Shown one piece after another: positions 1 through 64,000 of a DNA stretch of 64,000 nucleotides (positions are counted from its first letter, which is position 1; each line of letters starts with the position of its first letter). Below the pieces are notes generated by a model. The model saw only the letters and a list, made by a program, of their open reading frames with translations, was not told the origin of the DNA and ran no database searches. Source of the DNA: Actinomycetes bacterium (GTDB lineage: Bacteria > Actinomycetota > JAICYB01). The stretch covers positions 1 to 64,000 of the forward strand of contig JAICYB010000002.1 of NCBI GenBank assembly GCA_025934435.1, given 5' to 3'. A program made the position numbers and the translations under genes.

Positions 1-459
1 GAAGTCCACGATCTCGATCTGCCGCCGGAGAGCCTCGTGACGCGCGCCGTTTGGTACACGATCGACGAACGAAAACTCGTGCACGCCTTGCGCGATCTGG
101 CCGAACGCGATGCGCTACTCGGCTCCCTGCACGCCGCCGAGCACGCGGCGATCGGAATCCTTCCCGTCTTCGCGATGTGCGACCGCTCCGACATCGGCGG
201 CCTGTCGACGAACTTCCATCCCGAGACGGACGAACCGACGATCTTCATCTACGACGGCTACCCGATGGGCGCCGGGATCGCGGAGCACGCGTTCGATGTC
301 GCGCAGGATCATCTCGCCGCGACCCGCACCCACGTGAACGATTGCCCGTGCGCAAGCGGTTGCCCGGCGTGCGTGCAGTCGCCGAAGTGCGGCAACTGGA
401 ACGAACCCCTGCACAAGCTCGGCGCCGTGCGAGTGCTCGATCTGTTGCTTAGGAGCTAG
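1..459 (+). CDS. C-terminal part of DEAD/DEAH-box helicase with DUF1998 zinc-binding domain (partial)
   Basis: Only the last 152 residues are present; the frame is open to the window edge. The tail carries four clustered cysteines (CPCASGCPACVQ and SPKCGN), the metal-binding signature of DUF1998 helicases such as MrfA/YprA/Hrq1. The wording of this tail closely matches the actinobacterial 'helicase/secretion neighbourhood' DEAH helicase, which typically lies near Tad pilus genes, as it does here (Tad operon about 7 kb to the right). These enzymes are 3'-5' DNA helicases, and MrfA acts in repair of mitomycin damage. The motor domains lie outside the window, so the repair role is inference from family. 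The last 11 bases overlap the end of the convergent gene. Confidence 0.85.
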   Translation, partial: EVHDLDLPPESLVTRAVWYTIDERKLVHALRDLAERDALLGSLHAAEHAAIGILPVFAMCDRSDIGGLSTNFHPETDEPTIFIYDGYPMGAGIAEHAFDVAQDHLAATRTHVNDCPCASGCPACVQSPKCGNWNEPLHKLGAVRVLDLLLRS

Positions 460-1246
460 CTACGGCTTGCAGCTTCGTGAGGGGCAGCATCCCGCGCAGC
501 TCGAAGGAGACACCGTCCTCCCACCACCGCAGCTCGCCCGGCCAGGGCCACGTCTGGGGGCCGAGGATACGTCCGGGGTCTCGTCCGATGCCGGCATTGC
601 GCGCGACCGTCACTCGGCGGAACGGCGGTTGGTTGCGTCTGAGGAACGAGTCGAAATCCGGACGCGTCTTGTCGGCGCGGGTGCGTAGCGAGACACCACC
701 CGTTTCGTACACGACCATCTCGTTCAGCGGATCGGGGATCCGTCCCGGGATCGAGAAGACGATCGCTTCCTGCGTCGACAAGCGAACCGCGATCGTCGGC
801 TCCCACGGCTTGTTCGGAAATCGCACGTTGATGTCCATACCGCGAGCGAGCTCGGACGGTTCACAGATGTCGTCGGGATGGAAATCCGACCCGGGTTGCG
901 CGGCGATCGGCTTCCGTATCGCATCGGGCCACCAGTACGCACCGATGACGTCACCTTCGTCGTCGGCGTACAGCCACACCTCGTTCGCGATGATCGCCGT
1001 GCGGCTGTGCAACTCTTCCGGGAAAGGAACGCCGCCGGGATAGACGGTCCCCTGCGACTGCAGGAATCGTCCGCTGACTTCGATGCGCCACAGATTCTTC
1101 TGGGGAAGCGAATGCCGTCCGGTGTGATGTTCGATCTCTGCCGGAGTCACGGGTACGACGGCAAGAACGCGACGAGGCCCGCGCGGGACCACACCAGCGC
1201 CGCCGTACCAACGGTCGGCGACGCTTCTTGCACGTCGTTCGTCCAA
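449..1246 (-). CDS. Conserved hypothetical protein, 265 aa
   Basis: I do not recognise a family. The product is soluble, has no signal peptide or membrane segment, and is rich in tryptophan and proline, with several W-containing turns such as YWWPD, KPWEP, TWPWPGELRWW. The start is TTG at 1246, chosen because a strong GGAGGGG ribosome site sits 7 bases upstream; the preceding in-frame residues are not needed. It is convergent with the helicase gene and shares 11 bp with its end. It lies downstream of the FN3 surface-protein gene on the same strand with about 70 bp between, so it may be at the end of that operon or be independent. Confidence 0.7.
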   Translation of the reverse strand: MDERRARSVADRWYGGAGVVPRGPRRVLAVVPVTPAEIEHHTGRHSLPQKNLWRIEVSGRFLQSQGTVYPGGVPFPEELHSRTAIIANEVWLYADDEGDVIGAYWWPDAIRKPIAAQPGSDFHPDDICEPSELARGMDINVRFPNKPWEPTIAVRLSTQEAIVFSIPGRIPDPLNEMVVYETGGVSLRTRADKTRPDFDSFLRRNQPPFRRVTVARNAGIGRDPGRILGPQTWPWPGELRWWEDGVSFELRGMLPLTKLQAVASS

Positions 1247-1315
1247 TGCCTGCCCCTCCGCTCGGAAGCTGGCACAGCTAACGTTTTACCCCGAGAGCGC
1301 CGTCTGGGGCGGCGC

Positions 1316-2518
1316 TCAGTACGGCATGCGTCCCAGTGCCAACGCCGCCGATACCAGGAACGCTCCCACGGCAACGGGCAACACCGGTCCTCTCGGATCG
1401 GCAGCACCGGGCTCGCTGTTCTTTGCGTTGTTCGCCGCCGCCCCCACGCCGCCTTCGGGGGCGTTGCCGTACGGCAGCTGGGCCGAGTACGGCGCGTCGG
1501 GCACGGGTGCCAGGCCACCGCTCGAACTCGGCGGAAGCACAAGTGGGTTGATCGGGAAGTACCGCTGCACGGTCGATCCGCCACCCGAACCGGTGTTGAA
1601 ACTCGCTGGGGGCGGCGCCGCCGCGACCGTGACCGGTGCGGACGGAGCACTCATCGCCGACGAGATGCCCGTCTTCGGCGTCACGACGCTCTTGCGTGTC
1701 ACAACGATCGCGTACCAGTACACGCCGGCCGAGACCTGCGTGTCGCGGAACGTCGGGTCCTGCGTGTAACCGATCAAGTGGAAGGTGGACGGCTGCGGCG
1801 TTTGCTTCGTCGACGATCCTTCGGCGCGATAGACGCCGTATCGGATCACGTCGGGCGCGGTAGACGCCGTCCACTGGATCGTCACGGCCGTCGGTGTCGT
1901 GGCGATCACGACCGGGGCCGCCGGAGTGTCGGGTGGGTTGTCGACGATGATGTTCGACCGCGTCGCAGTTTGGGAGCGACCTGTGCTGCCGCATGTCGGG
2001 TTCGCGTAGGTATCCGCGGTGACGACGACTTTGTAGTGCCCGTTGTGCGGCGTGTCCGCGGCGGTGTCCCACGGGACAAGGATCGGGTTCCGCACGCTCG
2101 GCTGGTTGTTGCAGTCGTAGCCGTCGTTGAACAACGGCTCCGCGGCATTCTGCGCGCCCGGATCGTTGTCCGCGAGGACGGAGAGCTTCACGTTCTTGAT
2201 CGGCTGGAACCCGTCGGACGTCACGGTGAACCCAAGGGTCTGCGTCCCGAAGACGACGCTGCCGCTGCTCGGCGTGCAGTTGTCCGGCCCGGGCGTGCGT
2301 TGGGGGATCGGTGTCGATCTCGGCGACGGCGAAGGCGACGTCACGGGCGGCGGCGAGACCGGCGCTCCGGTGACCGACGGCGGCGTCCCCGTCGGTGCCG
2401 GGTTCGACGTCGAGCAATCCCGGAAGGTGATCGTCGGGTTCGCGATGCCACTCGTTGTCGTCGCCCAGAGGGCGCCGACGATCGAAGTGATGAGAACTGC
2501 TCGACGGAGAACGGTCAT
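1316..2518 (-). CDS. Secreted, membrane-anchored protein with fibronectin type III domain
   Basis: 400 aa. N-terminal signal peptide (about residues 1-26), a Pro/Ser/Thr-rich linker (about 38-75), a cysteine-containing beta-rich region, then an FN3-like domain (about 195-300; motifs PPDTPAAPVV, YGVYRAEGSS, GVYWYAIVV). The C-terminus has a hydrophobic segment (about 378-396) that could hold it in the membrane. There is no LPXTG or LAXTG motif before that segment, so it is not an obvious substrate of the sortase encoded upstream. Its ATG overlaps the stop of the DUF5667 gene as ATGA, so the two are translationally coupled. Role unknown; surface adhesion or envelope structure is only a guess. 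Confidence 0.8.
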   Translation of the reverse strand: MTVLRRAVLITSIVGALWATTTSGIANPTITFRDCSTSNPAPTGTPPSVTGAPVSPPPVTSPSPSPRSTPIPQRTPGPDNCTPSSGSVVFGTQTLGFTVTSDGFQPIKNVKLSVLADNDPGAQNAAEPLFNDGYDCNNQPSVRNPILVPWDTAADTPHNGHYKVVVTADTYANPTCGSTGRSQTATRSNIIVDNPPDTPAAPVVIATTPTAVTIQWTASTAPDVIRYGVYRAEGSSTKQTPQPSTFHLIGYTQDPTFRDTQVSAGVYWYAIVVTRKSVVTPKTGISSAMSAPSAPVTVAAAPPPASFNTGSGGGSTVQRYFPINPLVLPPSSSGGLAPVPDAPYSAQLPYGNAPEGGVGAAANNAKNSEPGAADPRGPVLPVAVGAFLVSAALALGRMPY

Positions 2519-3687
2519 CAGCCGGATGTACCGGCCAGTATCGCAGGGCTGTGCGGCGCCGATTGGCCCTGCCGCGAATCTGTGTTGTCGCCGCCCGCCG
2601 TGGGCGGCGTGTCGGACGGCGTCGCCGACGGCGAGGCCGTCGGCTCCGAGGTCGTCGTGACGTTGTCGTCCGCGCCCGGCGTCTGCGTCGGCGCCGGCAC
2701 CGGTGTCGGCCCGCCGCAGGACGTTTCCGTCGGCGTCGCGGTCGGCGTCGCTGTGGGCGTCGACGTCGGGCTCTCGGTCGGGGAAGTCGCGGGCGTATCG
2801 GACGGCGTCGCGGTCGGCGACTCATCCGGCGTTGCCGTCGGTGCGCTCGTCGGCGTCGCGCACGGCTCCGGCGTCGTCGCCGGCCCGGCCGTCATCCGCG
2901 CCGCGTTCGCTTGCGCTTCGATCTTCGCGAGCGAAACGAGCGTCTTCAGCACCGGGGGTTTGTCCTGGTGCGGAACGACCGCCGCGACATTCGCGGCGAT
3001 GCTCTGTCCGCGTTGCGTGACTTGGAGGAGCTGGTCGAGTCCGCTGACGTCGTGCGGTTGCTCGATGATGATCGCCGCCGCTTGCGCGACGTCGTCCGCC
3101 GCCGACTGCAGCGTCGATCTGATCAGCGCCGCGAGTTTCGGGTCGACGTTGTCCGGCGCGGCCGCGGCCGACGTGCCGACGCCGACGAACCGCAAGCGGC
3201 TTCGCGCAACGAGACCTTCCACTTCGCGGAATCGTTCGTTCGCGAGGTCGAGCCGCACGCGTGCCTCACCCGCGCCGGACGCGACGAACAGGCGGCCGTT
3301 CTCACTCGCGGTCTTCAACGCGTACAGCGGGTCTCCGGGAAGACTCCGCATCGCCGGGACGAGGAACGCTCCGAGCACGATGATCGCCGCGGCGAGCGCG
3401 AGAGCGGGCTGGAGGGAAAAACGGGGACGAGCCACCGGACGAGGCATCGGCTGCGCGCGGAGCTTCGCCTCTAAAGATCGCGCGAAGGCCGGGTCCGGAT
3501 CGGCTTCGACGGCCGGGGGGAAGGCTGTGGCGAGCGCGAAGGCCGTCCTGAGGTCGGCGTCGAGTGACCGCGTGGCCTCGATCCGGGCCTCCGCCGGCTT
3601 CGAACCGGCCGCGAGCAGGGCTTCATAGCGCTCCAGAGCGGCTTGGAGCGCTTTCGAAGCAACCCGGTCACGAAGATGACGAATCAT
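2518..3687 (-). CDS. DUF5667-type membrane protein with PT-repeat tail; possible sigma-factor regulator
   Basis: 389 aa. About 90 cytoplasmic residues, one membrane helix (about 93-112), then an extracytoplasmic DUF5667 domain with the family hallmark PGDPLYALKTASE, and finally a long Thr/Pro-rich low-complexity tail (about 270-345, DNA built of GTCGGC-like units). DUF5667 proteins are often encoded beside ECF sigma factors. The topology (N-in, single TM) resembles membrane anti-sigma factors, and no other anti-sigma gene is seen in this operon, so a regulatory role is a reasonable inference but no anti-sigma motif is visible. Lies 77 bp after the sortase gene and overlaps the FN3 gene by ATGA. 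Confidence 0.8.
   Translation of the reverse strand: MIRHLRDRVASKALQAALERYEALLAAGSKPAEARIEATRSLDADLRTAFALATAFPPAVEADPDPAFARSLEAKLRAQPMPRPVARPRFSLQPALALAAAIIVLGAFLVPAMRSLPGDPLYALKTASENGRLFVASGAGEARVRLDLANERFREVEGLVARSRLRFVGVGTSAAAAPDNVDPKLAALIRSTLQSAADDVAQAAAIIIEQPHDVSGLDQLLQVTQRGQSIAANVAAVVPHQDKPPVLKTLVSLAKIEAQANAARMTAGPATTPEPCATPTSAPTATPDESPTATPSDTPATSPTESPTSTPTATPTATPTETSCGGPTPVPAPTQTPGADDNVTTTSEPTASPSATPSDTPPTAGGDNTDSRQGQSAPHSPAILAGTSG
2600..2880. repeat. GTCGGC-type low-complexity repeat coding a Pro/Thr-rich tail
   Basis: Imperfect short repeats (GTCGGCGTC, GTCGGCGAC and similar) on the plus strand encode TPTATP-like residues of the DUF5667 protein on the minus strand. It is a coding repeat, likely variable in copy number between strains, and a probable wall-spanning stalk. 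Confidence 0.75.
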
Positions 3688-3764
3688 GCAGGACTAGTCC
3701 TTCCCTCGAGGAAACGAGCTACAGGGCCCCCGGGTTACCGCCCGGTGGCGCCTATCCGGCCTGG

Positions 3765-4631
3765 TCAGGCCTGTTGGTGCGTCACCGGCTGACTCTTCGT
3801 CAGCTTCGCCCGGATGATGATCCGCTGGGCGGCGCTCCCCTTCGGGTTGCAGGCCGTCAGCGTCAGCTCCGGGTCGGCCGTGTTGGTGATGACCGACCAG
3901 TCGTACGGTGTGGTGATCCAAGGAGACCTCGAGACGGTATAGGTGTAGCGTCCGACCGGCGTCGTCAGGATGATCGAGTCGCCGACCTTCAGCTCGTTGA
4001 TGCGGTTGAACGGACGTCCGTAGGTCGTGCGGTGCCCCGCGATCGCCACATTCCCCCGCTGACCCGGAAGCGGTGTGTTCGGGTAGTGCCCGGCCCCCGC
4101 TCGAAGCGCCGACGGTGATGTGCCTTGGACGACGATCGTGTCGACGCTGATCGCCGGGATCTCGATCCGTGTGAGCGGGTCGCCTTCGCGCAGCGCGAGC
4201 CCATGCAGGCCGGCGAACTCCTTGGCCAGCTCGCCCTGGATCTTGTTGTGCTGCAGGTCCGAGAGGAAGTTCGACCAGGCGATCAGCTGCTCGACGGGGA
4301 CCCGGAAGAAGCCCGGATAGCTCCCGCCCGCCCACGGATAGGCGGCCATACCGATCCCGAGGATCGCGATGACCGCGAGCACGGCCGAGAGGCTGCGGCG
4401 GAACCACGACGTCTTCTGTCGCGGCGGCCAGATGACATATGCCGCGGTCCCGATGACCGGCACGCGGTACAGGCGCTGACGCCACGATGCGACGGGTTGC
4501 GTCGCCGGCGCCGGTTCGGACGCGCCGACCGTGATCGCGTCGGTGGTCGAACGCTCGCGCTGCGGCGCCGGCTTGCGCGGCGCGGGCTTCCGCTTGCGCG
4601 GTGTGGGCTTGTTCGGTGTGTCGTCGCTCAT
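3765..4631 (-). CDS. srtE: Class E sortase
   Basis: 288 aa. Lys/Pro-rich cytoplasmic N-terminus, membrane helix at about residues 80-98, then the sortase beta-barrel. The catalytic triad is visible: His200 in AGHRTTYG, Cys261 in LTLTACNP, and Arg270 in AAQRIIIRA. Sequence and topology fit class E sortases of high-GC Gram-positives, which attach LAXTG-type proteins to peptidoglycan. The ATG at 4631 has a TAGGAG ribosome site 6 bases upstream. It sits 81 bp after the ECF sigma gene on the same strand and is probably co-transcribed. No LAXTG or LPXTG substrate was found in the window, so its substrates lie elsewhere. Confidence 0.93.
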   Translation of the reverse strand: MSDDTPNKPTPRKRKPAPRKPAPQRERSTTDAITVGASEPAPATQPVASWRQRLYRVPVIGTAAYVIWPPRQKTSWFRRSLSAVLAVIAILGIGMAAYPWAGGSYPGFFRVPVEQLIAWSNFLSDLQHNKIQGELAKEFAGLHGLALREGDPLTRIEIPAISVDTIVVQGTSPSALRAGAGHYPNTPLPGQRGNVAIAGHRTTYGRPFNRINELKVGDSIILTTPVGRYTYTVSRSPWITTPYDWSVITNTADPELTLTACNPKGSAAQRIIIRAKLTKSQPVTHQQA

Positions 4632-4712
4632 GCTTGGCTCCTACGGTGCCGCCCGGAAGCCGGACGCGCTCAATGTACAAACAACGACGCGGACGCGGTC
4701 TAGGTTCTGCGG

Positions 4713-5315
4713 TCACTGTTCGTCCTTGCCATCGCGGTCGCCGAGCATGCCTTCGGATTCGAGGATCCGGGCGAGCGCGCGGAGCGCGCGGAACTGCAAC
4801 GCTTTCACGGCGCCCTCCGTCCGCTGCGTCGCGCTCGCGACTTCGGTGATGGCGAGCCCTTGGAAGAACCGCAGGTAGAGGATCTCTTGCTGATCCGCGG
4901 TGAGCCGAGCGAGCGCGAGCTTGAGATCGGCGCTCTCGACCTTGGAGAGCGCTTCCATCTCGGGATCACCTGTCGCGAGCGTGACAGGCGTTTCTTCGAC
5001 GACGACTTCCCAGCGGACGCGTCCCGACTTCACGTGGTCGAGGAAACGGTTCCGCGCGATCCGGATCAGCCAAGCGAGGAATTCGGACGAACCACCGGTG
5101 AACGACGAACGCACCGCGCGCATCGCGCGTAGATACGAGTCCTGCGCGAGGTCTTCGGCGAGTGCCGCATCGCCCGAACGACCGAACAGATAGCGATAGA
5201 CCGACGGCAGCGTGATGCGGAACAGCAACGCGAACGCTTCGGTGTCACCCGCGATCGCATCCCGCACCAGCGCGTCGGCCTCGGGCGAGCCGATCTCGAT
5301 CCGGGGGCCGGGCAC
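4713..5315 (-). CDS. ECF-type RNA polymerase sigma factor
   Basis: 200 aa, usual length for the family. Region 2 spans about residues 25-95 (ALFRITLPSVYRYLF, AEDLAQDSYLRAMRA, WLIRIARNRFLDH) and region 4 about 125-185 (LTADQQEILYLRFFQGL, the helix-turn-helix ITEVASATQRTEGAVKALQFRALRAL). It heads the operon with sortase and the DUF5667 membrane protein, so it probably controls envelope genes. The start is GTG at 5315. No ribosome site is visible, and a GATACT -10 candidate lies only 5 bases upstream, so the message may be leaderless. Divergent from the HtrA gene. Confidence 0.93.
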   Translation of the reverse strand: MPGPRIEIGSPEADALVRDAIAGDTEAFALLFRITLPSVYRYLFGRSGDAALAEDLAQDSYLRAMRAVRSSFTGGSSEFLAWLIRIARNRFLDHVKSGRVRWEVVVEETPVTLATGDPEMEALSKVESADLKLALARLTADQQEILYLRFFQGLAITEVASATQRTEGAVKALQFRALRALARILESEGMLGDRDGKDEQ

Positions 5316-5394
5316 GCTTCAGTATCAAACGCCGTACAGCGTTTCCGCAGCCCCGAGGGGGTTTCAGCATCCTCTTAGGTGCCTGTTCCACCAT

Positions 5395-5400
5395 GGAGGA
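5395..5400 (+). promoter_or_regulatory. Ribosome binding site of the HtrA gene
   Basis: GGAGGA just upstream of ATG 5404. It fixes this start in a frame that stays open much further upstream, where it is antisense to the sigma factor gene. Confidence 0.7.
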
Positions 5401-5403
5401 ACC

Positions 5404-6657
5404 ATGACGGCAGAAGACAGACACGACGAACCGACGACGGCCTACCCCTGGACGACCCAGACGAGCACCGCGGAACTTCCCCTCCACGACGGTCCCGTCT
5501 GGGATCCACGGACCGGTGAATGGGTGGAACCGACGAAGGAACGGCCCGCGTCGAACGACCGGCGCGCGTCGATGCGTTCGCTCCTCGCCGCAGCGATCGT
5601 CGGTGCGGTCGTTGCCGCCGCCGTCGCGTTTCCCGTTGCGCGGTTGACGTCGCGCTCGGCCCCCGCGATCGAACAACGCGTGCTGTCCGCGCCGCCGGCC
5701 GTGTCCGGCGCGACGACGAAAGGTGGTGCGTCCGTCGTCGGTATCGCGGCGAAGGCGCGGCCGTGGGTCGTGAACATCGACGTGTCGTCGTCGCAACAAA
5801 CGCTCTTCGGTTCCGTCCCGGTCGCCGGAACTGGCTCCGGCGTGATCATCCGTTCGGACGGATACATCCTCACGAACGCGCACGTCGTCACGGACGCGTC
5901 GTCGATCAACGTCACGCTCGCCGACGGATCGAAACTCACCGGACACGCCGTCGGCATCGATCCCGACACCGACATCGCCGTCGTCAAGGTCGACCGCAGC
6001 GGTCTGCCGGCCGCCGTTCTCGGCAGCGTGAAGAACATCCAGGTCGGTGAGCTCGCGGTCGCGATCGGGTCGCCGCTCGGACTGGATCAAACCGTGACGG
6101 CGGGCATCATCTCGGCGCTCGGACGAAGCGTCGACAGGACGAACCAACCGCCGCTTGTCGACATGGTGCAGACCGACGCGCCGATCACCGAAGGCAATTC
6201 CGGCGGCGCACTCGTCGACGCGACGGGCTCGGTCGTCGGCATCAACGCGGCCATCGCGACGGCACCGGATGTCGGCGGCACAGGCATCGGGTTCGCGATC
6301 CCGATCGACATCGCAACCGCCGTCGCGCGCCAGCTCATCGGCAGCGGCAAAGCGACGCACCCGTGGCTCGGGGTGAGCGGACAAGCCATCACACCGGAGA
6401 CCGCGCAACAATTCAAGGCGTCGCAGGGTGCGTTCATCGTCGCCGTGACGAAAGGCGGCCCGGCCGACCAGGGCGGCATGAAGGCGAACGACGTGGTCGT
6501 GTCCTTCGACGGACACAAGATCACGAGCATGGACGACCTCGTCGTCGCCATCCGCGAACGACAGGTCGGCGACAAGGTGACCCTCGGCGTGATCCGCGCC
6601 GGCAAGAACCTGACGCTCCACGTGGTCGTCGGCAACAAGCCCGCGAGCGCTCAGTGA
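5404..6657 (+). CDS. HtrA/DegP-like membrane-anchored serine protease with PDZ domain
   Basis: 417 aa. Cytoplasmic N-terminus (about 1-56), one membrane helix (about 57-78), trypsin-like protease domain and one C-terminal PDZ domain (about 325-410). The triad is visible as His160 (LTNAHVV), Asp190 (PDTDIAVVKV) and Ser266 (TEGNSGGALVD). Such proteins degrade or refold damaged exported proteins on the outer face of the membrane. The start at 5404 follows a GGAGGA site. The stop overlaps the next gene as GTGA. The divergent arrangement with the ECF sigma gene suggests both belong to envelope stress defence. Confidence 0.93.
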   Translation: MTAEDRHDEPTTAYPWTTQTSTAELPLHDGPVWDPRTGEWVEPTKERPASNDRRASMRSLLAAAIVGAVVAAAVAFPVARLTSRSAPAIEQRVLSAPPAVSGATTKGGASVVGIAAKARPWVVNIDVSSSQQTLFGSVPVAGTGSGVIIRSDGYILTNAHVVTDASSINVTLADGSKLTGHAVGIDPDTDIAVVKVDRSGLPAAVLGSVKNIQVGELAVAIGSPLGLDQTVTAGIISALGRSVDRTNQPPLVDMVQTDAPITEGNSGGALVDATGSVVGINAAIATAPDVGGTGIGFAIPIDIATAVARQLIGSGKATHPWLGVSGQAITPETAQQFKASQGAFIVAVTKGGPADQGGMKANDVVVSFDGHKITSMDDLVVAIRERQVGDKVTLGVIRAGKNLTLHVVVGNKPASAQ

Positions 6658-6938
6658 CGGTCCTTGCCTTCGAGCGATTCGTCGTGATGCCGGGAACCGA
6701 GAGCGAGCTCCGCGAGCTCGCGCAGGGAACGCTCGAAGCGCTCCGGAACGCGCCGGGCGCACTGTGGGCCGATCTCGCCGGAACGGACGACGGCTTCATG
6801 ATCGTCTCCGAATGGCGGTCGGCCGGCGACGCCGACGCGTGGGACGAAGGCGAAACCGCGAGGGGCTTCGTCCAAGGTCTCGACCCGCTCCTCGTCGGGG
6901 AACGGACGCGACGGCGGTTCGACGCCGTGCACCACTAG
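6654..6938 (+). CDS. Antibiotic biosynthesis monooxygenase (ABM) domain protein
   Basis: 94 aa single-domain protein of the dimeric alpha-beta barrel fold: a first strand (VLAFERFVVMPG), a helix (SELRELAQGTLEALRNAPG), and the later FMIVSEWRSAGDADAW strand-helix typical of ABM quinol/heme monooxygenase-like proteins. The substrate is unknown. The GTG start overlaps the protease stop as GTGA, so translation is coupled to the HtrA gene. Members of this family often handle reactive quinones or haem, which would fit a stress operon, but that is inference. Confidence 0.75.
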   Translation: MTVLAFERFVVMPGTESELRELAQGTLEALRNAPGALWADLAGTDDGFMIVSEWRSAGDADAWDEGETARGFVQGLDPLLVGERTRRRFDAVHH

Positions 6939-6975
6939 TTCAAGTCCGGCCCCTCCGGCGCCGATCACAGGTGGG

Positions 6976-7644
6976 ATGGCGGGGAATGGCGTTCACGGTC
7001 GTACCAACGGCACGCACGTGCGCCTGGTGCTCATCGCGCCGCACGCGCTTCCTCGCCTCGGTCTCGTCCGGCTCGTGGAGTCGATCCACGGCATGGAGGT
7101 CGTAGGCCACGCCGGCGGAACAGACGACGGCGTGCGGCTCGCGACCGAGCACCACCCCGACATCGTGCTCGTCGACGCCGAGCTTGCCGCCGACGAGGGG
7201 ATGCGCGTGGTGGATTCGATCAAGTCCGGTACGTCGTCGAGCCGTGTCCTGCTCCTCGCGGAGCGCGCCGCGCACATGCAGGTCGAGAGCGCGCTCGAAG
7301 CGGGCGCGGACGGCTACACGCTGAAGGACATCTCGCTCGACGAGCTCGAACAGGCCGTGCGCCGCATCGTCTCCGGCGACACGGTGCTTCATCCCGACGC
7401 AGCGGCGGCCGTCGCGCGACGCATCGCCGCGAACGGGAAGGAGAAGCCGTCGATGCTCACTCCAAGGCAGCGCGAGATCCTCCGGCTGCTGTCGCTCGGG
7501 CTCGAGAACAAGCAGATCGCGCGACGCCTCGGCATCGGCGTGCACACCGTGAAGACGCACGTGTCGCGCGTGCTCGCGAAGCTCGGCGCGTCGAGCCGAA
7601 CCGAAGCCGTCGTGTTCGCGTTGCGCGACCGGCTCATCTCCTAA
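6976..7644 (+). CDS. NarL/FixJ-type response regulator with LuxR HTH
   Basis: 222 aa. Receiver domain (about 15-135) with the probable phospho-acceptor Asp67 in DIVLVDAEL and the conserved Lys in GYTLKDI; LuxR-type helix-turn-helix at about 155-218 (LTPRQREILRLLSLGLENKQIARRLGIG, HTVKTHVSRVLAKLGASSR). A two-component transcription regulator; the partner kinase is not adjacent. The ATG at 6976 has a GGTGGG site directly before it; a GTG at 7018 would also keep the whole receiver. The stop codon interlocks with the end of the Tad operon (shared CTAA). Confidence 0.88.
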   Translation: MAGNGVHGRTNGTHVRLVLIAPHALPRLGLVRLVESIHGMEVVGHAGGTDDGVRLATEHHPDIVLVDAELAADEGMRVVDSIKSGTSSSRVLLLAERAAHMQVESALEAGADGYTLKDISLDELEQAVRRIVSGDTVLHPDAAAAVARRIAANGKEKPSMLTPRQREILRLLSLGLENKQIARRLGIGVHTVKTHVSRVLAKLGASSRTEAVVFALRDRLIS

Positions 7645-8024
7645 CGCTGCGGCGCGAAGATCCGGTTCACATCGAGCTTCGCTTCGGCGAACGCGCGCAC
7701 CTCGCGCGGCGCAACGCCGAGCATCCTGATCCGCGTCGGCATCGAGACCTCGACGCGGGCCGAGCTCCGCAGCGGGCACGCGCACGACACGAGGACGGCG
7801 CCGTTCGCGTCCGCCGCGGCCGTCGCCGCTTGCTCGGGGGTTTCGCCGTTCGCGGCGAACGGCCATTCCGCGGTCGCCGCCGCGAGCGCCGCGGCATCAG
7901 CAGCAGCTTGAGCACGCGCGCGCGACACGAGGACGTTCGCCGCGTCGGCCGTCACGAGGCAGAGCAACGCCGCGAGCGCCATCAGCGCGAGCAAGAGCGC
8001 GGCCGTGAAGCCGTCGTCGTTCAC
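7641..8024 (-). CDS. TadE-like secreted protein of the actinobacterial Tad locus (Rv3654c type)
   Basis: 127 aa. Begins with a type IV pilin-like hydrophobic helix (GFTAALLLALMALAALLCLV) followed by an Ala-rich helical region (SRARAQAAADAAALAAATAEW) and a small beta domain. This is the pattern of the short TadE/G-like protein that closes the Tad operon in mycobacteria and relatives. GTG start overlaps the tadE stop as GTGA, so it is the last gene of a tightly coupled operon. It is probably a minor pseudopilin or envelope partner of the pilus; function in this position is not well known. Confidence 0.8.
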   Translation of the reverse strand: MNDDGFTAALLLALMALAALLCLVTADAANVLVSRARAQAAADAAALAAATAEWPFAANGETPEQAATAAADANGAVLVSCACPLRSSARVEVSMPTRIRMLGVAPREVRAFAEAKLDVNRIFAPQR

Positions 8025-8401
8025 GGCGGATCACGCTCGAGTCGCATCGTCGCCTTCGCTTCGAGCGGAAGGTGCAGCGCGACGATCTTCGATACGACGG
8101 GGATTCGCAGCTCCTCCGTATAGGACAGATCGATGCCGACGCTGTCGCCGCGCGTGGCCGCGGACGAGATCTCCGTCGCGATGCGATCGGCGTCGAGCGG
8201 TCCGGCGCTGCCACGTACGGCCGCGCGTGCTTCGTCCGGCGAAGCGGTGATCGCCATCGCCCGGACGCCCTCGCGCGCGGCTTGGTCGAGCGCGAGGGCG
8301 TCCCGGACGACGATGCCGACCTGCACGATGAGCAGGAGTGCCAGCAGCACGATCGGCATGGCGAGAGCGGCTTCGAGAGTCGCTTGTCCGCGATCGCTCA
8401 C
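8021..8401 (-). CDS. TadE family pseudopilin
   Basis: 126 aa. DRGQATLEAALAMPIVLLALLLI is the TadE signature: a short basic leader, the Glu five residues into the processed helix, and a long hydrophobic segment, then a periplasm-facing domain. The frame is open upstream, but the Arg-rich extension is not protein-like; GTG at 8401 gives a normal TadE N-terminus and overlaps the stop of the pilin gene as GTGA. Role: minor pilin needed for Flp pilus assembly. Confidence 0.85.
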   Translation of the reverse strand: MSDRGQATLEAALAMPIVLLALLLIVQVGIVVRDALALDQAAREGVRAMAITASPDEARAAVRGSAGPLDADRIATEISSAATRGDSVGIDLSYTEELRIPVVSKIVALHLPLEAKATMRLERDPP

Positions 8402-8616
8402 GGCGTCGGCGTCGGCGAAGCGTTCGGATCGACCGAGTTGACGAGTTTGTCGAAGATCGCGTTGAAGAAGCTGTCGAGCTTCCCCGACTGCTTCGCCCAC
8501 AGCAAGAAGGCGACGGCTATCGCCGCGACAACGAGCAGAACGAGCGCGTACTCGGCGACGGTTTGCCCGGCGTCGGCGAACAAGAGCGATTCGAACCAGC
8601 AATACAGACGCTTCAT
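8398..8616 (-). CDS. flp: Flp-type (type IVb) pilin
   Basis: 72 aa, a normal size for Flp pilins. Short leader, then DAGQTVAEYALVLLVVAAIAVAFLLW, with the conserved Glu-Tyr pair at the start of the pilin helix, and a short tail ending in a Pro/Thr run. Prepilin cleavage would be expected just before the hydrophobic helix. The ATG at 8616 is preceded by AAAGGAG. It lies 13 bp after tadBC and overlaps tadE. This is the probable major pilus subunit. No prepilin peptidase is encoded in the window. Confidence 0.87.
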   Translation of the reverse strand: MKRLYCWFESLLFADAGQTVAEYALVLLVVAAIAVAFLLWAKQSGKLDSFFNAIFDKLVNSVDPNASPTPTP

Positions 8617-8629
8617 CCTTCTTCTCCTT

Positions 8630-9682
8630 TCACCCGGCGATCTGTTGCAGACCACCGACGAACAACGGGACGAGACACGCGAGAACGAACGCGGGAAGCA
8701 CGAGGACCGACAACGGCACGAGCACGTGGACGCTCGCGCGGCGCACGTCTTCGGCCAGACGCGTCGACGCCGACTCGCGTATGTCATCCGCGAGTGAGCG
8801 GAGCGCCGGCGCGAGAGGCACGCCGAGCTGGGCCGAACGTTCGAAGGCGCGCGCGAAGCGGCGACAGGCGTCGTCTGTGAATGTCGCCGCCACTTCTTCG
8901 AGCGCGCGATGCACGGGCACGTGACGAACCTCCGCGGCGAGACGCAAGGCGCGGCCGAACGAACCGCGCGCGTACGGCGCGACGGCGACGAGTGCGGCAC
9001 CCGGCGCGAGACCGGCATCGAGTGCGAACGCGACCGTCTCCGCGGCTTCCGCAACCTCGACATCGATCGCATCGCGGGTGCGTCCGGCGATGAGCGCGTG
9101 CACCGCGCGAAGGACGGGAACGCCCGCGAGCCGCGAGGACGAACCACCGGCGCGCGACACGATGGCGCCGATCCAGAACGCACCGAGGATCTGCAAGCCG
9201 AGGCCGAGACCGATCGCGAGGCGGGTGCGCGGATCGGTGACGAAGCGCACCGCACCGTGCGGATCGGACAGAGCGACGAGCGCGAGGAACGCGGGAGTGA
9301 GGCAGAGGATCGCCCGCGCGCCGAGGCGCGCGTGCGTGGTGAGGGCACGGGCTTGCTCGCGCGCCGCTGCGCGGCGCCCGAGCACGCCAACGAGGGACCT
9401 CACCGCGGGGAGCGGGTCGCCTCCGGCCTCGGCGTGCACGGCGAGGACGCAGAGAGCAGCACTGACGTCGGTCTCGTCCGGGCGTGGGTTGCCGGCGGCC
9501 GCGGCGAGGGCTTGGGTGAGCGGCCGGCCGGCGACGAGAGCCGTGGCGACGGGCGCGAAAGGCGACCCCTCTCCCGCGGTGGAAACCATCGCTTGACGAA
9601 GCGAAGAACCGGAACGGAGTGCGTCGGCGATGTCGTGCAGCGCATCGACGACCGACGGCTCGCGGAAGCGACGGCGGATCAT
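8630..9682 (-). CDS. Fused TadB-TadC type II secretion F-domain membrane protein
   Basis: 350 aa. Two T2SSF-like modules occur in one chain: the first at about residues 10-110 (VVDALHDIADALRSGSSLRQAM, HAEAGGDPLPAVRSLVGVLG) followed by membrane helices (about 125-180), and the second at about 210-320 (VAFALDAGLAPGAAL, ERSAQLGVPLAPALRSLADD) with a C-terminal membrane helix. Actinobacteria usually encode these as separate short TadB and TadC. It forms the inner-membrane platform of the pilus machine. Start ATG 9682 overlaps the tadA stop as ATGA; the longer upstream frame is discounted. Confidence 0.85.
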   Translation of the reverse strand: MIRRRFREPSVVDALHDIADALRSGSSLRQAMVSTAGEGSPFAPVATALVAGRPLTQALAAAAGNPRPDETDVSAALCVLAVHAEAGGDPLPAVRSLVGVLGRRAAAREQARALTTHARLGARAILCLTPAFLALVALSDPHGAVRFVTDPRTRLAIGLGLGLQILGAFWIGAIVSRAGGSSSRLAGVPVLRAVHALIAGRTRDAIDVEVAEAAETVAFALDAGLAPGAALVAVAPYARGSFGRALRLAAEVRHVPVHRALEEVAATFTDDACRRFARAFERSAQLGVPLAPALRSLADDIRESASTRLAEDVRRASVHVLVPLSVLVLPAFVLACLVPLFVGGLQQIAG

Positions 9683-10806
9683 CGCGAACCTCGGATCGCC
9701 GGACGAAGCACCGCACCGGACGCGCCGACCTTCACTTCGCACACCTCGGCCACGCAGCGCTTCCCGTCGCCACGCCGCTCGAGATGCACGATGAGATCTA
9801 TGGCCGACGCGATCTGACGGCGCGCCGCGGCAACGGAAAGACCCGGTGCGGCGAGGAGCGCCATGATCTCGAGACGCATCAACGCTTCGCGTGGTGCGTC
9901 CGCGTGAACGGTGGCCATCGAACCGGGATGACCCGATGTGAGCGCTTGCAACATGTCGAGCGCCTCGGCCCCCCGAACCTCACCCACGACGATCCGGTCG
10001 GCGCGCATCCGCATCGCGCATCGGACGAGATCGCGGAGCGTGACGGCGCCTCGTCCCTCGACATTCGGCGGACGCGTTTCGAGCGACACGACGTGTCGTT
10101 CGCCGAGACGAAGTTCGGCGGCGTCCTCGATCGTGATGATCCGCTCGCTCGGATCGACCATGCGCGCGAGCACGCCGGCGAGCGTCGTCTTCCCGGTGCC
10201 GCCGCCGCCCGACACGAGCACGTTCTCGCGATCTCGGACGGCAGACGCGAGCCGGACCGCCGTCGCTTCGTCCAGCGCGTGCATCGCGATCAGGTCGTCG
10301 AGCGTCCAGAGGTCCTCGGCGAATTTCCGGATCGTGACGACGGGTCCGCCGAGCGCGATCGGCGGGAGCAGCGCATGGAAGCGCGCGCCGTTCGGAAGTC
10401 GCGCGTCGACCCACGGTGAGCTCGCGTCCGCGCGCAGACCGAGCGGCGAAACGACACGTTCGATCAGATGGCGAACGTCGGCTTCGTTCGCGAATCGCAC
10501 GTCGGTCACCTCGAGATGGCCGCCGCGCTCGACGAAGACCTCGCCGCCCGCGTTCACCATCACTTCGCTCACGGACGGATCGCGCAGCAGCGGACCGATC
10601 GGTCCGAAACCGCCGAGCTCGTCGGCGATCGCGAGCGCGGCGTTCCGCTTCGTCTCCGGACGCCACTCGATGCGGCGGGTCGCGAGCACCTCGTCGAGCG
10701 CCGACTCGACGCCGCCGACGGTCACGCCGGCGCTCGCACCGAGTCGCCGGCCGACCTCAGCCGTGAGCGACTCGGGAGCCTCGGGCGATGGACGGCGGAG
10801 CGCCAT
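9679..10806 (-). CDS. tadA: TadA/CpaF-type pilus assembly ATPase
   Basis: 375 aa. N-terminal domain with DPSVSEVMVNAGGEVFVE, then the VirB11/CpaF ATPase core: Walker A SGGGGTGKTTLAG (about residue 200), Asp box IITIEDAAELRL, Walker B-like RADRIVVGEVRG, and the His box TSGHPGSMATVHA. It powers Flp pilus assembly or secretion at the cytoplasmic face. First gene of a five-gene operon whose members overlap or nearly touch. In relatives a CpaE-like gene precedes tadA; none is seen here. Confidence 0.93.
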   Translation of the reverse strand: MALRRPSPEAPESLTAEVGRRLGASAGVTVGGVESALDEVLATRRIEWRPETKRNAALAIADELGGFGPIGPLLRDPSVSEVMVNAGGEVFVERGGHLEVTDVRFANEADVRHLIERVVSPLGLRADASSPWVDARLPNGARFHALLPPIALGGPVVTIRKFAEDLWTLDDLIAMHALDEATAVRLASAVRDRENVLVSGGGGTGKTTLAGVLARMVDPSERIITIEDAAELRLGERHVVSLETRPPNVEGRGAVTLRDLVRCAMRMRADRIVVGEVRGAEALDMLQALTSGHPGSMATVHADAPREALMRLEIMALLAAPGLSVAAARRQIASAIDLIVHLERRGDGKRCVAEVCEVKVGASGAVLRPAIRGSR

Positions 10807-11077
10807 CTACAGGCCCGCTTTCGCGCGGACGACGCGCACCCACTCGGGCTCCGCCCGCCGGATGAGGGCGGCGCGAAGCCGCCGAAGAAGACCCCGCACG
10901 ACAACCTCCGGGACACTTCAGGGGGAAGACCGTGGGGAAGGCCTCAAGAACGTAGCAGGGGCCACCGACATGCCGCTGACCAGCGCGGATGCGGGTATCC
11001 ATGCTCGCGCACTTGCATGATTTTTCCTAAGTGTTATACACTCATATCCGTTGAACGTTCGGAAAGGAGGAAGCGGT
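10807..11077. other. Divergent intergenic region between tadA and hsp20
   Basis: About 270 bp without a convincing gene. It should hold the Tad operon promoter (leftward) and the hsp20 promoter (rightward, described separately). A perfect hairpin GGCGGC/GCCGCC with a GCGAA loop lies at 10867-10883, within the probable tad leader. Its sequence has no U-tract, so it is not a classical terminator. Confidence 0.6.
11013..11042 (+). promoter_or_regulatory. hsp20 promoter with operator-like palindrome over the -10
   Basis: -35 TTGCAT at 11013-11018, 16-base spacer, -10 TATACA at 11035-11040. A perfect inverted repeat AGTGT-TAT-ACACT at 11030-11042 covers the -10, suited to a repressor. It is not the CIRCE element and only loosely resembles HAIR, so the repressor is unknown. 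Confidence 0.55.
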
Positions 11078-11536
11078 ATGGTTCTCGCACGTTGGGCACC
11101 CTTCGCCGAGGCGCAGGACGATTTCAATTCGCTCGTGCGCCGCGCCTTCGGTGACTTCGGATCGAGCATCGCTCGCACCGCCGGTGCGTGGGCTCCGGCG
11201 ATCGACGCGTTCGTCGAGGGCGAAGCGCTGCACGTCCGGGCCGAGCTTCCCGGGATCGATCCCGACGCCGACGTCGACATCGAGGTCGACAACGGCGTGC
11301 TGACGATCGCCGGCGAGCGCAAGCACGAGGCGAAGCACGAAGGCAACGGCTGGTTCCGGAGCGAGATGAGCTACGGACGCTTCGAACGTCGCATCGGTCT
11401 TCCCGACGGCGTCGACGCCGAGCACGTCCGCGCGACCTACGACAAGGGCATCCTCGAGGTGACGGTTCCGATGCCGGCGAAGAAGACCACGAAGGTGAAG
11501 GTCGGCGTCGGCACGCAGAAGGAACTGAAGGACTAA
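11078..11536 (+). CDS. Hsp20/alpha-crystallin small heat-shock protein
   Basis: 152 aa. The alpha-crystallin domain spans about residues 40-135 (WAPAIDAFVEGEALHVRAELPGID, DNGVLTIAGERK, FERRIGLPDGVD, and the closing GILEVTVPMP). ATP-independent holdase that keeps unfolding proteins soluble under stress. The ATG at 11078 has an ideal AAAGGAGG site 8 bases upstream. It is a single-gene unit: its own promoter with palindrome precedes it and a strong intrinsic terminator follows at once, which suits tight and strong stress induction. Confidence 0.93.
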   Translation: MVLARWAPFAEAQDDFNSLVRRAFGDFGSSIARTAGAWAPAIDAFVEGEALHVRAELPGIDPDADVDIEVDNGVLTIAGERKHEAKHEGNGWFRSEMSYGRFERRIGLPDGVDAEHVRATYDKGILEVTVPMPAKKTTKVKVGVGTQKELKD

Positions 11537-11552
11537 CTGCCCATCACTCGCG

Positions 11553-11593
11553 AGCCGGAGGGTCCGACGAGCGACCCTCCGGCTACGCTTTTT
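11553..11593 (+). terminator. Rho-independent terminator of hsp20
   Basis: A perfect 12-bp stem, AGCCGGAGGGTC (11553-11564) paired with GACCCTCCGGCT (11573-11584), closes an 8-base loop, and is followed by a run of five T at 11589-11593. It lies 16 bp after the hsp20 stop. The next gene starts only 4 bp after it. Confidence 0.9.
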
Positions 11594-11596
11594 CCG

Positions 11597-12546
11597 ATGT
11601 CCGCTCCCGCATGGGATCTGTTCCGCAAGGAAGGGATACGAACGGGGACAGCGTCGTGGACGGACCGCTCACTCCTCGAGCCGGGCCTCTTCTACCCGTC
11701 CGGCGTGAGCAAACCCGACCAGCGACTCGCGTTCTACGCCGAGCACTTCCCCATCGTCGAGGTCGACGCGACGTATTACGCGCTGCCGTCCGAGAAGAAT
11801 TCACAGAGTTGGGCCGAGCGGACCCCCGACGATTTCATCTTCAACGTCAAGGCGTTCTCGCTCATGACGCAGCACTCGACGAACGCGCGCGGTTTGCCGA
11901 AAGATCTTCGCGAGACGCTCGGCGAAGACGTGCTCGACAAACCGCGCATCTACCCGCGCGATCTCCCGCGTGATCTCATCGACGAGACGTGGACGCGGTT
12001 CTTCGCGGCGCTTCGTCCGTTGCACGAGCATCACAAGCTCGGCGCGATCCTGTTCCAGTTTCCGGAATGGTTCCCGCCGTCGCGCGAGAACCGCGAACAC
12101 GTCGTCAAGTGCGGCGATCGCGTCGCGGCCGAGCTTCCCGGCGTCGCATGCGCGATCGAGTTCCGCAACGAGCGCTGGATGTCGGATGACGAGCGGAGGC
12201 AGCGCAGCTTCGAACTGCTACGCGAACACGGACTGACGTATGTGTGCGTCGACATGCCGCAAGGCTTCCCGACGTCGATCCCCCGGTCGCCGAAGCAACG
12301 GCGCCGCTCGCGATGGTGCGCTTCCACGGACGTCGCGACGACACGTGGGGCAAGCGGAATATCAACACACACGACAAGTTCGGCTACGACTACTCGCCCG
12401 AAGAACTGACCGAGTGGGAACCGAAGGTCGAGAAACTCGCGGACCAAGCACGCGAGGTGCACGTGCTGATGAACAACTGCTACCGCGACTACGCCGTCCG
12501 CTCGGCACAGACGATGGCGCAGCTCGGTTTGGATCTGATGGTTTAG
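11597..12546 (+). pseudogene. DUF72 (YecE family) gene broken by a -1 frameshift
   Basis: The first frame gives a normal DUF72 start and core (GIRTGTASWTD, VEVDATYYALPSEKNSQSWAER, YVCVDMPQGFP) up to about 12280, then turns into Arg/Ser-rich nonsense. The remaining third of the domain (MVRFHGRRDDTWGKRN, YDYSPEELTEWEPKV, HVLMNNCYRDYAV) continues in another frame to the stop at 12546. One extra C in the run of five C at 12280-12284 would join the two exactly. DUF72 proteins have a TIM-barrel fold and unclear function. A TACGCT -10 ends 7 bases before the ATG, suggesting a leaderless message. The break may be a sequencing/assembly slip or a true lesion. Confidence 0.85.
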
Positions 12547-12577
12547 GACGAACCATCACCGGGCATCGATATGCCCA

Positions 12578-13330
12578 ATGCCGGCAGCCCGACGATGGTT
12601 CCTGCTCGTCTGCGGTCTCGCTCTCGCGTTCGCGGGATGCACGAGCGGTAAGAACGTCGCTTCCCCGGCCCCCTCGGAGCAGCCGACGGCCACCGCGTCG
12701 CAGTCCGTCACGGACTTCCAGCTGGTCGGCACCGCTCAGCACGCGTTCGTCGGCATCGGGCCGGGCTTCGACACCAGCGCGCAGTCGACGGACGTGCAGG
12801 CGACGCCGCTCGCGACGGCTGCGTCCGGCACGACGTTCGGCAACGCCGGACAGCCCGGCGTGATGCGCATCCTGCTCGACGACGCGTCCGACTCCTTGAA
12901 GTCGAGCTGCTCCGCCGACCGGGACGAAACGATCGATGTCTTCTGGACCACGGGCACGCAGTTCGACCAGTCGCTCCTGACGGCCAACCTCGAGTCGTCC
13001 CTCGAAGGACGCACCCTCGGCGTCGTCGGGCGCCTGTTCACCTCGCCGAGCGGCAGCGACGTGATCGGCGAAGCCACACCGGCGCCGACGTCCGACGCGA
13101 GCGCCACACCGGGCGCGACGGCGAACCCGTCGTGCGTGCTCGTCGCGGATCAGATCGGCACGTCGAGCGGGACGATACCGACGGCGGTTCCGCGCCGCGG
13201 GGCGCTGCGGACGGTTGCTCCGACGGCACGCGCAACCGTGTCACCGACACCGAAGGCGACCGCGAGCCCCACGCCGGCTCCGACGCCGACGTCCACCGTC
13301 GCGGTCATCCCCACGCCCACGGCGACCTGA
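12578..13330 (+). CDS. Secreted lipoprotein with Pro/Thr-rich C-terminus, function unknown
   Basis: 250 aa. Clear lipoprotein signal: basic start, hydrophobic stretch and lipobox LAFAGC with Cys21 as the lipidated residue. The middle (about 40-180) is a beta-rich domain with two Cys (SSCSADRDETIDVFW and NPSCVLVADQ). The last 60 residues are a TP/AP low-complexity tail of the kind also seen in the DUF5667 protein of this window. I recognise no family. It is flanked by the DUF72 and patatin genes and appears to be transcribed alone or with the former. Confidence 0.75.
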   Translation: MPAARRWFLLVCGLALAFAGCTSGKNVASPAPSEQPTATASQSVTDFQLVGTAQHAFVGIGPGFDTSAQSTDVQATPLATAASGTTFGNAGQPGVMRILLDDASDSLKSSCSADRDETIDVFWTTGTQFDQSLLTANLESSLEGRTLGVVGRLFTSPSGSDVIGEATPAPTSDASATPGATANPSCVLVADQIGTSSGTIPTAVPRRGALRTVAPTARATVSPTPKATASPTPAPTPTSTVAVIPTPTAT

Positions 13331-13470
13331 AGCCGTCGCGCCGAGTTCAACACTAGTTAACAAACGCAACATTACCCTTGTACTAGTTCGCGCTGACCTG
13401 GGCGGATGGGCAGTACGCGTCGTTTGGGTTTTCTTGGTATGGCCGTTTCCTTTACGAGGAGGCGAGTGCG
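13331..13470. other. AT-richer intergenic region with two ACTAGTT copies
   Basis: 140 bp before the patatin gene, clearly richer in A+T than the surroundings. ACTAGTT occurs at 13352-13358 and 13382-13388, exactly 30 bp apart (about three helical turns, same face). Probable promoter region; no confident -35/-10 pair could be assigned. Confidence 0.45.
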
Positions 13471-14322
13471 TTGACGATCCGAGAGATGTTCGGGCACAGG
13501 ACGCGGACGGCGTTCGTGCTCGGCGGCGGTGGCAACCTCGGATCGATCCAGGTCGGACAGCTCAAGGCGCTGTTCGAGCGGGGCATCGTCCCCGACGTCG
13601 TGATCGGCTGTTCGGTCGGCGCGCTCAACGGCGCCGCCATCGCGGACGACCCGGCGATGACGGGGGTCGAGCGCCTCGAGCAGCTGTGGCGGGGTCTCGC
13701 CGGCAAGGACATCTTCCCGAGCTCCTCGTTCGGCTCCCGCGGGCCGTGGCGGTTCGTCCGCAACGGGCTTTCGGCCTACGGCGATACCGGCCTCCGCCAG
13801 CTCATCTCATGGCTGCCCTTCGAGCGGTTCGAAGAGGCGAAGCTCCCGTTCTGGGTCGTCGCGACCTCGCTCCGCCTCGGTGTCGAGCGCTGGTTCAACC
13901 ACGGAGACGTCACGGCGGCCCTGCTCGCGTCGACGGCGCTTCCCGGCGTCTTCCCGCCGGTGACGATCGATGGCGAGGACTACATCGACGGCGGCGTCGT
14001 GAACAACGTCCCGATCAGCAAAGCGTTCGATCTGAAGGCACGCAAGGTGTACGTCCTCGACGTCGGCAACCTCGAGCGCGAACGCACGCAGCCGAAGCGT
14101 CCGTACGAGGTGCTCATGCAGGCCGTGAGCATCGCGCGCGCGCATCGCTACCGGCTGGAACGTGAGCACGCGCCCGAGAAGGTCGAGCTCTACCGGCTGC
14201 CGGCGCCGGACGTGGGACGGCTCCGCTACGACGACTTCACCCGCTCGCCCGAGCTCATCGACCGCGCCTACATCGACACGAAGGCCTACCTCGACGGGAC
14301 GGCCCGAGCGTTGCCCGCGTAA
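13471..14322 (+). CDS. Patatin-like phospholipase
   Basis: 283 aa. Contains the oxyanion loop GGGGNLGSIQVG (about residues 18-29), the nucleophile elbow GCSVG with Ser48, and the DGG motif with Asp173 (YIDGGVVNNVP), so the Ser-Asp dyad is complete. Acts as a lipid acyl hydrolase, probably cytoplasmic or membrane-associated, as there is no signal peptide. The start is TTG at 13471, supported by a GAGGAGG site 8 bases upstream and by lack of any nearer ATG. It ends 10 bp before the selenocysteine tRNA gene, so the two may share a transcript. Confidence 0.92.
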   Translation: MTIREMFGHRTRTAFVLGGGGNLGSIQVGQLKALFERGIVPDVVIGCSVGALNGAAIADDPAMTGVERLEQLWRGLAGKDIFPSSSFGSRGPWRFVRNGLSAYGDTGLRQLISWLPFERFEEAKLPFWVVATSLRLGVERWFNHGDVTAALLASTALPGVFPPVTIDGEDYIDGGVVNNVPISKAFDLKARKVYVLDVGNLERERTQPKRPYEVLMQAVSIARAHRYRLEREHAPEKVELYRLPAPDVGRLRYDDFTRSPELIDRAYIDTKAYLDGTARALPA

Positions 14323-14332
14323 GCTTCCGCAC

Positions 14333-14424
14333 GGAGGCGTTCGGGGGCTGGTGCCTTCCCTGGTCTTCAAAACCAGTGCGGCGAGCGATCCTCGCCGGGC
14401 GGGTTCGATTCCCGTCCGCCTCCG
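14333..14424 (+). tRNA. selC: tRNA-Sec (UCA anticodon)
   Basis: 92 nt without encoded CCA. Acceptor GGAGGCG (14333-14339) pairs with CGCCTCC (14417-14423), discriminator G14424. The D stem is 6 bp (GGGGGC with GCCTTC, two G-U pairs), the anticodon stem CTGGT/ACCAG encloses loop CTTCAAA with anticodon TCA at 14367-14369, and a long variable arm has a perfect GGCGAG/CTCGCC stem. The T stem is extended (GGCGGG with CCCGTC) around TTCGATT. Acceptor plus T stems total 13 bp, the selenocysteine-tRNA hallmark. A UCA anticodon, long D stem and long variable arm together exclude ordinary tRNA-Ser. It implies that the genome makes selenoproteins; selA, selB and selD are not in this window. Confidence 0.93.
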
Positions 14425-14430
14425 CTACGA

Positions 14431-15240
14431 CTACTGCGCGGCGATCGTATACGAGCCCGCGGTGTCCGGATCGAACTGTGAGACCTGCACGTAATAGATG
14501 CCGGCGGCTCCCGCGCTGATGGTGATCATCTCTTGCTGCCCGCGGAAGTTGTTGTCGACTTGGTTCAGCTGGTTCTGCCCCGCGTCGTAGCTCGTGAGCA
14601 CGATGTCGGGCTCAGGAGAGGGAGTCACCGTGACGGTGACCGACTGATTCGTCCCAAGCGTCATCTTGTAGAAGTCCGCGCTCCCCGGACAGAGCCCGCC
14701 GTTGGTCGCCGCGGATCCCGCAGTCAGCGTCGTCGCCGTCGCGAACGTGTCGTTCAGACCTGCCACGCAGGTGCCCACGGTCGTCGTCACCGCTGACGGC
14801 GTGCAGTTATTCGTCTCGTTCTTCTCTCTCACGGTATTGCCGCTGTCGGCGCAAGCGATCACGAAGTACGGCCCATTCGCCGTTCCGCCCGGTATGTCCG
14901 CATGGACGGGACCACTGACCGATTTCCGCGGGCGGATCGGAGCCACGGTCGTCGTACCGATAGCCGGGTCGCCGGCATCCTTCGTCGCATCTGAAGACAG
15001 ATAGAGCGTCAGGGTGGACGCCGGCGCTCTCCTCTTCCGGCTCCGGTTCTTGATCGTCACGTTCTCGGTGAAACCTTCGCCGACGACTCGCGTCGAGGGC
15101 GGATCGGAGATGGCGGTCACGACAAGGTCGGCCTTGCCTCGTGCAAGCGCGGACGGAGAGACGGTCATCACGAGGATCGCAGCCAGCGCTGCCACCCCGG
15201 CACGGCGCACGACACGACGAAGCAAGGTTGCCCGCATCAC
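14431..15240 (-). CDS. Secreted protein with CARDB and pre-peptidase C-terminal (PPC) domains
   Basis: 269 aa. Signal peptide (about 1-34, ending PSALARG), then a CARDB-like Ig-fold domain (about 36-140: DLVVTAISDPPSTRVVGEGF, VTIKNRSRKRRAPAS, SGNTVREKNETNNC) and a PPC-type jelly-roll domain (about 155-268: LNDTFATATTLTAGS, DFYKMTLGTNQSVTVTV, GIYYVQVSQFDPDTAGSYTIAA). Both are extracellular binding or spacer domains. There is no catalytic domain, so it probably acts as a binding or surface protein. The end lies 6 bp from the tRNA-Sec gene, convergent to it. Confidence 0.85.
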   Translation of the reverse strand: MMRATLLRRVVRRAGVAALAAILVMTVSPSALARGKADLVVTAISDPPSTRVVGEGFTENVTIKNRSRKRRAPASTLTLYLSSDATKDAGDPAIGTTTVAPIRPRKSVSGPVHADIPGGTANGPYFVIACADSGNTVREKNETNNCTPSAVTTTVGTCVAGLNDTFATATTLTAGSAATNGGLCPGSADFYKMTLGTNQSVTVTVTPSPEPDIVLTSYDAGQNQLNQVDNNFRGQQEMITISAGAAGIYYVQVSQFDPDTAGSYTIAAQ

Positions 15241-15317
15241 GCCACTCCTGTTCGTTCCGACGCGACGGCCGAACGCTAGTGCCGAGCCGAAGACATGTCA
15301 ATGTCGGGCCGCGGCGA

Positions 15318-15344
15318 GGTTTCGTCCTCGCGGCCGGCGGGTAA
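15318..15344 (+). promoter_or_regulatory. SigB/SigF-like promoter of the STAS-MEDS operon
   Basis: GGTTT at 15318-15322, a 16-base spacer, then GGGTAA at 15339-15344, about 20 bases before the ATG at 15365. This matches the GTTT-N14-17-GGGTA pattern recognised by SigB/SigF-type general stress sigma factors, which are the usual targets of the STAS and anti-sigma proteins encoded here. Confidence 0.5.
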
Positions 15345-15364
15345 GAATAGGGACTCGGTACTGC

Positions 15365-15727
15365 ATGTCTATCGAAACGGGCGCCGCGGGCAGCTCCCGA
15401 ACCGCAGGGTGGGAAGTACGGACCCTCAGCGGTCACGCGACGCTGTCTTTGTCCGGGGACGTCGACATGGCCGCCGTTATCGGCGCCGCGCCCGGACTCC
15501 TCGTGAAGCTGCTCGATGCCGTGCGGGGCGCCGGGTCGGTCACGTGTGACCTCGCGGAGGTTGGCTTCATGGACTCGAGTGGTATCCATCTCCTCGTGAA
15601 GCTTCGCGATGAGCTCGTAGCGGCGGGAGTGGCCTTCGAAGTCGTGAGACCGAAGGCCAACGTCGCTCGGATCTTCGAGCTCGTCGATGCGGATTCGCTT
15701 TTCCGGATCGTGGAGCCCGCGGTGTGA
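15365..15727 (+). CDS. STAS-domain anti-sigma factor antagonist
   Basis: 120 aa. A single STAS domain with LSGDVDM, the phosphorylatable serine region GFMDSSGIHLLVKL, and a closing helix NVARIFELVDADSLF. In partner switching the unphosphorylated form binds the anti-sigma kinase and frees a sigma factor. The ATG at 15365 is the first in a sensible position; the longer open frame runs antisense to the CARDB gene. The stop overlaps the next gene (GTGA), whose kinase domain is its likely partner. A SigB/SigF-like promoter precedes it. Confidence 0.88.
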   Translation: MSIETGAAGSSRTAGWEVRTLSGHATLSLSGDVDMAAVIGAAPGLLVKLLDAVRGAGSVTCDLAEVGFMDSSGIHLLVKLRDELVAAGVAFEVVRPKANVARIFELVDADSLFRIVEPAV

Positions 15728-16665
15728 CCGAGCTCAGCGTGCGTCCGCACGATCACATCGTCGCCTTCTACGACGAGGACGCCGACATCGTCGACCGCGT
15801 CGTCCGATTCGTCGGCGAAGGTCTCCGGGCGGACGATGCCGCCATCATCATCGTGACACCCGACCACCGGATCGCGATCGACGCCGGCCTCGTTGCGCGC
15901 GGCCTCGATCTCGGCGCGCTGCGCGCGTCCGGACGCTACGTCCCACTCGACGCTCTCGAAACGCTCGCGAGCTTCATGTCGGACGGACTGCCGGATCCCG
16001 AACGCTTCCACGACGTCGTCGGCTCGGTCGTTCGTGCGGCAGCGTCGGCCGGCACCGGCATCCGCGCGTTCGGCGAGATGGTCGCGCTCCTCTGGAGCGA
16101 AGGAAATGTTGCCGGCGCGATCGAACTCGAGAGCACCTGGAACGAGCTCGCCGAACAGGAGCGTTTCGTCCTCCTGTGCGGCTACCCGCTGCACACCGTC
16201 ATCGAGCGCGACGACCTCGACGCGCTCACGCGCGTATGCACATCGCATTCCGAACTCGTCGGTCCCGGAAGTTACGAGCGCTTCGATCCGAGCGGTGGCG
16301 GAACTTCGCGCACATTCCTACCGGTGATCTCCGCCGTGACGGCGGCGCGCACGTTCGCCGAACACACGCTCGATTCGCTCGGCGTGTCCGAGATCGCGCC
16401 CGACGCGACGATCGTCGTTTCTGAGCTTGCGTCGAATGCGGTCATGCACGCCGATTCGGCGTTCCGCCTGACGATCGAGCGTGATGACGCCGTCGTCCGC
16501 ATCACGATCGATGACATCAACGACGCCGAACCGTCGAGTCCGGAGCGCACGATGGAGACGATCGGCGGGCTCGGTCTCGTCCTGGTTGACGGACTGACGT
16601 CACGCTGGGGAACGGAGCTCCTGCCGTCCGGCAAACGCGTGTGGTGTGAGTTCGCGCTGAGCTAG
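15724..16665 (+). CDS. MEDS sensor domain fused to RsbW-like anti-sigma kinase domain
   Basis: 313 aa. N-terminal MEDS/DcmR-like sensory domain (about 8-175: PHDHIVAFYDEDADIVDRVVRFV, GLRADDAAIIIVTPDH, FGEMVALLWSEGN) and C-terminal HATPase_c domain (about 195-310) with N-box VSELASNAVMHA and a GGLGLVLVDGLTSRWG G2 box. It is the type of protein in which a small-molecule sensor controls a serine kinase or anti-sigma activity. Translationally coupled (GTGA) to the STAS gene, so the pair forms a complete switch; the target sigma factor is not in the window. Convergent with the next gene through a shared CTAG. Confidence 0.87.
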   Translation: MTELSVRPHDHIVAFYDEDADIVDRVVRFVGEGLRADDAAIIIVTPDHRIAIDAGLVARGLDLGALRASGRYVPLDALETLASFMSDGLPDPERFHDVVGSVVRAAASAGTGIRAFGEMVALLWSEGNVAGAIELESTWNELAEQERFVLLCGYPLHTVIERDDLDALTRVCTSHSELVGPGSYERFDPSGGGTSRTFLPVISAVTAARTFAEHTLDSLGVSEIAPDATIVVSELASNAVMHADSAFRLTIERDDAVVRITIDDINDAEPSSPERTMETIGGLGLVLVDGLTSRWGTELLPSGKRVWCEFALS

Positions 16666-19553
16666 GACGAAGCCGAGGCGCCGCGGCGTCCGAACGACGC
16701 TTGAGCATGCGCACCGTCGTAGGTGTCGTCGCCGTCGAACGACGCCGTGACGGTCTTCCCCCTCGGATCCGCGAACTTGAAGACGGCGCGCGCGCGTCCC
16801 GAGCCGTCCGTCGTGACCGTCACGTGCTTCGACCCGAGTGAGACCTCGATGTCCTCTCCGTCGACACCGTGCGACGTTTCCACATCGGTGAGCACGACGT
16901 CGACGTTGACCCTTCCGCGCCGGCCCTTACTTGCCGTGAATGAGATCTTGCTCTTCCGCTTGTCGACCTCGAACGTCTTGTTATCCGACGCCGTCGTTCT
17001 GATGTCGTCACCGTCGTAGGACACAACGGCGGTGTCCGTAGCGGCCGCGGGACCGGCGACGGTGAAGGCCGAGGACGCAACGCCGCTCGCGTCGGTCTTG
17101 ACGTCGTGCGTCGCGCCTTGGAAGCCGAAGTGCAGGGTCGCGCCGGAGACGGGGCCCGCGCTGTCGGTGAGCTTCGCCACGAAGGTCGAGTCGTCACCGA
17201 TCGTTCCCTTCGTTACGCTCGAGGGCTGGAACGCCACCGTCGGCTTGCGCTTCGCGACGAACGACCCTTGCGCGTCGGCCGGAGGACGAAGCATCCCGTC
17301 GCCGTCGTAATCGACGACGACGGAGTTCTGTCCGGCCGGCTCGTTCACCGGGACGGTGACGGTCGCCTTCCCGTTCGAGTCGGTCGTTCCGTCGTAGACC
17401 ATGCCCTGGAACGTGAAGTGCAGCGTCTGCCCCGACACACCTCCGAGCTGGTCGCTGAGGGTCGCGGACAGGTGCGCGGGCGTTCCGATCACGCCGGAGG
17501 TATCACCGTCGATCGTGATCGTCGTCGCGTCGACGGCCGGACCGGACGGAGCGCCCGCCGGCGTCGACGGCAGGACCGTCGCGACGAGCGGAACGTCGGC
17601 GGCGTGCCCGTAGCTCTCGCCGACGTTCCCGGCGTCGCCGGAGAGCACGACCATGCGCGTCTCGGCGTCCACCTCCGTGAGGGGAACGGTTCCGGCGGGG
17701 CCGACGTTGTCCGATTCCGGCGTGAACATGACCTGCACGCCGTGGGCGCCGAAGAGTCCTTGTCGCCAGCCACCGGGCGGCGTCGGCGTGTCCGGTTTCC
17801 AGCACGGCTGCGTGGGGTTGTCGCTCGCCGGACCCGGGTCCGTGCCCGTTCCGTCGTCGAAGCACGCGTCGTCGCGGTAATACGGAAGCGAGATCAAAGC
17901 CTGCGCGTCGCCCGGCGACAGGTGGTCGGTCGCGGTGTTGAGACGACTGCGGAAGACCATCGAGCCCGACTTGCCGGCGACCTCTTCCCACGCAAGCGTT
18001 CCGGTCGCGTTGAGCGTCGGATCCGTGACGTCGAAGTCGGTGCACTCGGTGACGCAACCGCTCGTCGAGCCGACCGTCACCGGATGGTCCTTGAAGGCCG
18101 GATCGTCGTCGCGGAGCTCGACACCTCCGCTGTGCAGCGCGACGTAGTCCGTGCCGAGCACTTCGTCGTTGACTCCGTCGACGGCTACGCCGTCGGACTG
18201 CTCGGGGTTGTAGTACTTCGTCACGACGCCGGCGGTGTGGTCCCAGTAGGAGAAGATGCCGCCGAGCGGTGGGATCGGGTGCACACGGAGGTAGGTGTCC
18301 TGGATGATCTCGTCCGGATAGAAGTACTCGGTCCGGACGGTGTTCGTCCCCGAGTCGGAGCCCCACGTCGTGCGGAGCGCACGGACGGGACCGACCTTCT
18401 CGCCCAGCGTGACGGACGAACCGCCCCAGTCGTCGAAGGACTCGTTCTCGAAGCCGCAGCAGGGCGTGTCGTCGCTCGGGCGCTGCGCGTACGCGCGAGC
18501 TTTCCACTCGTCGACGAGGGCCGGACCGTAGTCGTCCGGTGAAGCGAGCGGCTGCGTTGCGTCCTTATCGGGATTCACGCGCACGCCGCGGAGCTCCCAG
18601 CGGCTGGCGTAACGGAAGGCGTACCGCGGCGTGAGGACCCAGGCTGTGTCCTTCGGACGGCGCGCGACGTTGTGCTTGATCACGTTGCCGTTGGCGTCGC
18701 AGACGTCGCCCTTCGGCGCGTTGCCGTAGTTGTCGGATGTCTCCTGGTACTGGAACGAATCGGCGTCGCGGACGTAGCGCATGTATCCGTTGCTCGCGTC
18801 GAACGCCGGGTGCACGGATCCGTTCGACAGACCGACGTAAGCGAAGACGGGCGGCGCGGTCGGCGAGGTCGGATCGGTGACGCGGACCTCGCGTATCTGC
18901 GTGATGCCTGTGGGCAGCGTCGCATTCGCGGGAGCCTGTGCACCCGCGTCCTTCGTCAGGAAGGAAAGCTCGTCGTTGTCGTCGAGTCCGGGGATCGGAT
19001 CTGCCTCGGGGCCGCCGGTAGGCGTCGCGACGCATTCGCCGCCCGTGTACTTGTAGACGTCGCGGTCGTAGACATAGCTCGGCTGCTGGTCGGTGCCGGC
19101 GTAGGCACCGAAGCCGACACAGAACGGCCCGGCCTGGTTGCAGTTGGACGCGAAGTTCGAGATGTACCGGTTGAACTTCTCGTCGACCTGGAAGGGGATC
19201 TGGACGAAGCCCTTCCCGTCCACCCAGTGGTAGCCGATCAGATCGCCGACCGCGACGCCCGCCTTCAGGGCCGGGACGCGGACGTCGGCCTTCTCGGAGC
19301 AGTTGTGGATCACTCCGTCGCTTTGGTCGGCCTGGCACGAGCTCGTCGGCGGCTGGGCCGGGAGCTTGGCCGAGATCTCCGGTCCCGCCGACCAGTCGGG
19401 GAACTGCGAACCGGTCAGCACGACGGGCTCCACGGACCGGTCCTGCGGGAGAGAAGGGGTTCCGACGCTCGGGGTGGCGGCCTTCGCGGCAAGGGGAAAC
19501 AGGCCCGTGAGCAGGGCGAATGCGACCGAGAACACGGCTCCCCTCCGCGGCAT
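16662..19553 (-). CDS. Large secreted protein with C-terminal Ig-like repeats
   Basis: 963 aa. Signal peptide (about 1-25, ending AAKA). A long N-terminal region (about 40-680), rich in aromatic and Cys residues, matches no family I recognise. The C-terminus has three Ig-like modules of about 90 residues (about 695-960) with repeated motifs LHFTFQG, LHFGFQG, VVDYDGDG, VVSYDGDD, SFDGDDTY, like big Ig-like repeats of surface proteins. No enzyme motif or wall anchor is visible. The ATG at 19553 lacks a ribosome site, but a TATCCT -10 ends 6 bases upstream, so the message is probably leaderless. Confidence 0.8.
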   Translation of the reverse strand: MPRRGAVFSVAFALLTGLFPLAAKAATPSVGTPSLPQDRSVEPVVLTGSQFPDWSAGPEISAKLPAQPPTSSCQADQSDGVIHNCSEKADVRVPALKAGVAVGDLIGYHWVDGKGFVQIPFQVDEKFNRYISNFASNCNQAGPFCVGFGAYAGTDQQPSYVYDRDVYKYTGGECVATPTGGPEADPIPGLDDNDELSFLTKDAGAQAPANATLPTGITQIREVRVTDPTSPTAPPVFAYVGLSNGSVHPAFDASNGYMRYVRDADSFQYQETSDNYGNAPKGDVCDANGNVIKHNVARRPKDTAWVLTPRYAFRYASRWELRGVRVNPDKDATQPLASPDDYGPALVDEWKARAYAQRPSDDTPCCGFENESFDDWGGSSVTLGEKVGPVRALRTTWGSDSGTNTVRTEYFYPDEIIQDTYLRVHPIPPLGGIFSYWDHTAGVVTKYYNPEQSDGVAVDGVNDEVLGTDYVALHSGGVELRDDDPAFKDHPVTVGSTSGCVTECTDFDVTDPTLNATGTLAWEEVAGKSGSMVFRSRLNTATDHLSPGDAQALISLPYYRDDACFDDGTGTDPGPASDNPTQPCWKPDTPTPPGGWRQGLFGAHGVQVMFTPESDNVGPAGTVPLTEVDAETRMVVLSGDAGNVGESYGHAADVPLVATVLPSTPAGAPSGPAVDATTITIDGDTSGVIGTPAHLSATLSDQLGGVSGQTLHFTFQGMVYDGTTDSNGKATVTVPVNEPAGQNSVVVDYDGDGMLRPPADAQGSFVAKRKPTVAFQPSSVTKGTIGDDSTFVAKLTDSAGPVSGATLHFGFQGATHDVKTDASGVASSAFTVAGPAAATDTAVVSYDGDDIRTTASDNKTFEVDKRKSKISFTASKGRRGRVNVDVVLTDVETSHGVDGEDIEVSLGSKHVTVTTDGSGRARAVFKFADPRGKTVTASFDGDDTYDGAHAQASFGRRGASASS

Positions 19554-19595
19554 ACGAGAAGGATAACGTTTCAGACGCGAAAAAGTTCGAGAAGG

Positions 19596-20558
19596 CTACT
19601 TTTGCGCGCCGAAGGCTGCCGCGATCGTCACGGAGAACGGCGGACGAAGCACGCCGGCATCGGTGATGAACGCCGTGATCAGGTGCGCCGGCGTCACGTC
19701 GAAGGCGGGGTTCCAGACGCCGACGTCGATCCCGCTCGCGTTCGTGACCTCTTCGGGCGGACGGAACTCGATCTCGATGCTTCGTCCATCCGGCGTGTCC
19801 GGATCGAACGAGGAGAGCGGTCCGGCGACGTAGAAGGGGACGTTCGCCGCTCGCGCGAACACGGCCAGCTGATAGGTGCCGATCTTGTTCGCGGTGTCCC
19901 CGTTCGCCGCGACGCGGTCGCATCCGACGATCACCGCGCCGGCTTTGCCGGCTTGCAGCGCGGCGCCGGCGGCCGAGTCCGGGATGAGAGTCACGGGAAC
20001 ACCGGCGTCGTGGAGTTCCCACGCGGTGAGCCGTCCGCCTTGCAGCAGCGGACGCGTCTCCGTCGCGATCACCTCGATCGGCTCGCCGGCCTCGAACTTC
20101 GAATACACGACGCCGAGAGCCGTCCCGATGCCGGACGTTGCGAGTCGTCCGGTGTTGCAGTGCGTCATCACGCGGGTTGTGTCGGCGAGCTCGGCGCGTC
20201 CGAACTCGCCGATGCGCGCGCACGATTCGCGATCTTCGGCTTGGATCTCGAGCGCCTCGTCGAGGGCGTCGTCCGCCTGCAAGGTTCGGTCGACGTCGCG
20301 GCGAAGGTTCACGGCGGTCGGGCGCGCGTCGCCGATCGTCTTTGCGAGGTCGTCGCGTGTACGTCCCTCGCGAAGGCCGATCACGACGCCGAATGCGCCG
20401 CAGACGCCGATGGCCGGTGCACCGCGCACGGCGAGGCGCTTGATCGCATCGACGACGTCGTCGACCGTCGAGAGCTTGACGACCTCGAGGCGCGCCGGGA
20501 GGTGCGTCTGGTCGATGACCTCGAGGTGGTCGTCGCACCACTCGATGGCGTTGAGCAT
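19596..20558 (-). CDS. mtnA: S-methyl-5-thioribose-1-phosphate isomerase
   Basis: 320 aa, normal for the family. Carries AVRGAPAIGVCGAFGV near the N-terminus, the catalytic Cys motif MTHCNTGRLATSG, and the catalytic Asp motif GCDRVAANGDTANKIGT. It converts methylthioribose-1-phosphate to methylthioribulose-1-phosphate in the methionine salvage pathway. The start was set at ATG 20558 because the conserved family N-terminus begins there and upstream sequence is antisense to the ParB-like gene. No other salvage gene is nearby. Divergent from the ParB-like gene with only 25 bp between start codons. Confidence 0.95.
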   Translation of the reverse strand: MLNAIEWCDDHLEVIDQTHLPARLEVVKLSTVDDVVDAIKRLAVRGAPAIGVCGAFGVVIGLREGRTRDDLAKTIGDARPTAVNLRRDVDRTLQADDALDEALEIQAEDRESCARIGEFGRAELADTTRVMTHCNTGRLATSGIGTALGVVYSKFEAGEPIEVIATETRPLLQGGRLTAWELHDAGVPVTLIPDSAAGAALQAGKAGAVIVGCDRVAANGDTANKIGTYQLAVFARAANVPFYVAGPLSSFDPDTPDGRSIEIEFRPPEEVTNASGIDVGVWNPAFDVTPAHLITAFITDAGVLRPPFSVTIAAAFGAQK

Positions 20559-20583
20559 AGGCCTCAAGGGTAGGCTCGGAACC

Positions 20584-21381
20584 ATGACGCTGGAGATCAA
20601 GGACCCGCACCGCAAGCAGGCGCTACGGCTCCAGACCGTCCGTAAGGGCGATCTCGAGGTCATCAAGCACCAGCGCAAACCGCGCCCGGCGCACATCAAA
20701 CAACTCACCGCATCGATCGAACGCATCGGCTTCGTGACGCCGCTCGTCGTCGTCGAGCGCGACGGCAAGTTCGTGATCATCGACGGGCAACATCGCTTCA
20801 CCGCGGGGACGGAGCTCGGCGTGAAGGAGTTCCCCGTGGTGGTCGTCCCCGAGAAGCTCGCGCGGCGGATGATGAGCTTCAACGTCGAAACGCCGCTCAA
20901 CATCAAGGAGCGGTGCCAGATCGCGCTCTCGATCTATCGGGACTTCGTCGAAGAGCAGCCGAAGACGAAAGAGGACGACGGCGAAGTCGTCGACGCGATC
21001 GAACACTTCCATCACGTGACGATTGGTCTCGCCTACGAAGGCAACGGGCGCATCGCCGGAGGCGCGATCGAGGGCGTCGTCCGTAAGTGCGACGGCGTGA
21101 TGGACAAACCGCTCTCGGAGGCCTTCGAAGCGCGGCAAGCTCGCGCCGAGCTGGTGCTCGAGTCGTGGAAGCTCATCAAAGCCGTCGAAGACGCCCTGAA
21201 AGAGAAGGGCATGTGGCACTCGATGGTGCGCTACCAGGTGATCGCGGCGGCCGACCCCGCGAAGCGCGCGCGCAAGCCGCAAGAGTTCGAGAAAGCGTTC
21301 CCGAAGTTCATCAAGAAGCTCGAAGAGCTCGTCGAAGCTCCGGAGAAGGTCCTGCGCCAGAAGGTCGACGACGGCGAGTAG
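20584..21381 (+). CDS. ParB N-terminal domain-like protein
   Basis: 265 aa. N-terminal ParB/sulfiredoxin-fold domain (about 10-95): PRPAHIKQLTASIERIGFVTPLVVVERDG and the phosphate-binding motif VIIDGQHRFTAGTELG, as in ParB-like CTPase/nuclease proteins. The rest is mostly charged helix with no clear HTH. It is not the chromosomal ParB: a HTH and partner ParA are missing. May be a DNA-modifying or nucleotide-binding enzyme. A TAGGCT -10 ends 7 bases before the ATG, giving a leaderless start. It abuts the SARP gene tail-to-tail. Confidence 0.8.
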   Translation: MTLEIKDPHRKQALRLQTVRKGDLEVIKHQRKPRPAHIKQLTASIERIGFVTPLVVVERDGKFVIIDGQHRFTAGTELGVKEFPVVVVPEKLARRMMSFNVETPLNIKERCQIALSIYRDFVEEQPKTKEDDGEVVDAIEHFHHVTIGLAYEGNGRIAGGAIEGVVRKCDGVMDKPLSEAFEARQARAELVLESWKLIKAVEDALKEKGMWHSMVRYQVIAAADPAKRARKPQEFEKAFPKFIKKLEELVEAPEKVLRQKVDDGE

Positions 21382-22767
21382 CTACCACTCCGTCAGCATC
21401 CAGATCTCCGGCTGCAGCTCGCCCGACTCGCCGATCACCGCGAAGATCGCGGCCGAGAGCCGCAGGTGACGCTCGGCTTCGGTGGTTCGTCCCGCGGCGC
21501 GGAGCAGATCCGCGAGATTGCTGTGCATCGCCGCTTCGCGGTGACGGTCACCGACACTCGCGCAGAGCTCGAGCGCGCGCTGCGCGAGTTGCTGCGCGCG
21601 GTCGAGGTCTTCGGTACGGAGCGCAGACGCGAGGTTGTTGAGCGCCGCGGCCATCGCGACGGGATCGCTCATCCGTTCCGCCAGGCGCACGCTCGCCTCC
21701 AGATGCTCGCGTGCGGCTCCGATGTCGCCGCGGTGCGTCGCGAGAACCCCCGCGACGTTGTGGGCCTGCGCGATCGCGCGATCGTCGTGCGATGCGACGG
21801 CTTCGTCCAGAGCGGCGGACGCGAAACGTCCGGCGTCGTCCGGACGTTTCAACCTGTGAGCGTTGAGGCTCCGTTCGGCGAGTAACCGCGCACGCGATGC
21901 GTATTCGTCCGGACGAAGCGCCTCGATCGCATCGGCGTAGAGCCTTTCGGCTCCCTCGTAATCACCGACCCGCTGGCGGACGGCCGCGATCTTTCCCGCA
22001 GGTGACGCGGCCAGCGCGTAGCTGCGCTCCGCTTCGCCGTAGCGGCCTTGCAGGGTCAGCAGATCTCCCATCAGCTCGTGCAGGTTCGATCCGTCGGACG
22101 AACCGATGAGCTCTTTCGTTTCGTCCGTCGGCGTGACGCCGAGGTGACGCTCCAGCAGCGCGACGCACTCCTTGTACTGACGTACCGCGGCGGCGCGATC
22201 GCCCTTCTGCGTGTGCAGCCGGATGAGCGCGCGGTGCGCGTCCTCGTCGAGCGGATCGGCGTCGACCCAGCGGCGGGCGTAGGCGATGGCATCGTCCGTC
22301 TCCGATTCGCGCGCGAGTCGCGCGAGCACGCCGGTGTATTCGCGACGGAGCGTCGCCGTCGTCGCCGACTGCCAGTCGTCGAACTCGGCACTGTCCTTGA
22401 GCGAGAAGCCCTGAAGGAAGTCCCCGTCGTAGACCGCAGCGGCGTCGACGAGGCGGTCGCTCGCCACCAGACGGCGGAACTCGCCGACGTCGGTCTTGGC
22501 TGCGAGCGTGAGCGTGTCGCCCTCGCTCGCGACGCCGTCGCCGACCGCGGCATTGAGAGCCGACAGGGTGCGCCGGAGCGCCGATCGCGCGCGCGTCTGA
22601 TCGGATTCGGGCCAGAGCAGAGCGGCGAGCTCGTCGCGAGCCGCGGGGCGCCGCGCGACCGCGAGGTACGCGAGCAGCGCGATCGCCTTCTTGGTGTCGA
22701 CGTGAGCCGCCTGCCCGTCACGTTCGATCCGCGGGGGGCCGAACAGACGTATCGGAACGCGAGCCAT
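21382..22767 (-). CDS. SARP-family transcriptional activator with BTAD and TPR domains
   Basis: 461 aa. N-terminal winged HTH (about 5-75: IRLFGPPRIERDG, KKAIALLAYLAVA, ARSALRRTLSALNAAVG), bacterial transcriptional activation domain (about 95-245: DFLQGFSLKDSAEFDDWQ, RRWVDADPLDEDAHRALIRLH, RQYKECVALLERHLGV), then TPR repeats to the C-terminus. SARPs activate operons by binding direct repeats near the -35. Its divergent position next to the copper lipoprotein operon makes that operon a candidate target, as inference. A TATCGT -10 ends 6 bases before the ATG, so it is probably leaderless. Confidence 0.9.
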   Translation of the reverse strand: MARVPIRLFGPPRIERDGQAAHVDTKKAIALLAYLAVARRPAARDELAALLWPESDQTRARSALRRTLSALNAAVGDGVASEGDTLTLAAKTDVGEFRRLVASDRLVDAAAVYDGDFLQGFSLKDSAEFDDWQSATTATLRREYTGVLARLARESETDDAIAYARRWVDADPLDEDAHRALIRLHTQKGDRAAAVRQYKECVALLERHLGVTPTDETKELIGSSDGSNLHELMGDLLTLQGRYGEAERSYALAASPAGKIAAVRQRVGDYEGAERLYADAIEALRPDEYASRARLLAERSLNAHRLKRPDDAGRFASAALDEAVASHDDRAIAQAHNVAGVLATHRGDIGAAREHLEASVRLAERMSDPVAMAAALNNLASALRTEDLDRAQQLAQRALELCASVGDRHREAAMHSNLADLLRAAGRTTEAERHLRLSAAIFAVIGESGELQPEIWMLTEW

Positions 22768-22853
22768 ATTCCAACGATAGAGGGCGCGCGCCGTAACGAT
22801 TTCCGGACGGCGGCGCGCGACGATCGCGTGGTAACCACATCAAGGAGGGCAGG
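22768..22853. promoter_or_regulatory. Divergent control region with two inverted repeats
   Basis: Between the SARP gene and the first cupredoxin gene. CGCGCGCCG (22785-22793) and CGGCGCGCG (22811-22819) form a perfect 9-bp inverted repeat with a 17-base spacer. A second palindrome GTGGT-A-ACCAC lies at 22828-22838, 3 bases before the AAGGAGGG ribosome site (22842-22849). Both are operator candidates for control of the long operon to the right. Confidence 0.5.
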
Positions 22854-23981
22854 ATGCGCAAGGCGCTGATGGCGTTCGTGCTGGTCGGACTCGTCGCCGG
22901 CGGCTGCGCGAAATCGGCGGAACCTGCGACGCGGACGGTGCTCGTCGACAACAAAGCGACGACCTTCGTCGGATCGTTCCTCGCGTACTACCCGAACGCG
23001 CTCACCGTGCACGCCGGCGACACCGTCGATTTCAAGGAGATGTGGAGCGGCGAAGCGCACACCGTCACGATGGGCAAGCTCGTCGAGGCCGGCCTCGCGA
23101 GCGTGCGGGGTGCGAACCCGAACGCGGCGCCTCCGCCCGCGTTCGCGAAGCTCCCCAGCATGTTCCCGAATGGGCCGGGCGACGTGAACCGCAATGCCGC
23201 GGACCCGTGCTTCCTCGCGTCCGGTGATCCGTCCTCATACAAGGGCGCTTGTCCGGACGTGACGCAACCGGCGTTCGACGGGAAGCAGGCCTATTACAAC
23301 AGTGGTTTCCTGAAGAAGGGGTCCACCTTCGCGGTCAAACTCTCGAACGACATCGCGCCGGGGACGTATCACTACTACTGCAACCTGCACGGGCCGATGA
23401 TGTCCGGCTCGTTCACCGTTGTCGGCAAGGACACAAAGACACCGACGCAGGCTCAGGTGAATGCCGCCGCCGCGAAACAGTTCAAGCCCGTGGCAGACAA
23501 GCTGTCTGCAGCCGCCGATGGAGCTCGCGCCGGACACGCCTTCATCTCGGGCAACATCGCGGGCTACGGCGATCCGTCCGTCGAGAACGCAGGCATCAAC
23601 GAGTTCTTCCCGCCATCGATCAAGGCGAAGGTCGGCGAGAAGGTCACGTGGACGATGATCGGGTTCCACACGATCACCTTCGGCGCGCCGGCGAGTGAAG
23701 ACCCGTTCAGCTTCGGCCCCGACGGCGTCCACCTGGATCAGCAGGCCCTCGCGCCGGCCGGAGGGCCGGGCGCACAAGCGGGTACCACGACCGGCAACAA
23801 GATCTCGATCAAGACGGCCGACGCCGGAGGGTACAACGGGACGGGCGTGAAATCGTCCGGGGCGACGGACAGCTTCCCGCCCGACCTCGCCGCGTACGCC
23901 GTCACGTTCACGAAGCCCGGGACCTACCCATTCCGGTGCCTCCTGCACCCGGGCATGGGCGGAGTCGTGACGGTGACCTAG
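22854..23981 (+). CDS. Lipoprotein with two cupredoxin (type 1 copper) domains
   Basis: 375 aa. Lipobox LVAGGC (Cys18). Two plastocyanin-like domains: the first (about 30-195) with ligand motifs EAHTVTMG and YYCNLHGPMMSG; the second (about 245-375) with FHTITFGAP and FRCLLHPGMGG. Each has the full His, Cys, His, Met set for a mononuclear blue copper site. It probably carries electrons or senses copper or redox state at the outer face of the membrane. First gene of a nine-gene same-strand run; strong ribosome site. The next gene is a paralogue. Confidence 0.9.
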   Translation: MRKALMAFVLVGLVAGGCAKSAEPATRTVLVDNKATTFVGSFLAYYPNALTVHAGDTVDFKEMWSGEAHTVTMGKLVEAGLASVRGANPNAAPPPAFAKLPSMFPNGPGDVNRNAADPCFLASGDPSSYKGACPDVTQPAFDGKQAYYNSGFLKKGSTFAVKLSNDIAPGTYHYYCNLHGPMMSGSFTVVGKDTKTPTQAQVNAAAAKQFKPVADKLSAAADGARAGHAFISGNIAGYGDPSVENAGINEFFPPSIKAKVGEKVTWTMIGFHTITFGAPASEDPFSFGPDGVHLDQQALAPAGGPGAQAGTTTGNKISIKTADAGGYNGTGVKSSGATDSFPPDLAAYAVTFTKPGTYPFRCLLHPGMGGVVTVT

Positions 23982-24026
23982 CCGGCACGTACCATCACCG
24001 AGGTCTCGAGCTAGGAGGACGGGCTG

Positions 24027-25286
24027 ATGAAGAAGGTGCTGCTCCTCAGCGCAGCGGTGGCGCTTCTCGCTTCATCCTGCGTCGGCGGAAGCTCGAACAC
24101 GCGGACCGTCCTGGTCGACTTCCAACACGAACAGTTCGCGAGCTCGTTCCTCAACTACTTCCCGAACCGCGTGAGCGTGCACCCCGGCGACACGGTCGTC
24201 TTCCGGCAGACGTGGAGTGGCGAACCACACAGCGTGACGATGGGGACCTACGCCGACCGCTACGCGAAGCTCCTCGCGCCGTTCTTCAAGCTGTTCGCCA
24301 AAGGCGGGTACGCCGCTCTTCCTCAGGAAGAGCCAAAGAACATCAAGGCATACGAAGACAAGTACCTGACGAACATGTTCGACGAGAACTCGAACAAACC
24401 GGATCAGAACGGAGCGCAGCCGTGTTTCCTCTCGCGCGGCGTTGCTCCTCGCAATGTGAACAAGCCGTGCTCGAAGGCGAACCAGAAACAACCGGACTTC
24501 ACCGGTCGCCAGTCGTACTACAACAGCGGCTTCATCCCCTACGAAGGACCGAGCGGTGACACGTACACGGTGAAAGTCTCGAGTAACGCCAAGCCCGGGA
24601 CGCACTTCTTCTACTGCAACTATCACGGGCCCTTCATGTCCGGATTCCTCACGATCGCTCCGCGCAGCAAGAAGGTCCCGTCCCAAACGACAGTGAGTGA
24701 AGCGGCACGCAAGGAGATCGACAAGCAGGCCGCTCCGCTGCTCACGGCGTTCCGTCAGGCGACGAAAGGACAGTTCGTCGTTCCGCAGGATTCCCTTGAC
24801 TCCGTCGAGCAGCAGGGCTTCGTGAAGACCGTCAACGGCAAGCCGATCTTCGACGGGTGGTTCGCGGGGCTCGGTGTCGACAACCCGAATGTCGAAGGGA
24901 CCATCAACGAGTTCATCCCGAAGAGCTTGCACGCCAAGGTCGGTCAGAAGCTGAGCTGGGTGATGATCGGCTCCCACACGATCTCGTTCAACGTTCCGAA
25001 GTACTTCCCGATCATGACCGTCAGCAAGGACGGAACCGTCTCGCGCAACCCGAAGCTCGATACGCCGGCCGGCGGCGCACCGAAACCGAAGGAGCAATCG
25101 GACAGCGATCAGTCGCCGAACATCGACGACGCCGGTACCTGGAACGGCAACGGGTTCTGGTCGACGGGCGTGATCGATTCGAATAACTTCGCCGTTGTGA
25201 GCGTCCGCATCACGAAGCCGGGCACGTACAAGTTCGCGTGCCTCATCCATCCGCCGATGGTCGGAACGCTGGTGGTCACGCAGTAA
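24027..25286 (+). CDS. Second double-cupredoxin lipoprotein (paralogue)
   Basis: 419 aa. Lipobox LLASSC (Cys18). Same design as its upstream neighbour: N-terminal TRTVLVDFQHEQFASSF parallels TRTVLVDNKATTFVGSF of the other, with copper-ligand motifs EPHSVTMG / FYCNYHGPFMSG in domain one and GSHTISFN / FACLIHPPMVG in domain two. Both type 1 copper sites look intact. It is longer owing to an inserted charged segment (about 75-130). Tandem duplication followed by divergence is likely. 46 bp follow the first gene, with an AGGAGG site; the next gene begins 9 bp after its stop. Confidence 0.9.
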   Translation: MKKVLLLSAAVALLASSCVGGSSNTRTVLVDFQHEQFASSFLNYFPNRVSVHPGDTVVFRQTWSGEPHSVTMGTYADRYAKLLAPFFKLFAKGGYAALPQEEPKNIKAYEDKYLTNMFDENSNKPDQNGAQPCFLSRGVAPRNVNKPCSKANQKQPDFTGRQSYYNSGFIPYEGPSGDTYTVKVSSNAKPGTHFFYCNYHGPFMSGFLTIAPRSKKVPSQTTVSEAARKEIDKQAAPLLTAFRQATKGQFVVPQDSLDSVEQQGFVKTVNGKPIFDGWFAGLGVDNPNVEGTINEFIPKSLHAKVGQKLSWVMIGSHTISFNVPKYFPIMTVSKDGTVSRNPKLDTPAGGAPKPKEQSDSDQSPNIDDAGTWNGNGFWSTGVIDSNNFAVVSVRITKPGTYKFACLIHPPMVGTLVVTQ

Positions 25287-25294
25287 GGAGCGGC

Positions 25295-26611
25295 ATGACC
25301 GCAGAGCAAAGCGACGGCGCTCGCTGGCGCGTGCGCGACGTCATGTTCTGGATCTTCTTCGTCGCATACACCGTCGGGGGGATCCTCGTCCTCGCGCAGG
25401 GCGTCGGCGGGATCTGGGCGCATCTGTCCAAACCCTTCCTCGCAAGCCTCCAGCTGAAGGAGCTCGGGACCGGTTACGGCGCGCGGATCGCGAGCCGGAT
25501 GGCCCGAGCGTCATTCCAGCTGCCGTCGCCGCTCAGCATCGCGTTCGGATATGCATTCAGCTTCTTCAACATCGTCCTTGCACTCGGACTGCTCTGGCTG
25601 CGGGGACGGGACCGCACCGCACGCCTGCTCGCGATCGGCATGGTCGGCACGGCCGGGGTGTTCAACCTCGCGGCGCAGAGCGCGTACGAATCGCTTCCGC
25701 TCCTCGGATGGGAGTCCGTCGCGCAGACGGGAGCCGCGGTCGTCGCCGCGTTGACCTACGCCTTCGCCCTCGTGCTGTTCGCCGACGGACATCTCGTCCC
25801 GCGCTGGAGGTCGTGGGCGCTCGCGGTTCTGTACGCGCCGTTCGTCGCGATCATCGTCGCCCTCGCGCTACGGATGCAGGAAGCCACGAGACCACTCGCG
25901 ATCCTGATCTTCTTCGGTCTCGCCGTCCCGATCGCCGGCGCGGCGGCGCAGGCTTACCGCTTCCGCCGTGCGACAACACAGGTCGAATACGCTCAAGCGC
26001 GTCTGTTGTTCTGGGCACTCGTACCGTCGATCGGGATCGGTGCGTGGTTCGTCACGACGCAGGGCTCGCACCTGATCGCGACGGCGGCGCAGACGGCCGG
26101 ACGAGGCATCGCTCCGGACCTCACCGCGCTCCGCATCTTCATGCCGGTCTTCCTGCTCGTTCCCATCGCGTTGTTCGCGGGTCTCGTCCGCTTCCGCCTG
26201 TGGGACATCGACAGGGTCGTGAACCGCACGGTCGTTTACGGACTCGTGACGGGAGCATCGCTCGGTCTGTACTTCGCCGTCCTCGTCCTCTTCCATCGGC
26301 TCATCCCGATCAAGGGCGATTTCTCGGTCGCGGTTTCGACGATCGGCGCGATGAGCGCATTCATCCCGTTGCGGCGCCGCATCCAGGACTTCATCGACCG
26401 CCGCTTCTACCGGCAGCGCTACGACGCGCAGCAGACCATCGAAACCTTCAGCTCGCGCCTGCGCGACCAGCTCGATCTCGAAGCACTCGCCTTCGAGCTG
26501 CGCGGCGCAACGGTGCGGACGATGCAACCGAGCCATGTCACGTTGCTGCTGAAGGGTGACGGGGGGACCATGGAGTGGCAGTGGACGTACAGGGGCAGGC
26601 CCCGGGAGTGA
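25295..26611 (+). CDS. Polytopic membrane sensor half-protein (7TM-type, lacks kinase domain)
   Basis: 438 aa. About ten hydrophobic segments (residues 15-360), then a short cytoplasmic tail RRRIQDFIDRRFYRQRYDAQ, TIETFSSRLRDQLDLEAL, TMQPSHVTLLL. In larger actinobacterial and chloroflexal sensors this same tail leads into a GAF domain and then a histidine-kinase or SpoIIE output, but here the chain stops. So it looks like the sensor half of a two-part receptor. The start at 25295 follows TAAGGAG. It overlaps the next gene, a paralogue, by up to 37 bp. Ligand unknown; the upstream copper lipoproteins are candidate inputs. Confidence 0.75.
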   Translation: MTAEQSDGARWRVRDVMFWIFFVAYTVGGILVLAQGVGGIWAHLSKPFLASLQLKELGTGYGARIASRMARASFQLPSPLSIAFGYAFSFFNIVLALGLLWLRGRDRTARLLAIGMVGTAGVFNLAAQSAYESLPLLGWESVAQTGAAVVAALTYAFALVLFADGHLVPRWRSWALAVLYAPFVAIIVALALRMQEATRPLAILIFFGLAVPIAGAAAQAYRFRRATTQVEYAQARLLFWALVPSIGIGAWFVTTQGSHLIATAAQTAGRGIAPDLTALRIFMPVFLLVPIALFAGLVRFRLWDIDRVVNRTVVYGLVTGASLGLYFAVLVLFHRLIPIKGDFSVAVSTIGAMSAFIPLRRRIQDFIDRRFYRQRYDAQQTIETFSSRLRDQLDLEALAFELRGATVRTMQPSHVTLLLKGDGGTMEWQWTYRGRPRE

Positions 26612-27825
26612 TCAAGCGGCGCTACGAAGTGCTCGCGTGGAGCGTCTTCGCCCTCTGCATCGCGCTTGCGCTCGGGGCCGCCATCCTGGGCTCCCTCGCG
26701 ACCGCGTCGAAAGACGTCCAGCAGTTCGGCGCGGAGAACTGGATCGGGCAGCTTGCCTTTGTCCTTCCCTTGCTCTCGCTCCCCTTCATCGGCGGATTCC
26801 TCGCCGGCCGTGTCCCGCGGAACCCCATCGGGTGGCTGCTTCTGGCGTCGGGCCTGTGCTGGATGACAACCGCGTTCCACGACGCATATTTGGCCTACGG
26901 CGAGCACCTGATCCACCGTCCGCCGCCCTTCGTGGACTACCTCGCGCTCACCGGATGGGTCCCCGGTGTCACGCTCATCACCGTCTTCACGTTGCTGCTC
27001 TTCCCGAACGGGACGCTACCCTCGCGGCGGTGGCGTCCGGTCTTTTGGACCGCCATCATCGCCCTGGCGACCGCGACCCTCATCACAGACATCACGCCGA
27101 ACGCGCCAAACCAACCGCTCGTCGGCATACCGCCGATCCTGCATCCACTCGAACACATCGCCGCAAAGCTCGGGTTCGTTCCGGTTCTCATCCCCTTGTT
27201 CCTTCTCGTCGCGGGTGCGTCGCTCATCGTTCGGTTCCGCCGGGCCGCCGCTGACGATCGCGCGAAGCTCAAATGGATCGCGTTCGGAGGGCTCGTCGCG
27301 GTGATCTATTTCGCCTTCACCGTGGGCATGTCCGTCTTCTTCGACAAGCCGGGGAACCCATTGGGTACGTTCGTGCACGTCCTGCAGAGCGGGGTGTTCT
27401 TCGCCCTCGCGGCGATCCCGATCACGATCGGGTTCGCCGTCCTGCGCTACCGGCTCTACGAGATCGACCGCATCATCAGCCGGACGCTCTCCTACGCCGG
27501 AGTCAGCATCGTCCTCGCGGCGGTGTACGTCGGCGTCGTCCTCCTGCCGACGAGCGTGCTCGGCAGCGGACATGCGGCGCCACCATGGCTCGTCGCCGCG
27601 GGGACGCTCGTGGTCGCCGTCCTGTTCAGTCCGGTGAGGACGAAGCTCCAAGGCGCGGTCGATCACCGCTTCAACCGGCGGCGGTACGACGCGGCGCGCG
27701 TGCTCGAGGAGTTCGGCATCCGCCTCCGGGAGCACATCGACCTGGACGAGCTCCGTCCGGCCCTCGAAGACGTCATCGAGCGGACGATGCAGCCCGCGAC
27801 GGTCCGCCTGTGGCTCGCGCCGTAA
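26575..27825 (+). CDS. Second polytopic membrane sensor half-protein
   Basis: 416 aa, paralogous to its upstream neighbour: many membrane segments followed by LRYRLYEIDRIISRTLSYAG, the motif VDHRFNRRRYDAARVLEEF, and the end ERTMQPATVRLWLAP. The chain ends exactly where related one-piece sensors continue into a GAF domain, and the next gene begins with that GAF domain, so the two probably work as one split receptor. GTG 26575 has a GGGGGGA site 7 bases upstream; a GTG at 26608 overlapping the previous stop (GTGA) is an alternative that removes 11 residues. Confidence 0.75.
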   Translation: MAVDVQGQAPGVIKRRYEVLAWSVFALCIALALGAAILGSLATASKDVQQFGAENWIGQLAFVLPLLSLPFIGGFLAGRVPRNPIGWLLLASGLCWMTTAFHDAYLAYGEHLIHRPPPFVDYLALTGWVPGVTLITVFTLLLFPNGTLPSRRWRPVFWTAIIALATATLITDITPNAPNQPLVGIPPILHPLEHIAAKLGFVPVLIPLFLLVAGASLIVRFRRAAADDRAKLKWIAFGGLVAVIYFAFTVGMSVFFDKPGNPLGTFVHVLQSGVFFALAAIPITIGFAVLRYRLYEIDRIISRTLSYAGVSIVLAAVYVGVVLLPTSVLGSGHAAPPWLVAAGTLVVAVLFSPVRTKLQGAVDHRFNRRRYDAARVLEEFGIRLREHIDLDELRPALEDVIERTMQPATVRLWLAP

Positions 27826-27863
27826 CGGTCTCGTGACGGTGGCACGGTTAGATAGGGGTCGAT

Positions 27864-29441
27864 ATGAGGACACGTAGCGGACGTCGCCGAAAGGCCCGCG
27901 TGGAACGGGAGCCGGAGGTCACGGCCCCGCCCGCCGCCGTCGAGCCGGTCGCGTTCGAGCTCTCCCCGACCGATCCGCTGATGCACTACCTCCAGCAGGC
28001 CGGCGGACCGGTCGAGATCGACAAGCTGAAGCTCGACTCCCCGGGACTCGAACAGATGCGGAAGGCGGACGTGGCGCTCGTCGTACCCCTCGTCAGCCAG
28101 GGTGAGCTCATCGGCGTGCTCTCGCTCGGCCCCCGCCTGTCCGAGCAGCAGTACTCGGCGGACGACCGCAAGCTCCTCGAGAACCTCGCATCGACGGCCG
28201 CGCCGGCGCTCCGCGTCGCGCAACTCGTTCGGGAAGAAGAAGCGAACATCCAAGCGCGCGAGCGTTACCAGCAAGAGCTGCGCATCGCGCACCTCATCCA
28301 GCAGAACTTCCTCCCACGCGAGCAGCCGGACATCGCCGGGTGGACGCTGTCCGCCTTCTACCGCTCGGCGCGCGAGGTCGGCGGCGACTTCTACGACTTC
28401 ATCGAACTCGACAACGGACGTATCGGCGTCGTCATCGGCGACGTCACCGACAAAGGCGTGCCGGCCGCGCTGATGATGGCGTCCACGCGAAGTGTTCTGC
28501 GATCGGTGGCCGCGCGCTTCGATTCACCGGGAACCGTTCTCGAGCACGCGAACGAACTGCTCTGCCCGGACATGCCGCCGAAGATGTTCGTCACGTGCCT
28601 GTACGCGATCCTCGAGCCTCATTCGGGAAAGCTCGTCTACGCGAACGCCGGACACAACGTCCCGTACCGTCGCCGCATCGACTGTGTCGACGAGCTGAAA
28701 GCGCGCGGCATGCCGCTCGGTCTGCTCCCGGGCTCGAAGTACGAAGAGAAGGACGTGATGATCTCGCCGGGCGAGATCGTCCTGTTCTCGAGCGACGGGA
28801 TCGCCGAAGCGCACAGCACGGACGGTGAGATGTTCGGCTGCCCGCGCATCATCGACGTCGTCACGCACCACGCGTCGTCCGCCGATCTCCGCAACGAGGT
28901 GCTCGATTCGCTCCACGCGTTCACGGGGGCCGAGTGGGACCAGGAGGACGACATCACGATGGTCGTCTTGGACCGGCTCCCCTACGACGCGTCCGACTTC
29001 GCGGCGAGCGGCGAAGAGCGCCTCGCGACCTTTGAGATCGCGAGCGAAACGGGCAACGAGCGCGCGGCGATGCAGCGCGTTGTCGAGGTCGTCGAGGGGC
29101 TCGGCATCGATCCGACGAGGCTCGACAAGCTGAAGACGGCCGTCGCCGAAGCAACGATGAACGCGATCGAGCACGGCAACCACAACGATCCCGATCTGCC
29201 GGTGACGATCGAAGTGACGAAGCGACCGCGCGAGCTCCGCGTCGCGATCACCGATCACGGTGGCGGCGCGCAGATACCGGACGAAACCGCGCCGGACATC
29301 GACGCGAAGCTCCGCGGCGAGCAAACGCCGCGTGGATGGGGGCTGTTCCTGATCAAGAACATGGTCGACGACATGATCGTGACCTCCGACGAAGTGCATC
29401 ACACGGTCACGCTCGTCTTCAGCCTGGGGGGAGAGAGCTGA
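27864..29441 (+). CDS. GAF, PP2C (SpoIIE/RsbU) phosphatase and anti-sigma kinase domains in one protein
   Basis: 525 aa, soluble. GAF-like domain (about 35-120: VALVVPLVSQGELIGVLSLG), coiled linker with IAHLIQQNFLPREQPDIAGW, SpoIIE-type phosphatase (about 155-370; metal motifs REVGGDFYDF, IGDVTDKGVPAALMM, SSDGIAEAHS, DDITMVVLDR), and C-terminal HATPase_c (about 390-520; N-box VAEATMNAIEHGN, ITDHGGG, GWGLFLIKNMVDD). It combines both opposing activities of partner switching: dephosphorylation of a STAS antagonist and its phosphorylation or sigma binding. The next two genes encode STAS proteins, the likely substrates. Confidence 0.92.
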   Translation: MRTRSGRRRKARVEREPEVTAPPAAVEPVAFELSPTDPLMHYLQQAGGPVEIDKLKLDSPGLEQMRKADVALVVPLVSQGELIGVLSLGPRLSEQQYSADDRKLLENLASTAAPALRVAQLVREEEANIQARERYQQELRIAHLIQQNFLPREQPDIAGWTLSAFYRSAREVGGDFYDFIELDNGRIGVVIGDVTDKGVPAALMMASTRSVLRSVAARFDSPGTVLEHANELLCPDMPPKMFVTCLYAILEPHSGKLVYANAGHNVPYRRRIDCVDELKARGMPLGLLPGSKYEEKDVMISPGEIVLFSSDGIAEAHSTDGEMFGCPRIIDVVTHHASSADLRNEVLDSLHAFTGAEWDQEDDITMVVLDRLPYDASDFAASGEERLATFEIASETGNERAAMQRVVEVVEGLGIDPTRLDKLKTAVAEATMNAIEHGNHNDPDLPVTIEVTKRPRELRVAITDHGGGAQIPDETAPDIDAKLRGEQTPRGWGLFLIKNMVDDMIVTSDEVHHTVTLVFSLGGES

Positions 29442-29785
29442 TGGACTTTTCGGCGGATGTGCGCCAGATCGACGGACTCGCGGTCATCGATCTGCACGGC
29501 GAGATCATGGCCGGAGCGGACGATGCCCTCACGAGCGGATTCGTCCGAGCGACGACGGGGAACACCGGTCCCGTGCTGCTCAATTTCGCGGACGTCTCGT
29601 ACATCAATTCGACGGGCATCGCGCTCATCGTGGGGCTACTCGCGGAAGCGCGCGCGTCGGACCGCCGGATCCTCGTGTCGGGACTCACGGATCACTACAA
29701 GGACATCTTCGAGATCACGCGGATATCGGACTTCGTGACGATGTGCGACGACGAAGAGTCCGCAGCTGCCGCGGCCAAAGCGTAA
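29441..29785 (+). CDS. STAS-domain anti-sigma factor antagonist, first of two
   Basis: 114 aa. Complete STAS domain: LAVIDLHGEIMAGADDAL, VLLNFADVSYINSTGIALIVGLL with the probable phospho-serine in NSTG, and LTDHYKDIFEITRISDFV. The ATG overlaps the upstream stop (TGATG), coupling it to the phosphatase/kinase gene. It differs enough from the following STAS protein that they may respond to different partners. Confidence 0.9.
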   Translation: MDFSADVRQIDGLAVIDLHGEIMAGADDALTSGFVRATTGNTGPVLLNFADVSYINSTGIALIVGLLAEARASDRRILVSGLTDHYKDIFEITRISDFVTMCDDEESAAAAAKA

Positions 29786-29799
29786 TCAAGGAGGTTGGG

Positions 29800-30147
29800 A
29801 TGCCAAATGCGTTGACCCTCGATGTCCGTCAACCCGGTTCGAGCACCGCGGTGCTCGATGTCCAGGGTGACATCACGGCCGACTCCGAGAAGCCGCTCAT
29901 GGAGGCCTACGCGGAAGCCGGCTCCGCGAAAGCGATCGTGCTGAACTTCTCCGGTCTCGAATACATGAACAGCGGCGGGATCGGACTGCTCGTGACGCTG
30001 CTCGTGCGCGCGAATCGCGCCAAGCAGAAGTTGCTCGCGTTCGGTCTCACCGAGCACTACCGCCAGATCTTCGAACTGACACGGATCGACGAAGCGATCG
30101 AGATCTTCGGCTCAGAGGACGAAGCACTCCAAGCAGCATCGAAGTAG
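29800..30147 (+). CDS. STAS-domain anti-sigma factor antagonist, second of two
   Basis: 115 aa. STAS domain with STAVLDVQGDITADSEKPL, IVLNFSGLEYMNSGGIGLLVTLL (phospho-serine in NSGG) and LTEHYRQIFELTRIDEAIEIF. An ideal AAGGAGG site lies 5 bases before ATG 29800. Two antagonists beside one phosphatase suggest either an integrating stressosome-like arrangement or two target anti-sigma factors. Confidence 0.9.
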   Translation: MPNALTLDVRQPGSSTAVLDVQGDITADSEKPLMEAYAEAGSAKAIVLNFSGLEYMNSGGIGLLVTLLVRANRAKQKLLAFGLTEHYRQIFELTRIDEAIEIFGSEDEALQAASK

Positions 30148-30161
30148 GTAAGGAGGCACCG

Positions 30162-30896
30162 ATGACCACGCAAGAACCGACCAACGCCGAGAACTGGGCG
30201 AAGCCCGTCGACTCCCTCCACATCGCGCACGATCTGCCCGACCATGCCATCAACCTGAACGTCGAGGGCAAGCGCGTCGCCTCGATGACGAGCGGCTTCG
30301 GGAAGATGTGGCAGAAGACATACCGCGTCCGCCTCGACGGCGCGCGCGTCGCGCCCCAGCAGGTCGTGAAGGTGTGGAAAGAGCACTTCCCCGAGTTCTG
30401 GCAGAAGGGACAGCACTTCTTCGGCCCGATGGCTTCGATCTCGCCGGGGGACGTCGCACTCATCAATGTGAAGACGGGCGGCGTCAAGCTCTCGACCGGG
30501 ATCCTCGTGCTGTACGCCGACGACGTGTCGTTCAGCTTCATGACGCCGGAAGGGCACATGTTCACCGGCATGATCACGTTCAGCGCGCGCGAGCTCGAAG
30601 ACGGGGTCACGCAAGCCGAGATCGTTGCGCTCGTTCGCGCGCAAGACCCGATCTACGAGCTCGGCATGATGACGATGGGCAGCGGCGCGGAAGACCGTCA
30701 GTGGCTGCACGTGCTCCGTTCACTCGCCGCACACTTCGGAGTCGAAGGAAAACCGACACTCGAGAAGATCTGCGTCGACCGCAAACGTCAGTGGAAGCGT
30801 TTCGGCAACGTCCGTCGCTCGGCAGCGATCCGGACGGTCTTCTATTCGGTGACACGACCGCTGCGGCGCAAAGAGAAAACGCGCGCGAGTGCCTGA
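30162..30896 (+). CDS. Conserved protein of unknown function, 244 aa
   Basis: Soluble alpha/beta protein without signal peptide. Notable segments are TSGFGKMWQKTYRVRL, KVWKEHFPEFWQKG, VLYADDVSFSFMTPEGHMF and DRQWLHVLRSLAAHFGV. The middle part resembles SRPBCC/DUF1990-like lipid-binding folds in feel, but I cannot assign it with confidence. It has an AAGGAGG site and follows the STAS gene by 14 bp; its end overlaps the FAD oxidoreductase gene by 8 bp, which hints that it works with that enzyme, for example by presenting a hydrophobic substrate. That link is inference. Confidence 0.6.
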   Translation: MTTQEPTNAENWAKPVDSLHIAHDLPDHAINLNVEGKRVASMTSGFGKMWQKTYRVRLDGARVAPQQVVKVWKEHFPEFWQKGQHFFGPMASISPGDVALINVKTGGVKLSTGILVLYADDVSFSFMTPEGHMFTGMITFSARELEDGVTQAEIVALVRAQDPIYELGMMTMGSGAEDRQWLHVLRSLAAHFGVEGKPTLEKICVDRKRQWKRFGNVRRSAAIRTVFYSVTRPLRRKEKTRASA

Positions 30897-32301
30897 CGCG
30901 GTAGTCGTTGGCGCGGGCCCGAACGGGCTCGCCGCGGCGATCGAGATCGCGCGTGCCGGGCGGTCCGTCCTCGTTATCGAGGGGGCCGACATGGTCGGCG
31001 GCGGTTCGCGCACGGCGGAGCTGACCCTGCCGGGGTTCCGTCACGACGTCTGCTCGGCGATCCATCCGATGGGACTCGCGTCGCCGTTCTTCCGCACGTT
31101 GCCTCTCGAGGCGCACGGCCTGCAGTGGATCCAGCCGGACATCCAGCTCGCGCACCCGCTCGACGACGGTGACGCCGTCGTCGTCCTGCGCTCGGTCGAG
31201 GCGACGGCCGACAACCTCGGCGTCGATTCGAAGCGCTACCGGGCGTTCATGGGCTACCTGAACGACAACGCGGAAGCGTTGATCGAGGGGTTCCTCGCAC
31301 CGCTGCTCCGCGTGCCGCGTCACCCCTTCGTGATGGGACGATTCGGACTGTCCGGCCTGCGTTCGGCCGACAAGCTCCTGCACGCGCGCTTCGAGGGACA
31401 ACGAGCGCGCGCGCTGCTCGCCGGCAACGCCGCACACGCGATGCTGCCGCTCGATGCGCCGCTGACCGGTGCGTTCGCCCTCGTCTACAACGTGTTCGCC
31501 CACCACGTCGGATGGCCGATCGCCGCCGGTGGATCGCAATCGATCGCCGATGCGCTCGCGTCGTATCTGCGCAGCCTGGGTGGCGAGATCGAGACGGGAC
31601 GGAAGATCGAGCGCCTCGAGGAGCTTCCCGAGTCGCGAGTCGTCCTGCTCGACGTTGCGCCGGACGCGCTCGTCCGGATCGCCGGTTCGCATCTGCCGGA
31701 GGGATACGTCCGCAAACTGCGGCGGTTCCGGTACGGGCCCGGAGTCTTCAAGATCGACTGGGCGCTCGACGGTCCCGTCCCGTGGAAAGCTTCGCAGTGC
31801 TCGCTCGCCGGTTGCCTCCACCTGGCGGGAAGCTACGACGAGATCGCTGCCTCAGAACGAGCGGTCGCCGACGGCAAGCACCCGGACAAGCCGTGGGTGA
31901 TCTTCGCGCAGCAGTCGCAGTTCGATCCCGCGAGGGCTCCGTCCGGCAAGCAAACGGCATGGGCGTACGCGCACGTGCCGAATGGCTCGACGGTCGACAT
32001 CACCGAGGCCGTCGAGCGACAGGTCGAACGATTCGCGCCCGGCTTCCGCGACCTCGTGCTCGCGCGCTCCGTCCGGACGGCGGCCGACATGGGCGCGCAC
32101 AACCCGAATTACGTGGGCGGCGACATCTCGTCGGGGGCCGCGACGCTGCGCCAGATGATCGGACGCCCCGTCACGAGCTTTCACCCCTACGCGACGCCGA
32201 ACGAACGGCTCTTCCTCTGCTCGGCGTCGACGCCGCCCGGCCCGGGCGTGCACGGCATGTGCGGGTACTTCGCCGCTCGGACCGCGCTGAAGAAGCTTTA
32301 G
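30889..32301 (+). CDS. CrtI-like FAD-dependent oxidoreductase (phytoene desaturase family)
   Basis: 470 aa. N-terminal dinucleotide-binding motif AVVVGAGPNGLAAAIEIARAG with the following E of VLVIEGAD, and the substrate-side entry GGSRTAELTLPGFRHDVCSA typical of COG1233 amine oxidase/CrtI-type proteins. The C-terminal FAD motif is present (FLCSASTPPGPGVHGMCGYFAAR). It probably acts on a lipid or isoprenoid, as no other carotenoid gene is near. The GTG start overlaps the preceding gene by 8 bp. It is the last gene of the long operon; its stop interlocks with the convergent gene (TTAG). Confidence 0.85.
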   Translation: MPDAVVVGAGPNGLAAAIEIARAGRSVLVIEGADMVGGGSRTAELTLPGFRHDVCSAIHPMGLASPFFRTLPLEAHGLQWIQPDIQLAHPLDDGDAVVVLRSVEATADNLGVDSKRYRAFMGYLNDNAEALIEGFLAPLLRVPRHPFVMGRFGLSGLRSADKLLHARFEGQRARALLAGNAAHAMLPLDAPLTGAFALVYNVFAHHVGWPIAAGGSQSIADALASYLRSLGGEIETGRKIERLEELPESRVVLLDVAPDALVRIAGSHLPEGYVRKLRRFRYGPGVFKIDWALDGPVPWKASQCSLAGCLHLAGSYDEIAASERAVADGKHPDKPWVIFAQQSQFDPARAPSGKQTAWAYAHVPNGSTVDITEAVERQVERFAPGFRDLVLARSVRTAADMGAHNPNYVGGDISSGAATLRQMIGRPVTSFHPYATPNERLFLCSASTPPGPGVHGMCGYFAARTALKKL

Positions 32302-33023
32302 ACCGTCAGGTTCGGCGAAGCGACGAGTCCGACGCCGAGGTCCGAGTTCCCGTTCCCGCGGGAGTCGCCCGATCCCGCGTCGGAGTTCGACGAGGTGTTG
32401 GCGAGCACGACGTCCGCGCTGCCGCCGGCGGACGTAACCGCACCGACGACCTGACCGCCGACCGTGTCACCGGAGGCAACGTCCTGGTTCTGGTTCGACG
32501 TCGCCTTGTTGTCGCCTTCCTGGAGGTTCGACGCCGTCGCTGTGTTCAGGATGTCCGCGGCGCCGATGTTGGTGTTGCTGGCGTTGAGGAGTCCGACGAA
32601 AGCGTTGACGTCGTTCGAGCCGCGAGCGTCGCCCGAGCTCAGGTCCTCGTTGGTGGACGAGTTCGTCGCGTCGATCGAGAGGTTGCCGGCCGAAACCGCA
32701 CCGATGACCTGACCGCCGACGACGTCGCCGGACTTCACGGTGACGTTCTGCGTCGAGTCGAACTTGTTGTCACCCTCCTGGACGTTGCCCGCCGAGCCGT
32801 TGTTGACGACATCGCTCGAGCTCACGTTGGTGTCGCCGCCGGAGTTGTGTCCGACTTCGGCCGAGCCGCTGTTCGTGGCGCGCGCGTCACCGGACGAACC
32901 ATCGATGTTCCCGGACGAGTTCGCAGCCGTGACGCTCGAGTCGGCGCGCGCGAGGACGGCCGGGCCGAAGGCGATCAGGGCTGCGGTGGCGGCTGCGGCG
33001 ACGAGCTTCAGACGGTCTCTCAT
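32298..33023 (-). CDS. Secreted Ser/Asn/Gly-rich repeat protein
   Basis: 241 aa. Signal peptide (about 1-27, ending LARA), then two tandem imperfect repeats of about 80 residues. Each repeat contains QEGDNK, a QNV/QNQ segment, SGDxVGGQVxGAV, N-rich stretch, and SSGDARG or GSGDSRG. The composition (Ser, Asn, Gly, Asp, no Cys) suggests a beta-solenoid or amyloid-like adhesin or a matrix protein. No family recognised. A GAGGGA site lies before the ATG. Convergent with the oxidoreductase gene; a hairpin of operator type lies upstream. Confidence 0.75.
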   Translation of the reverse strand: MRDRLKLVAAAATAALIAFGPAVLARADSSVTAANSSGNIDGSSGDARATNSGSAEVGHNSGGDTNVSSSDVVNNGSAGNVQEGDNKFDSTQNVTVKSGDVVGGQVIGAVSAGNLSIDATNSSTNEDLSSGDARGSNDVNAFVGLLNASNTNIGAADILNTATASNLQEGDNKATSNQNQDVASGDTVGGQVVGAVTSAGGSADVVLANTSSNSDAGSGDSRGNGNSDLGVGLVASPNLTV

Positions 33024-33288
33024 CGGGTCCCTCTGTCCTGTCCGTTGAAATATGTCAAAAGGATGACGGAAGCAATATATCCGTCAACTGGACCCGATGG
33101 GTGTGAACTAACGCGCGGCTTGGAGGGCGTCGAGAAGTGGGTCGTGACCTGCGACTCTTCCTTCCGGGATCGCCCAGGATGTCGGGCACGAGTCGTTCGC
33201 GCAAGCGCCGACCGGGGATGGACGACGCGGTCGCGACAGCGCTGACGAGCAGCCCCCAGCTGTCAGATCATTCGACGGGAACGCTACT
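33024..33288. other. Intergenic region with TGACGGA/TCCGTCA hairpin
   Basis: 265 bp without a convincing gene, between the repeat protein and the methyltransferase gene end. TGACGGA (33064-33070) and TCCGTCA (33080-33086) form a perfect 7-bp inverted repeat around an AT-rich 9-base loop, within the probable promoter region of the repeat protein. TTGAC-like hexamers occur on the minus strand there, but no clear -10 at standard spacing. Confidence 0.5.
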
Positions 33289-34005
33289 TCAGTGACGACG
33301 TTCCGGTATCGGAGTCAGATCCACCGTCACGTCGATGGCAACCTCATACGAGAGGGTCTCGTACTCGGGTGGTCCGTCCGTCACTCGGCAGTGAAGGGCC
33401 GCGCGCTCACCCCACGTGTCGGTTATCTCCGCGTCGAAACCGCTCGACGCGCACCAGTCGAGCAGCGTGTCCGCGGTGGGGACGAACCAGTTCGACGAGT
33501 CGTCGCCGTACTCGCGACGCCGGAAGAACTTCGCCGTGCCGGGTGGTCCGTCCGCCACGGCTGTTTCGATGAAGACTTCGCCGGACGAAACCCTACGTAC
33601 CGCATCGAGTCCGAGGAGCGGATGGCGCAGGTGATACAGGACGCCGAAGAACGCGACGACGTCGAAGGGCTCTTCGAAGATCGTCGGTAGTTCGTACGCC
33701 GAAGCGCGGACGAACTGCGCGTTCGATCCGAAGTGTTCCGCCAAACGATCGAAGCCGAAGTGATCCGTCGGGTAGATGTCGACGGCGACGACGCGTGCCG
33801 CCCCGCGACGTTCGGCCTCGAAGGCGAGACCGCCGTTGCACGTGCCGATATCGAGGACCGACTTGCCGGTGAGGTCCGTCGGGAAGCGCGCCCGGCGCAT
33901 GAGATCGAGCGTGTCCGCGACGCCGGGCGAAACGACTCCCGGCGCAAGCTCCAGCCTCTGATACCAGATGAACGGTGCGTCGTCCGCGAGCTGCTGCGCG
34001 GTCAG
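33289..34005 (-). CDS. SAM-dependent methyltransferase (CmoB/DUF1698-like)
   Basis: 238 aa. N-terminal WYQRLELAPGVVSPG segment followed by a Rossmann methyltransferase: motif I SVLDIGTCNGGLAFEAERRGA, acidic VVAVDIYP, and later FDVVAFFGVLYHLRHPLLGLD. The layout resembles CmoB-type carboxymethyl/methyl transferases, but the substrate is unknown. The start is a problem: no ATG, GTG or TTG lies between the end of purH and the conserved N-terminus. CTG at 34005, overlapping the purH stop as CTGA, is the best candidate. A start deep inside purH (ATG at 34116) would add an Arg-rich extension and is unlikely. Confidence 0.8.
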   Translation of the reverse strand: MTAQQLADDAPFIWYQRLELAPGVVSPGVADTLDLMRRARFPTDLTGKSVLDIGTCNGGLAFEAERRGAARVVAVDIYPTDHFGFDRLAEHFGSNAQFVRASAYELPTIFEEPFDVVAFFGVLYHLRHPLLGLDAVRRVSSGEVFIETAVADGPPGTAKFFRRREYGDDSSNWFVPTADTLLDWCASSGFDAEITDTWGERAALHCRVTDGPPEYETLSYEVAIDVTVDLTPIPERRH

Positions 34006-35540
34006 TGCCAGAAGTGGCGGACCCCCGTGAAGACCATCGCGAGACCGGCTTGGTCGGCGGCGGCGATCACTTCGTCGTCTCGGACCGAACCGCCCGGTTG
34101 GATGATCGCCGTGCATCCGGCCGCCGCGCCGACCTCGATGTTGTCCGGGAACGGGAAGAGGGCTTCGGACGCGGCGACGGAACCCTTCGCGCGGTCGCCC
34201 GCGCGCTTCACCGCGATCTCGAATGCTTCGACGCGCGACATCTGGCCGGCGCCGATCCCGATCGCTTGCTTACCGTTCGCGAGCACGACGGAGTTCGACT
34301 TCACGCGCGCGCAGACCGTCCACGCGAACATGAGGTCGACCCATTCCTCGGCGGACGGTTCACGCTTCGTGACGACCTTCATCTGATAGCGGTCGTCGCC
34401 GAGCATGTCCGTCGTCTGCACGAGCAGGCCCCCGGAGATCGACTTCACGTCGACGGCGTCGAGCGCCCACCGCTCGGCGGGCAGCCGCATGAGCCTGAGG
34501 TTCTTCCGCTTGCGCAGCAGTTCGAGGGCGTCGGGTTCGAACTCGGGAGCGACGATGCACTCGACGAACAGGTCGGCCTCGCGGATCTGCTCGACGACGC
34601 CCATCGTCACGGGACGGTTCAGACCGATGATCCCGCCGAACGCCGAGCGCGTGTCGCACTCGAACGCCAGCCGGTACGCCTCGTCGATGTCACTCCCGAT
34701 CGCGACGCCGCACGGAGAGGTGTGCTTCACGATGCACGCCGCCGGTTCGGTGAACGCCGTCGACAGCCGGAAGGCCGCGTCGAGGTCGAGGTAGTTGATG
34801 TACGAGAGCTCTTTGCCTTGGAGCTGCTCGGCGAACGCTATCCCGCCGGACGCGCCGACGAGTTTGTACGCGGCGGCTCGCTGGTGCGGGTTCTCGCCGT
34901 AGCGGAGGATCTCGATGATCTCGGCGGAAACGTTGATCCGTTCGAGGAATTCCTCCCCGCCGAACCAACGTGCGATCGCGCCGTCGTAGGCCGACAGGTG
35001 CGCAAACGTCTTCGCCGCGAGACGCCGGCGGAACTCGAGCGTGAGTCCGCCTTCTTTCAGCTGCTCGATGATCGACTCGTAGTCCTCGACGTCGACGACC
35101 GGCGCGACCGAGGCGAAGTTCTTCGCCGCGGCCCGGAGCATCGACGGACCCCCGACGTCGATCAACGCGATGGCGTCCTTCTCGGACGTTTCCGCCGAAA
35201 CGTTCTTGTCGAAGGGATAGAGGTTGCACACAACGAGATCGATCGGTGCGATCTCGTGCGACGCGATGGTTTCCATGTGTTCGGGCTTCGTCCGGTCGGC
35301 GAGGATGCCGCCGTGGAGGCGCGGGTGGAGCGTCTTGACGCGCCCGTCGAGCATCTCTGGGAAGCCGGTGACGTCGGAGACTTCGGTGACGGGAAGACCG
35401 GCTTCAGCGATCGCCGAAGCCGTTCCGCCGGACGAGACGATGTCGGCGCCGGCGTCGACGAGCGCCCGCGCCAGGTCGATGAGGCCCGACTTGTCGTGTA
35501 CCGAGATCAACGCGCGGCGAACGGGAACGCGGTCAGTCAT
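34002..35540 (-). CDS. purH: Bifunctional AICAR transformylase / IMP cyclohydrolase
   Basis: 512 aa. N-terminal IMP cyclohydrolase (about 5-140: RALISVHDKSGLIDLARAL, SSGGTASAIAEAG, DGRVKTLHPRLHGGIL) and C-terminal AICAR transformylase (RYGENPHQRAA, the KHTSPCG catalytic motif, SNSVVLANGKQAIGIGAGQ, HFWH at the end). Performs the last two steps of purine synthesis. ATG 35540 is chosen because the family N-terminus starts there; it overlaps the purN stop by 8 bp, so purN-purH form an operon, with the methyltransferase gene coupled downstream. Confidence 0.97.
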   Translation of the reverse strand: MTDRVPVRRALISVHDKSGLIDLARALVDAGADIVSSGGTASAIAEAGLPVTEVSDVTGFPEMLDGRVKTLHPRLHGGILADRTKPEHMETIASHEIAPIDLVVCNLYPFDKNVSAETSEKDAIALIDVGGPSMLRAAAKNFASVAPVVDVEDYESIIEQLKEGGLTLEFRRRLAAKTFAHLSAYDGAIARWFGGEEFLERINVSAEIIEILRYGENPHQRAAAYKLVGASGGIAFAEQLQGKELSYINYLDLDAAFRLSTAFTEPAACIVKHTSPCGVAIGSDIDEAYRLAFECDTRSAFGGIIGLNRPVTMGVVEQIREADLFVECIVAPEFEPDALELLRKRKNLRLMRLPAERWALDAVDVKSISGGLLVQTTDMLGDDRYQMKVVTKREPSAEEWVDLMFAWTVCARVKSNSVVLANGKQAIGIGAGQMSRVEAFEIAVKRAGDRAKGSVAASEALFPFPDNIEVGAAAGCTAIIQPGGSVRDDEVIAAADQAGLAMVFTGVRHFWH

Positions 35541-36189
35541 CACGAAGTCCCGGCGGCAGCGAGCCGGCCCACACCGGGTCGGCAACGTCGCGTTCGATCA
35601 ACACTTTCCTTCCCTCCGTTCGAAGCGCTCCTTCGGCGAAGAGTTTCAACGCCTTCGGGTAGATCGCGTACTCGGCCAGATGGATCTTCCGTTCGAACGA
35701 TTCGAATGTATCGTCCGGCGTGATATCGACGGCCCGCTGCAGCACGATCGGTCCGGCGTCGAGCTCTTCGGTCACGAAGTGGATCGAAACGCCCGACGTC
35801 TTCACGCCCCATTCCCATGCGTCCTCGATGGGATGCGCGCCGGCGAAGGCTGGGAGCAGTGATGGGTGCACATTGAACGCGCGCCCGTCCATGGCCTTGC
35901 AGTACGGGCGTCCAAGGATGCGCATGTAACCGGCATGGCACGCGAACTCGATCGCGCGCTGTTCGTAGTGCTCGAGAAAGATCTCATCGCGCTGCTCTCG
36001 CGTGAGTCCTTTGTGGTCGACGAAGACCCCTTCGACTCCGGCCTTCGCCGCACGCTCGAGGACCCCCGAGTCCTGCTTGTTCGTGATCACGCAGACGATC
36101 TCGGCGTCGACGTAGCCCGAGGCGCAGGCATCCTGGAGAGCCTGGAAGTTCGTTCCGTTGCCCGATGCGAGGACGGCGACCCGGAGCAT
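35533..36189 (-). CDS. purN: Phosphoribosylglycinamide formyltransferase
   Basis: 218 aa. Starts with LRVAVLASGNGTNFQAL (phosphate-binding loop). The catalytic Asn and His lie in FNVHPSLLPAFAGAHP and the Asp in TEELDAGPIVLQR. Transfers a formyl group from 10-formyl-tetrahydrofolate to GAR in purine synthesis. The ATG at 36189 has no good ribosome site, but a TAGGTT -10 ends exactly 7 bases upstream, so a leaderless start is likely. Divergent from the zinc-ribbon gene and co-transcribed with purH. Confidence 0.97.
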   Translation of the reverse strand: MLRVAVLASGNGTNFQALQDACASGYVDAEIVCVITNKQDSGVLERAAKAGVEGVFVDHKGLTREQRDEIFLEHYEQRAIEFACHAGYMRILGRPYCKAMDGRAFNVHPSLLPAFAGAHPIEDAWEWGVKTSGVSIHFVTEELDAGPIVLQRAVDITPDDTFESFERKIHLAEYAIYPKALKLFAEGALRTEGRKVLIERDVADPVWAGSLPPGLRDD

Positions 36190-36260
36190 CGCGCCGAACC
36201 TAGCACCTCCCACAGACTCGGGCTGGCCAGGGCTTGGATAGCGGGGTATCCTGGACACCT

Positions 36261-36572
36261 ATGACGGTCTCGAGCATCGAGGCCCGCGAGGTCTCGGTCG
36301 CCGGTCACCAGCTGCGGTGCCAAGTCTGCGATTTCACGCGGTTCTTCCGCCGTGAAGCCAGGCTCTCGACCGGCGCCTCCGCGTTCGGCCAGGATTGGAC
36401 GAACTCGAAGGCCGAGTGCTTCGTCTGCGAGCAATGCGGATACGTCCACTGGTTCGTCCGGACACCGCACGTAGCGTCCTCGCCGGAGGACACCTCACTC
36501 GCCGTCGAGATCGAGACCCTGCGCCGCCGCCTCGAAGCGGAGTACGACTCGGAGCTCGAGCACACCCACTAG
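36261..36572 (+). CDS. Small zinc-ribbon protein, function unknown
   Basis: 103 aa. Two CXXC knuckles, CQVC (about residue 22) and CEQC (about 58), separated by a segment with FFRREARLST and DWTNSKAE, fit a zinc ribbon. The C-terminal third is a charged helix (LAVEIETLRRRLEAEYDSELE). Such proteins may bind nucleic acid or act in assembly, but no family is recognised. A TATCCT -10 ends 8 bases before the ATG, so a leaderless transcript is likely. Confidence 0.7.
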   Translation: MTVSSIEAREVSVAGHQLRCQVCDFTRFFRREARLSTGASAFGQDWTNSKAECFVCEQCGYVHWFVRTPHVASSPEDTSLAVEIETLRRRLEAEYDSELEHTH

Positions 36573-37537
36573 GTCCGCTCGCGGCGCCGGAAGAAACCGA
36601 ACCACAGGGCCGCGCCCGCGCACACCGCGATCACCAGAGCCGCGATCGTCGCCGCCACCTTCCTGCTCGTTGACAGCGGCCGCGCCCGGACGGGGCGCGC
36701 AACGGCGCTCGGATGCGACCGAAGCTCGATCGTCGCTTCGGCGGACCGGACAATCGTCCCGGACCGAAGCGTGATCACGGCCTTCCACGGCCCATCCGGA
36801 AGGTCCTTTCGGAGCGGGACGGTCACCGGCTCCGACTGGCGGATACCGAGGGTCGTCCCGAGACGGGCGTCGAAGGGCCCGGCGGACGCACCACCGGGTC
36901 CGTCCGAAAGCTGGAGCGTTCCGCTCATATCGATCGCCCGGCCCCCGGTGTTGCGGACGCGCGCGTAGACGATGGGGGTTCCGTCCTCGATCCGTCCGGC
37001 TTGGAGCGAGTCGATCACGAAATCCGAACGCGGCTCCGCACCGCCGCTGACCGAGAGGTACATCCGGATGCCCACGCGGTTCACGGAGCCCGGGCCCGCA
37101 AGCTCGGCCCACACGACCCCGTAACGTTCGCCACCGGACGCCGTCTTCGGTACGGCGATCGTGACCTCGGCCGCGCCTTCCTTCCCGTTCGGGACGACGA
37201 GCGACGAAGGCGAGACGGTGGTCCAGGTCGCGACGTCGTTGCCGCCTCGCCCCTCGGACGGTATGAAGGCACCCCCCGCGATCGTGGCCGCACCGGCGTA
37301 GAGCGTGATCGTCCGCGCCGCGCCCGTGTTGTTCTGCACGCCGATCTTCCGGTGGATCGTGTCGCCCGGATGGAGGTCGTCGACGATGTAGATCCGGGCC
37401 CGCGGGTCGCTGCGGCGGTTCGACGGCGCTTCGAGAAGCTGGATCCCGATGCTGCCTTTCGGAGTCGTGGCCGCGAACGCGAGCAGCGGAACGGAGACGA
37501 CCCCGGCGATCAAGAAGACCGCGACCGCTCGTCGCAT
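36569..37537 (-). CDS. WxL-interacting-like (DUF916-type) membrane-anchored surface protein
   Basis: 322 aa. Signal peptide (about 1-23), then an Ig-like domain with LHPGDTIHRKIGVQNNTGAARTITLYAG, as in the peptidoglycan-binding domain of WxLIP proteins, a second beta domain (about 165-270) with YARVRNTGGRAIDMSGTLQL, and a C-terminal membrane helix (about 292-312) closed by FFRRRERT. WxLIP proteins in Firmicutes work with WxL proteins that bind peptidoglycan; the neighbouring upstream gene encodes a WxL-like protein 9 bp away. The fit is by architecture and motif, not by close identity. Confidence 0.75.
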   Translation of the reverse strand: MRRAVAVFLIAGVVSVPLLAFAATTPKGSIGIQLLEAPSNRRSDPRARIYIVDDLHPGDTIHRKIGVQNNTGAARTITLYAGAATIAGGAFIPSEGRGGNDVATWTTVSPSSLVVPNGKEGAAEVTIAVPKTASGGERYGVVWAELAGPGSVNRVGIRMYLSVSGGAEPRSDFVIDSLQAGRIEDGTPIVYARVRNTGGRAIDMSGTLQLSDGPGGASAGPFDARLGTTLGIRQSEPVTVPLRKDLPDGPWKAVITLRSGTIVRSAEATIELRSHPSAVARPVRARPLSTSRKVAATIAALVIAVCAGAALWFGFFRRRERT

Positions 37538-37546
37538 CCTTAGGTT

Positions 37547-38077
37547 CTACGCGACGGAGTGCGTGACCGTACCGGTATAGGTGCCGGCGACCTGCGACGC
37601 CTGGAGCGTGAAGGTCAGGGTGGGATTCCAGCTCGCACTGTTGTTGCCGATGCCGGCCGTCAGCGTTGCCGCCGCTCGGCTCGTCGAGAGTGTCGCTCCG
37701 AGCTGCGGCGTGAAGACGCCGGCGCCGCTCGTACTGAGGAGGCCGGAGGCGTACGAAACGCTCGCGTTCGTCACCTTCTCGTTCGACGTGCCGCCGCCGG
37801 TCGTGAAGTCCGTGGACGAAACGGTCGCCGTCCACGACGCGACGAGCGCGCCGCGCGTATCCGTCACCGTGACCGTCCCGAGCTGTGCCGAGAAGGACGG
37901 ATCACCGGCGTTCACCGTCGGATTCCCGAGATTGGACGACGCGGGGGCCGAGATCGAGAGCGTCCCGGCGGCGAGCAGGAACGTCGTCGGCGTTGTCGCG
38001 GCGTTCGCGAACGGTCCGAACATGGCGATCGCCGCAAGCGCAACACCGCACGCGAGAACTCTGCGAATCGTTCCCAT
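37547..38077 (-). CDS. Secreted WxL-like surface protein
   Basis: 176 aa. Signal peptide (about 1-26, ending NAAT). The mature part is a beta-sandwich with SASNLG-like start, a tryptophan strand LVASWTATVSSTDFTT and a C-terminal SWNPTLTFTLQASQVAGTYTGTVTHSV that parallels the closing strands of WxL domains (IPAxxxAGTYTAT). The W-x-L motif is altered (WTA and WNP). Together with the DUF916-like protein just downstream it probably forms a cell-surface complex. A hairpin can mask its ribosome site (see 38086). Confidence 0.7.
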   Translation of the reverse strand: MGTIRRVLACGVALAAIAMFGPFANAATTPTTFLLAAGTLSISAPASSNLGNPTVNAGDPSFSAQLGTVTVTDTRGALVASWTATVSSTDFTTGGGTSNEKVTNASVSYASGLLSTSGAGVFTPQLGATLSTSRAAATLTAGIGNNSASWNPTLTFTLQASQVAGTYTGTVTHSVA

Positions 38078-38085
38078 CGGAGCCT

Positions 38086-38103
38086 TCTCCTCTTCGTAGG
38101 AGA
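38086..38103 (-). promoter_or_regulatory. Hairpin able to mask the ribosome site of the WxL-like gene
   Basis: On the minus strand TCTCCT pairs with AGGAGA around a 6-base loop (ACGAAG). The AGGAGA arm is the Shine-Dalgarno, 8 bases before the ATG at 38077. It could lower translation or be a regulated switch. Confidence 0.4.
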
Positions 38104-38125
38104 GTCGGCCCCCGGGCCCGGCGGT

Positions 38126-39007
38126 TTAGAGCTTCGCGATGGCGTCCTGCATCAGGTCGCCGACCTCCGAAGGGGTGCGTCCGACTCGGACGCCTTTGGC
38201 TTCGAGCGCGTTCGCCTTGCCTTCGGCGGTGCCGGACGAACCCGTGACGATCGCACCCGCGTGTCCCATGCGCTTGCCGGGCGGCGCGGAGAATCCGGCG
38301 ATGTACGCGACGACCGGCTTCGACATCTTGTCCGCGATGAAATCCGCGGCACGTTCCTCGGCGTCGCCGCCGATCTCGCCGATCATGACAACGGCTTTCG
38401 TGTCGGGGTCGGCTTCGAACCGCGACAGCATGTCGATGAAGTTGGATCCCACGATGGGATCCCCGCCGATGCCGACGCAGGTCGTCTGACCGATGCCGCG
38501 TGTCGTGAGCTCGTTGATGATCTGGTAGGTCAGTGTGCCGGAGCGCGAAACGAGGCCTACGGGACCGGGCGTCGTGATGTCCGGGGCGATGATCCCCATG
38601 TTGCCTTTCCCGGGCGAGATCAATCCCGGGCAATTCGGTCCGATGAGCACGGCGTCGCGTCCCTTGAGGTAGTCGACGGCGAGCATCATCTCCCGGACCG
38701 GGACAGGGTCCGTGATGCACACGATCAGCTCGCAGCCCGCGGCTTCGGCTTCGAGGACCGCGTCGGCCGCGGCGACTCCCGGGACGAAGACGAGGCTCGC
38801 GTTGCAGCCCGTCGCGTCGGCGGCCTCGCTCACCGTGTTGAACACGGGGACGCGGCCGTCGAGAGCGGTTTGTCCGCCCTTACCTGGGGTAACGCCGGCG
38901 ACGATCTTCGTCCCGTAGTCGAGGTTGCGGGTGCCGTGGAAGGTGCCTTCGCGCCCCGTCAGGCCCTGGACGCAGACGCGGGTGTTCTCATTCAGGAGGA
39001 TCGCCAT
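38126..39007 (-). CDS. sucD: Succinyl-CoA synthetase alpha subunit
   Basis: 293 aa, full length. CoA-binding domain ([20 protein letters not shown]), ligase domain with [18 protein letters not shown] and [10 protein letters not shown], and the phosphorylated His in [11 protein letters not shown]. Joins succinate and CoA with nucleotide triphosphate, or the reverse, in the TCA cycle. Unusually it is parted from sucC by two genes, one on the opposite strand, so sucC and sucD cannot be one simple operon here. Confidence 0.97.
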
Positions 39008-39087
39008 ATCGCGGCGTAGGTTACCTGTTCAGGACTCTTGCCTTGTAGTTCGCCCGCTTTTCCGCAAACCGCCCGTACGCTGAACGC

Positions 39088-39885
39088 ATGCGGAAAGTAC
39101 TCGTGGTGTTCACGGTGGTGGCAGCGTCCATGATCGGATTCGGCGGACGGAGCGCTTCGGCGGCGAGCATCTTCGGCGGGACGAACCTCGGCGAGCACAT
39201 GCTCGGGACGGCCACCCGCGACATCATGTTCGGCAAAGGCGGCGACGACCGCATCATTGGCGCCGGCGGCAACGACCTCATCTTCGGCGGCGGCGGCGCG
39301 GACAAGCTCATCGGCGCTGCCGGCAACGACACCCTCGTGGACGACGACGGCACCGGCGGTGACGTCCTCCTCGGTGGCTCCGGATTCGACACTCTGTACT
39401 CACTCGACGGCGGCCGCGACAAGCTCGACTGCGGTCCGAACGGCGGCGTCGCGTTCGCCGACCCGCACGACATCGTTCACCGCTGCACGCACGTGATCCG
39501 CAGGACGCGGACCTTCCGAGGATTCAACGTGCGCGTCGCCGGCAACGGCAACAGCACGGTCCGCGGCGGACGCGACCCTTCGATCATCTTCGGACGCAAC
39601 GGCAACGACGTGCTTCGCGGAGGTCGCGACGACGACATGCTGTTCGGCGGCGGCGGGAACGACATCCTCCAAGGATTCCGCGGTGACGACACGTTCATCG
39701 ACGACGACAGCACGCCGAACGAGACGATCGAGACCGGCGGCGACGATGGTGACATCGTCTATGCGGCCGACGGCGCCTCCGGGATCATCGACTGCGTGAA
39801 CCGGCGCGGACGAAGCAGTGACGCGCTGGTCTTCGCGGATGGCAGCGACAGCACGCTCCACTGCAGCCACGTGATCCGCATCTAA
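39088..39885 (+). CDS. Secreted RTX (hemolysin-type calcium-binding) repeat protein
   Basis: 265 aa. Signal peptide (about 1-26, ending SASA). Two blocks of calcium-binding nonapeptides GGxGxDxxx: FGKGGDDRIIGAGGNDLIFGGG and GRNGNDVLRGGRDDDMLFGGGGNDIL. Each block is followed by a cysteine-bearing segment (KLDCGPNGG...HRCTHVIR and IIDCVNRRG...LHCSHVIR), so the protein is an internal duplication. Calcium binding should order a beta-roll outside the cell. A TACGCT -10 ends 6 bases before the ATG (leaderless). Lies between sucD and sucC on the opposite strand. Confidence 0.87.
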   Translation: MRKVLVVFTVVAASMIGFGGRSASAASIFGGTNLGEHMLGTATRDIMFGKGGDDRIIGAGGNDLIFGGGGADKLIGAAGNDTLVDDDGTGGDVLLGGSGFDTLYSLDGGRDKLDCGPNGGVAFADPHDIVHRCTHVIRRTRTFRGFNVRVAGNGNSTVRGGRDPSIIFGRNGNDVLRGGRDDDMLFGGGGNDILQGFRGDDTFIDDDSTPNETIETGGDDGDIVYAADGASGIIDCVNRRGRSSDALVFADGSDSTLHCSHVIRI

Positions 39886-39888
39886 CGG

Positions 39889-40224
39889 TCAGTCGTCGTC
39901 GGGCCTGAGCGGCGTCCACTCGTCGAGGTCGCTCGCGGGCGCGTCGGTTCGCGGCGGTACCGACGGCAGGCGATCCTTGAAGCGGTCCCACGGGTTCTCG
40001 CGTTCGCGCCAGGGTTTCCCGATCCACCGGACGACCGACCGCTTGACGCGCGTTTGCATCGTCGGCTTCTGCTCGGCGCGCGCGAGGAGCTCGTCGATCA
40101 CAGCGTCGTGCGTCCGATCCGATTTCACGGCGGCCGTCTCGATGATGACGACGACGTCGTCCCAGTCTTGATCGAACAGCGCTTCGAGCTTCGAGCGAAC
40201 CGCCGGATCGTCGGCCCTAGCCAC
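39889..40224 (-). CDS. Small hypothetical protein downstream of sucC
   Basis: 111 aa, no signal peptide or membrane segment. N-terminal helical part (SKLEALFDQDWDDVVVIIETAAVK, DAVIDELLARAEQK) and a Pro-rich C-terminus (PWRERENPWDRFKDRLPSVPP). No family recognised. The GTG start overlaps the sucC stop by 8 bp, so it is translationally coupled to sucC. Its stop is 3 bp from the end of the convergent RTX gene. Confidence 0.65.
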   Translation of the reverse strand: MARADDPAVRSKLEALFDQDWDDVVVIIETAAVKSDRTHDAVIDELLARAEQKPTMQTRVKRSVVRWIGKPWRERENPWDRFKDRLPSVPPRTDAPASDLDEWTPLRPDDD

Positions 40225-41353
40225 GAGCCTTTTCTACGGCCGTTTGGGCCGCCTCCCACATCGTCGGCACCGACGTGACGCCGTCGACGTTCGCCTCCTC
40301 GAGGATCTTGCGCCCGGCCTCGGCATTCGTCCCGTCGAGGCGCACGACCATCGGCACCTTCAGCTCGACGCGTGTGAGTGCGTCGAGGATCCCAGTCGCG
40401 ACGAGGTCGCACCGGACGATGCCGCCGAAGATGTTCACGAGGACGGACCGCACCTTCGGATCGGAGAGCACGATCTCGAGTCCGGCGGCGATCTGCTCAC
40501 CGGACGCACCACCGCCGACGTCGAGGAAGTTCGCCGCTTTCCCGCCGGCGAGCTGCACGAGATCGAGCGTCGACATGACGAGTCCGGCCCCGTTGCCCAT
40601 CACACCGACCTCACCGTCGAGCTTCAGATACGCGATGGATTTCTCCTTCGCGATCTTCTCCTGCGGGTCGGTCGTGAGGATGTCGCGGTACTCCTTGTAG
40701 TCGTCGTGGCGGTAGATCGCGTTGTCGTCGACGGAGACCTTCGCGTCGAGCGCGTGGACACGTCCGTCGGTCGTCAAGACGAGCGGGTTGATCTCGACGA
40801 GGGACGCATCACCGTCGAGGAACGCTTCGAACAGTTGTTTGAAGACCGCTTGCGCGCCCTCCTTCGCTTCGTCGTCGAGGCCCGACGTGAGGTAACGTGC
40901 GTGGAACGGTTTGATACCGACGAGCGGGTCGATGTGGATGCGCTTGATCGCATCCGGGTCCTTGTCCGCGACCTCTTCGATGTCGACACCGCCTTGCGCG
41001 GAGCACATCGCCAGCGGACGACCCTCCCGGCGGTCGAGCAGGATCGACGCGTAGTACTCCTTCGCGATGTCGGTCGAGCGCTCCACCCACACGCGCTCGA
41101 CGACGTGTCCTTTGATGTCCATGCCGAGGATCTTCTCGGCGTGCTGCCGGGCTTCGTCCGGTGAGTTCGCGAGCTGGATGCCGCCGGCCTTCCCGCGGCC
41201 CCCGACCTGCACCTGCGCTTTGACGACGACCTGACCACCTATCTCCTTGGCGGCTTGCTCCGCTTCGTCCGGAGTGGAACAGATGCGCCCGTCGGAAACG
41301 GGGATGCCGTACTTCGCGAACACCTGCTTGCCCATGTATTCGAGGAGGTCCAT
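40217..41353 (-). CDS. sucC: ADP-forming succinyl-CoA synthetase beta subunit
   Basis: 378 aa. ATP-grasp N-terminal domain (MDLLEYMGKQVFAKYGIPVS, VVVKAQVQVGGRGKAGGI, VEINPLVLTTDGRVHALDAK) and C-terminal ligase domain with GNGAGLVMSTLDL, FLDVGGGAS and LVNIFGGIVRCD. Partner of SucD. It begins at the base directly after the stop of the B12-binding domain gene, so succinyl-CoA made by methylmalonyl-CoA mutase and its use by SucCD are probably co-expressed. Confidence 0.97.
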   Translation of the reverse strand: MDLLEYMGKQVFAKYGIPVSDGRICSTPDEAEQAAKEIGGQVVVKAQVQVGGRGKAGGIQLANSPDEARQHAEKILGMDIKGHVVERVWVERSTDIAKEYYASILLDRREGRPLAMCSAQGGVDIEEVADKDPDAIKRIHIDPLVGIKPFHARYLTSGLDDEAKEGAQAVFKQLFEAFLDGDASLVEINPLVLTTDGRVHALDAKVSVDDNAIYRHDDYKEYRDILTTDPQEKIAKEKSIAYLKLDGEVGVMGNGAGLVMSTLDLVQLAGGKAANFLDVGGGASGEQIAAGLEIVLSDPKVRSVLVNIFGGIVRCDLVATGILDALTRVELKVPMVVRLDGTNAEAGRKILEEANVDGVTSVPTMWEAAQTAVEKARG

Positions 41354-41758
41354 CTACGCCGCCACTCCGATCTTGGAACGAACCCAGTCGATGATCTCGG
41401 TCGTCGTCGCGCCCGGCGTGAAGATCTCGGCCATGCCGGCGGCCTTCAGCGCGTCGATGTCGTCGGAGGGGATGATCCCGCCGCCGAACACCACGACGTT
41501 GTCCGCCCCGCGCCTGCGTAGCCCCTCGATGATCTTCGGGAACAGCGCCATGTGCGCGCCGGAAAGCGAGGACAGGCCGACGGCGTCCACGTCCTCCTGG
41601 ATCGCCGCTTCGACGATCTGCTCCGGCGTTTGATGGAGGCCGGAGTAGATGACTTCGAAACCGGCGTCACGAAGTGCGCGAGAGACGACCTTCACGCCAC
41701 GGTCATGACCGTCGAGGCCGGCCTTGGCCATGAGGATGCGAACGCGTCCACCCGACAT
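41354..41758 (-). CDS. Methylmalonyl-CoA mutase B12-binding domain subunit
   Basis: 134 aa, a stand-alone cobalamin-binding domain. The DXHXXG motif that supplies the lower axial His to cobalamin is present ([12 protein letters not shown]), with further B12-domain motifs [14 protein letters not shown] and VVFGGGIIP. Small subunits of this kind pair with a separate catalytic mutase subunit, not in the window. It converts, as part of the complex, methylmalonyl-CoA to succinyl-CoA. Abuts sucC without a gap. Confidence 0.92.
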
Positions 41759-41788
41759 CAGGGGACCGATGTTACCGGCCCAGAGGCC

Positions 41789-42331
41789 CTACTCGCCGAA
41801 GATGTCGTTCGGACTTTCGGCGATGTTGCAAACGCCCACACCGTCGCGGATCTTCGCGTGCTGCGGATCGAACAGATGGACGAAGAACGTCTCGATCGTC
41901 TGGGGCGACTCGCTGGGGTCGAAGTCGTCTTCCGACGAGACCGTCCCTATCTGGATCACCGCGGTGCGGGCTCCGGCCGCGAAGTCCGCCGTGGGGCTCT
42001 CTTCGTCAGCCTGCGGCTTCTGGACCGGCACGTAGTCACCCAACTCGGCGCTCGCCGTCCCGTCCTCCGTGAAGTAGTGGACGGACGCGGCCTTCTTCGT
42101 GGAGCCGCTCCGGTGGACGATGAACGAGCAGATGTCGCCTTCGGTAACCGTCCTCGCTGCGAACGGTCCCCCGTCCGTCGCATCTCTGATCGACAGGAAC
42201 GGGAACGTGTGCCGATGGTGGCGTGGCTGGGTCCCGCCCGGGCACCCGTTGCAGATGTCTGCCGATGCGGCGGGAACGAGCAGCGCGACGATGAACGCGG
42301 CGATGATGAGCGAGAACGCCTTCCTGCGCAC
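41789..42331 (-). CDS. Secreted Calx-beta-like domain protein
   Basis: 180 aa. Signal peptide (about 1-24, ending ASAD), then a His/Cys-rich stretch (CNGCPGGTQPRHHRH) and one Calx-beta-like domain: VTEGDICSFIVHRSG, VHYFTEDGTASAELGDYVPV, ADFAAGARTAVIQIGT, ETFFVHLFDP. Calx-beta domains bind calcium or act as adhesive modules. The Cys/His run near the N-terminus could bind metal. Probably single-gene unit, 30 bp before the B12-binding gene. Confidence 0.75.
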   Translation of the reverse strand: MRRKAFSLIIAAFIVALLVPAASADICNGCPGGTQPRHHRHTFPFLSIRDATDGGPFAARTVTEGDICSFIVHRSGSTKKAASVHYFTEDGTASAELGDYVPVQKPQADEESPTADFAAGARTAVIQIGTVSSEDDFDPSESPQTIETFFVHLFDPQHAKIRDGVGVCNIAESPNDIFGE

Positions 42332-42367
42332 GGCCTACCCCTTGTCTCTCGGAACTGTCCGGATAGC

Positions 42368-43342
42368 CTAACCCGCGGCTCCAGCCTGGGCGACGAGGTC
42401 CAGATTCGCCGGATCCGGCTGCGCGTCACCGCTCTCGATCCGCTTCAGCGTTGCGTACACCGCCGCGCTGAGCGGCGTCGGCACACCGAGTGCGGCGCCG
42501 CGTCGCACGATCTCACCGGTCACGGCGTCGATCTCCGTCGGCCGGCCGAGCTCGAAGTCGCGCCACGTTACCGACTTGATCGCGCCGAAGGTCTTCGCGA
42601 AGTGCTTGAGGGCTTCGTCCGACCCGGTATCCCACGAGTGCGCCGGCGCGCCGAACACCCAACCGAGACGGACACCTTCAGCGCGCGCAACTGCGATCCC
42701 TTCGGCCACGATCCGCGCGATGATCGCGCGCCGCTCCGGGGATTCCAGAAGCTCGCCGGTCCGCATGCCGACGAGCGCGCCGAGAACCGTCACCGAATTG
42801 ATGAGGATCTTCGCCCAGAGCGATCCCCGGATGTTCTGCGCGATACGCGTCGGGAACGCGCGGCTCAAGATCTGGTACGCCTCCTCGAGCGTTTCGTCCG
42901 AACTTCCATCGAGGCGCCCGATCGTGAGCGGACCTTCCGCGTCGAGCGTGATGCGTCCGGGCTCGATCCACGTCGCGCCGATACCGACGACGCAACCGAT
43001 GGTGCGTTCGCTGCCGATCACTTCGGCGATCGTGTCTTCGTTCAATCCGTTCTGGAGCGACACGACGTGCGCGGCGCTGTCGACGACGGGCGCGAGCGCG
43101 TCGCGCGTCGCTTGCGAACGAACCGAGAGCAGGACGAGACCGACGTCGCGCATCTCGATCTCGGCCGGGGAGATCGCGTGCAACTTCGTACGGAACCCGT
43201 TCACCTCGAGACCGATGTCGTTCAGGATCGCGACGTGCGCGGCGTTCGTATCCGCGACGACGACGTCGAGTCCCGCGACCGCGAGGCGCGACGCAACGGT
43301 GCCCCCCACGGCCCCCGCACCGATACACAGGACGTTCTTCAG
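42368..43342 (-). CDS. 2-dehydropantoate 2-reductase (ketopantoate reductase family)
   Basis: 324 aa. N-terminal NADP motif VLCIGAGAVGGTVASRLA, VVSLQNGLNEDTIAEVIG, then GSLWAKILINSVTVLGALVG and the C-terminal domain with EIDAVTGEIVRRGAALGVPTP, all typical of PanE/ApbA. Uses NADPH to reduce 2-oxo acids such as ketopantoate for CoA synthesis; family members also act on other 2-oxo acids. No ATG, GTG or TTG occurs just before the dinucleotide motif; CTG at 43342, overlapping the previous stop as CTGA, is the best start. Confidence 0.87.
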   Translation of the reverse strand: MKNVLCIGAGAVGGTVASRLAVAGLDVVVADTNAAHVAILNDIGLEVNGFRTKLHAISPAEIEMRDVGLVLLSVRSQATRDALAPVVDSAAHVVSLQNGLNEDTIAEVIGSERTIGCVVGIGATWIEPGRITLDAEGPLTIGRLDGSSDETLEEAYQILSRAFPTRIAQNIRGSLWAKILINSVTVLGALVGMRTGELLESPERRAIIARIVAEGIAVARAEGVRLGWVFGAPAHSWDTGSDEALKHFAKTFGAIKSVTWRDFELGRPTEIDAVTGEIVRRGAALGVPTPLSAAVYATLKRIESGDAQPDPANLDLVAQAGAAG

Positions 43343-44208
43343 AGGCCGCGCGCTTTCGCTTCGTCCGGCGTGAGGTAGAACGTGCCTTCGCCCCAGTCGT
43401 AGGTCGCGGTGCCGTCGGGCGCGTCGCCTTCGCACAAGACGTCGAGCTCCTTCTGCGTAGCCGTCGGCCAGCGCGAGAAGTACTCGTCCGGACTCGGATC
43501 GTTGCGGGGGTTCGCCGTCGAACCGCGCTCGGCGGTTTCCATCGCCGCTTCGTACTCCGCGAGCTCGCACCAGCCGGGGACGGTCGCTTCACCGTCCGGC
43601 CCCCGGAAGATGAGCGTGGGGAATGCGAACCGCCGGTGCCCTTCCGATTCCTTCACGTTCCCGATCCCGGGACGGTCCCCTTGCAGGTTGATCACGTAGT
43701 CGTTCGGACGTCGCGTCTCTTCCCAATCTTCGCGGAACGCTTTCACGGCGACATCACTTTCGAGGTCGCGCGCGAAGCGGTCCTCGTCGAGGACGCCGAT
43801 GCCACGCGCGTTCTCGAGGATGCGTTCGGACGTATCAGCGGGACGTCCGTAGATGAAGATCGATTCACGCATCCGGCGGAGCACGCGCCGGGCCGCTTCG
43901 TCCGACTGGAGCTCGGCGGCTTTGACCGCACGTCCGGCTGGTTCGGTCGACCAGAGCATCCACTCGAGATGGACCGGATACGACATGCCGGTGAGCTTGT
44001 AGACCTCGCGCCAGTACTTCGATTGGTGCGGGCCCATCCGGACAGGGTCGAAGTTCTCGACGCGCTTGTTCATGTCGCCGATCAGCCCGCCGAGGACGGT
44101 TCGCCACGCGAAGCGATCGTCGAAGCGCCAGCGCAAGAGCCGCAGCTTCGGCTCCGTCCCCCAAGCCCAGGAGCACGCCGGATCGGTGAACTCGGTTACC
44201 TCGATCAC
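43339..44208 (-). CDS. DsbA-family thioredoxin-fold protein
   Basis: 289 aa, no signal peptide, so cytoplasmic. The N-terminus EVTEFTDPACSWAWGTEPKLRLL is that of FrnE/YjbH-like DsbA proteins, but the CXXC is reduced to a single cysteine (CSWA). The helical insert and the cis-Pro loop region RRFAFPTLIFRG are present. May act as an adaptor or in thiol chemistry with one cysteine rather than as an oxidase. GTG start at 44208 with a TAGCAT -10 ending 8 bases upstream. The stop overlaps the ketopantoate reductase gene. Confidence 0.8.
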   Translation of the reverse strand: MIEVTEFTDPACSWAWGTEPKLRLLRWRFDDRFAWRTVLGGLIGDMNKRVENFDPVRMGPHQSKYWREVYKLTGMSYPVHLEWMLWSTEPAGRAVKAAELQSDEAARRVLRRMRESIFIYGRPADTSERILENARGIGVLDEDRFARDLESDVAVKAFREDWEETRRPNDYVINLQGDRPGIGNVKESEGHRRFAFPTLIFRGPDGEATVPGWCELAEYEAAMETAERGSTANPRNDPSPDEYFSRWPTATQKELDVLCEGDAPDGTATYDWGEGTFYLTPDEAKARGL

Positions 44209-44385
44209 GGATAGCCATGCTACGCCGGGTTCGTGCCTCGCTGAACCGGATCGGGGCCGATCGGCCCGAACCGGGCCACCTCACCCAGCTATATCGATGA
44301 TCCGATGCCAAGGTCGGCCGAAAAGGTGCGATGTCGGCACTGCATGTCATATTCCCGTTGCTTCCCCTCGAGCAGAAGGGAAGCC
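44209..44385. other. Divergent intergenic region with a 14-bp palindrome
   Basis: Holds the perfect palindrome GGGCCGATCGGCCC at 44254-44267, flanked by CCGG on both sides. It lies between the divergent DsbA-family and AbiEi/DUF559 genes and has no T-tract, so an operator is more likely than a terminator. Confidence 0.45.
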
Positions 44386-45300
44386 ATGTCGGCCGACGAA
44401 TCGATCCAGCCCATCCTCGACGCACAATTCGGGCTGATCACTCAGAAACAAGCCCAAGCCCGAGGGATGACGCGTGGAACGTTCGAACATCGCGTTCGCA
44501 CGAAGCGGTTGCTACGGGTACATGCTCGTGTCTATCGATCGCCGTCAGCGCCGGAGACGTTCGAACAGAAAGTTCTCGCCGCCTGCCTCGCGACGGGCGG
44601 CATCGCATCAGATCTGACGGCCGCGATGGTATTCGGTGCGATCGACCGTACCGATGGGCGACCGCACGTCAACGTCGACCAGAATCGGCGCGTCCCAAAC
44701 ATCGTTGTGCATCGCGCGAAGCTCGATCGACAAGACCGTACGCACTACGGATCCATCCCCGTGACGTCCATCCCGAGAACCCTCGTCGATCTCGCTGCGT
44801 CGCTCGAACGCCGGGCGCTTGCCGAAGCGGTCGACCGGATGCTCCGTCGGAAACTCGTCTCGGCCGAACGCCTCGACCGCATCGTGATCGACGATCGATT
44901 CGACCGAGCCAAAGGGATCAGGATGCTGCGAGAGATCATCCGTGACCGGCTTCGCTCCGGCTATTCGGACAGCGTCCTCGAAGCCGATGCGTTCGAGGTG
45001 CTCCGGGAGTTCAATCTGCCGCTGCCGGAGCGCGGCTTCGGAGTCCGCGTGAAGGGCCGGCCCGTCGTGTTCGATCTCGCGTATCCGGACGCCAGATTAG
45101 CCATCGAACTCGACGGTAAGGCACCGCACACAGAGCTTCCGACGTGGCAACGCGACCACAACAGACACAACGCAGTCGAACTCGATGACGAGTGGCGGGC
45201 GCTCCATTTCACGTGGTGGGACGTACACGACACGCCGGTGTACTTCGTCGCGACGGTCGCGGACGGGCTCGGCCTCCGTCCTCGCAAGTGGGGATACTGA
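44386..45300 (+). CDS. AbiEi antitoxin-like and DUF559 endonuclease-like protein
   Basis: 304 aa. N-terminal winged-HTH of the AbiEi type (ILDAQFGLITQKQAQARGMTRGTFEHRVRTKRLLRV begins here in pieces; key region residues 9-45), middle part with VTSIPRTLVDLAASLERRALAEAVDR, and a C-terminal DUF559/Vsr-like nuclease fold (about 215-300: VVFDLAYPDARLAIELDGK, WQRDHNRHNAVELDDEW). The Asp/Glu of DLAYP and IELDGK fit a PD-(D/E)XK site. It stands alone, without an AbiEii toxin, a common state in actinobacteria. The ATG at 44386 follows GAAGGGAAG. Confidence 0.82.
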   Translation: MSADESIQPILDAQFGLITQKQAQARGMTRGTFEHRVRTKRLLRVHARVYRSPSAPETFEQKVLAACLATGGIASDLTAAMVFGAIDRTDGRPHVNVDQNRRVPNIVVHRAKLDRQDRTHYGSIPVTSIPRTLVDLAASLERRALAEAVDRMLRRKLVSAERLDRIVIDDRFDRAKGIRMLREIIRDRLRSGYSDSVLEADAFEVLREFNLPLPERGFGVRVKGRPVVFDLAYPDARLAIELDGKAPHTELPTWQRDHNRHNAVELDDEWRALHFTWWDVHDTPVYFVATVADGLGLRPRKWGY

Positions 45301-45728
45301 AACGCGTGTATGGGAAGAACTTCTATGACGACGTCTTCGACGTCCTGCGCACGTTCTTGCCGCCGGCGATGCGCGACTTCGAGTGGTACCGGACGTCGCA
45401 CAACCTGAAGCTCTGGTTCGGCCCCGAGCAGAAGGAGCACTACGAGGTACAGATCTTCAAGAAGGGGAAGGACATCGTGCTCGAGATCGGTTTTCACGCC
45501 GAGCACAAGGAGGCCGGACGCAACGACGAGGTCATCGCCTCGCTCGACGAGAAACACTGGCGCAAAGCACTCGGTCCGGAAGCCGAGACGGGCAAGTTCA
45601 TCGGACGGCAGACCACGTGGCGCCGGCTGTCCGAAGTTTGGAACCAGACGGACGATCCCGAGCTCGCCGTGGACGCAGCCGAACGACTCGCTGCGTATAT
45701 CCGCACGCTCGAGCCGCTGCGACGATGA
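45288..45728 (+). CDS. Conserved hypothetical protein upstream of accD
   Basis: 146 aa soluble protein with RTFLPPAMRDFEWYRT, KLWFGPEQKEHYEVQIF, DIVLEIGFHAEHKEAGRN and LDEKHWRKALGPEAE. No family recognised. The start is uncertain: GTG 45288 or GTG 45306 are possible, and CTG 45297 overlaps the preceding stop as CTGA. The stop overlaps accD as ATGA, so it is coupled to the carboxylase genes, which suggests a link with them, though nothing in the sequence shows what it does. Confidence 0.65.
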   Translation: MGILKRVYGKNFYDDVFDVLRTFLPPAMRDFEWYRTSHNLKLWFGPEQKEHYEVQIFKKGKDIVLEIGFHAEHKEAGRNDEVIASLDEKHWRKALGPEAETGKFIGRQTTWRRLSEVWNQTDDPELAVDAAERLAAYIRTLEPLRR

Positions 45729-46390
45729 AACCCGCACGCGAAGTGATCGCGCTCTTGTCGCGATCGTTCGACGAGCAGGACGAAACACTCACCGGCGGTG
45801 ATCCGCTCCACTTCGAGGGTTACGCCGAGCAGCTCGAACACGCGCGACGCGAAACGGGGCTCACTGAAGCGTGTGTGTGGGGATGGGCCGAGATCGAGGG
45901 ACAACGTTGCGCGCTCGTGGTCATGGATTTCTCGTTCCTCGGCGGATCGATGGGACTCGCGGTCGGTGAGAAGGTCGCGCGCGCGTTCGACTCGGCGCGC
46001 GATGCGCGGCTACCCGTCGTGACGGTGTGCGCGAGCGGCGGCGCTCGTATGCAGGAAGGGATGATCGCGCTCGCGCAGATGGCGAAGACCGTCGAAGCGC
46101 ACCGGCGGCACGCCGCTGAAGGACTCGCACACGTGAGCGTCCTCACGTCGCCGACGACGGGCGGCGTGTACGCATCCTTCGCGACGCTCGCCGACGTCAT
46201 CGTCGCCGAGCCGCACGCGACGGTCGGCTTCGCCGGCCCGCGCGTGGTCACCGAACTCACCGGCGAAGCGCCGCCGCCGGACGTCCACACCGCCGAGTTC
46301 GCATCGGCCCACGGCCTCATCGACGGCATCGTTCCGGCCGATTCGTGGGCGGAAGTGATCGCACGCGCGCTCCGAGGACTGCAACCGTGA
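45725..46390 (+). CDS. accD: Acetyl-CoA carboxylase carboxyltransferase beta subunit-like
   Basis: 221 aa. Crotonase-like carboxyltransferase fold: LVVMDFSFLGGSMGLAVGEKVARAF, VCASGGARMQEGMIALAQMAKT, VLTSPTTGGVYASFATLADVIVAEP and VGFAGPRVVTELTGE, all AccD hallmarks. It lacks the N-terminal zinc-finger found in many AccD proteins, which accounts for the short length. Works with AccA, encoded next, to move CO2 from biotin to acetyl-CoA or a related acyl-CoA. ATG overlaps the previous stop (ATGA); its own stop overlaps accA (GTGA). Confidence 0.92.
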   Translation: MKPAREVIALLSRSFDEQDETLTGGDPLHFEGYAEQLEHARRETGLTEACVWGWAEIEGQRCALVVMDFSFLGGSMGLAVGEKVARAFDSARDARLPVVTVCASGGARMQEGMIALAQMAKTVEAHRRHAAEGLAHVSVLTSPTTGGVYASFATLADVIVAEPHATVGFAGPRVVTELTGEAPPPDVHTAEFASAHGLIDGIVPADSWAEVIARALRGLQP

Positions 46391-47142
46391 CGACGCCGTG
46401 GGAACGGCTCGAGCTCGTCCGAGATCCGTCGCGTCCGCGCGCGACCGAGATCCTCGCTGCCCTCCTCGACGACACCTTCGAGCTCCACGGGGACCGGATG
46501 GCCGGCGACGACGAGGCGGTGGTCGCCCGGCTCGGCTCCCTCGATGGCCGGCGCATCGTCGCGATCGGACAGAACCACACGCGGATCGCCCCGTCCGGCT
46601 TCCGCAAGGCGATCAGGGCGATCTCGCTCGCCGGAGAAAAAGGCCTCCCCGTCCTCACGTTGATCGACACCCGCGGCGCCGATCCGCTGCCGGCTTCGGA
46701 AGGAGCCGGCATCGCCGCAGCCATCGGCGCGACCTTCGAGGCGATGCTCGCCTGTCCCTCGCCGACCCTCGCCCTGCTCACGGGCGAAGGCGGAAGCGGC
46801 GGGGCTCTCGCGATGGCGGCCGCCGACCGTGTACTGGCCCTGTCCAACGCGGTGTTCTCGGTGATCGCCCCCGAAGGCGCCGCGGCGATCCTTTACCGGG
46901 ACGCGGCGAGGGCTCCCGAGCTCGCACAGCGCCTCCGGATCACGGCGGCCGACCTCGAAGCGTTCGGCCTGGTCGACAGGTTGATTGGGGAAGCCGGCGG
47001 GGTATGGGAAGGCCCGATGCGAGAGACGGTGGCAGGCGAGCTGGAGGCGCTCGCCCTGATGGCCCCGCGGTCGCGTCTCGAGCAGCGAGCCCGGCGCTGG
47101 CGTGGCGCCGGAAACGAACATCTTGGCGAAGGGCGCCGTTGA
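46387..47142 (+). CDS. accA: Acetyl-CoA carboxylase carboxyltransferase alpha subunit
   Basis: 251 aa. AccA motifs: ELHGDRMAGDDEAVVARLG, GQNHTRIAPSGFRKAIRAI, PVLTLIDTRGADPLPASEGAGIA, LLTGEGGSGGALAMAAADRV and VIAPEGAAAILYRDA. GTG start at 46387 overlaps the accD stop, consistent with a 1:1 complex. Shorter than E. coli AccA, lacking part of the N-terminal helix region. Biotin carboxylase and biotin carrier are not in the window. Together they feed malonyl-CoA to fatty acid synthesis. Confidence 0.93.
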   Translation: MTTPWERLELVRDPSRPRATEILAALLDDTFELHGDRMAGDDEAVVARLGSLDGRRIVAIGQNHTRIAPSGFRKAIRAISLAGEKGLPVLTLIDTRGADPLPASEGAGIAAAIGATFEAMLACPSPTLALLTGEGGSGGALAMAAADRVLALSNAVFSVIAPEGAAAILYRDAARAPELAQRLRITAADLEAFGLVDRLIGEAGGVWEGPMRETVAGELEALALMAPRSRLEQRARRWRGAGNEHLGEGRR

Positions 47143-47151
47143 CCTGGAAGG

Positions 47152-48042
47152 ATGTCTGAGTTGCAGGAACGCGTGATGGGGGATGATCCGACGAACGGCC
47201 AAGGCCGTGTGCCGGTCGTTGCGAACCGGACCGGCGTGCTACCGCACCTCGCCCGGCTCGGGCGTGAGATCGCGTCGCCGCGCGGCATCCGGGGGCTCGT
47301 CACCGAGGGCCGCGGGATCGCGACGCACATCCTTCGCTACCCCCTCGGCCTGACGTCGGCCCGGATCCGTCCGACGAACTACGGCGGCGACGACGGGCCC
47401 GTCGACCGCATCCATGCGACGCCCGTCGTCTTGGTCCACGGCTACTTCCACAACCGCTCCGGCTTCGTCGTCTTGTCGCGTGAGCTCCGGCGCCGCGGGT
47501 TCCGCTGGATCCACGGGATGAACTACAACCCGATCGGGAACTCGGTCCCCGAGCTCGCGGAGCGCTTCGGACGCTACGTCGAGGACATCCAGCGTGTATC
47601 CGGTTCGCAGCGCGTCCACCTCGTCGGGCATTCGCTCGGGGGCGTGATCGCGCGCTATTACACGGAAGCGCTCGGAGGCCACAAGATCGTCGACACGATC
47701 GTCACGATCGGGACGCCGCACCACGGCACGTACGCCGCATACCTCGGCGTCGGCCAGGCCGCGAAGGACATGCGCCCCGGATCGGACGTCATCAACACGC
47801 TCGAGAACGGGATGCGTAAGAAGCGCACGACGTACGTGAACCTGTACAGCGATCTCGACTTCTTGATCGTTCCGCCGTCGTCCGCCGTGCTGCCGGACCG
47901 GCAGAACGTGCACAACCATCTGATCGAGGACATCGGCCACACCTCGCTCCTCCTGTCCGACGAACTCGTCGATCAGGTATGCGGCCACCTCGAAAAGGTG
48001 GAACGCAAAGCGCGCATGAATCGCCTCAGCGCTTCTGCTTGA
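47152..48042 (+). CDS. Alpha/beta-hydrolase, lipase-like
   Basis: 296 aa. PVVLVHGYFHNRSGFVVLSREL gives the oxyanion strand, VHLVGHSLGGVIARYY the nucleophile elbow (GHSLG), and IVTIGTPHHGTYAAYLG plus the late VHNHLIEDIGHTSLLL (catalytic His) complete a lipase/PGAP1-like hydrolase. No signal peptide is clear; the N-terminus is basic. Substrate likely an acylglycerol or ester. Follows accA by 9 bp on the same strand, so likely co-transcribed with lipid synthesis genes. Confidence 0.88.
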   Translation: MSELQERVMGDDPTNGQGRVPVVANRTGVLPHLARLGREIASPRGIRGLVTEGRGIATHILRYPLGLTSARIRPTNYGGDDGPVDRIHATPVVLVHGYFHNRSGFVVLSRELRRRGFRWIHGMNYNPIGNSVPELAERFGRYVEDIQRVSGSQRVHLVGHSLGGVIARYYTEALGGHKIVDTIVTIGTPHHGTYAAYLGVGQAAKDMRPGSDVINTLENGMRKKRTTYVNLYSDLDFLIVPPSSAVLPDRQNVHNHLIEDIGHTSLLLSDELVDQVCGHLEKVERKARMNRLSASA

Positions 48043-48048
48043 TCCGCG

Positions 48049-48699
48049 TTGATACACCGCACTCTGGAGGCGATGGCGGACGTCTACCGCCAACCGACGA
48101 CCGGTGGCGCCGGATCTCCGCGTTTCAAGGCCTACGTCGCCCTCGCCGGTCACGCGCCGGTCACGAACTTCAATCCGATGACGAGCAAACCCGTGCTCGA
48201 AACCATCGAGGCGCTTCTCGCCATCGACGCGGAACAAGTCGCGGATGAGATCGCCGGCGATCACGACATGTTCATCACGGTCGCGGCCCCCGGGATGTGG
48301 ACGGACCGCATCGCGACGGAGATCGAGCACCGCCTTGGTGAACCGTCCGGTCAGATACTTCTCTGGACGGGCGAGGATATGACGGCAGACGCCGTTCGCC
48401 GAGAAACGATCGCGCAGGTCGTCCGCATCGAACGACACGCGCGCACGACGTTCGAGGTCGCGATGCGTGAGGGCTACGCGTACGCGCTCGCCGGCGAGAC
48501 CGGCACGCGCGACCCCGCCGTCGACGACGCATTGAAGATCGTCGGGAAGGACGAATCACTGCCGACCAAGGCGGCGCTGCTCTACGGCGATGACGCGGCG
48601 CGCGCCATGGGGTTCGTCCCGCTTGGTCTTTCGGACCACGCCGGCTACCGGCACTGCATCGCCCTCGCGCGCGCGAGCGGCGTTCGAAGCCGGAGCTAA
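48049..48699 (+). CDS. Conserved hypothetical protein, 216 aa
   Basis: Soluble alpha/beta protein with KAYVALAGHAPVTNFNPMTSKPV, DHDMFITVAAPGMWTDRIATEIEHRL, ILLWTGEDMTADAVRRETIAQ and LSDHAGYRHCIALARASG. No family recognised. The start may be TTG 48049 or ATG 48073; the ATG has GGAGG only 2 bases before it, too close for an ideal site, so the TTG start is kept with doubt. Likely the last gene of the accD-accA-lipase run. Its stop interlocks with the convergent mgtC-like gene (CTAA). Confidence 0.65.
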   Translation: MIHRTLEAMADVYRQPTTGGAGSPRFKAYVALAGHAPVTNFNPMTSKPVLETIEALLAIDAEQVADEIAGDHDMFITVAAPGMWTDRIATEIEHRLGEPSGQILLWTGEDMTADAVRRETIAQVVRIERHARTTFEVAMREGYAYALAGETGTRDPAVDDALKIVGKDESLPTKAALLYGDDAARAMGFVPLGLSDHAGYRHCIALARASGVRSRS

Positions 48700-49154
48700 T
48701 CGTCCGGAGGTTCGTGCTCGCCGACCCGACGGAGCCGGCGCCGGAGCGGACGCAGCACCCACAAGCTGAGCAGCGCGACGACCACCGCAAAGCCGCCGAT
48801 CCAGTACAACCCCGCCCCCACAGCCATCCCGACCGCGGCCGTGACCCAGATGCTCGCCGCCGTGGTGAGCCCGTGGATCGATCCGCCGTCGCGAAGGATC
48901 GCCCCCGCGCCCAGGAAGCCGATGCCCGTCACGATCTGCGCCGCCACCCGTGACGGATCGACGCTGTGTCCGGCGAAGCCGAAGACTCCGACGATGGTGA
49001 AGATCGCCGAGCCCATGCAGACGAGGATGTGCGTCCGGAGTCCCGCGGTCTGGTCGGTGATCTCGCGTTCGGCGCCGATCGCCGCGCCGCACACGGCGGC
49101 GATGGCCACCCGAGCGAACGAGTCCAGGTCGGTGTGCGTGACGCCGTGGAACAC
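48696..49154 (-). CDS. MgtC/SapB family membrane protein
   Basis: 152 aa. Four to five membrane helices with the MgtC signatures AAVCGAAIGAEREITDQTAGLRTHILVCMGSA split over residues 15-45, ILRDGGSIHGLTTAASIWVTAAVGMAVGAG at about 85-115, and a basic C-terminus. MgtC-like proteins help cells cope with low magnesium and modulate membrane ATPase function. GTG 49154 keeps the full first helix; the longer frame upstream runs into the divergent cyclase gene start. No Mg riboswitch could be recognised in the short gap. Confidence 0.88.
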   Translation of the reverse strand: MFHGVTHTDLDSFARVAIAAVCGAAIGAEREITDQTAGLRTHILVCMGSAIFTIVGVFGFAGHSVDPSRVAAQIVTGIGFLGAGAILRDGGSIHGLTTAASIWVTAAVGMAVGAGLYWIGGFAVVVALLSLWVLRPLRRRLRRVGEHEPPDD

Positions 49155-49207
49155 ACCAGATTCTAGGCTGCGCGGATTTGCGACCTGGCATAAGGTGGAC
49201 GTCGCGG

Positions 49208-52200
49208 ATGGGTGAGATGCGCGAAGCACCTGAGGGGCCCGTGACGATCATGTTCACGGACATCGAGGGCTCGACGGCGTTACGTACGTCCCTCGGAGAC
49301 GCGGACACCGACGCCCTCTTCCGTCAACACGACGAGCTCATCCGTGCCGAGATCGAAGCGAACAAAGGCAGCGATCAGAAAGCCGCGCTCGGCGACGGCT
49401 TCCTCGCCGTCTTCGTGTCGACGCGACGGGCCGTCGCCTGCGCGATCGGCATCCAGCGCGCGCTCGACTCGTTCAACCGGTCGCGGAGCGGTCCTCCGCT
49501 TCGCGTGCGCATCGGCCTGAACACCGGTGAAGTCGCGTTCGCCGACGGCCAGCTCTCCGGTGAGGCGGTACACGCGGCCGCGCGCGTCTGCGCCGAAGGT
49601 TCCGGCGGACAGATCCTCATCTCGGACGTGACACGGCAACTCGCCGGCACGATCCCCGACGTCACGTTCCACGACGCCGGCGAACACCAGCTCAAGGGCT
49701 TCCCGCAGCCGTGGCGTTTGTGGGAGGTGGTATGGGTTCGCGAGACGTCCGCCGTTCCGCAGCAGGTGTTCGTCGGACGCGAAGCCGAGCTCGCGCAGCT
49801 CCGCGCGAAGCTGACGAACGCGCTCGACGGGCACGGGGGTCTCGTCCTCGTCGGCGGTGAACCCGGTGTCGGCAAGACGACGCTCGTGAAACAACTGATC
49901 GCGGAGGCCGAGCAGCGGGGCGCGTTCACCGTCTTCGGACGGTGCTACGAGTCGGAGGGCACCGTCCCGTATTCGCCGTTCGTCGAGATGCTCGAACAAG
50001 CGCTCGCGCTGATCCCTCCCGACATCATCCGTGAGGACATGGCGGACGACGCGAGCGAGATGGCGCGCATGGTGCCCGAGCTCCGGCGCCGCTTCCCCGA
50101 TATCCCGGAACCGCTCGACCTTCCACCCGAACAGCAACGCAGGTACTTCTTCAACGCCGTCGGCGCGTTCATGCAGCGCGCGGCGCAACGATTCCCGCTG
50201 ATGATGGTGATGGACGACGTCCATTGGGCGGACGAGCCGACGCTGCTGCTCATCGAGCACATGGCGGCACTCATGCCCGACATGCGCTTGATCGGCGTCG
50301 GAACGTACCGCGACGTCGAGCTCGACGTCTCCCGTCCGCTGGCCGCGGCGCTCGAACGGTTGCTGCGCGCGCGGCTCGTCGAACGCGTTTCGGTGAAGCG
50401 CTTCGATCGCGCCGGCGTCGCGACGGTGCTCGCGGCGCTCGCCGGACGCGATGTGCCGCCGCAGGTCGTGCAAGCGGTGTTCGACGAGACCGAAGGCAAT
50501 CCCTTCTTCGTCGAAGAGGTGTTCCGTCACCTCGTCGAGGAAGGCAAGATCTTCGACGAGTCCGGCCAGTTCCGCGAGGACATCACCGTCGACGAGCTCG
50601 ATGTCCCGGAATCGGTCCGTCTCGTCGTCGGCCGCCGCCTGGAACGCCTCGGGGACGAAGCGCAGAAGGCGCTCGCCGCGGGGGCGGTCGTCGGGCGCGC
50701 GTTTCCGTTCATGCTCCTCGAAGAGATCTCCGATCTCGACGCCGGACGCTTGCTCGACATCGTCGAGGAAGCCGAGTCGGCGCGCGTGATCGTCCCGGAA
50801 GAGCGCGACGGTGAGATCCACTACTCGTTCGCGCACGAGCTGATCCGTCAGACGCTGCTGTCGGGCCTTTCGCTTCTGCGCCGTCAACGCCTGCACCTCA
50901 CCGTCGCGAATGCGATCGAACGCACCGACAAGCGCGCGCGGACGGAGCGTCCTTCGGAGATCGCGCACCACCTGCTGCAAGCCGGAGCGGCGGCCGAGCC
51001 GGAACGAACGCTCGAATATCTCGAGCTCACGGCGGAGCGTGCGATGGAAGCGGCCGCGTACGAAGAAGCGCTCCGCGCGGTCGACGACGCTCTCTCCGTC
51101 GTCGACGAGGACGAGCTCCTCCACCACGCGAAGCTCCTCGAGCGCAAGGGGTGGGCGCTTCGAGCTCTCGGGCGCTTCGAGGAATGTCTCGCGATCTTCG
51201 ACCGCGTCGTCGACGTCTACCGCGACACGGACGAGGTCGAGGCGGCCGCCGCCCTCCTGCGAGAGATGGCCTACCAGCTGCTGTGGCAAGGCCGGTTCGA
51301 GGAGGTACTCGCAGCGTGCCAACGCTCACTCACGATCATCGGTGAGCGCGATCTTGTCGACAGGGCGTACGCCATCGGCGGGATCGGCGGCTTGCTCGGC
51401 GTCGGAGGGCTGTACGAGCAGGCGAACGAACAACTTCAGCAAGCGGACGACATCGCTTCTCGGTTCGGGAACGAAGCCGTCGCCGGGTGGGTCGGTTGGA
51501 TGCGGACGGTGAACTACTACTCGAACTCTCGTCTCGAGGAATCGATCGAGGTCGGCATGCGCGCGATATCGCAGCTGCGAGGCGCCGGTGACATGTGGAC
51601 GCTCTGCGATGCGTACGGGTGGACATCGCTCTCGGTGCTCGGTGTCGGACGCTGCGCCGAATCGGTGGAGATGGCACACGAAGGGATCGCGCTGGCCGAG
51701 CGTCTCGGGCATCACGGCGCGAGGATCCTGCTCGGCCGCACGATCGGCCTTGGCAGCTTCGTCGACGATGGCGACATCGATGCCTGTATCACGAGGGTCG
51801 AGACGGACCTCGAGTTGTGCCGGCTGATCGACTCGCCGTGGATCAGCCAGAGCTACGTCTGGGCCGCGTGTCTTTCGCGACTGCGCGGACGCTTCGACGA
51901 GAGCACCGAGTATCTGGACCGGGGCTCCGAGACCGAGCCCGCCTCCGCGTTTGCAGGTATCGCACTCGGGTTCCGGTTGATCGATCGCGCGCTCGCCGGT
52001 GACGTCGCGGCCGTGCGGCGCCTCCTCGGCGATGCCATGCCCAGCTTGCCCCTGCACGCCCAGTCGGGGTGGGGTCCGATGTCGCTCCTCGTGGGTTCTG
52101 CCGTCGCAGCGGCCGTCATACGTGACAAAGCGACGGTCGCCGATCTCTACGACCGGCTCTGCGAGGCACCCGCGCTTCTTACGCATTCGTGGTTCGACGG

Positions 52201-52495
52201 GCTGATCATCGAGCGAAGCGTCGCGATGGCCGCCGCCGCGCTCGAACGCTGGGACGATGCGCAGCATCATTTCGATCTCGCGCGACGCGTCGCGGAGGTG
52301 ACGGGCAACCATTTCGACGAACCGGGCATCGACCTCTGGGAGGGACGGATGCTGCTCGCCCGCGGAAACACGGGCGACGTCGAGCGAGCACGCACGCTGC
52401 TCATCCGCGCGCGCGAGCGGTTCATGTCGTTCGGCGCGACGCTCTACACGCAGCTGGCGGAAGAGTCGCTACGCGAGCACGCGCTCGCGACCTAG
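49208..52495 (+). CDS. Class III adenylate/guanylate cyclase fused to AAA ATPase and TPR repeats
   Basis: 1095 aa. N-terminal cyclase domain (about 8-175): IMFTDIEGSTALR with the metal Asp, KAALGDGFLAVF, RIGLNTGEVAF, and AARVCAEGSGGQILIS. Then an AAA/STAND ATPase (about 190-560): Walker A GGEPGVGKTTLV (about 216) and Walker B MMVMDDVHWAD (about 335). The rest is TPR-like helical repeats (about 600-1085). These LAL-like proteins are signal-controlled; output could be cAMP. There is no LuxR HTH at the C-terminus. Start at ATG 49208 chosen over TTG 49178. Convergent, 27 bp overlap with the transglutaminase gene. Confidence 0.92.
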   Translation: MGEMREAPEGPVTIMFTDIEGSTALRTSLGDADTDALFRQHDELIRAEIEANKGSDQKAALGDGFLAVFVSTRRAVACAIGIQRALDSFNRSRSGPPLRVRIGLNTGEVAFADGQLSGEAVHAAARVCAEGSGGQILISDVTRQLAGTIPDVTFHDAGEHQLKGFPQPWRLWEVVWVRETSAVPQQVFVGREAELAQLRAKLTNALDGHGGLVLVGGEPGVGKTTLVKQLIAEAEQRGAFTVFGRCYESEGTVPYSPFVEMLEQALALIPPDIIREDMADDASEMARMVPELRRRFPDIPEPLDLPPEQQRRYFFNAVGAFMQRAAQRFPLMMVMDDVHWADEPTLLLIEHMAALMPDMRLIGVGTYRDVELDVSRPLAAALERLLRARLVERVSVKRFDRAGVATVLAALAGRDVPPQVVQAVFDETEGNPFFVEEVFRHLVEEGKIFDESGQFREDITVDELDVPESVRLVVGRRLERLGDEAQKALAAGAVVGRAFPFMLLEEISDLDAGRLLDIVEEAESARVIVPEERDGEIHYSFAHELIRQTLLSGLSLLRRQRLHLTVANAIERTDKRARTERPSEIAHHLLQAGAAAEPERTLEYLELTAERAMEAAAYEEALRAVDDALSVVDEDELLHHAKLLERKGWALRALGRFEECLAIFDRVVDVYRDTDEVEAAAALLREMAYQLLWQGRFEEVLAACQRSLTIIGERDLVDRAYAIGGIGGLLGVGGLYEQANEQLQQADDIASRFGNEAVAGWVGWMRTVNYYSNSRLEESIEVGMRAISQLRGAGDMWTLCDAYGWTSLSVLGVGRCAESVEMAHEGIALAERLGHHGARILLGRTIGLGSFVDDGDIDACITRVETDLELCRLIDSPWISQSYVWAACLSRLRGRFDESTEYLDRGSETEPASAFAGIALGFRLIDRALAGDVAAVRRLLGDAMPSLPLHAQSGWGPMSLLVGSAVAAAVIRDKATVADLYDRLCEAPALLTHSWFDGLIIERSVAMAAAALERWDDAQHHFDLARRVAEVTGNHFDEPGIDLWEGRMLLARGNTGDVERARTLLIRARERFMSFGATLYTQLAEESLREHALAT

Positions 52496-54595
52496 CGCGG
52501 CCTCGAACGCTTCGACCTCAGCCGCGGTGGTGGTTCGTCCGTAGCGAAGGTTCGTGAAGTCAGCGGCGAGCGCGCTCACATGCGCGTCGCCGACACGGCG
52601 CGCGAACTCGAGCACCGTCTCCGATGGCAAGCGGACGAAGCCCTTCCGCTTCAGATCCTTCTCGACTCGGAGCCACGCAAGCGTCAGGCGATCGGGCGGC
52701 GCGAGGTGTTTCCGCTTCCGGCGTGCGAGCGCAGCGGCCGCTCCGAGCAGCGCGACCCCGAGGAAAGCGATCGCCAGCAGCGGAGCAGCCCACGCCGGAA
52801 CGTGCGCGAGACGCCCGAGTGCGGCGAACAACGCCTTGAACGCCGACGACGGCAAGAGCTTCGCAAGCGTTCCGAACATGAACGTCGTGTCCGCCACGGC
52901 GGTCTGCGGCACACCGAACGTCGGGTCGTACGGCACCCATCCGAAACCCCGGTAATAGACCTCGACCCACGCGTGTGCGTCCGAGTTGCGAACTTCCCAG
53001 TAGCCCGTGAAGACGTTGCGTTCGCCTTCGCCGAAACCCGTGACGAGTCGCGTCGGGACGCCGCTCGCTCGCAGCATCAGCGCCATCGTGGACGCGATCT
53101 GCTCGCAGAACCCGTCTCGACGATCGAACACGAACACGTTTACGGGGTCTTGTCCGGATGGATCGCGCGGGATGTCGAGCCGGTAGCGCTTGTTCTTCTT
53201 GATCCACGCTTGCACCGCGCGCGCCTTGTCCACCGGCGACGCGGCGCCGGAGGTGATCTGCCGGGCGAGCGTCGTGAACCGTCCGGCGAGCGCCGGCGGG
53301 ACCTCGAGGTAACGGTCGAAGGACGGCCCGAGGTTGTCGTCCGTGCCCGGAGGAACCGAGGCCGGATCCGGTTCGCGTGGGATCTCGGAGATGACCGAGT
53401 AGATCGTGTCCTTCTCGAGCGTGTACGGAAGGCGAAGGGACGAGAATCCGTCGACACGGATCGACGTCGACGACGAATACACCTCACGCGGACGGAACGC
53501 GGCGAAGATCAGGTTCGGTAGCTCGCGTTCGACGTAGAACGTTTGCACCAGCTCGTCGCCACCACCGGCATCGTCGGGCGACGCCGGGAGAACGATGGAC
53601 GGCAGACCGCCGCGACGGACGGTTTCGAGCACGCGCGAGCTCGACGTCCAGCGGCCGCCGCTGTAGACGTCGTACGCCTGCGCGCGGTACAGCGCGGGAC
53701 GAGGCGACCGCACACGCATGACGAGCTCGTCGGAGAGGTGGCCGCGGACATGGAGATCGACGTCGGAGCCGTAGCCGAAGTACGCGTGTGGGTTGAAGCC
53801 GGCGGCGCGTCCGCTCGACGAGTTGCCGCGCCGTCCGGGATTGATGACGTTGCCGTTGAAACCCGGGATGGACGACCGATGCGCGATCGAGAACGGCAAG
53901 GCGCCCGCCGAGAGTCCCGGGAACCGCGGCAGCACGATGAAGACGACGGCGGTGGCCGCAACGAGCGTCGCCGTCAGGGCACTCGCGCCGCGAAGGATCG
54001 GCGCGCCACGACCCTTTCGATGTTGCGCGCGATCACCGTCCTCGAGTTCACGCGCCACGTCGCCCGCCGCCTCCGAGCGGAGCTCCGCTTCGTGGCCAAA
54101 GATGAGTGCGCCGACGAACAGGACGGTGTAGACGATCACGAGCACGATGAAGCCGGACGAGAACGAGAGAGATCCGGCGAGCGCGATCAGCGCGACGCTC
54201 GCGGCCACGGAGAACGTGAGGTCGCGGGCACGAGGCAGGTCGAAGCTGTGCAGGACCTGAACCCAGAGGAACAAGCCGACGAGCGGCGCCCGCGTTTCGT
54301 CCACCGTTTGCGCGTAGCGGATCGATCCGATGAACGAAGCGAACGCGAAGAGCAACGCACCGGCGAGCGCGAACTTCAGCAGGATGTTGCGCTTCTGCCG
54401 TCTGACGTACGAGAAGTAGTAGCCGATCGGAACGAGCGTCATCGCGGCGAAGGCGGCCGACGTCGACACGGCCTGTTGCAGCACGGCGGCCGTCACCGAG
54501 ACGAACACGAGCCCGAGCGCCGTGAGCCGGTAGGCGACGGCCGCGTCGTCGATGCGCGGCGGATCTAGGAGACGGGACAGCCGGCGGCGAACCAC
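52469..54595 (-). CDS. Membrane-bound transglutaminase-like protein (DUF3488/TgpA type)
   Basis: 708 aa. N-terminal block of membrane helices (about 20-260), an extracellular region with the transglutaminase core: Cys at about 496 in RRDGFCEQIASTMALMLRASG, His at about 540 in SDAHAWVEVYYRG and the following Asp in WVPYDPT; then a membrane helix (about 590-615) and a cytoplasmic DUF4129-like tail (LTLAWLRVEKDLKRKGF). Family members are TgpA-like envelope proteins found with MoxR and DUF58, as here. GTG 54595 is fixed by an AAGGAGGTGGAGGC site and overlaps the DUF58 gene by 31 bp. Confidence 0.9.
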   Translation of the reverse strand: MVRRRLSRLLDPPRIDDAAVAYRLTALGLVFVSVTAAVLQQAVSTSAAFAAMTLVPIGYYFSYVRRQKRNILLKFALAGALLFAFASFIGSIRYAQTVDETRAPLVGLFLWVQVLHSFDLPRARDLTFSVAASVALIALAGSLSFSSGFIVLVIVYTVLFVGALIFGHEAELRSEAAGDVARELEDGDRAQHRKGRGAPILRGASALTATLVAATAVVFIVLPRFPGLSAGALPFSIAHRSSIPGFNGNVINPGRRGNSSSGRAAGFNPHAYFGYGSDVDLHVRGHLSDELVMRVRSPRPALYRAQAYDVYSGGRWTSSSRVLETVRRGGLPSIVLPASPDDAGGGDELVQTFYVERELPNLIFAAFRPREVYSSSTSIRVDGFSSLRLPYTLEKDTIYSVISEIPREPDPASVPPGTDDNLGPSFDRYLEVPPALAGRFTTLARQITSGAASPVDKARAVQAWIKKNKRYRLDIPRDPSGQDPVNVFVFDRRDGFCEQIASTMALMLRASGVPTRLVTGFGEGERNVFTGYWEVRNSDAHAWVEVYYRGFGWVPYDPTFGVPQTAVADTTFMFGTLAKLLPSSAFKALFAALGRLAHVPAWAAPLLAIAFLGVALLGAAAALARRKRKHLAPPDRLTLAWLRVEKDLKRKGFVRLPSETVLEFARRVGDAHVSALAADFTNLRYGRTTTAAEVEAFEAALGRERVLA

Positions 54596-55644
54596 GCCTC
54601 CACCTCCTTCGGTTTCACGCTCGCGACGGGAACGGCGGTTCGTCCGCCTTGGTTGCCGACCATCACAACGAACGCGATCCGTTCGAAGAAGCGCGATACG
54701 AACGCGTCGAGGCCTGGAGCATTCACCGGGCACACGCACACGATCGACGTCGCCGGAAGGTCGGTGATGTTCGCGAGCGTCGTCGTCGTCGTCTTGAGGC
54801 GCGCGCCCCACTCGAGCACGCCGTCGGGGCTGCGGTCGCGGACGAGGCCATCCGGCGTCGCGAGGCCGACCTCGGACGAGTCACGCAGGGAGCCGAGCGC
54901 GAGCGACGTGGCGATCGATGCGATGGCATCGGCGATGTCCGCATCGTCGGGCACGCTCGCGACGTAGGTCGTCTCCGCCCGCTGCTCGGTGTCGAACTCG
55001 CGAACGACGAGTTGTCCGCGGCGTGCGACGGAACGCCAATGGATGTGCCGCAGCGGATCACCGCTGTGGTAGTCGCGCACGGACGACACATCGCCGAACG
55101 TCGCCGGCACTCGCCATATGCTCCCGCCCGACGCGGGCCGCGTCCCGACGTCGTAGGTGATGGGATAGACGATCAACGGCGATCTGAGCTCCACGCGCCT
55201 GCGCGCGCGGACGACGCCGAACGGGAAGCCCGTTTCGAGCGTCGCTCGTCCGGAGTCGTACACGCCGCGACGGCAGTGGTCACGCAGTCCGCGGTATTGC
55301 TTGTGCTGTCCCGGACGAACCAGCCGCGCGAGCGCCGCACCTTTCCCGCAGAAATCGTCGGAGACGAGGACGAGCCCCCGCGGTCCGACGCCGTGGTTCG
55401 ACACGTGCAGCGTGACGGGAAGCGGTTGTCCGGCCGACGCCGTTCGCGGGACGGTCCGCGCGACGTCGACGCCGGCGAGGCCGCGCGCGCCGAGGAACGC
55501 GCCGGAGATGACGACGCCCCCGAGCAGCGCGGCGATCGCGAGAACCCAGCCGGCCTGGACGCTCGTCCCGACCGCGAACAAGATCATCGCGCCGCCTACC
55601 ATCGCAACGGCGCGCTTCGTGGGGCGGAGCTTCGTCCTACCCAC
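54565..55644 (-). CDS. DUF58 domain membrane protein
   Basis: 359 aa. Two N-terminal membrane helices (about 12-52), then the DUF58 region with the hallmark FGDVSSVRDYHSGDPLRHIHWRSVARRGQLVVREFD (about 185-220, given here in outline) and a von Willebrand-A-like remainder. DUF58 proteins belong to the MoxR-DUF58-transglutaminase module thought to assemble or mature envelope complexes. GTG start overlaps the MoxR gene by 8 bp. Middle gene of a three-gene operon. Confidence 0.9.
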   Translation of the reverse strand: MGRTKLRPTKRAVAMVGGAMILFAVGTSVQAGWVLAIAALLGGVVISGAFLGARGLAGVDVARTVPRTASAGQPLPVTLHVSNHGVGPRGLVLVSDDFCGKGAALARLVRPGQHKQYRGLRDHCRRGVYDSGRATLETGFPFGVVRARRRVELRSPLIVYPITYDVGTRPASGGSIWRVPATFGDVSSVRDYHSGDPLRHIHWRSVARRGQLVVREFDTEQRAETTYVASVPDDADIADAIASIATSLALGSLRDSSEVGLATPDGLVRDRSPDGVLEWGARLKTTTTTLANITDLPATSIVCVCPVNAPGLDAFVSRFFERIAFVVMVGNQGGRTAVPVASVKPKEVEAWFAAGCPVS

Positions 55645-56590
55645 GCTTCACAACGGGCGCTTCCACACTTTCGAGCACACGCATCACGATCTCGCGCGCC
55701 GCGTCACTTGTCCCACCGACTTCACCGGCCACCAGCACACGATGCGCGAGAACGGACGGAGCGACGTACTTCACGTCGTCCGGCGAGATGAAGTCGCGCC
55801 CTTCGAGAGCGGCGTGCGCTTGCGAGGCGCGAGTCAGCGCGACGGAGCCGCGCGGCGACGCGCCGAGCGCAACCTCCGGACGCTCGCGCGTCGCGCGAGA
55901 GATCGCGATCACGTAATCGAGAACGCTCTGCTCGACGTGAACCGTCCGCACCGCGTTCTGATGCGACACGACATCGTCCGGCGACAGCACGGGTTCAAGC
56001 TCTTCGAGCGGATGCGTCACGAGCTGTTGCGCGACGACATCACTCTCGGCGGCCGCGTCCGGATAGCCGATCGCGATCGAGATACCGAAGCGGTCGAGCT
56101 CACCTTCTGGGAGCGGGAACGTCCCGTGGTGTTCGATCGGATTGCGCGTCGCGGCAACGAAGAACGGGCGCGGCAGCTCGTAGACGTTGCCGTCGACGGA
56201 CACCGAACCTTCGTCCATCACTTCGAGGAGCGCGGACTGTGTCTTCGGCCCCGTCCGGTTGATCTCGTCGAACAGAAGGACGTTGGCGAACACCGGGCCG
56301 GGGGAGAAGTGGAACGTCATCGACTTCTGGTCGTAGATCGTCGCGCCGGTGATGTCGGACGGCAGCAGGTCGGACGTCCCCTGGATGCGCTTGAACGTTC
56401 CGTCGATGGAGCGCGCGATCGTGCGCGCGAGCATGGTCTTGCCGACGCCGGGAACGTCCTCGATCAGGAGGTGGACGCCGCCGAAGAGCGCGCACGTCGC
56501 CAGCTCGACGGCCTCACGTTTGCCGGTGATGACGCGCTCGATGGACGCAACCATCGAGCCCATCGCAGCGGAGGTTTGGCGGAGATCCAT
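55637..56590 (-). CDS. MoxR-type AAA+ ATPase
   Basis: 317 aa. Walker A EDVPGVGKTMLARTIA (about residue 45), Walker B NVLLFDEINRTGPKTQSALLEVMDEG, sensor region FFVAATRNPIEHHGTFPLPEGELDRF, and the C-terminal lid with GASPRGSVALTRASQAHAAL and FISPDDVKYVAPSVLAHR. Acts as a chaperone-like ATPase, usually activating VWA-domain partners such as the DUF58 protein encoded next. First gene of the operon; starts 45 bp after the helicase gene ends on the same strand, so read-through from pcrA is possible. Confidence 0.93.
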   Translation of the reverse strand: MDLRQTSAAMGSMVASIERVITGKREAVELATCALFGGVHLLIEDVPGVGKTMLARTIARSIDGTFKRIQGTSDLLPSDITGATIYDQKSMTFHFSPGPVFANVLLFDEINRTGPKTQSALLEVMDEGSVSVDGNVYELPRPFFVAATRNPIEHHGTFPLPEGELDRFGISIAIGYPDAAAESDVVAQQLVTHPLEELEPVLSPDDVVSHQNAVRTVHVEQSVLDYVIAISRATRERPEVALGASPRGSVALTRASQAHAALEGRDFISPDDVKYVAPSVLAHRVLVAGEVGGTSDAAREIVMRVLESVEAPVVKRG

Positions 56591-56634
56591 AGGTACCTAT
56601 TGAACATCGGCCCGAAAGGGCCGGGGCGTGAGCG

Positions 56635-58836
56635 CTACGGCTTCGTCAGGTTCGCGTAGGCGAGCATCAGGCGCTTCGCCCCTTCGTCGTCGAAATCCAC
56701 GACGACCTCGGCGTCGACGCCTTCGCCCACGACCTCGACCACCGCGCCCGCACCGAAGGCCTCGTGGAACACGCGGTCCCCGCGCTTCACCATCGCGACC
56801 ATGCGCTCGGGCTGGATCCGCCGCGCCTGGACCTTGTCGCTTGCCCACCCCCGCGTCCGGGGATTCTCGGCTTCACGAAGCACATGGACGAGATCGCTCG
56901 GGATCTCCGAGATGAACCGGGACTGCGGGTTGTAGTTCGTCCCGCCCCAGAGGCTCCGCGACCAGGCGTGTGTCAGGTAGAGGAGCGCTTGCGCGCGCGT
57001 GATACCGACGTAGGCGAGGCGGCGTTCCTCTTCGAGCTGATCGGGATCGTCGATCGAGCGGATGTGCGGGAACACGCCTTCTTCGAGACCGGTGAGGAAC
57101 ACGACGGGGAACTCGAGGCCCTTGGCGTTGTGGAGCGTCATCAGCGTCACGACTTCTTCGGTCTCGGCCATCAGGTCGACCTCACTGATGAGCGAGGTGC
57201 GCTCCAGGAAGTCGGCGAGACGCGCCGGCGCGCCTTCGGCTTGCTGCCCTTTCTCGAACTCCTCGGCGACACCGGCGAGCTCACGGAGGTTCTCCGCGCG
57301 GCTGTCGCCTTCGATCGTCTTCTCGTTCTCGAAGGACGCGAGCAGCCCCGACTCGTCGTACGCCGTCCGGACGACATCGACGAGGGACGCACCCGCTTCG
57401 TCCTTCTCACGGATCAGACGGAGCACGCGCGCGAGGTCGAACGCTCCCGCGCGGGCTTTGCTCGTGAGACCGGGAACTTCGTCGGCGCGCGCGAAGGCAT
57501 CGGCGATCGCCACATCGTTCGACGACGCCCACGTGCCGATCTTGTCGATCGTGCCCTCGCCGACGCCGCGTTTCGGTGATCCGGCGGCGCGGATCACCGA
57601 AACGCGGTCGGCGGGGTTCCACGCGGCGCGGAGGTAGGCGATCGCGTCGCGTACCTCGCGGCGCTCGTAGAACTTCAGTCCGCCGACGACCCGGTATGCG
57701 ATGCCGTAACGCAGGAAGACCTCTTCGAGAACGCGAGACTGGGCGTTCGTCCGGTAGAAGACGGCGATCTCGTTGCCCGAGAAGCGTTCGCCCGCTTCGG
57801 GAGCGGTGAGTCGTCCGATCTCGCTCGCGACGAAATGCGCTTCATCGTGCTCGTCGTCGGCGTGGTAGCGGACGACCTTCGTCCCTTCGCCCTTCTCCGT
57901 GAACAGCCGCTTCGCCTTGCGCTGCGCGTTGTTGCGTATGACGGCGTTGGCCGCGTCGAGGATCGTCTGCGTCGAGCGGTAGTTCTGCTCGAGCATGAAC
58001 ACCTTCGCGTCGGGGAAGTCACGCTCGAATTCGAGGATGTTGCGGATCGTCGCGCCGCGGAACGCGTAGACCGACTGATCCTCGTCCCCCACGACGCACA
58101 CGTTGCGGTACTTGGCCCCCAGGAGGTTGACCATCCGGTACTGGGCGTGGTTCGTGTCCTGGTACTCGTCGATCACGATGTAGCGGAAGCGCTCCTGCCA
58201 CCGCGTGAGCGCGTCCGGATGCTTCTCGAACAACTCGACCGTGCGCATCAGCAGATCGTCGAAGTCGAGGGCATTCGCTTCGGCGAGCCGCGCTTGGTAG
58301 AGCGTGTAGACGCGGGCCGCCATCTTCTCGGGGTACGTGGCTGCGTATTCGGTGAGCTGTCCGGCCGTGACGCAGACGTTCTTCGCCTGCGAGATCGCGT
58401 GCTTCAGCGAGCGGGGCGTCCATTTCCGGGGATCGACGTCGATCTCTTTCAGGACACCGGAGATCACGCGTTCGGCGTCCTGCTCGTCGTAGATCGTGAA
58501 GTTACGTCCGAGGCCGAGACGCTCCGCGTCGTAGCGCAGGATGCGCGCGCAAGCCGAGTGGAACGTCATGATCCACATGTCGTCGGCGACGGACGAACCC
58601 ACGAGTCCTTTGATCCGTTCGCGCATCTCGCTCGCGGCTTTGTTCGTGAACGTGATGGCGAGGATCTGCCGCGGACGCACCCCCGAGCGGATCAGATGCG
58701 CCACGCGATACGTGATCACGCGCGTCTTGCCCGAGCCCGCACCGGCGACGATGAGGACGGGGCCCTCCGTCGCGAGGACGGCGTCGCGTTGGACGGGATT
58801 CAGATCCGCGATGAGCGCTTCGGTGCCGGTGGCCAC
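56635..58836 (-). CDS. pcrA: ATP-dependent DNA helicase PcrA/UvrD
   Basis: 733 aa, full length. SF1A motifs in order: Q-motif LNPVQRDAVLA, Walker A VAGAGSGKTRVIT, ITFTNKAASEMRERI, Walker B IVIDEYQDTNHAQYRM, GDEDQSVYAFRGA, NYRSTQTILDAAN, VTLMTLHNAKGLEFPVVFLTGLE, EERRLAYVGITRAQALLYLTHAWSR in part, and the C-terminal DRVFHEAFGAGAVVEV Tudor-like domain that binds RNA polymerase. Unwinds DNA 3'-5' in nucleotide excision repair and replication conflicts. GTG 58836; a GATACT -10 ends 8 bases upstream (leaderless). Confidence 0.96.
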   Translation of the reverse strand: MATGTEALIADLNPVQRDAVLATEGPVLIVAGAGSGKTRVITYRVAHLIRSGVRPRQILAITFTNKAASEMRERIKGLVGSSVADDMWIMTFHSACARILRYDAERLGLGRNFTIYDEQDAERVISGVLKEIDVDPRKWTPRSLKHAISQAKNVCVTAGQLTEYAATYPEKMAARVYTLYQARLAEANALDFDDLLMRTVELFEKHPDALTRWQERFRYIVIDEYQDTNHAQYRMVNLLGAKYRNVCVVGDEDQSVYAFRGATIRNILEFERDFPDAKVFMLEQNYRSTQTILDAANAVIRNNAQRKAKRLFTEKGEGTKVVRYHADDEHDEAHFVASEIGRLTAPEAGERFSGNEIAVFYRTNAQSRVLEEVFLRYGIAYRVVGGLKFYERREVRDAIAYLRAAWNPADRVSVIRAAGSPKRGVGEGTIDKIGTWASSNDVAIADAFARADEVPGLTSKARAGAFDLARVLRLIREKDEAGASLVDVVRTAYDESGLLASFENEKTIEGDSRAENLRELAGVAEEFEKGQQAEGAPARLADFLERTSLISEVDLMAETEEVVTLMTLHNAKGLEFPVVFLTGLEEGVFPHIRSIDDPDQLEEERRLAYVGITRAQALLYLTHAWSRSLWGGTNYNPQSRFISEIPSDLVHVLREAENPRTRGWASDKVQARRIQPERMVAMVKRGDRVFHEAFGAGAVVEVVGEGVDAEVVVDFDDEGAKRLMLAYANLTKP

Positions 58837-58911
58837 AGCGCTTCAGTATCTCCGTGGTACGGACACCGGGCGTATAGTTCCGCTAAGAAGCCCGCACTCA
58901 GGAGGGATGGG

Positions 58912-59766
58912 ATGAAACGTCTCCTGCTGCTCGTCCTCGCGGTTTCGCTCCTCGGTCTCGTGCCCGGGACGGCGAGCGCCGCCGCGCCGGGCAACGACAA
59001 CTTCGCGAACGCCACCGTCATCAGCACCGTTCCGACCGATCTGCCGGCCGAGAGCAACGTCGGCGCGATGACGGAGACGAACGAGCCCGGATTCTTCGGC
59101 ATCCAGGCGACGGTGTGGTACCGGTTCACGCCGGCACAGACGCGCGATTACACCGCCAGCCTGTGCGACAGCGATCCGAACTTCACCGGCGTCGTCAGCA
59201 TCTACACCGGGAGCGCCCTTGCGGGCCTGCGTCCGATCTCGACCACCGAAAGCGGCTTCAACAACTGCTCCTCGGTCCCCGGACCCGGCCAGGCCTCGTT
59301 CTTCGCCTTCCGCGGCGTCACATACTTCATCCAGATCGGCGGGTTCAACGGCGGCATCGGCACGATGCCCCAGGACACCTTCGATCTCAAGCTGACAACC
59401 GGGCCCGGCGGGCTGTATGTCCTCGACTCGTCGAGGAAGGAAGGCAACCACGGCCTGCACGCGATGAGATTCACGGTCGCGCTCGGCGTACGCGCCACTC
59501 GCCGCGTGTCCTTTCATTGGCAAACCCAAGAGGTCTCCTGCTTCTGCGGCCCGGGAGGCGCGACGGACGGCATCGACTATCGCGGCAACCACGGTCGCGT
59601 GAGCATCCCGGCCGGCCGCCGCTTCGGGCATCTCCACGTGTGGGTCATCGGCGACCGGTCCGTCGAACGCGACGAGCAGTTCGCCGTGAACATCACATCG
59701 CCGCGTGGCGCGACGATCGGCAACCCGTCCGCGTTCGGGCTGATCCGCAACGACGATCTGCCGTAG
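58912..59766 (+). CDS. Secreted protein with PPC-like and Calx-beta domains
   Basis: 284 aa. Signal peptide (about 1-22, ending ASAA). First domain (about 25-155) resembles pre-peptidase C-terminal jelly-rolls: NDNFANATVISTVPTDLP, TVWYRFTPAQTRDYTASLC, GVTYFIQIGGFNGG. Second (about 165-280) is Calx-beta-like: VSFHWQTQEVSCF, GRVSIPAGRRFGHLHVWVIGD, DEQFAVNITSPRGATIG. GGAGGG precedes the ATG. One of several extracellular beta-sandwich proteins in this window, similar in build to the CARDB/PPC protein at 14.4-15.2 kb. No enzyme motif. Confidence 0.83.
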   Translation: MKRLLLLVLAVSLLGLVPGTASAAAPGNDNFANATVISTVPTDLPAESNVGAMTETNEPGFFGIQATVWYRFTPAQTRDYTASLCDSDPNFTGVVSIYTGSALAGLRPISTTESGFNNCSSVPGPGQASFFAFRGVTYFIQIGGFNGGIGTMPQDTFDLKLTTGPGGLYVLDSSRKEGNHGLHAMRFTVALGVRATRRVSFHWQTQEVSCFCGPGGATDGIDYRGNHGRVSIPAGRRFGHLHVWVIGDRSVERDEQFAVNITSPRGATIGNPSAFGLIRNDDLP

Positions 59767-60600
59767 TTAAACGCGCGCCGACGCCGACTCGAAATGCGCG
59801 ACCAGCTGGGCGTTGACCTCGTCCGGCTTCTCGGCGTTCAACGCGTGACCTGCCTCGGGCCAGAAATGCGACTGCGCGTTCGGGATGTCTCGCGCGAGGA
59901 TCTTGCCGTTGCCGATGGGCAAGAGGAGATCGTCGCCGCCGTGCAGAACGAGCGTCGGGACGCTGATCTCCTTCAACCGGGCGGACGAACCACCCTCGCC
60001 CATCCACGACGCAACGGCCATGGCCTGTCCCATGAAACCTGCGTCCATCTGACCGCCGCCGAGCATCGAAACGTTCGCGTCACCGGACGATGTCGCGTTG
60101 ATGATCAGCTCGATCATCTCCGGGTGCTCCGTCCGGAACTTCGTACCGAAGGTGAGCTCGGTGACCGTGCGCGTCCGGAGCGCGGGATCGGGGATCGCCA
60201 TCGCCGCGCTGAACTCCGGCTTCATCGGTTCCGACTCCGGCCCTCCAGGCGTTGTCGAGATCAGCGTCAACGAGCGCAGACGCTCGGGGTAGGTGAGCGC
60301 CACCTCCTGCGCGATCATCCCGCCCATCGAGATCCCGGCGAGATGGAAGGTGTCGTAACCCATCGCGTCGGCGATCGCCACGGCGTCGGACGCCATGTCC
60401 CGAACGGTCCACGGCGCGTTCGCGCGCGTTTCACCGACGCCGCGATTGTCGAACGATGTGACGTCGTAGCTCTGCGAAAGCACACCGAACTGCGGGAACC
60501 AGCCGACGCGCGGCGTCCCGAGACCCATGACGAGAACGACCGGCTCCCCCTGCCCTGCGCGGTCGTAGCCGAACTCGATGCCGTCGATAGTTGTCTTCAT
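59767..60600 (-). CDS. Alpha/beta-hydrolase
   Basis: 277 aa. Typical fold: PVVLVMGLGTPRVGWFPQFGVLS, SFDNRGVGETRA, nucleophile elbow HLAGISMGGMIAQEVAL (Ser in GISMG), acid VLHGGDDLLLP, and catalytic His FWPEAGHALNAEKPDEV. Cytoplasmic; related to 3-oxoadipate enol-lactonase and epoxide hydrolase-like enzymes, exact substrate unknown. ATG 60600 fits the family N-terminus. It faces a ROK repressor across 30 bp that hold a perfect palindrome, so it is probably controlled by that repressor. Confidence 0.88.
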   Translation of the reverse strand: MKTTIDGIEFGYDRAGQGEPVVLVMGLGTPRVGWFPQFGVLSQSYDVTSFDNRGVGETRANAPWTVRDMASDAVAIADAMGYDTFHLAGISMGGMIAQEVALTYPERLRSLTLISTTPGGPESEPMKPEFSAAMAIPDPALRTRTVTELTFGTKFRTEHPEMIELIINATSSGDANVSMLGGGQMDAGFMGQAMAVASWMGEGGSSARLKEISVPTLVLHGGDDLLLPIGNGKILARDIPNAQSHFWPEAGHALNAEKPDEVNAQLVAHFESASARV

Positions 60601-60630
60601 AACGGTGAGGCTAACGTTAGATTTGCAGCG
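60601..60630. promoter_or_regulatory. Divergent operator-promoter CTAACGTTAG
   Basis: The perfect 10-bp palindrome at 60611-60620 is centred exactly midway between the two start codons (60600 and 60631). TANNNT -10 elements overlap it on both strands: TAGATT at 60618-60623 ends 7 bases before ATG 60631, and TAACGT lies within the palindrome on either strand. A repressor bound here would shut both genes. Confidence 0.6.
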
Positions 60631-61818
60631 ATGCCGAAGCCGAAAAATGTGCTCGACGGCCATCTGCTGACACCATCCGACATCGGAGACGTCAACCGAT
60701 CGCGCGTGATCCAGGCGTTCTGCGACTACGGACCGCTCTCCCGCGCCGACCTCGCGAAGATGGCGGGCGTCACCCGGGCGACGATCGGCAACATCGTGCT
60801 CGGGCTTCTCGAAGCCGGCCTCATCGAGGAGGTCGAGGCTCCCGAGCGGTCCGGACGTGTCGGCAAACCCGCGCGACCGCTGTGGTTCGGTCCGGGCGCA
60901 GGGCTCTCCGGTGCCGTTTCGATCGAATCAGATCGCGTGCAAGCCGCGCTCGTGAACGCGCGTGGAGACGTCATCGACGAAGCCGAAGGCACCTTCCCGA
61001 AGGACGCAACACAGGACGCCGTCGTCCACGTCGTCGCGACGGCATTGCGAGCCGTGATGCCTCGTCCGGCGAAAGACGTGCTCGGCATCGGCATCACGAT
61101 CCCGGGCGTCGTCGACACGGCCACCGGATCGGTCATGGGATCGGGACAACTCCCGATGCTGCGCGGGACGAAGCTCAGCGACGAGATCACGGAGCGTTTC
61201 GAGCGTCGCGTCCTGATCGACAACGACTCCCGCGCGCAAGCGCTCGGCGAGAAGTGGTTCGGCAAGGGAAGGCAAGTGCAGACGTTCGCGTCGGTACAGA
61301 CCGGACACGGCATCGGCGTCGGACTCGTGATCGGTGGTGTCGTACTGCGCGGCCCGCACGGTGAAGCGGGTGAGGCGGGACACACACAGGTCGTGCAGGA
61401 CGGAGCGCTCTGCCGCTGCGGACTACACGGATGCTGGGAAACGATCGCGACGCTCGACTGGCTGCGCGCCGAAGCGTCGCGCATGGGGATGAAAGGGAGC
61501 AAGACGCTCGACGCGAAAGTGCTCGCCGCGCAAACCGACGATGCGTCGCGCGACTTGCTGCGCCGTTACGCCGGCAACATCGCCATCGGATTCGCGAACC
61601 TGGCGCACGTGCTGCGACCGTCGCTGTTCATCCTCCACGGCGACGCGGCGCGCGGCGGTGAAACGTTCCGTCGGTTGATCGAGGACGAGACCAGATCGCG
61701 CGTCCTGCCGCACATCCGAAAGAGCGTCGAAGTCGTCACGTCGGACCTCGATGTGCGCGCGGGGCTGCTGGGCGCCGCGGGCCTCGTCCTGTCGGAGACC
61801 TTCCACCTTTCCATCTGA
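60631..61818 (+). CDS. ROK-family transcriptional repressor
   Basis: 395 aa. N-terminal winged HTH (about 15-80: NRSRVIQAFCDYGPLSRADLAKMAGVTRATIGNIV in outline) followed by a ROK domain: GIGITIPGVVDTATG, catalytic-type NDSRAQALGEKWFG, and the zinc motif CRCGLHGCWE. NagC/XylR-like repressors sense sugars or sugar phosphates. The ATP-binding N-terminal phosphate loop is degenerate, fitting a regulator rather than a kinase. Leaderless start likely. Followed after 22 bp by a ROK kinase-like gene. Confidence 0.92.
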   Translation: MPKPKNVLDGHLLTPSDIGDVNRSRVIQAFCDYGPLSRADLAKMAGVTRATIGNIVLGLLEAGLIEEVEAPERSGRVGKPARPLWFGPGAGLSGAVSIESDRVQAALVNARGDVIDEAEGTFPKDATQDAVVHVVATALRAVMPRPAKDVLGIGITIPGVVDTATGSVMGSGQLPMLRGTKLSDEITERFERRVLIDNDSRAQALGEKWFGKGRQVQTFASVQTGHGIGVGLVIGGVVLRGPHGEAGEAGHTQVVQDGALCRCGLHGCWETIATLDWLRAEASRMGMKGSKTLDAKVLAAQTDDASRDLLRRYAGNIAIGFANLAHVLRPSLFILHGDAARGGETFRRLIEDETRSRVLPHIRKSVEVVTSDLDVRAGLLGAAGLVLSETFHLSI

Positions 61819-61829
61819 CGACCCGTCAG
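61815..61829 (+). repeat. Inverted repeat CTGACG-ACC-CGTCAG
   Basis: A perfect 6-bp inverted repeat with a 3-base centre, overlapping the stop of the repressor gene and lying 11 bp before the next ATG. May be a second operator or a short RNA hairpin that lowers read-through. Confidence 0.45.
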
Positions 61830-61840
61830 GTGTGATATGT

Positions 61841-62587
61841 ATGGAATCAATGCAAATTCCGTTGGCGTGCGTCGAGGTCGGGGGCGGGAGCATCCAGACC
61901 GTTTTCTTCGACAACGGTTCCGTCCGCATGCTCGACGGAGCCCACCACCCCGAGGACGCCACGCTCGCCATCGCCGTCCCCGGGATCATCGGTGAGGGCA
62001 TCGTCACGGAAGCGACGAATCTCGGGTGGCGGAACACCGATCCGGTCGAAGCCCTCGGACTTCGGGGTCCGGCAACCTTCGTCGCGAACGACGCGGAAGC
62101 CGCCGCCCTCGGCGAAGCGGCGCTGCGCGACGGACCGCCGGCGCTCGTCTATATAGGGATCGGAACGGGGATCGGCGGTGCCGTCGTCCGCGACGGCGAA
62201 GTCGTCCGCGCGAACCTGTTCGGACACAACGCGGCGGGCTACGGCCACGCCTTCGGGACGACCCGCTGCCGCTGCGGCCGCGTCGGTTGCCTCGAGACCG
62301 TCGCCGCGGGCTGGGCGCTTCCCGATCCGATCGACGTCGCGCACTTCGCGCATCTCGCATCGTGCGTGGCGAGCGCGATCGACCGTCTCGACATCGCGAG
62401 CGAGGGGATCGTTGTGATCGGCGGCGGGATCGGTCGCCGCTACCCCGTCCTCATCGACCTCGTCGCGGCGCGCCTGCACCGAGACGTGCAACCGACGGCG
62501 GCGCCGGACGATGCGAAGTCGGCGGCGGCCTGGGGACTGCGGTTTGCGCTCGGCCGAAAGCGTCGTACGCTCGCGGCCGGTACATGA
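61841..62587 (+). CDS. ROK-family protein, probable sugar kinase-like
   Basis: 248 aa, no HTH. AIAVPGIIGEGIV, catalytic Asp in FVANDAEAAALGEAAL, phosphate loop VYIGIGTGIGGAVVRDGEV, and the zinc motif CRCGRVGCLETVA. The usual DXGGT first phosphate loop is changed to EVGGGSIQT, and the protein is short, so kinase activity is not certain. Probably acts on the sugar that controls the upstream repressor. The ATG at 61841 was chosen as the first in-frame start after the repressor gene. The end overlaps the next gene as ATGA. Confidence 0.83.
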   Translation: MESMQIPLACVEVGGGSIQTVFFDNGSVRMLDGAHHPEDATLAIAVPGIIGEGIVTEATNLGWRNTDPVEALGLRGPATFVANDAEAAALGEAALRDGPPALVYIGIGTGIGGAVVRDGEVVRANLFGHNAAGYGHAFGTTRCRCGRVGCLETVAAGWALPDPIDVAHFAHLASCVASAIDRLDIASEGIVVIGGGIGRRYPVLIDLVAARLHRDVQPTAAPDDAKSAAAWGLRFALGRKRRTLAAGT

Positions 62588-64000
62588 ACCGGATCTTCTC
62601 TTTCGCACAGACCGACGCCGGACTGAAGGTCGCCGGCATCGTCGCGGCCGTCCTGCTCGTGACGTCGATCGCTTCGTTCGGCGCGAACAAGAAGCAGCCG
62701 AACGAGGCGATCACCTCGCCCCCTCCGACACCCGGTGCGGTCTCGGCTTCGTCATCGGGGACACCGACGTCGACGCCCGTGACGACGAACGGGGCTCCGA
62801 GCCCCGCGACGGCTCCGCAGGTCTCATCCGTCCTGCTGTGTTGTCCGCAGCTGCCGAAAGGCGCGACCTTCGGACTTCGCACGCAAGGCGTCACCGCGAA
62901 ACAGGTGCGCGTCGGGTTCTCCGGCAACTTCGACAACTGCGGCGACACCGCGAGTCTCGTCGAGTCGCTGCCGCCCGGTCTCGTCGGCGATCCCGTCAAG
63001 GCGATCGACACGTTCGCGCGGTACGTGAACGACCACGGTGGGATCGGGGGCCGTCAGTACACGCCGGACATCGTCCAGGACGGTGGGTCGGGGTGCCCGG
63101 ACCGGAACATCCCCGCCGCGGTGAAGATGGCCGATCAGGACAAGGACTTCCTGATGGCGCCGGGGCTCCACGTCGAGTCCGACTACATCATCAAAGAGCA
63201 CCTTCCCGTCTGGGGCGGACGAGACGATCCGACATCGCTCGCACATTACGGCGCGAACGGGTTCGAGCTGCTCGAGCCGATCACGCCGACGATCGATACG
63301 TGGGCCGGCTTCGGCTACTACTACCTCCACACGACGAACAAGGGCGGCGCGAATCCCGGCTGCCTCATCCGCATCTCGAATGGCGCGAGCGGGAACTGGG
63401 ACTACGCGCAGAAGCGATTGCGCGACGACATGAAGTCACACGGGATCGCGTTCGTCGACGAGTACACGTTCCAGGACGACGTCTCCACGGCGCAGCAACA
63501 GGCGGACACGATCGCCATACGCGAGCGTGACCGCGGCTGTCAGCACGTGTACTTCCTCGCCGGGAATCCCATCGGACTCATCTTCTTCACGAGTGCGGCA
63601 ACGAAGAACCACTGGTTCCCGCACAAGTGGACGTGGACGGGCTACACGGCCCTCGTCGACGACGACAAGATCGGCAAAGCGATGGATCCGACTCAGTGGC
63701 GCAACGCCGTCGGACTCAGCTACCGACTGCCGGCCGGCGCATCGCCCTACGACGGCAACTGCAAGAACATCTACGAGCATTACAACGGCAACGACGGGAA
63801 CGGCGACTCCGCCTCCGTGAAGCTCGCCTGCGGCGCCGTTCTTTCGACGGCTGAGATGATGAAGCGTGGCATCGCGATCACCGGCAGGCTCGATGCGGAT
63901 TCCTTCGTGCTCGGCGCGAATGCGATCAAGAACAACTTCTTCTGGGACGCGCACGTCCCGATGGAGTTCGACATACCGAGCGTGCACGGACCGTTCAAGA
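62584..64000 (+). CDS. Substrate-binding protein of branched-chain amino acid ABC type (partial)
   Basis: At least 472 codons, open at the window end. N-terminal hydrophobic helix (about 15-35), a Pro/Thr/Ser-rich linker (about 45-80), then a Peripla_BP_6-like fold: QVRVGFSGNFDNCGD, YVNDHGGIGGRQYTPDIV, VWGGRDDPTSLAHYGANGF, YYLHTTNKGGANPGCLIRI. The N-terminus looks like a membrane anchor rather than a lipobox. Possible ligands are amino acids or amides. ATG overlaps the ROK gene stop (ATGA), so both belong to one operon. Downstream transport genes would lie beyond the window. Confidence 0.8.
   Translation, partial: MNRIFSFAQTDAGLKVAGIVAAVLLVTSIASFGANKKQPNEAITSPPPTPGAVSASSSGTPTSTPVTTNGAPSPATAPQVSSVLLCCPQLPKGATFGLRTQGVTAKQVRVGFSGNFDNCGDTASLVESLPPGLVGDPVKAIDTFARYVNDHGGIGGRQYTPDIVQDGGSGCPDRNIPAAVKMADQDKDFLMAPGLHVESDYIIKEHLPVWGGRDDPTSLAHYGANGFELLEPITPTIDTWAGFGYYYLHTTNKGGANPGCLIRISNGASGNWDYAQKRLRDDMKSHGIAFVDEYTFQDDVSTAQQQADTIAIRERDRGCQHVYFLAGNPIGLIFFTSAATKNHWFPHKWTWTGYTALVDDDKIGKAMDPTQWRNAVGLSYRLPAGASPYDGNCKNIYEHYNGNDGNGDSASVKLACGAVLSTAEMMKRGIAITGRLDADSFVLGANAIKNNFFWDAHVPMEFDIPSVHGPFK

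Follow-up and report, generated by a model that had tools for sequence, protein, structure and literature searches.

The selenocysteine tRNA gene and its surroundings

A selenocysteine tRNA gene (selC) of 92 nt, including the discriminator base G73, occupies positions 14333–14424 on the plus strand of the window, the 64,000-nt stretch of DNA analysed here (C89:1–64000). It lies between a patatin-like phospholipase gene (13471–14322, plus strand; Pfam PF01734, 110.3 bits) and a convergent downstream gene for a secreted CARDB/PPC-domain protein (14431–15240, minus strand; Pfam PF07705 and PF04151). The window belongs to a draft genome of 3.33 Mb in 133 contigs, estimated at 94% completeness and 3.6% contamination. 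An earlier sequence-only reading of this DNA had guessed an actinobacterial origin, which is right at the level of the phylum, Actinomycetota; one genome of the phylum set (G361, locus L188) matches Mycolicibacterium rhodesiae DSM 44223 with 100% identity over 6186 bp. Our class-level comparison set comprises three genomes, this one and those of two sister genera of the same family (G001 and G002).

ARAGORN calls a tRNA-SeC with anticodon TCA at 14333–14425 on the plus strand, the single tRNA in the window, and the Rfam tRNA-Sec covariance model RF01852 matches 14333–14423 over its full length (model positions 1–91 of 91) with 77.9 bits and an E value of 2.6e-14. With a gathering score of 47 bits and this E value, the match is not due to chance. 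It is also the top match to the model in the whole genome; the runner-up, at 43.7 bits, falls below the cut-off and is a tRNA-Ser according to ARAGORN. The locus is a genuine selenocysteine tRNA gene, and the two tools confirm the identity that had been read from the letters; the end point given there, 14424, is G73. CCA is not encoded by the gene.

The predicted fold is that of a bacterial 8/5 type tRNA-Sec with one departure. The UCA anticodon, which reads UGA, lies at 14367–14369 (ARAGORN anticodon position 35), the D arm (14343–14358) has a 6-bp stem (14343–14348/14353–14358) in which two pairs are G-U, and the long variable arm (14379–14397) is built on a 7-bp stem (14379–14385/14391–14397). 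The UCA anticodon, 6-bp D stem and long variable arm, all claimed by the earlier reading, are borne out by the sequence and the Rfam alignment, and together with G73 they are conserved in the sister genera. The 5' strand of the acceptor stem (14333–14340) pairs with 14416–14423 at seven of eight positions, and the T stem (14399–14403/14411–14415) has a G-U as its outermost pair. A 13-bp acceptor plus T stack had also been proposed; the stack does have the 13 positions of the RF01852 type, but a U-C mismatch at acceptor pair 8 (14340/14416) leaves 12 pairs. The first pair of the anticodon stem is likewise mismatched. Aligned homologues from G001 and G002 show 94% mean column identity apart from pair 8, which is U-C in one and A-C in the other and hence unpaired in both, and their D stems are preserved by compensating base changes. 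Bacterial tRNA-Sec with a 12-bp stack has been described previously, but with an acceptor stem of 7 bp (PMC5330540).

The patatin stop codon (14320–14322) leaves the 10-bp gap to the tRNA that had been counted before, and, also in line with the earlier reading, none of selA, selB and selD was found on the tRNA-Sec contig. The neighbour of tRNA-Sec is an ABC-transporter ATPase gene in G001, while in G002 it is flanked by SDR and amidohydrolase-like genes (families named from sequence). Because tRNA-Sec sits between unrelated genes in both sister genera, the patatin neighbourhood is probably incidental: the position is not conserved, probably carries no functional meaning, and the patatin and CARDB/PPC genes are probably unrelated to the tRNA. 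A shared transcript with patatin, which the earlier reading raised as a possibility, is a weaker point than the UGA recoding. A search of 13300–14700 for a shared promoter found no sigma-70-like site, a result that is uninformative in a genome of 67% G+C.

In-frame UGA codons in four selenoprotein families

The sequence-only reading held that the tRNA implies UGA recoding in this genome, and it suggested a search for UGA-interrupted formate dehydrogenase and peroxiredoxin genes followed by SECIS-like hairpins. Genes of both kinds are present, as FdhA and a TxxU peroxiredoxin. A formate dehydrogenase profile search of the genome identifies FdhA on contig C23 with one in-frame TGA. With this codon read as selenocysteine (Sec), the gene gives a frame of 1089 aa that scores 1880.5 bits against NCBIfam NF041513, and in the genome search the same profile matches at full length across the TGA with 1874.6 bits (cut-off 1400 bits). 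In an alignment with E. coli FdnG (PDB 1KQF), the U falls on the Sec (X) of that enzyme, Sec196. Only two codons occur at this position among 89 relatives, TGA (84) and TGC (5).

The Rfam model SECIS_3 falls on the FdhA UGA with an E value of 0.027, under its gathering score, and the region folded alone has an unexceptional energy (z −0.21); the case for a SECIS here is carried by conservation and covariation, not by folding energy. All seven pairs of the hairpin 3' of the TGA form in 52 of the 73 distinct TGA sequences from FdhA relatives, and in these the apical loop is GGUCU, AGUCU or AGUUU. Across the 73 sequences, 96% of pair cells are intact; with permuted 3' arms the mean falls to 88% and the highest value is 90%. 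Cys-type FDH genes keep 3–4 of the seven pairs, which indicates that the hairpin erodes once the UGA has been replaced. On these comparisons, FdhA has a canonical bacterial SECIS hairpin with a GGUCU apical loop.

Downstream of FdhA lie FDH-beta-like, MobA, MoaA, FdhD, MoeA, MoaC, MogA-like and MoaE-like genes, so that the block (positions 2798–17457 of locus L080; C23, ~48.8–63.5 kb) combines a Sec formate dehydrogenase with a near-complete set of molybdenum-cofactor genes. Upstream of it are a phage-type integrase gene, at a distance of ~3–4 kb, and a tRNA-Ala gene. FdhA resembles the actinobacterial-type Sec formate dehydrogenase (NF041513/FdnG type) in its profile score, in the placement of its UGA, in its SECIS loop and in the cofactor genes that follow. 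Its sequence, however, does not group with Actinomycetota: in our tree it falls among Geobacteraceae, Acidobacteriota and Myxococcota sequences, split from the actinobacterial group with support of 100/99. The FDH block may have been laterally acquired, and because it seems so, FDH alone is weaker evidence than four unrelated selenoproteins.

We considered and rejected the possibility that FdhA sits on a contaminant contig. Three of four pieces of C23 match the genome in composition, the fdh piece included, and the tetranucleotide correlation of that piece to the genome mean (r 0.85) is in the range of ordinary pieces (0.83–0.93), against 0.56 for the likely stray contig C6. The latter (L208, 3228 bp) carries a second IF-2 gene fragment and is likely a contaminant in the bin. 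Two further stretches, C10:1–20000 (L204) and C23:31001–46000 (L198), have a lower G+C content (0.61–0.625) and a low tetranucleotide correlation (0.50–0.62) to the rest, and are possible mobile or otherwise unusual regions.

A scan over ~2.0 Mb of the 3.33-Mb genome for TGA codons that are flanked on either side by coding signal and accompanied by a hairpin recovered FdhA and three further genes, so that four selenoprotein genes are a lower bound. The first is a ResA-like redoxin of the WAxxUGC type, with the motif WASWUGC (C121:9989; L201, 9599–10591), which scores 216.5 bits against NF041054, below the cut-off of 300, and passes the cut-off of Pfam AhpC-TSA. The second encodes a UGSC-family protein (L221:5736, 5451–5975; C10, ~205.7 kb) and exceeds the cut-offs of both PF24696 (163 bits) and NF041046 (165.3 bits). 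The third is the TxxU peroxiredoxin, in which TPGU occupies the peroxidatic position (C35:2995; L296, 2863–3321; Pfam AhpC-TSA, 103.7 bits). Prx-like (UGC-containing), UGSC-containing and TxxU Prx proteins are known selenoprotein families (PMC2398784), and the Sec motifs found here are like theirs, with no difference that matters. We assign all three proteins, as predicted selenoproteins, to known families in a new lineage. Many other TGA candidates from the scan resemble genuine stop codons ahead of a new gene, or frames on the wrong strand, and were set aside.

The frame stays intact past the UGA in all four genes, and the hairpin of the redoxin gene carries the same GGUCU apical loop as that of FdhA, which brings the genes with such a SECIS to at least two of the four. 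SelD is encoded here along with four genes that contain a UGA and belong to established selenoprotein families, and on this sequence evidence the claim of UGA recoding in the genome has good support.

SelD and the missing selA and selB

Bacteria charge tRNA-Sec with serine by SerRS, and SelA then makes Sec-tRNA-Sec from Ser-tRNA-Sec using selenophosphate supplied by SelD. SelB brings the product to UGA codons that are followed by a SECIS hairpin. The earlier suggestion to look for selA, selB and selD across the genome succeeded in part: selD was found, but the draft yielded neither selA nor selB. SelD is encoded on C104 (TIGR00476, 383 bits; cut-off 125). Its gene (L009, 108–2436) adjoins cysteine-synthase-like and JAB/Mov34-type peptidase-like genes, with families named from sequence, a neighbourhood that appears sulfur/selenium-flavoured. 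We ruled out that this SelD serves selenouridine, because MnmH, the other known SelD client that we looked for, is absent from all three genomes of the class.

SelA has no match at E ≤ 0.001 anywhere in the 133-contig, 94% complete draft, and SelB has none above its cut-off in the same contigs; the SelB-profile matches that we examined are IF-2, LepA, TypA, EF-G and EF-Tu. A search for fragments of either protein in ~2.0 Mb of the draft (1.9 Mb non-N) returned only translation-factor GTPases or chance matches. Set against the bacterial Sec-decoding trait (SelA, SelB, SelC and SelD), the genome shows the likeness in SelC, SelD, UGA-containing selenoprotein genes and SECIS elements, and differs in that selA and selB are unrecovered and that selC adjoins none of the sel genes.

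Both sister genera carry tRNA-Sec together with an ordinary SelA (~510–525 bits) and an ordinary SelB (~340–355 bits), and in G001 selA and selB lie near each other. G002, which has a full SelB on its contig C149, also shows a second SelB-like N-terminal domain near a contig end (C76:19661–20536, L050; 189 bits, profile positions 1–265), possibly a duplicate, possibly an ordinary EF-Tu. A clear tRNA-Sec (E up to about 3e-10) occurs in 205 genomes of a 397-genome phylum sample, and selA accompanies it in 199; the remaining six are the present genome and five others of 60–95% completeness. Bacterial selB and selC are reported to occur always together with selA and selenoproteins (PMC1273633). 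We consider it most likely that selA and selB fall in an assembly or binning gap of the draft, and a single missing stretch that would hold both is the simplest reading. In G001 and G002, selA comes after an ABC-transporter pair. The nearest such pairs in the present genome (C34 and C75; 34–40% identity) have neither selA nor a fitting contig end, and this synteny did not locate the gap.

A probable ordinary selenocysteine system in a little-sampled lineage

We propose, with a probability of roughly 0.93, that the gene is the functional selC of an ordinary bacterial Sec system, with selA and selB lying in a gap of the draft and the proximity to patatin being incidental. An alternative is that the trait is decaying, such that selA and selB were recently lost and the tRNA, SelD and UGA-containing genes are relics that terminate at UGA. 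The absence of both genes from an assembly in which the tRNA and selD remain fits this picture. Relics, however, would not be expected to comprise four selenoprotein genes with intact frames beyond the UGA, nor an FdhA that keeps its canonical SECIS hairpin whereas the hairpin erodes in Cys-type relatives; both sister genera, moreover, have kept the Sec system. We regard decay as improbable.

Slimmer still is the chance that Sec-tRNA is made and delivered in this lineage with neither SelA nor SelB, by a different Sec synthase and elongation factor that go unrecognised by the selA and selB profiles. The combination of tRNA-Sec, SelD and at least four selenoproteins with no detectable SelA or SelB is what such a system would look like, but ordinary versions of both proteins are present in members of the same family, and a gap in the draft is by far the likelier explanation, compared with a lineage-specific replacement of the two. 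That the tRNA call is itself false, the locus being a class II (serine-like) tRNA or a pseudogene, is refuted in practice: the mismatches at acceptor pair 8 and in the anticodon stem would fit it, but the covariance score is far over the cut-off that the genome's own tRNA-Ser fails to reach, and two sister genera share the UCA anticodon and a D stem maintained by compensating changes.

Under an ordinary Sec system, the tRNA-Sec of this organism would be charged with serine by SerRS, and a presumed SelA would convert Ser-tRNA-Sec to Sec-tRNA-Sec with selenophosphate from SelD. A SelB, likewise presumed, would deliver the Sec-tRNA-Sec to the UGA codons and SECIS elements of the selenoprotein genes, where Sec is predicted to be inserted.

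The finding is useful, ordinary annotation: it adds a new member to a well-known system, from a lineage that has been little sampled, and leaves our knowledge of Sec decoding unchanged. At least four genes of this genome, those for FdhA, the redoxin, the UGSC protein and the peroxiredoxin, are split or cut short by automatic annotation at a UGA that most probably encodes Sec. The finding also extends the map of selenium users to a small, uncultured class of Actinomycetota.
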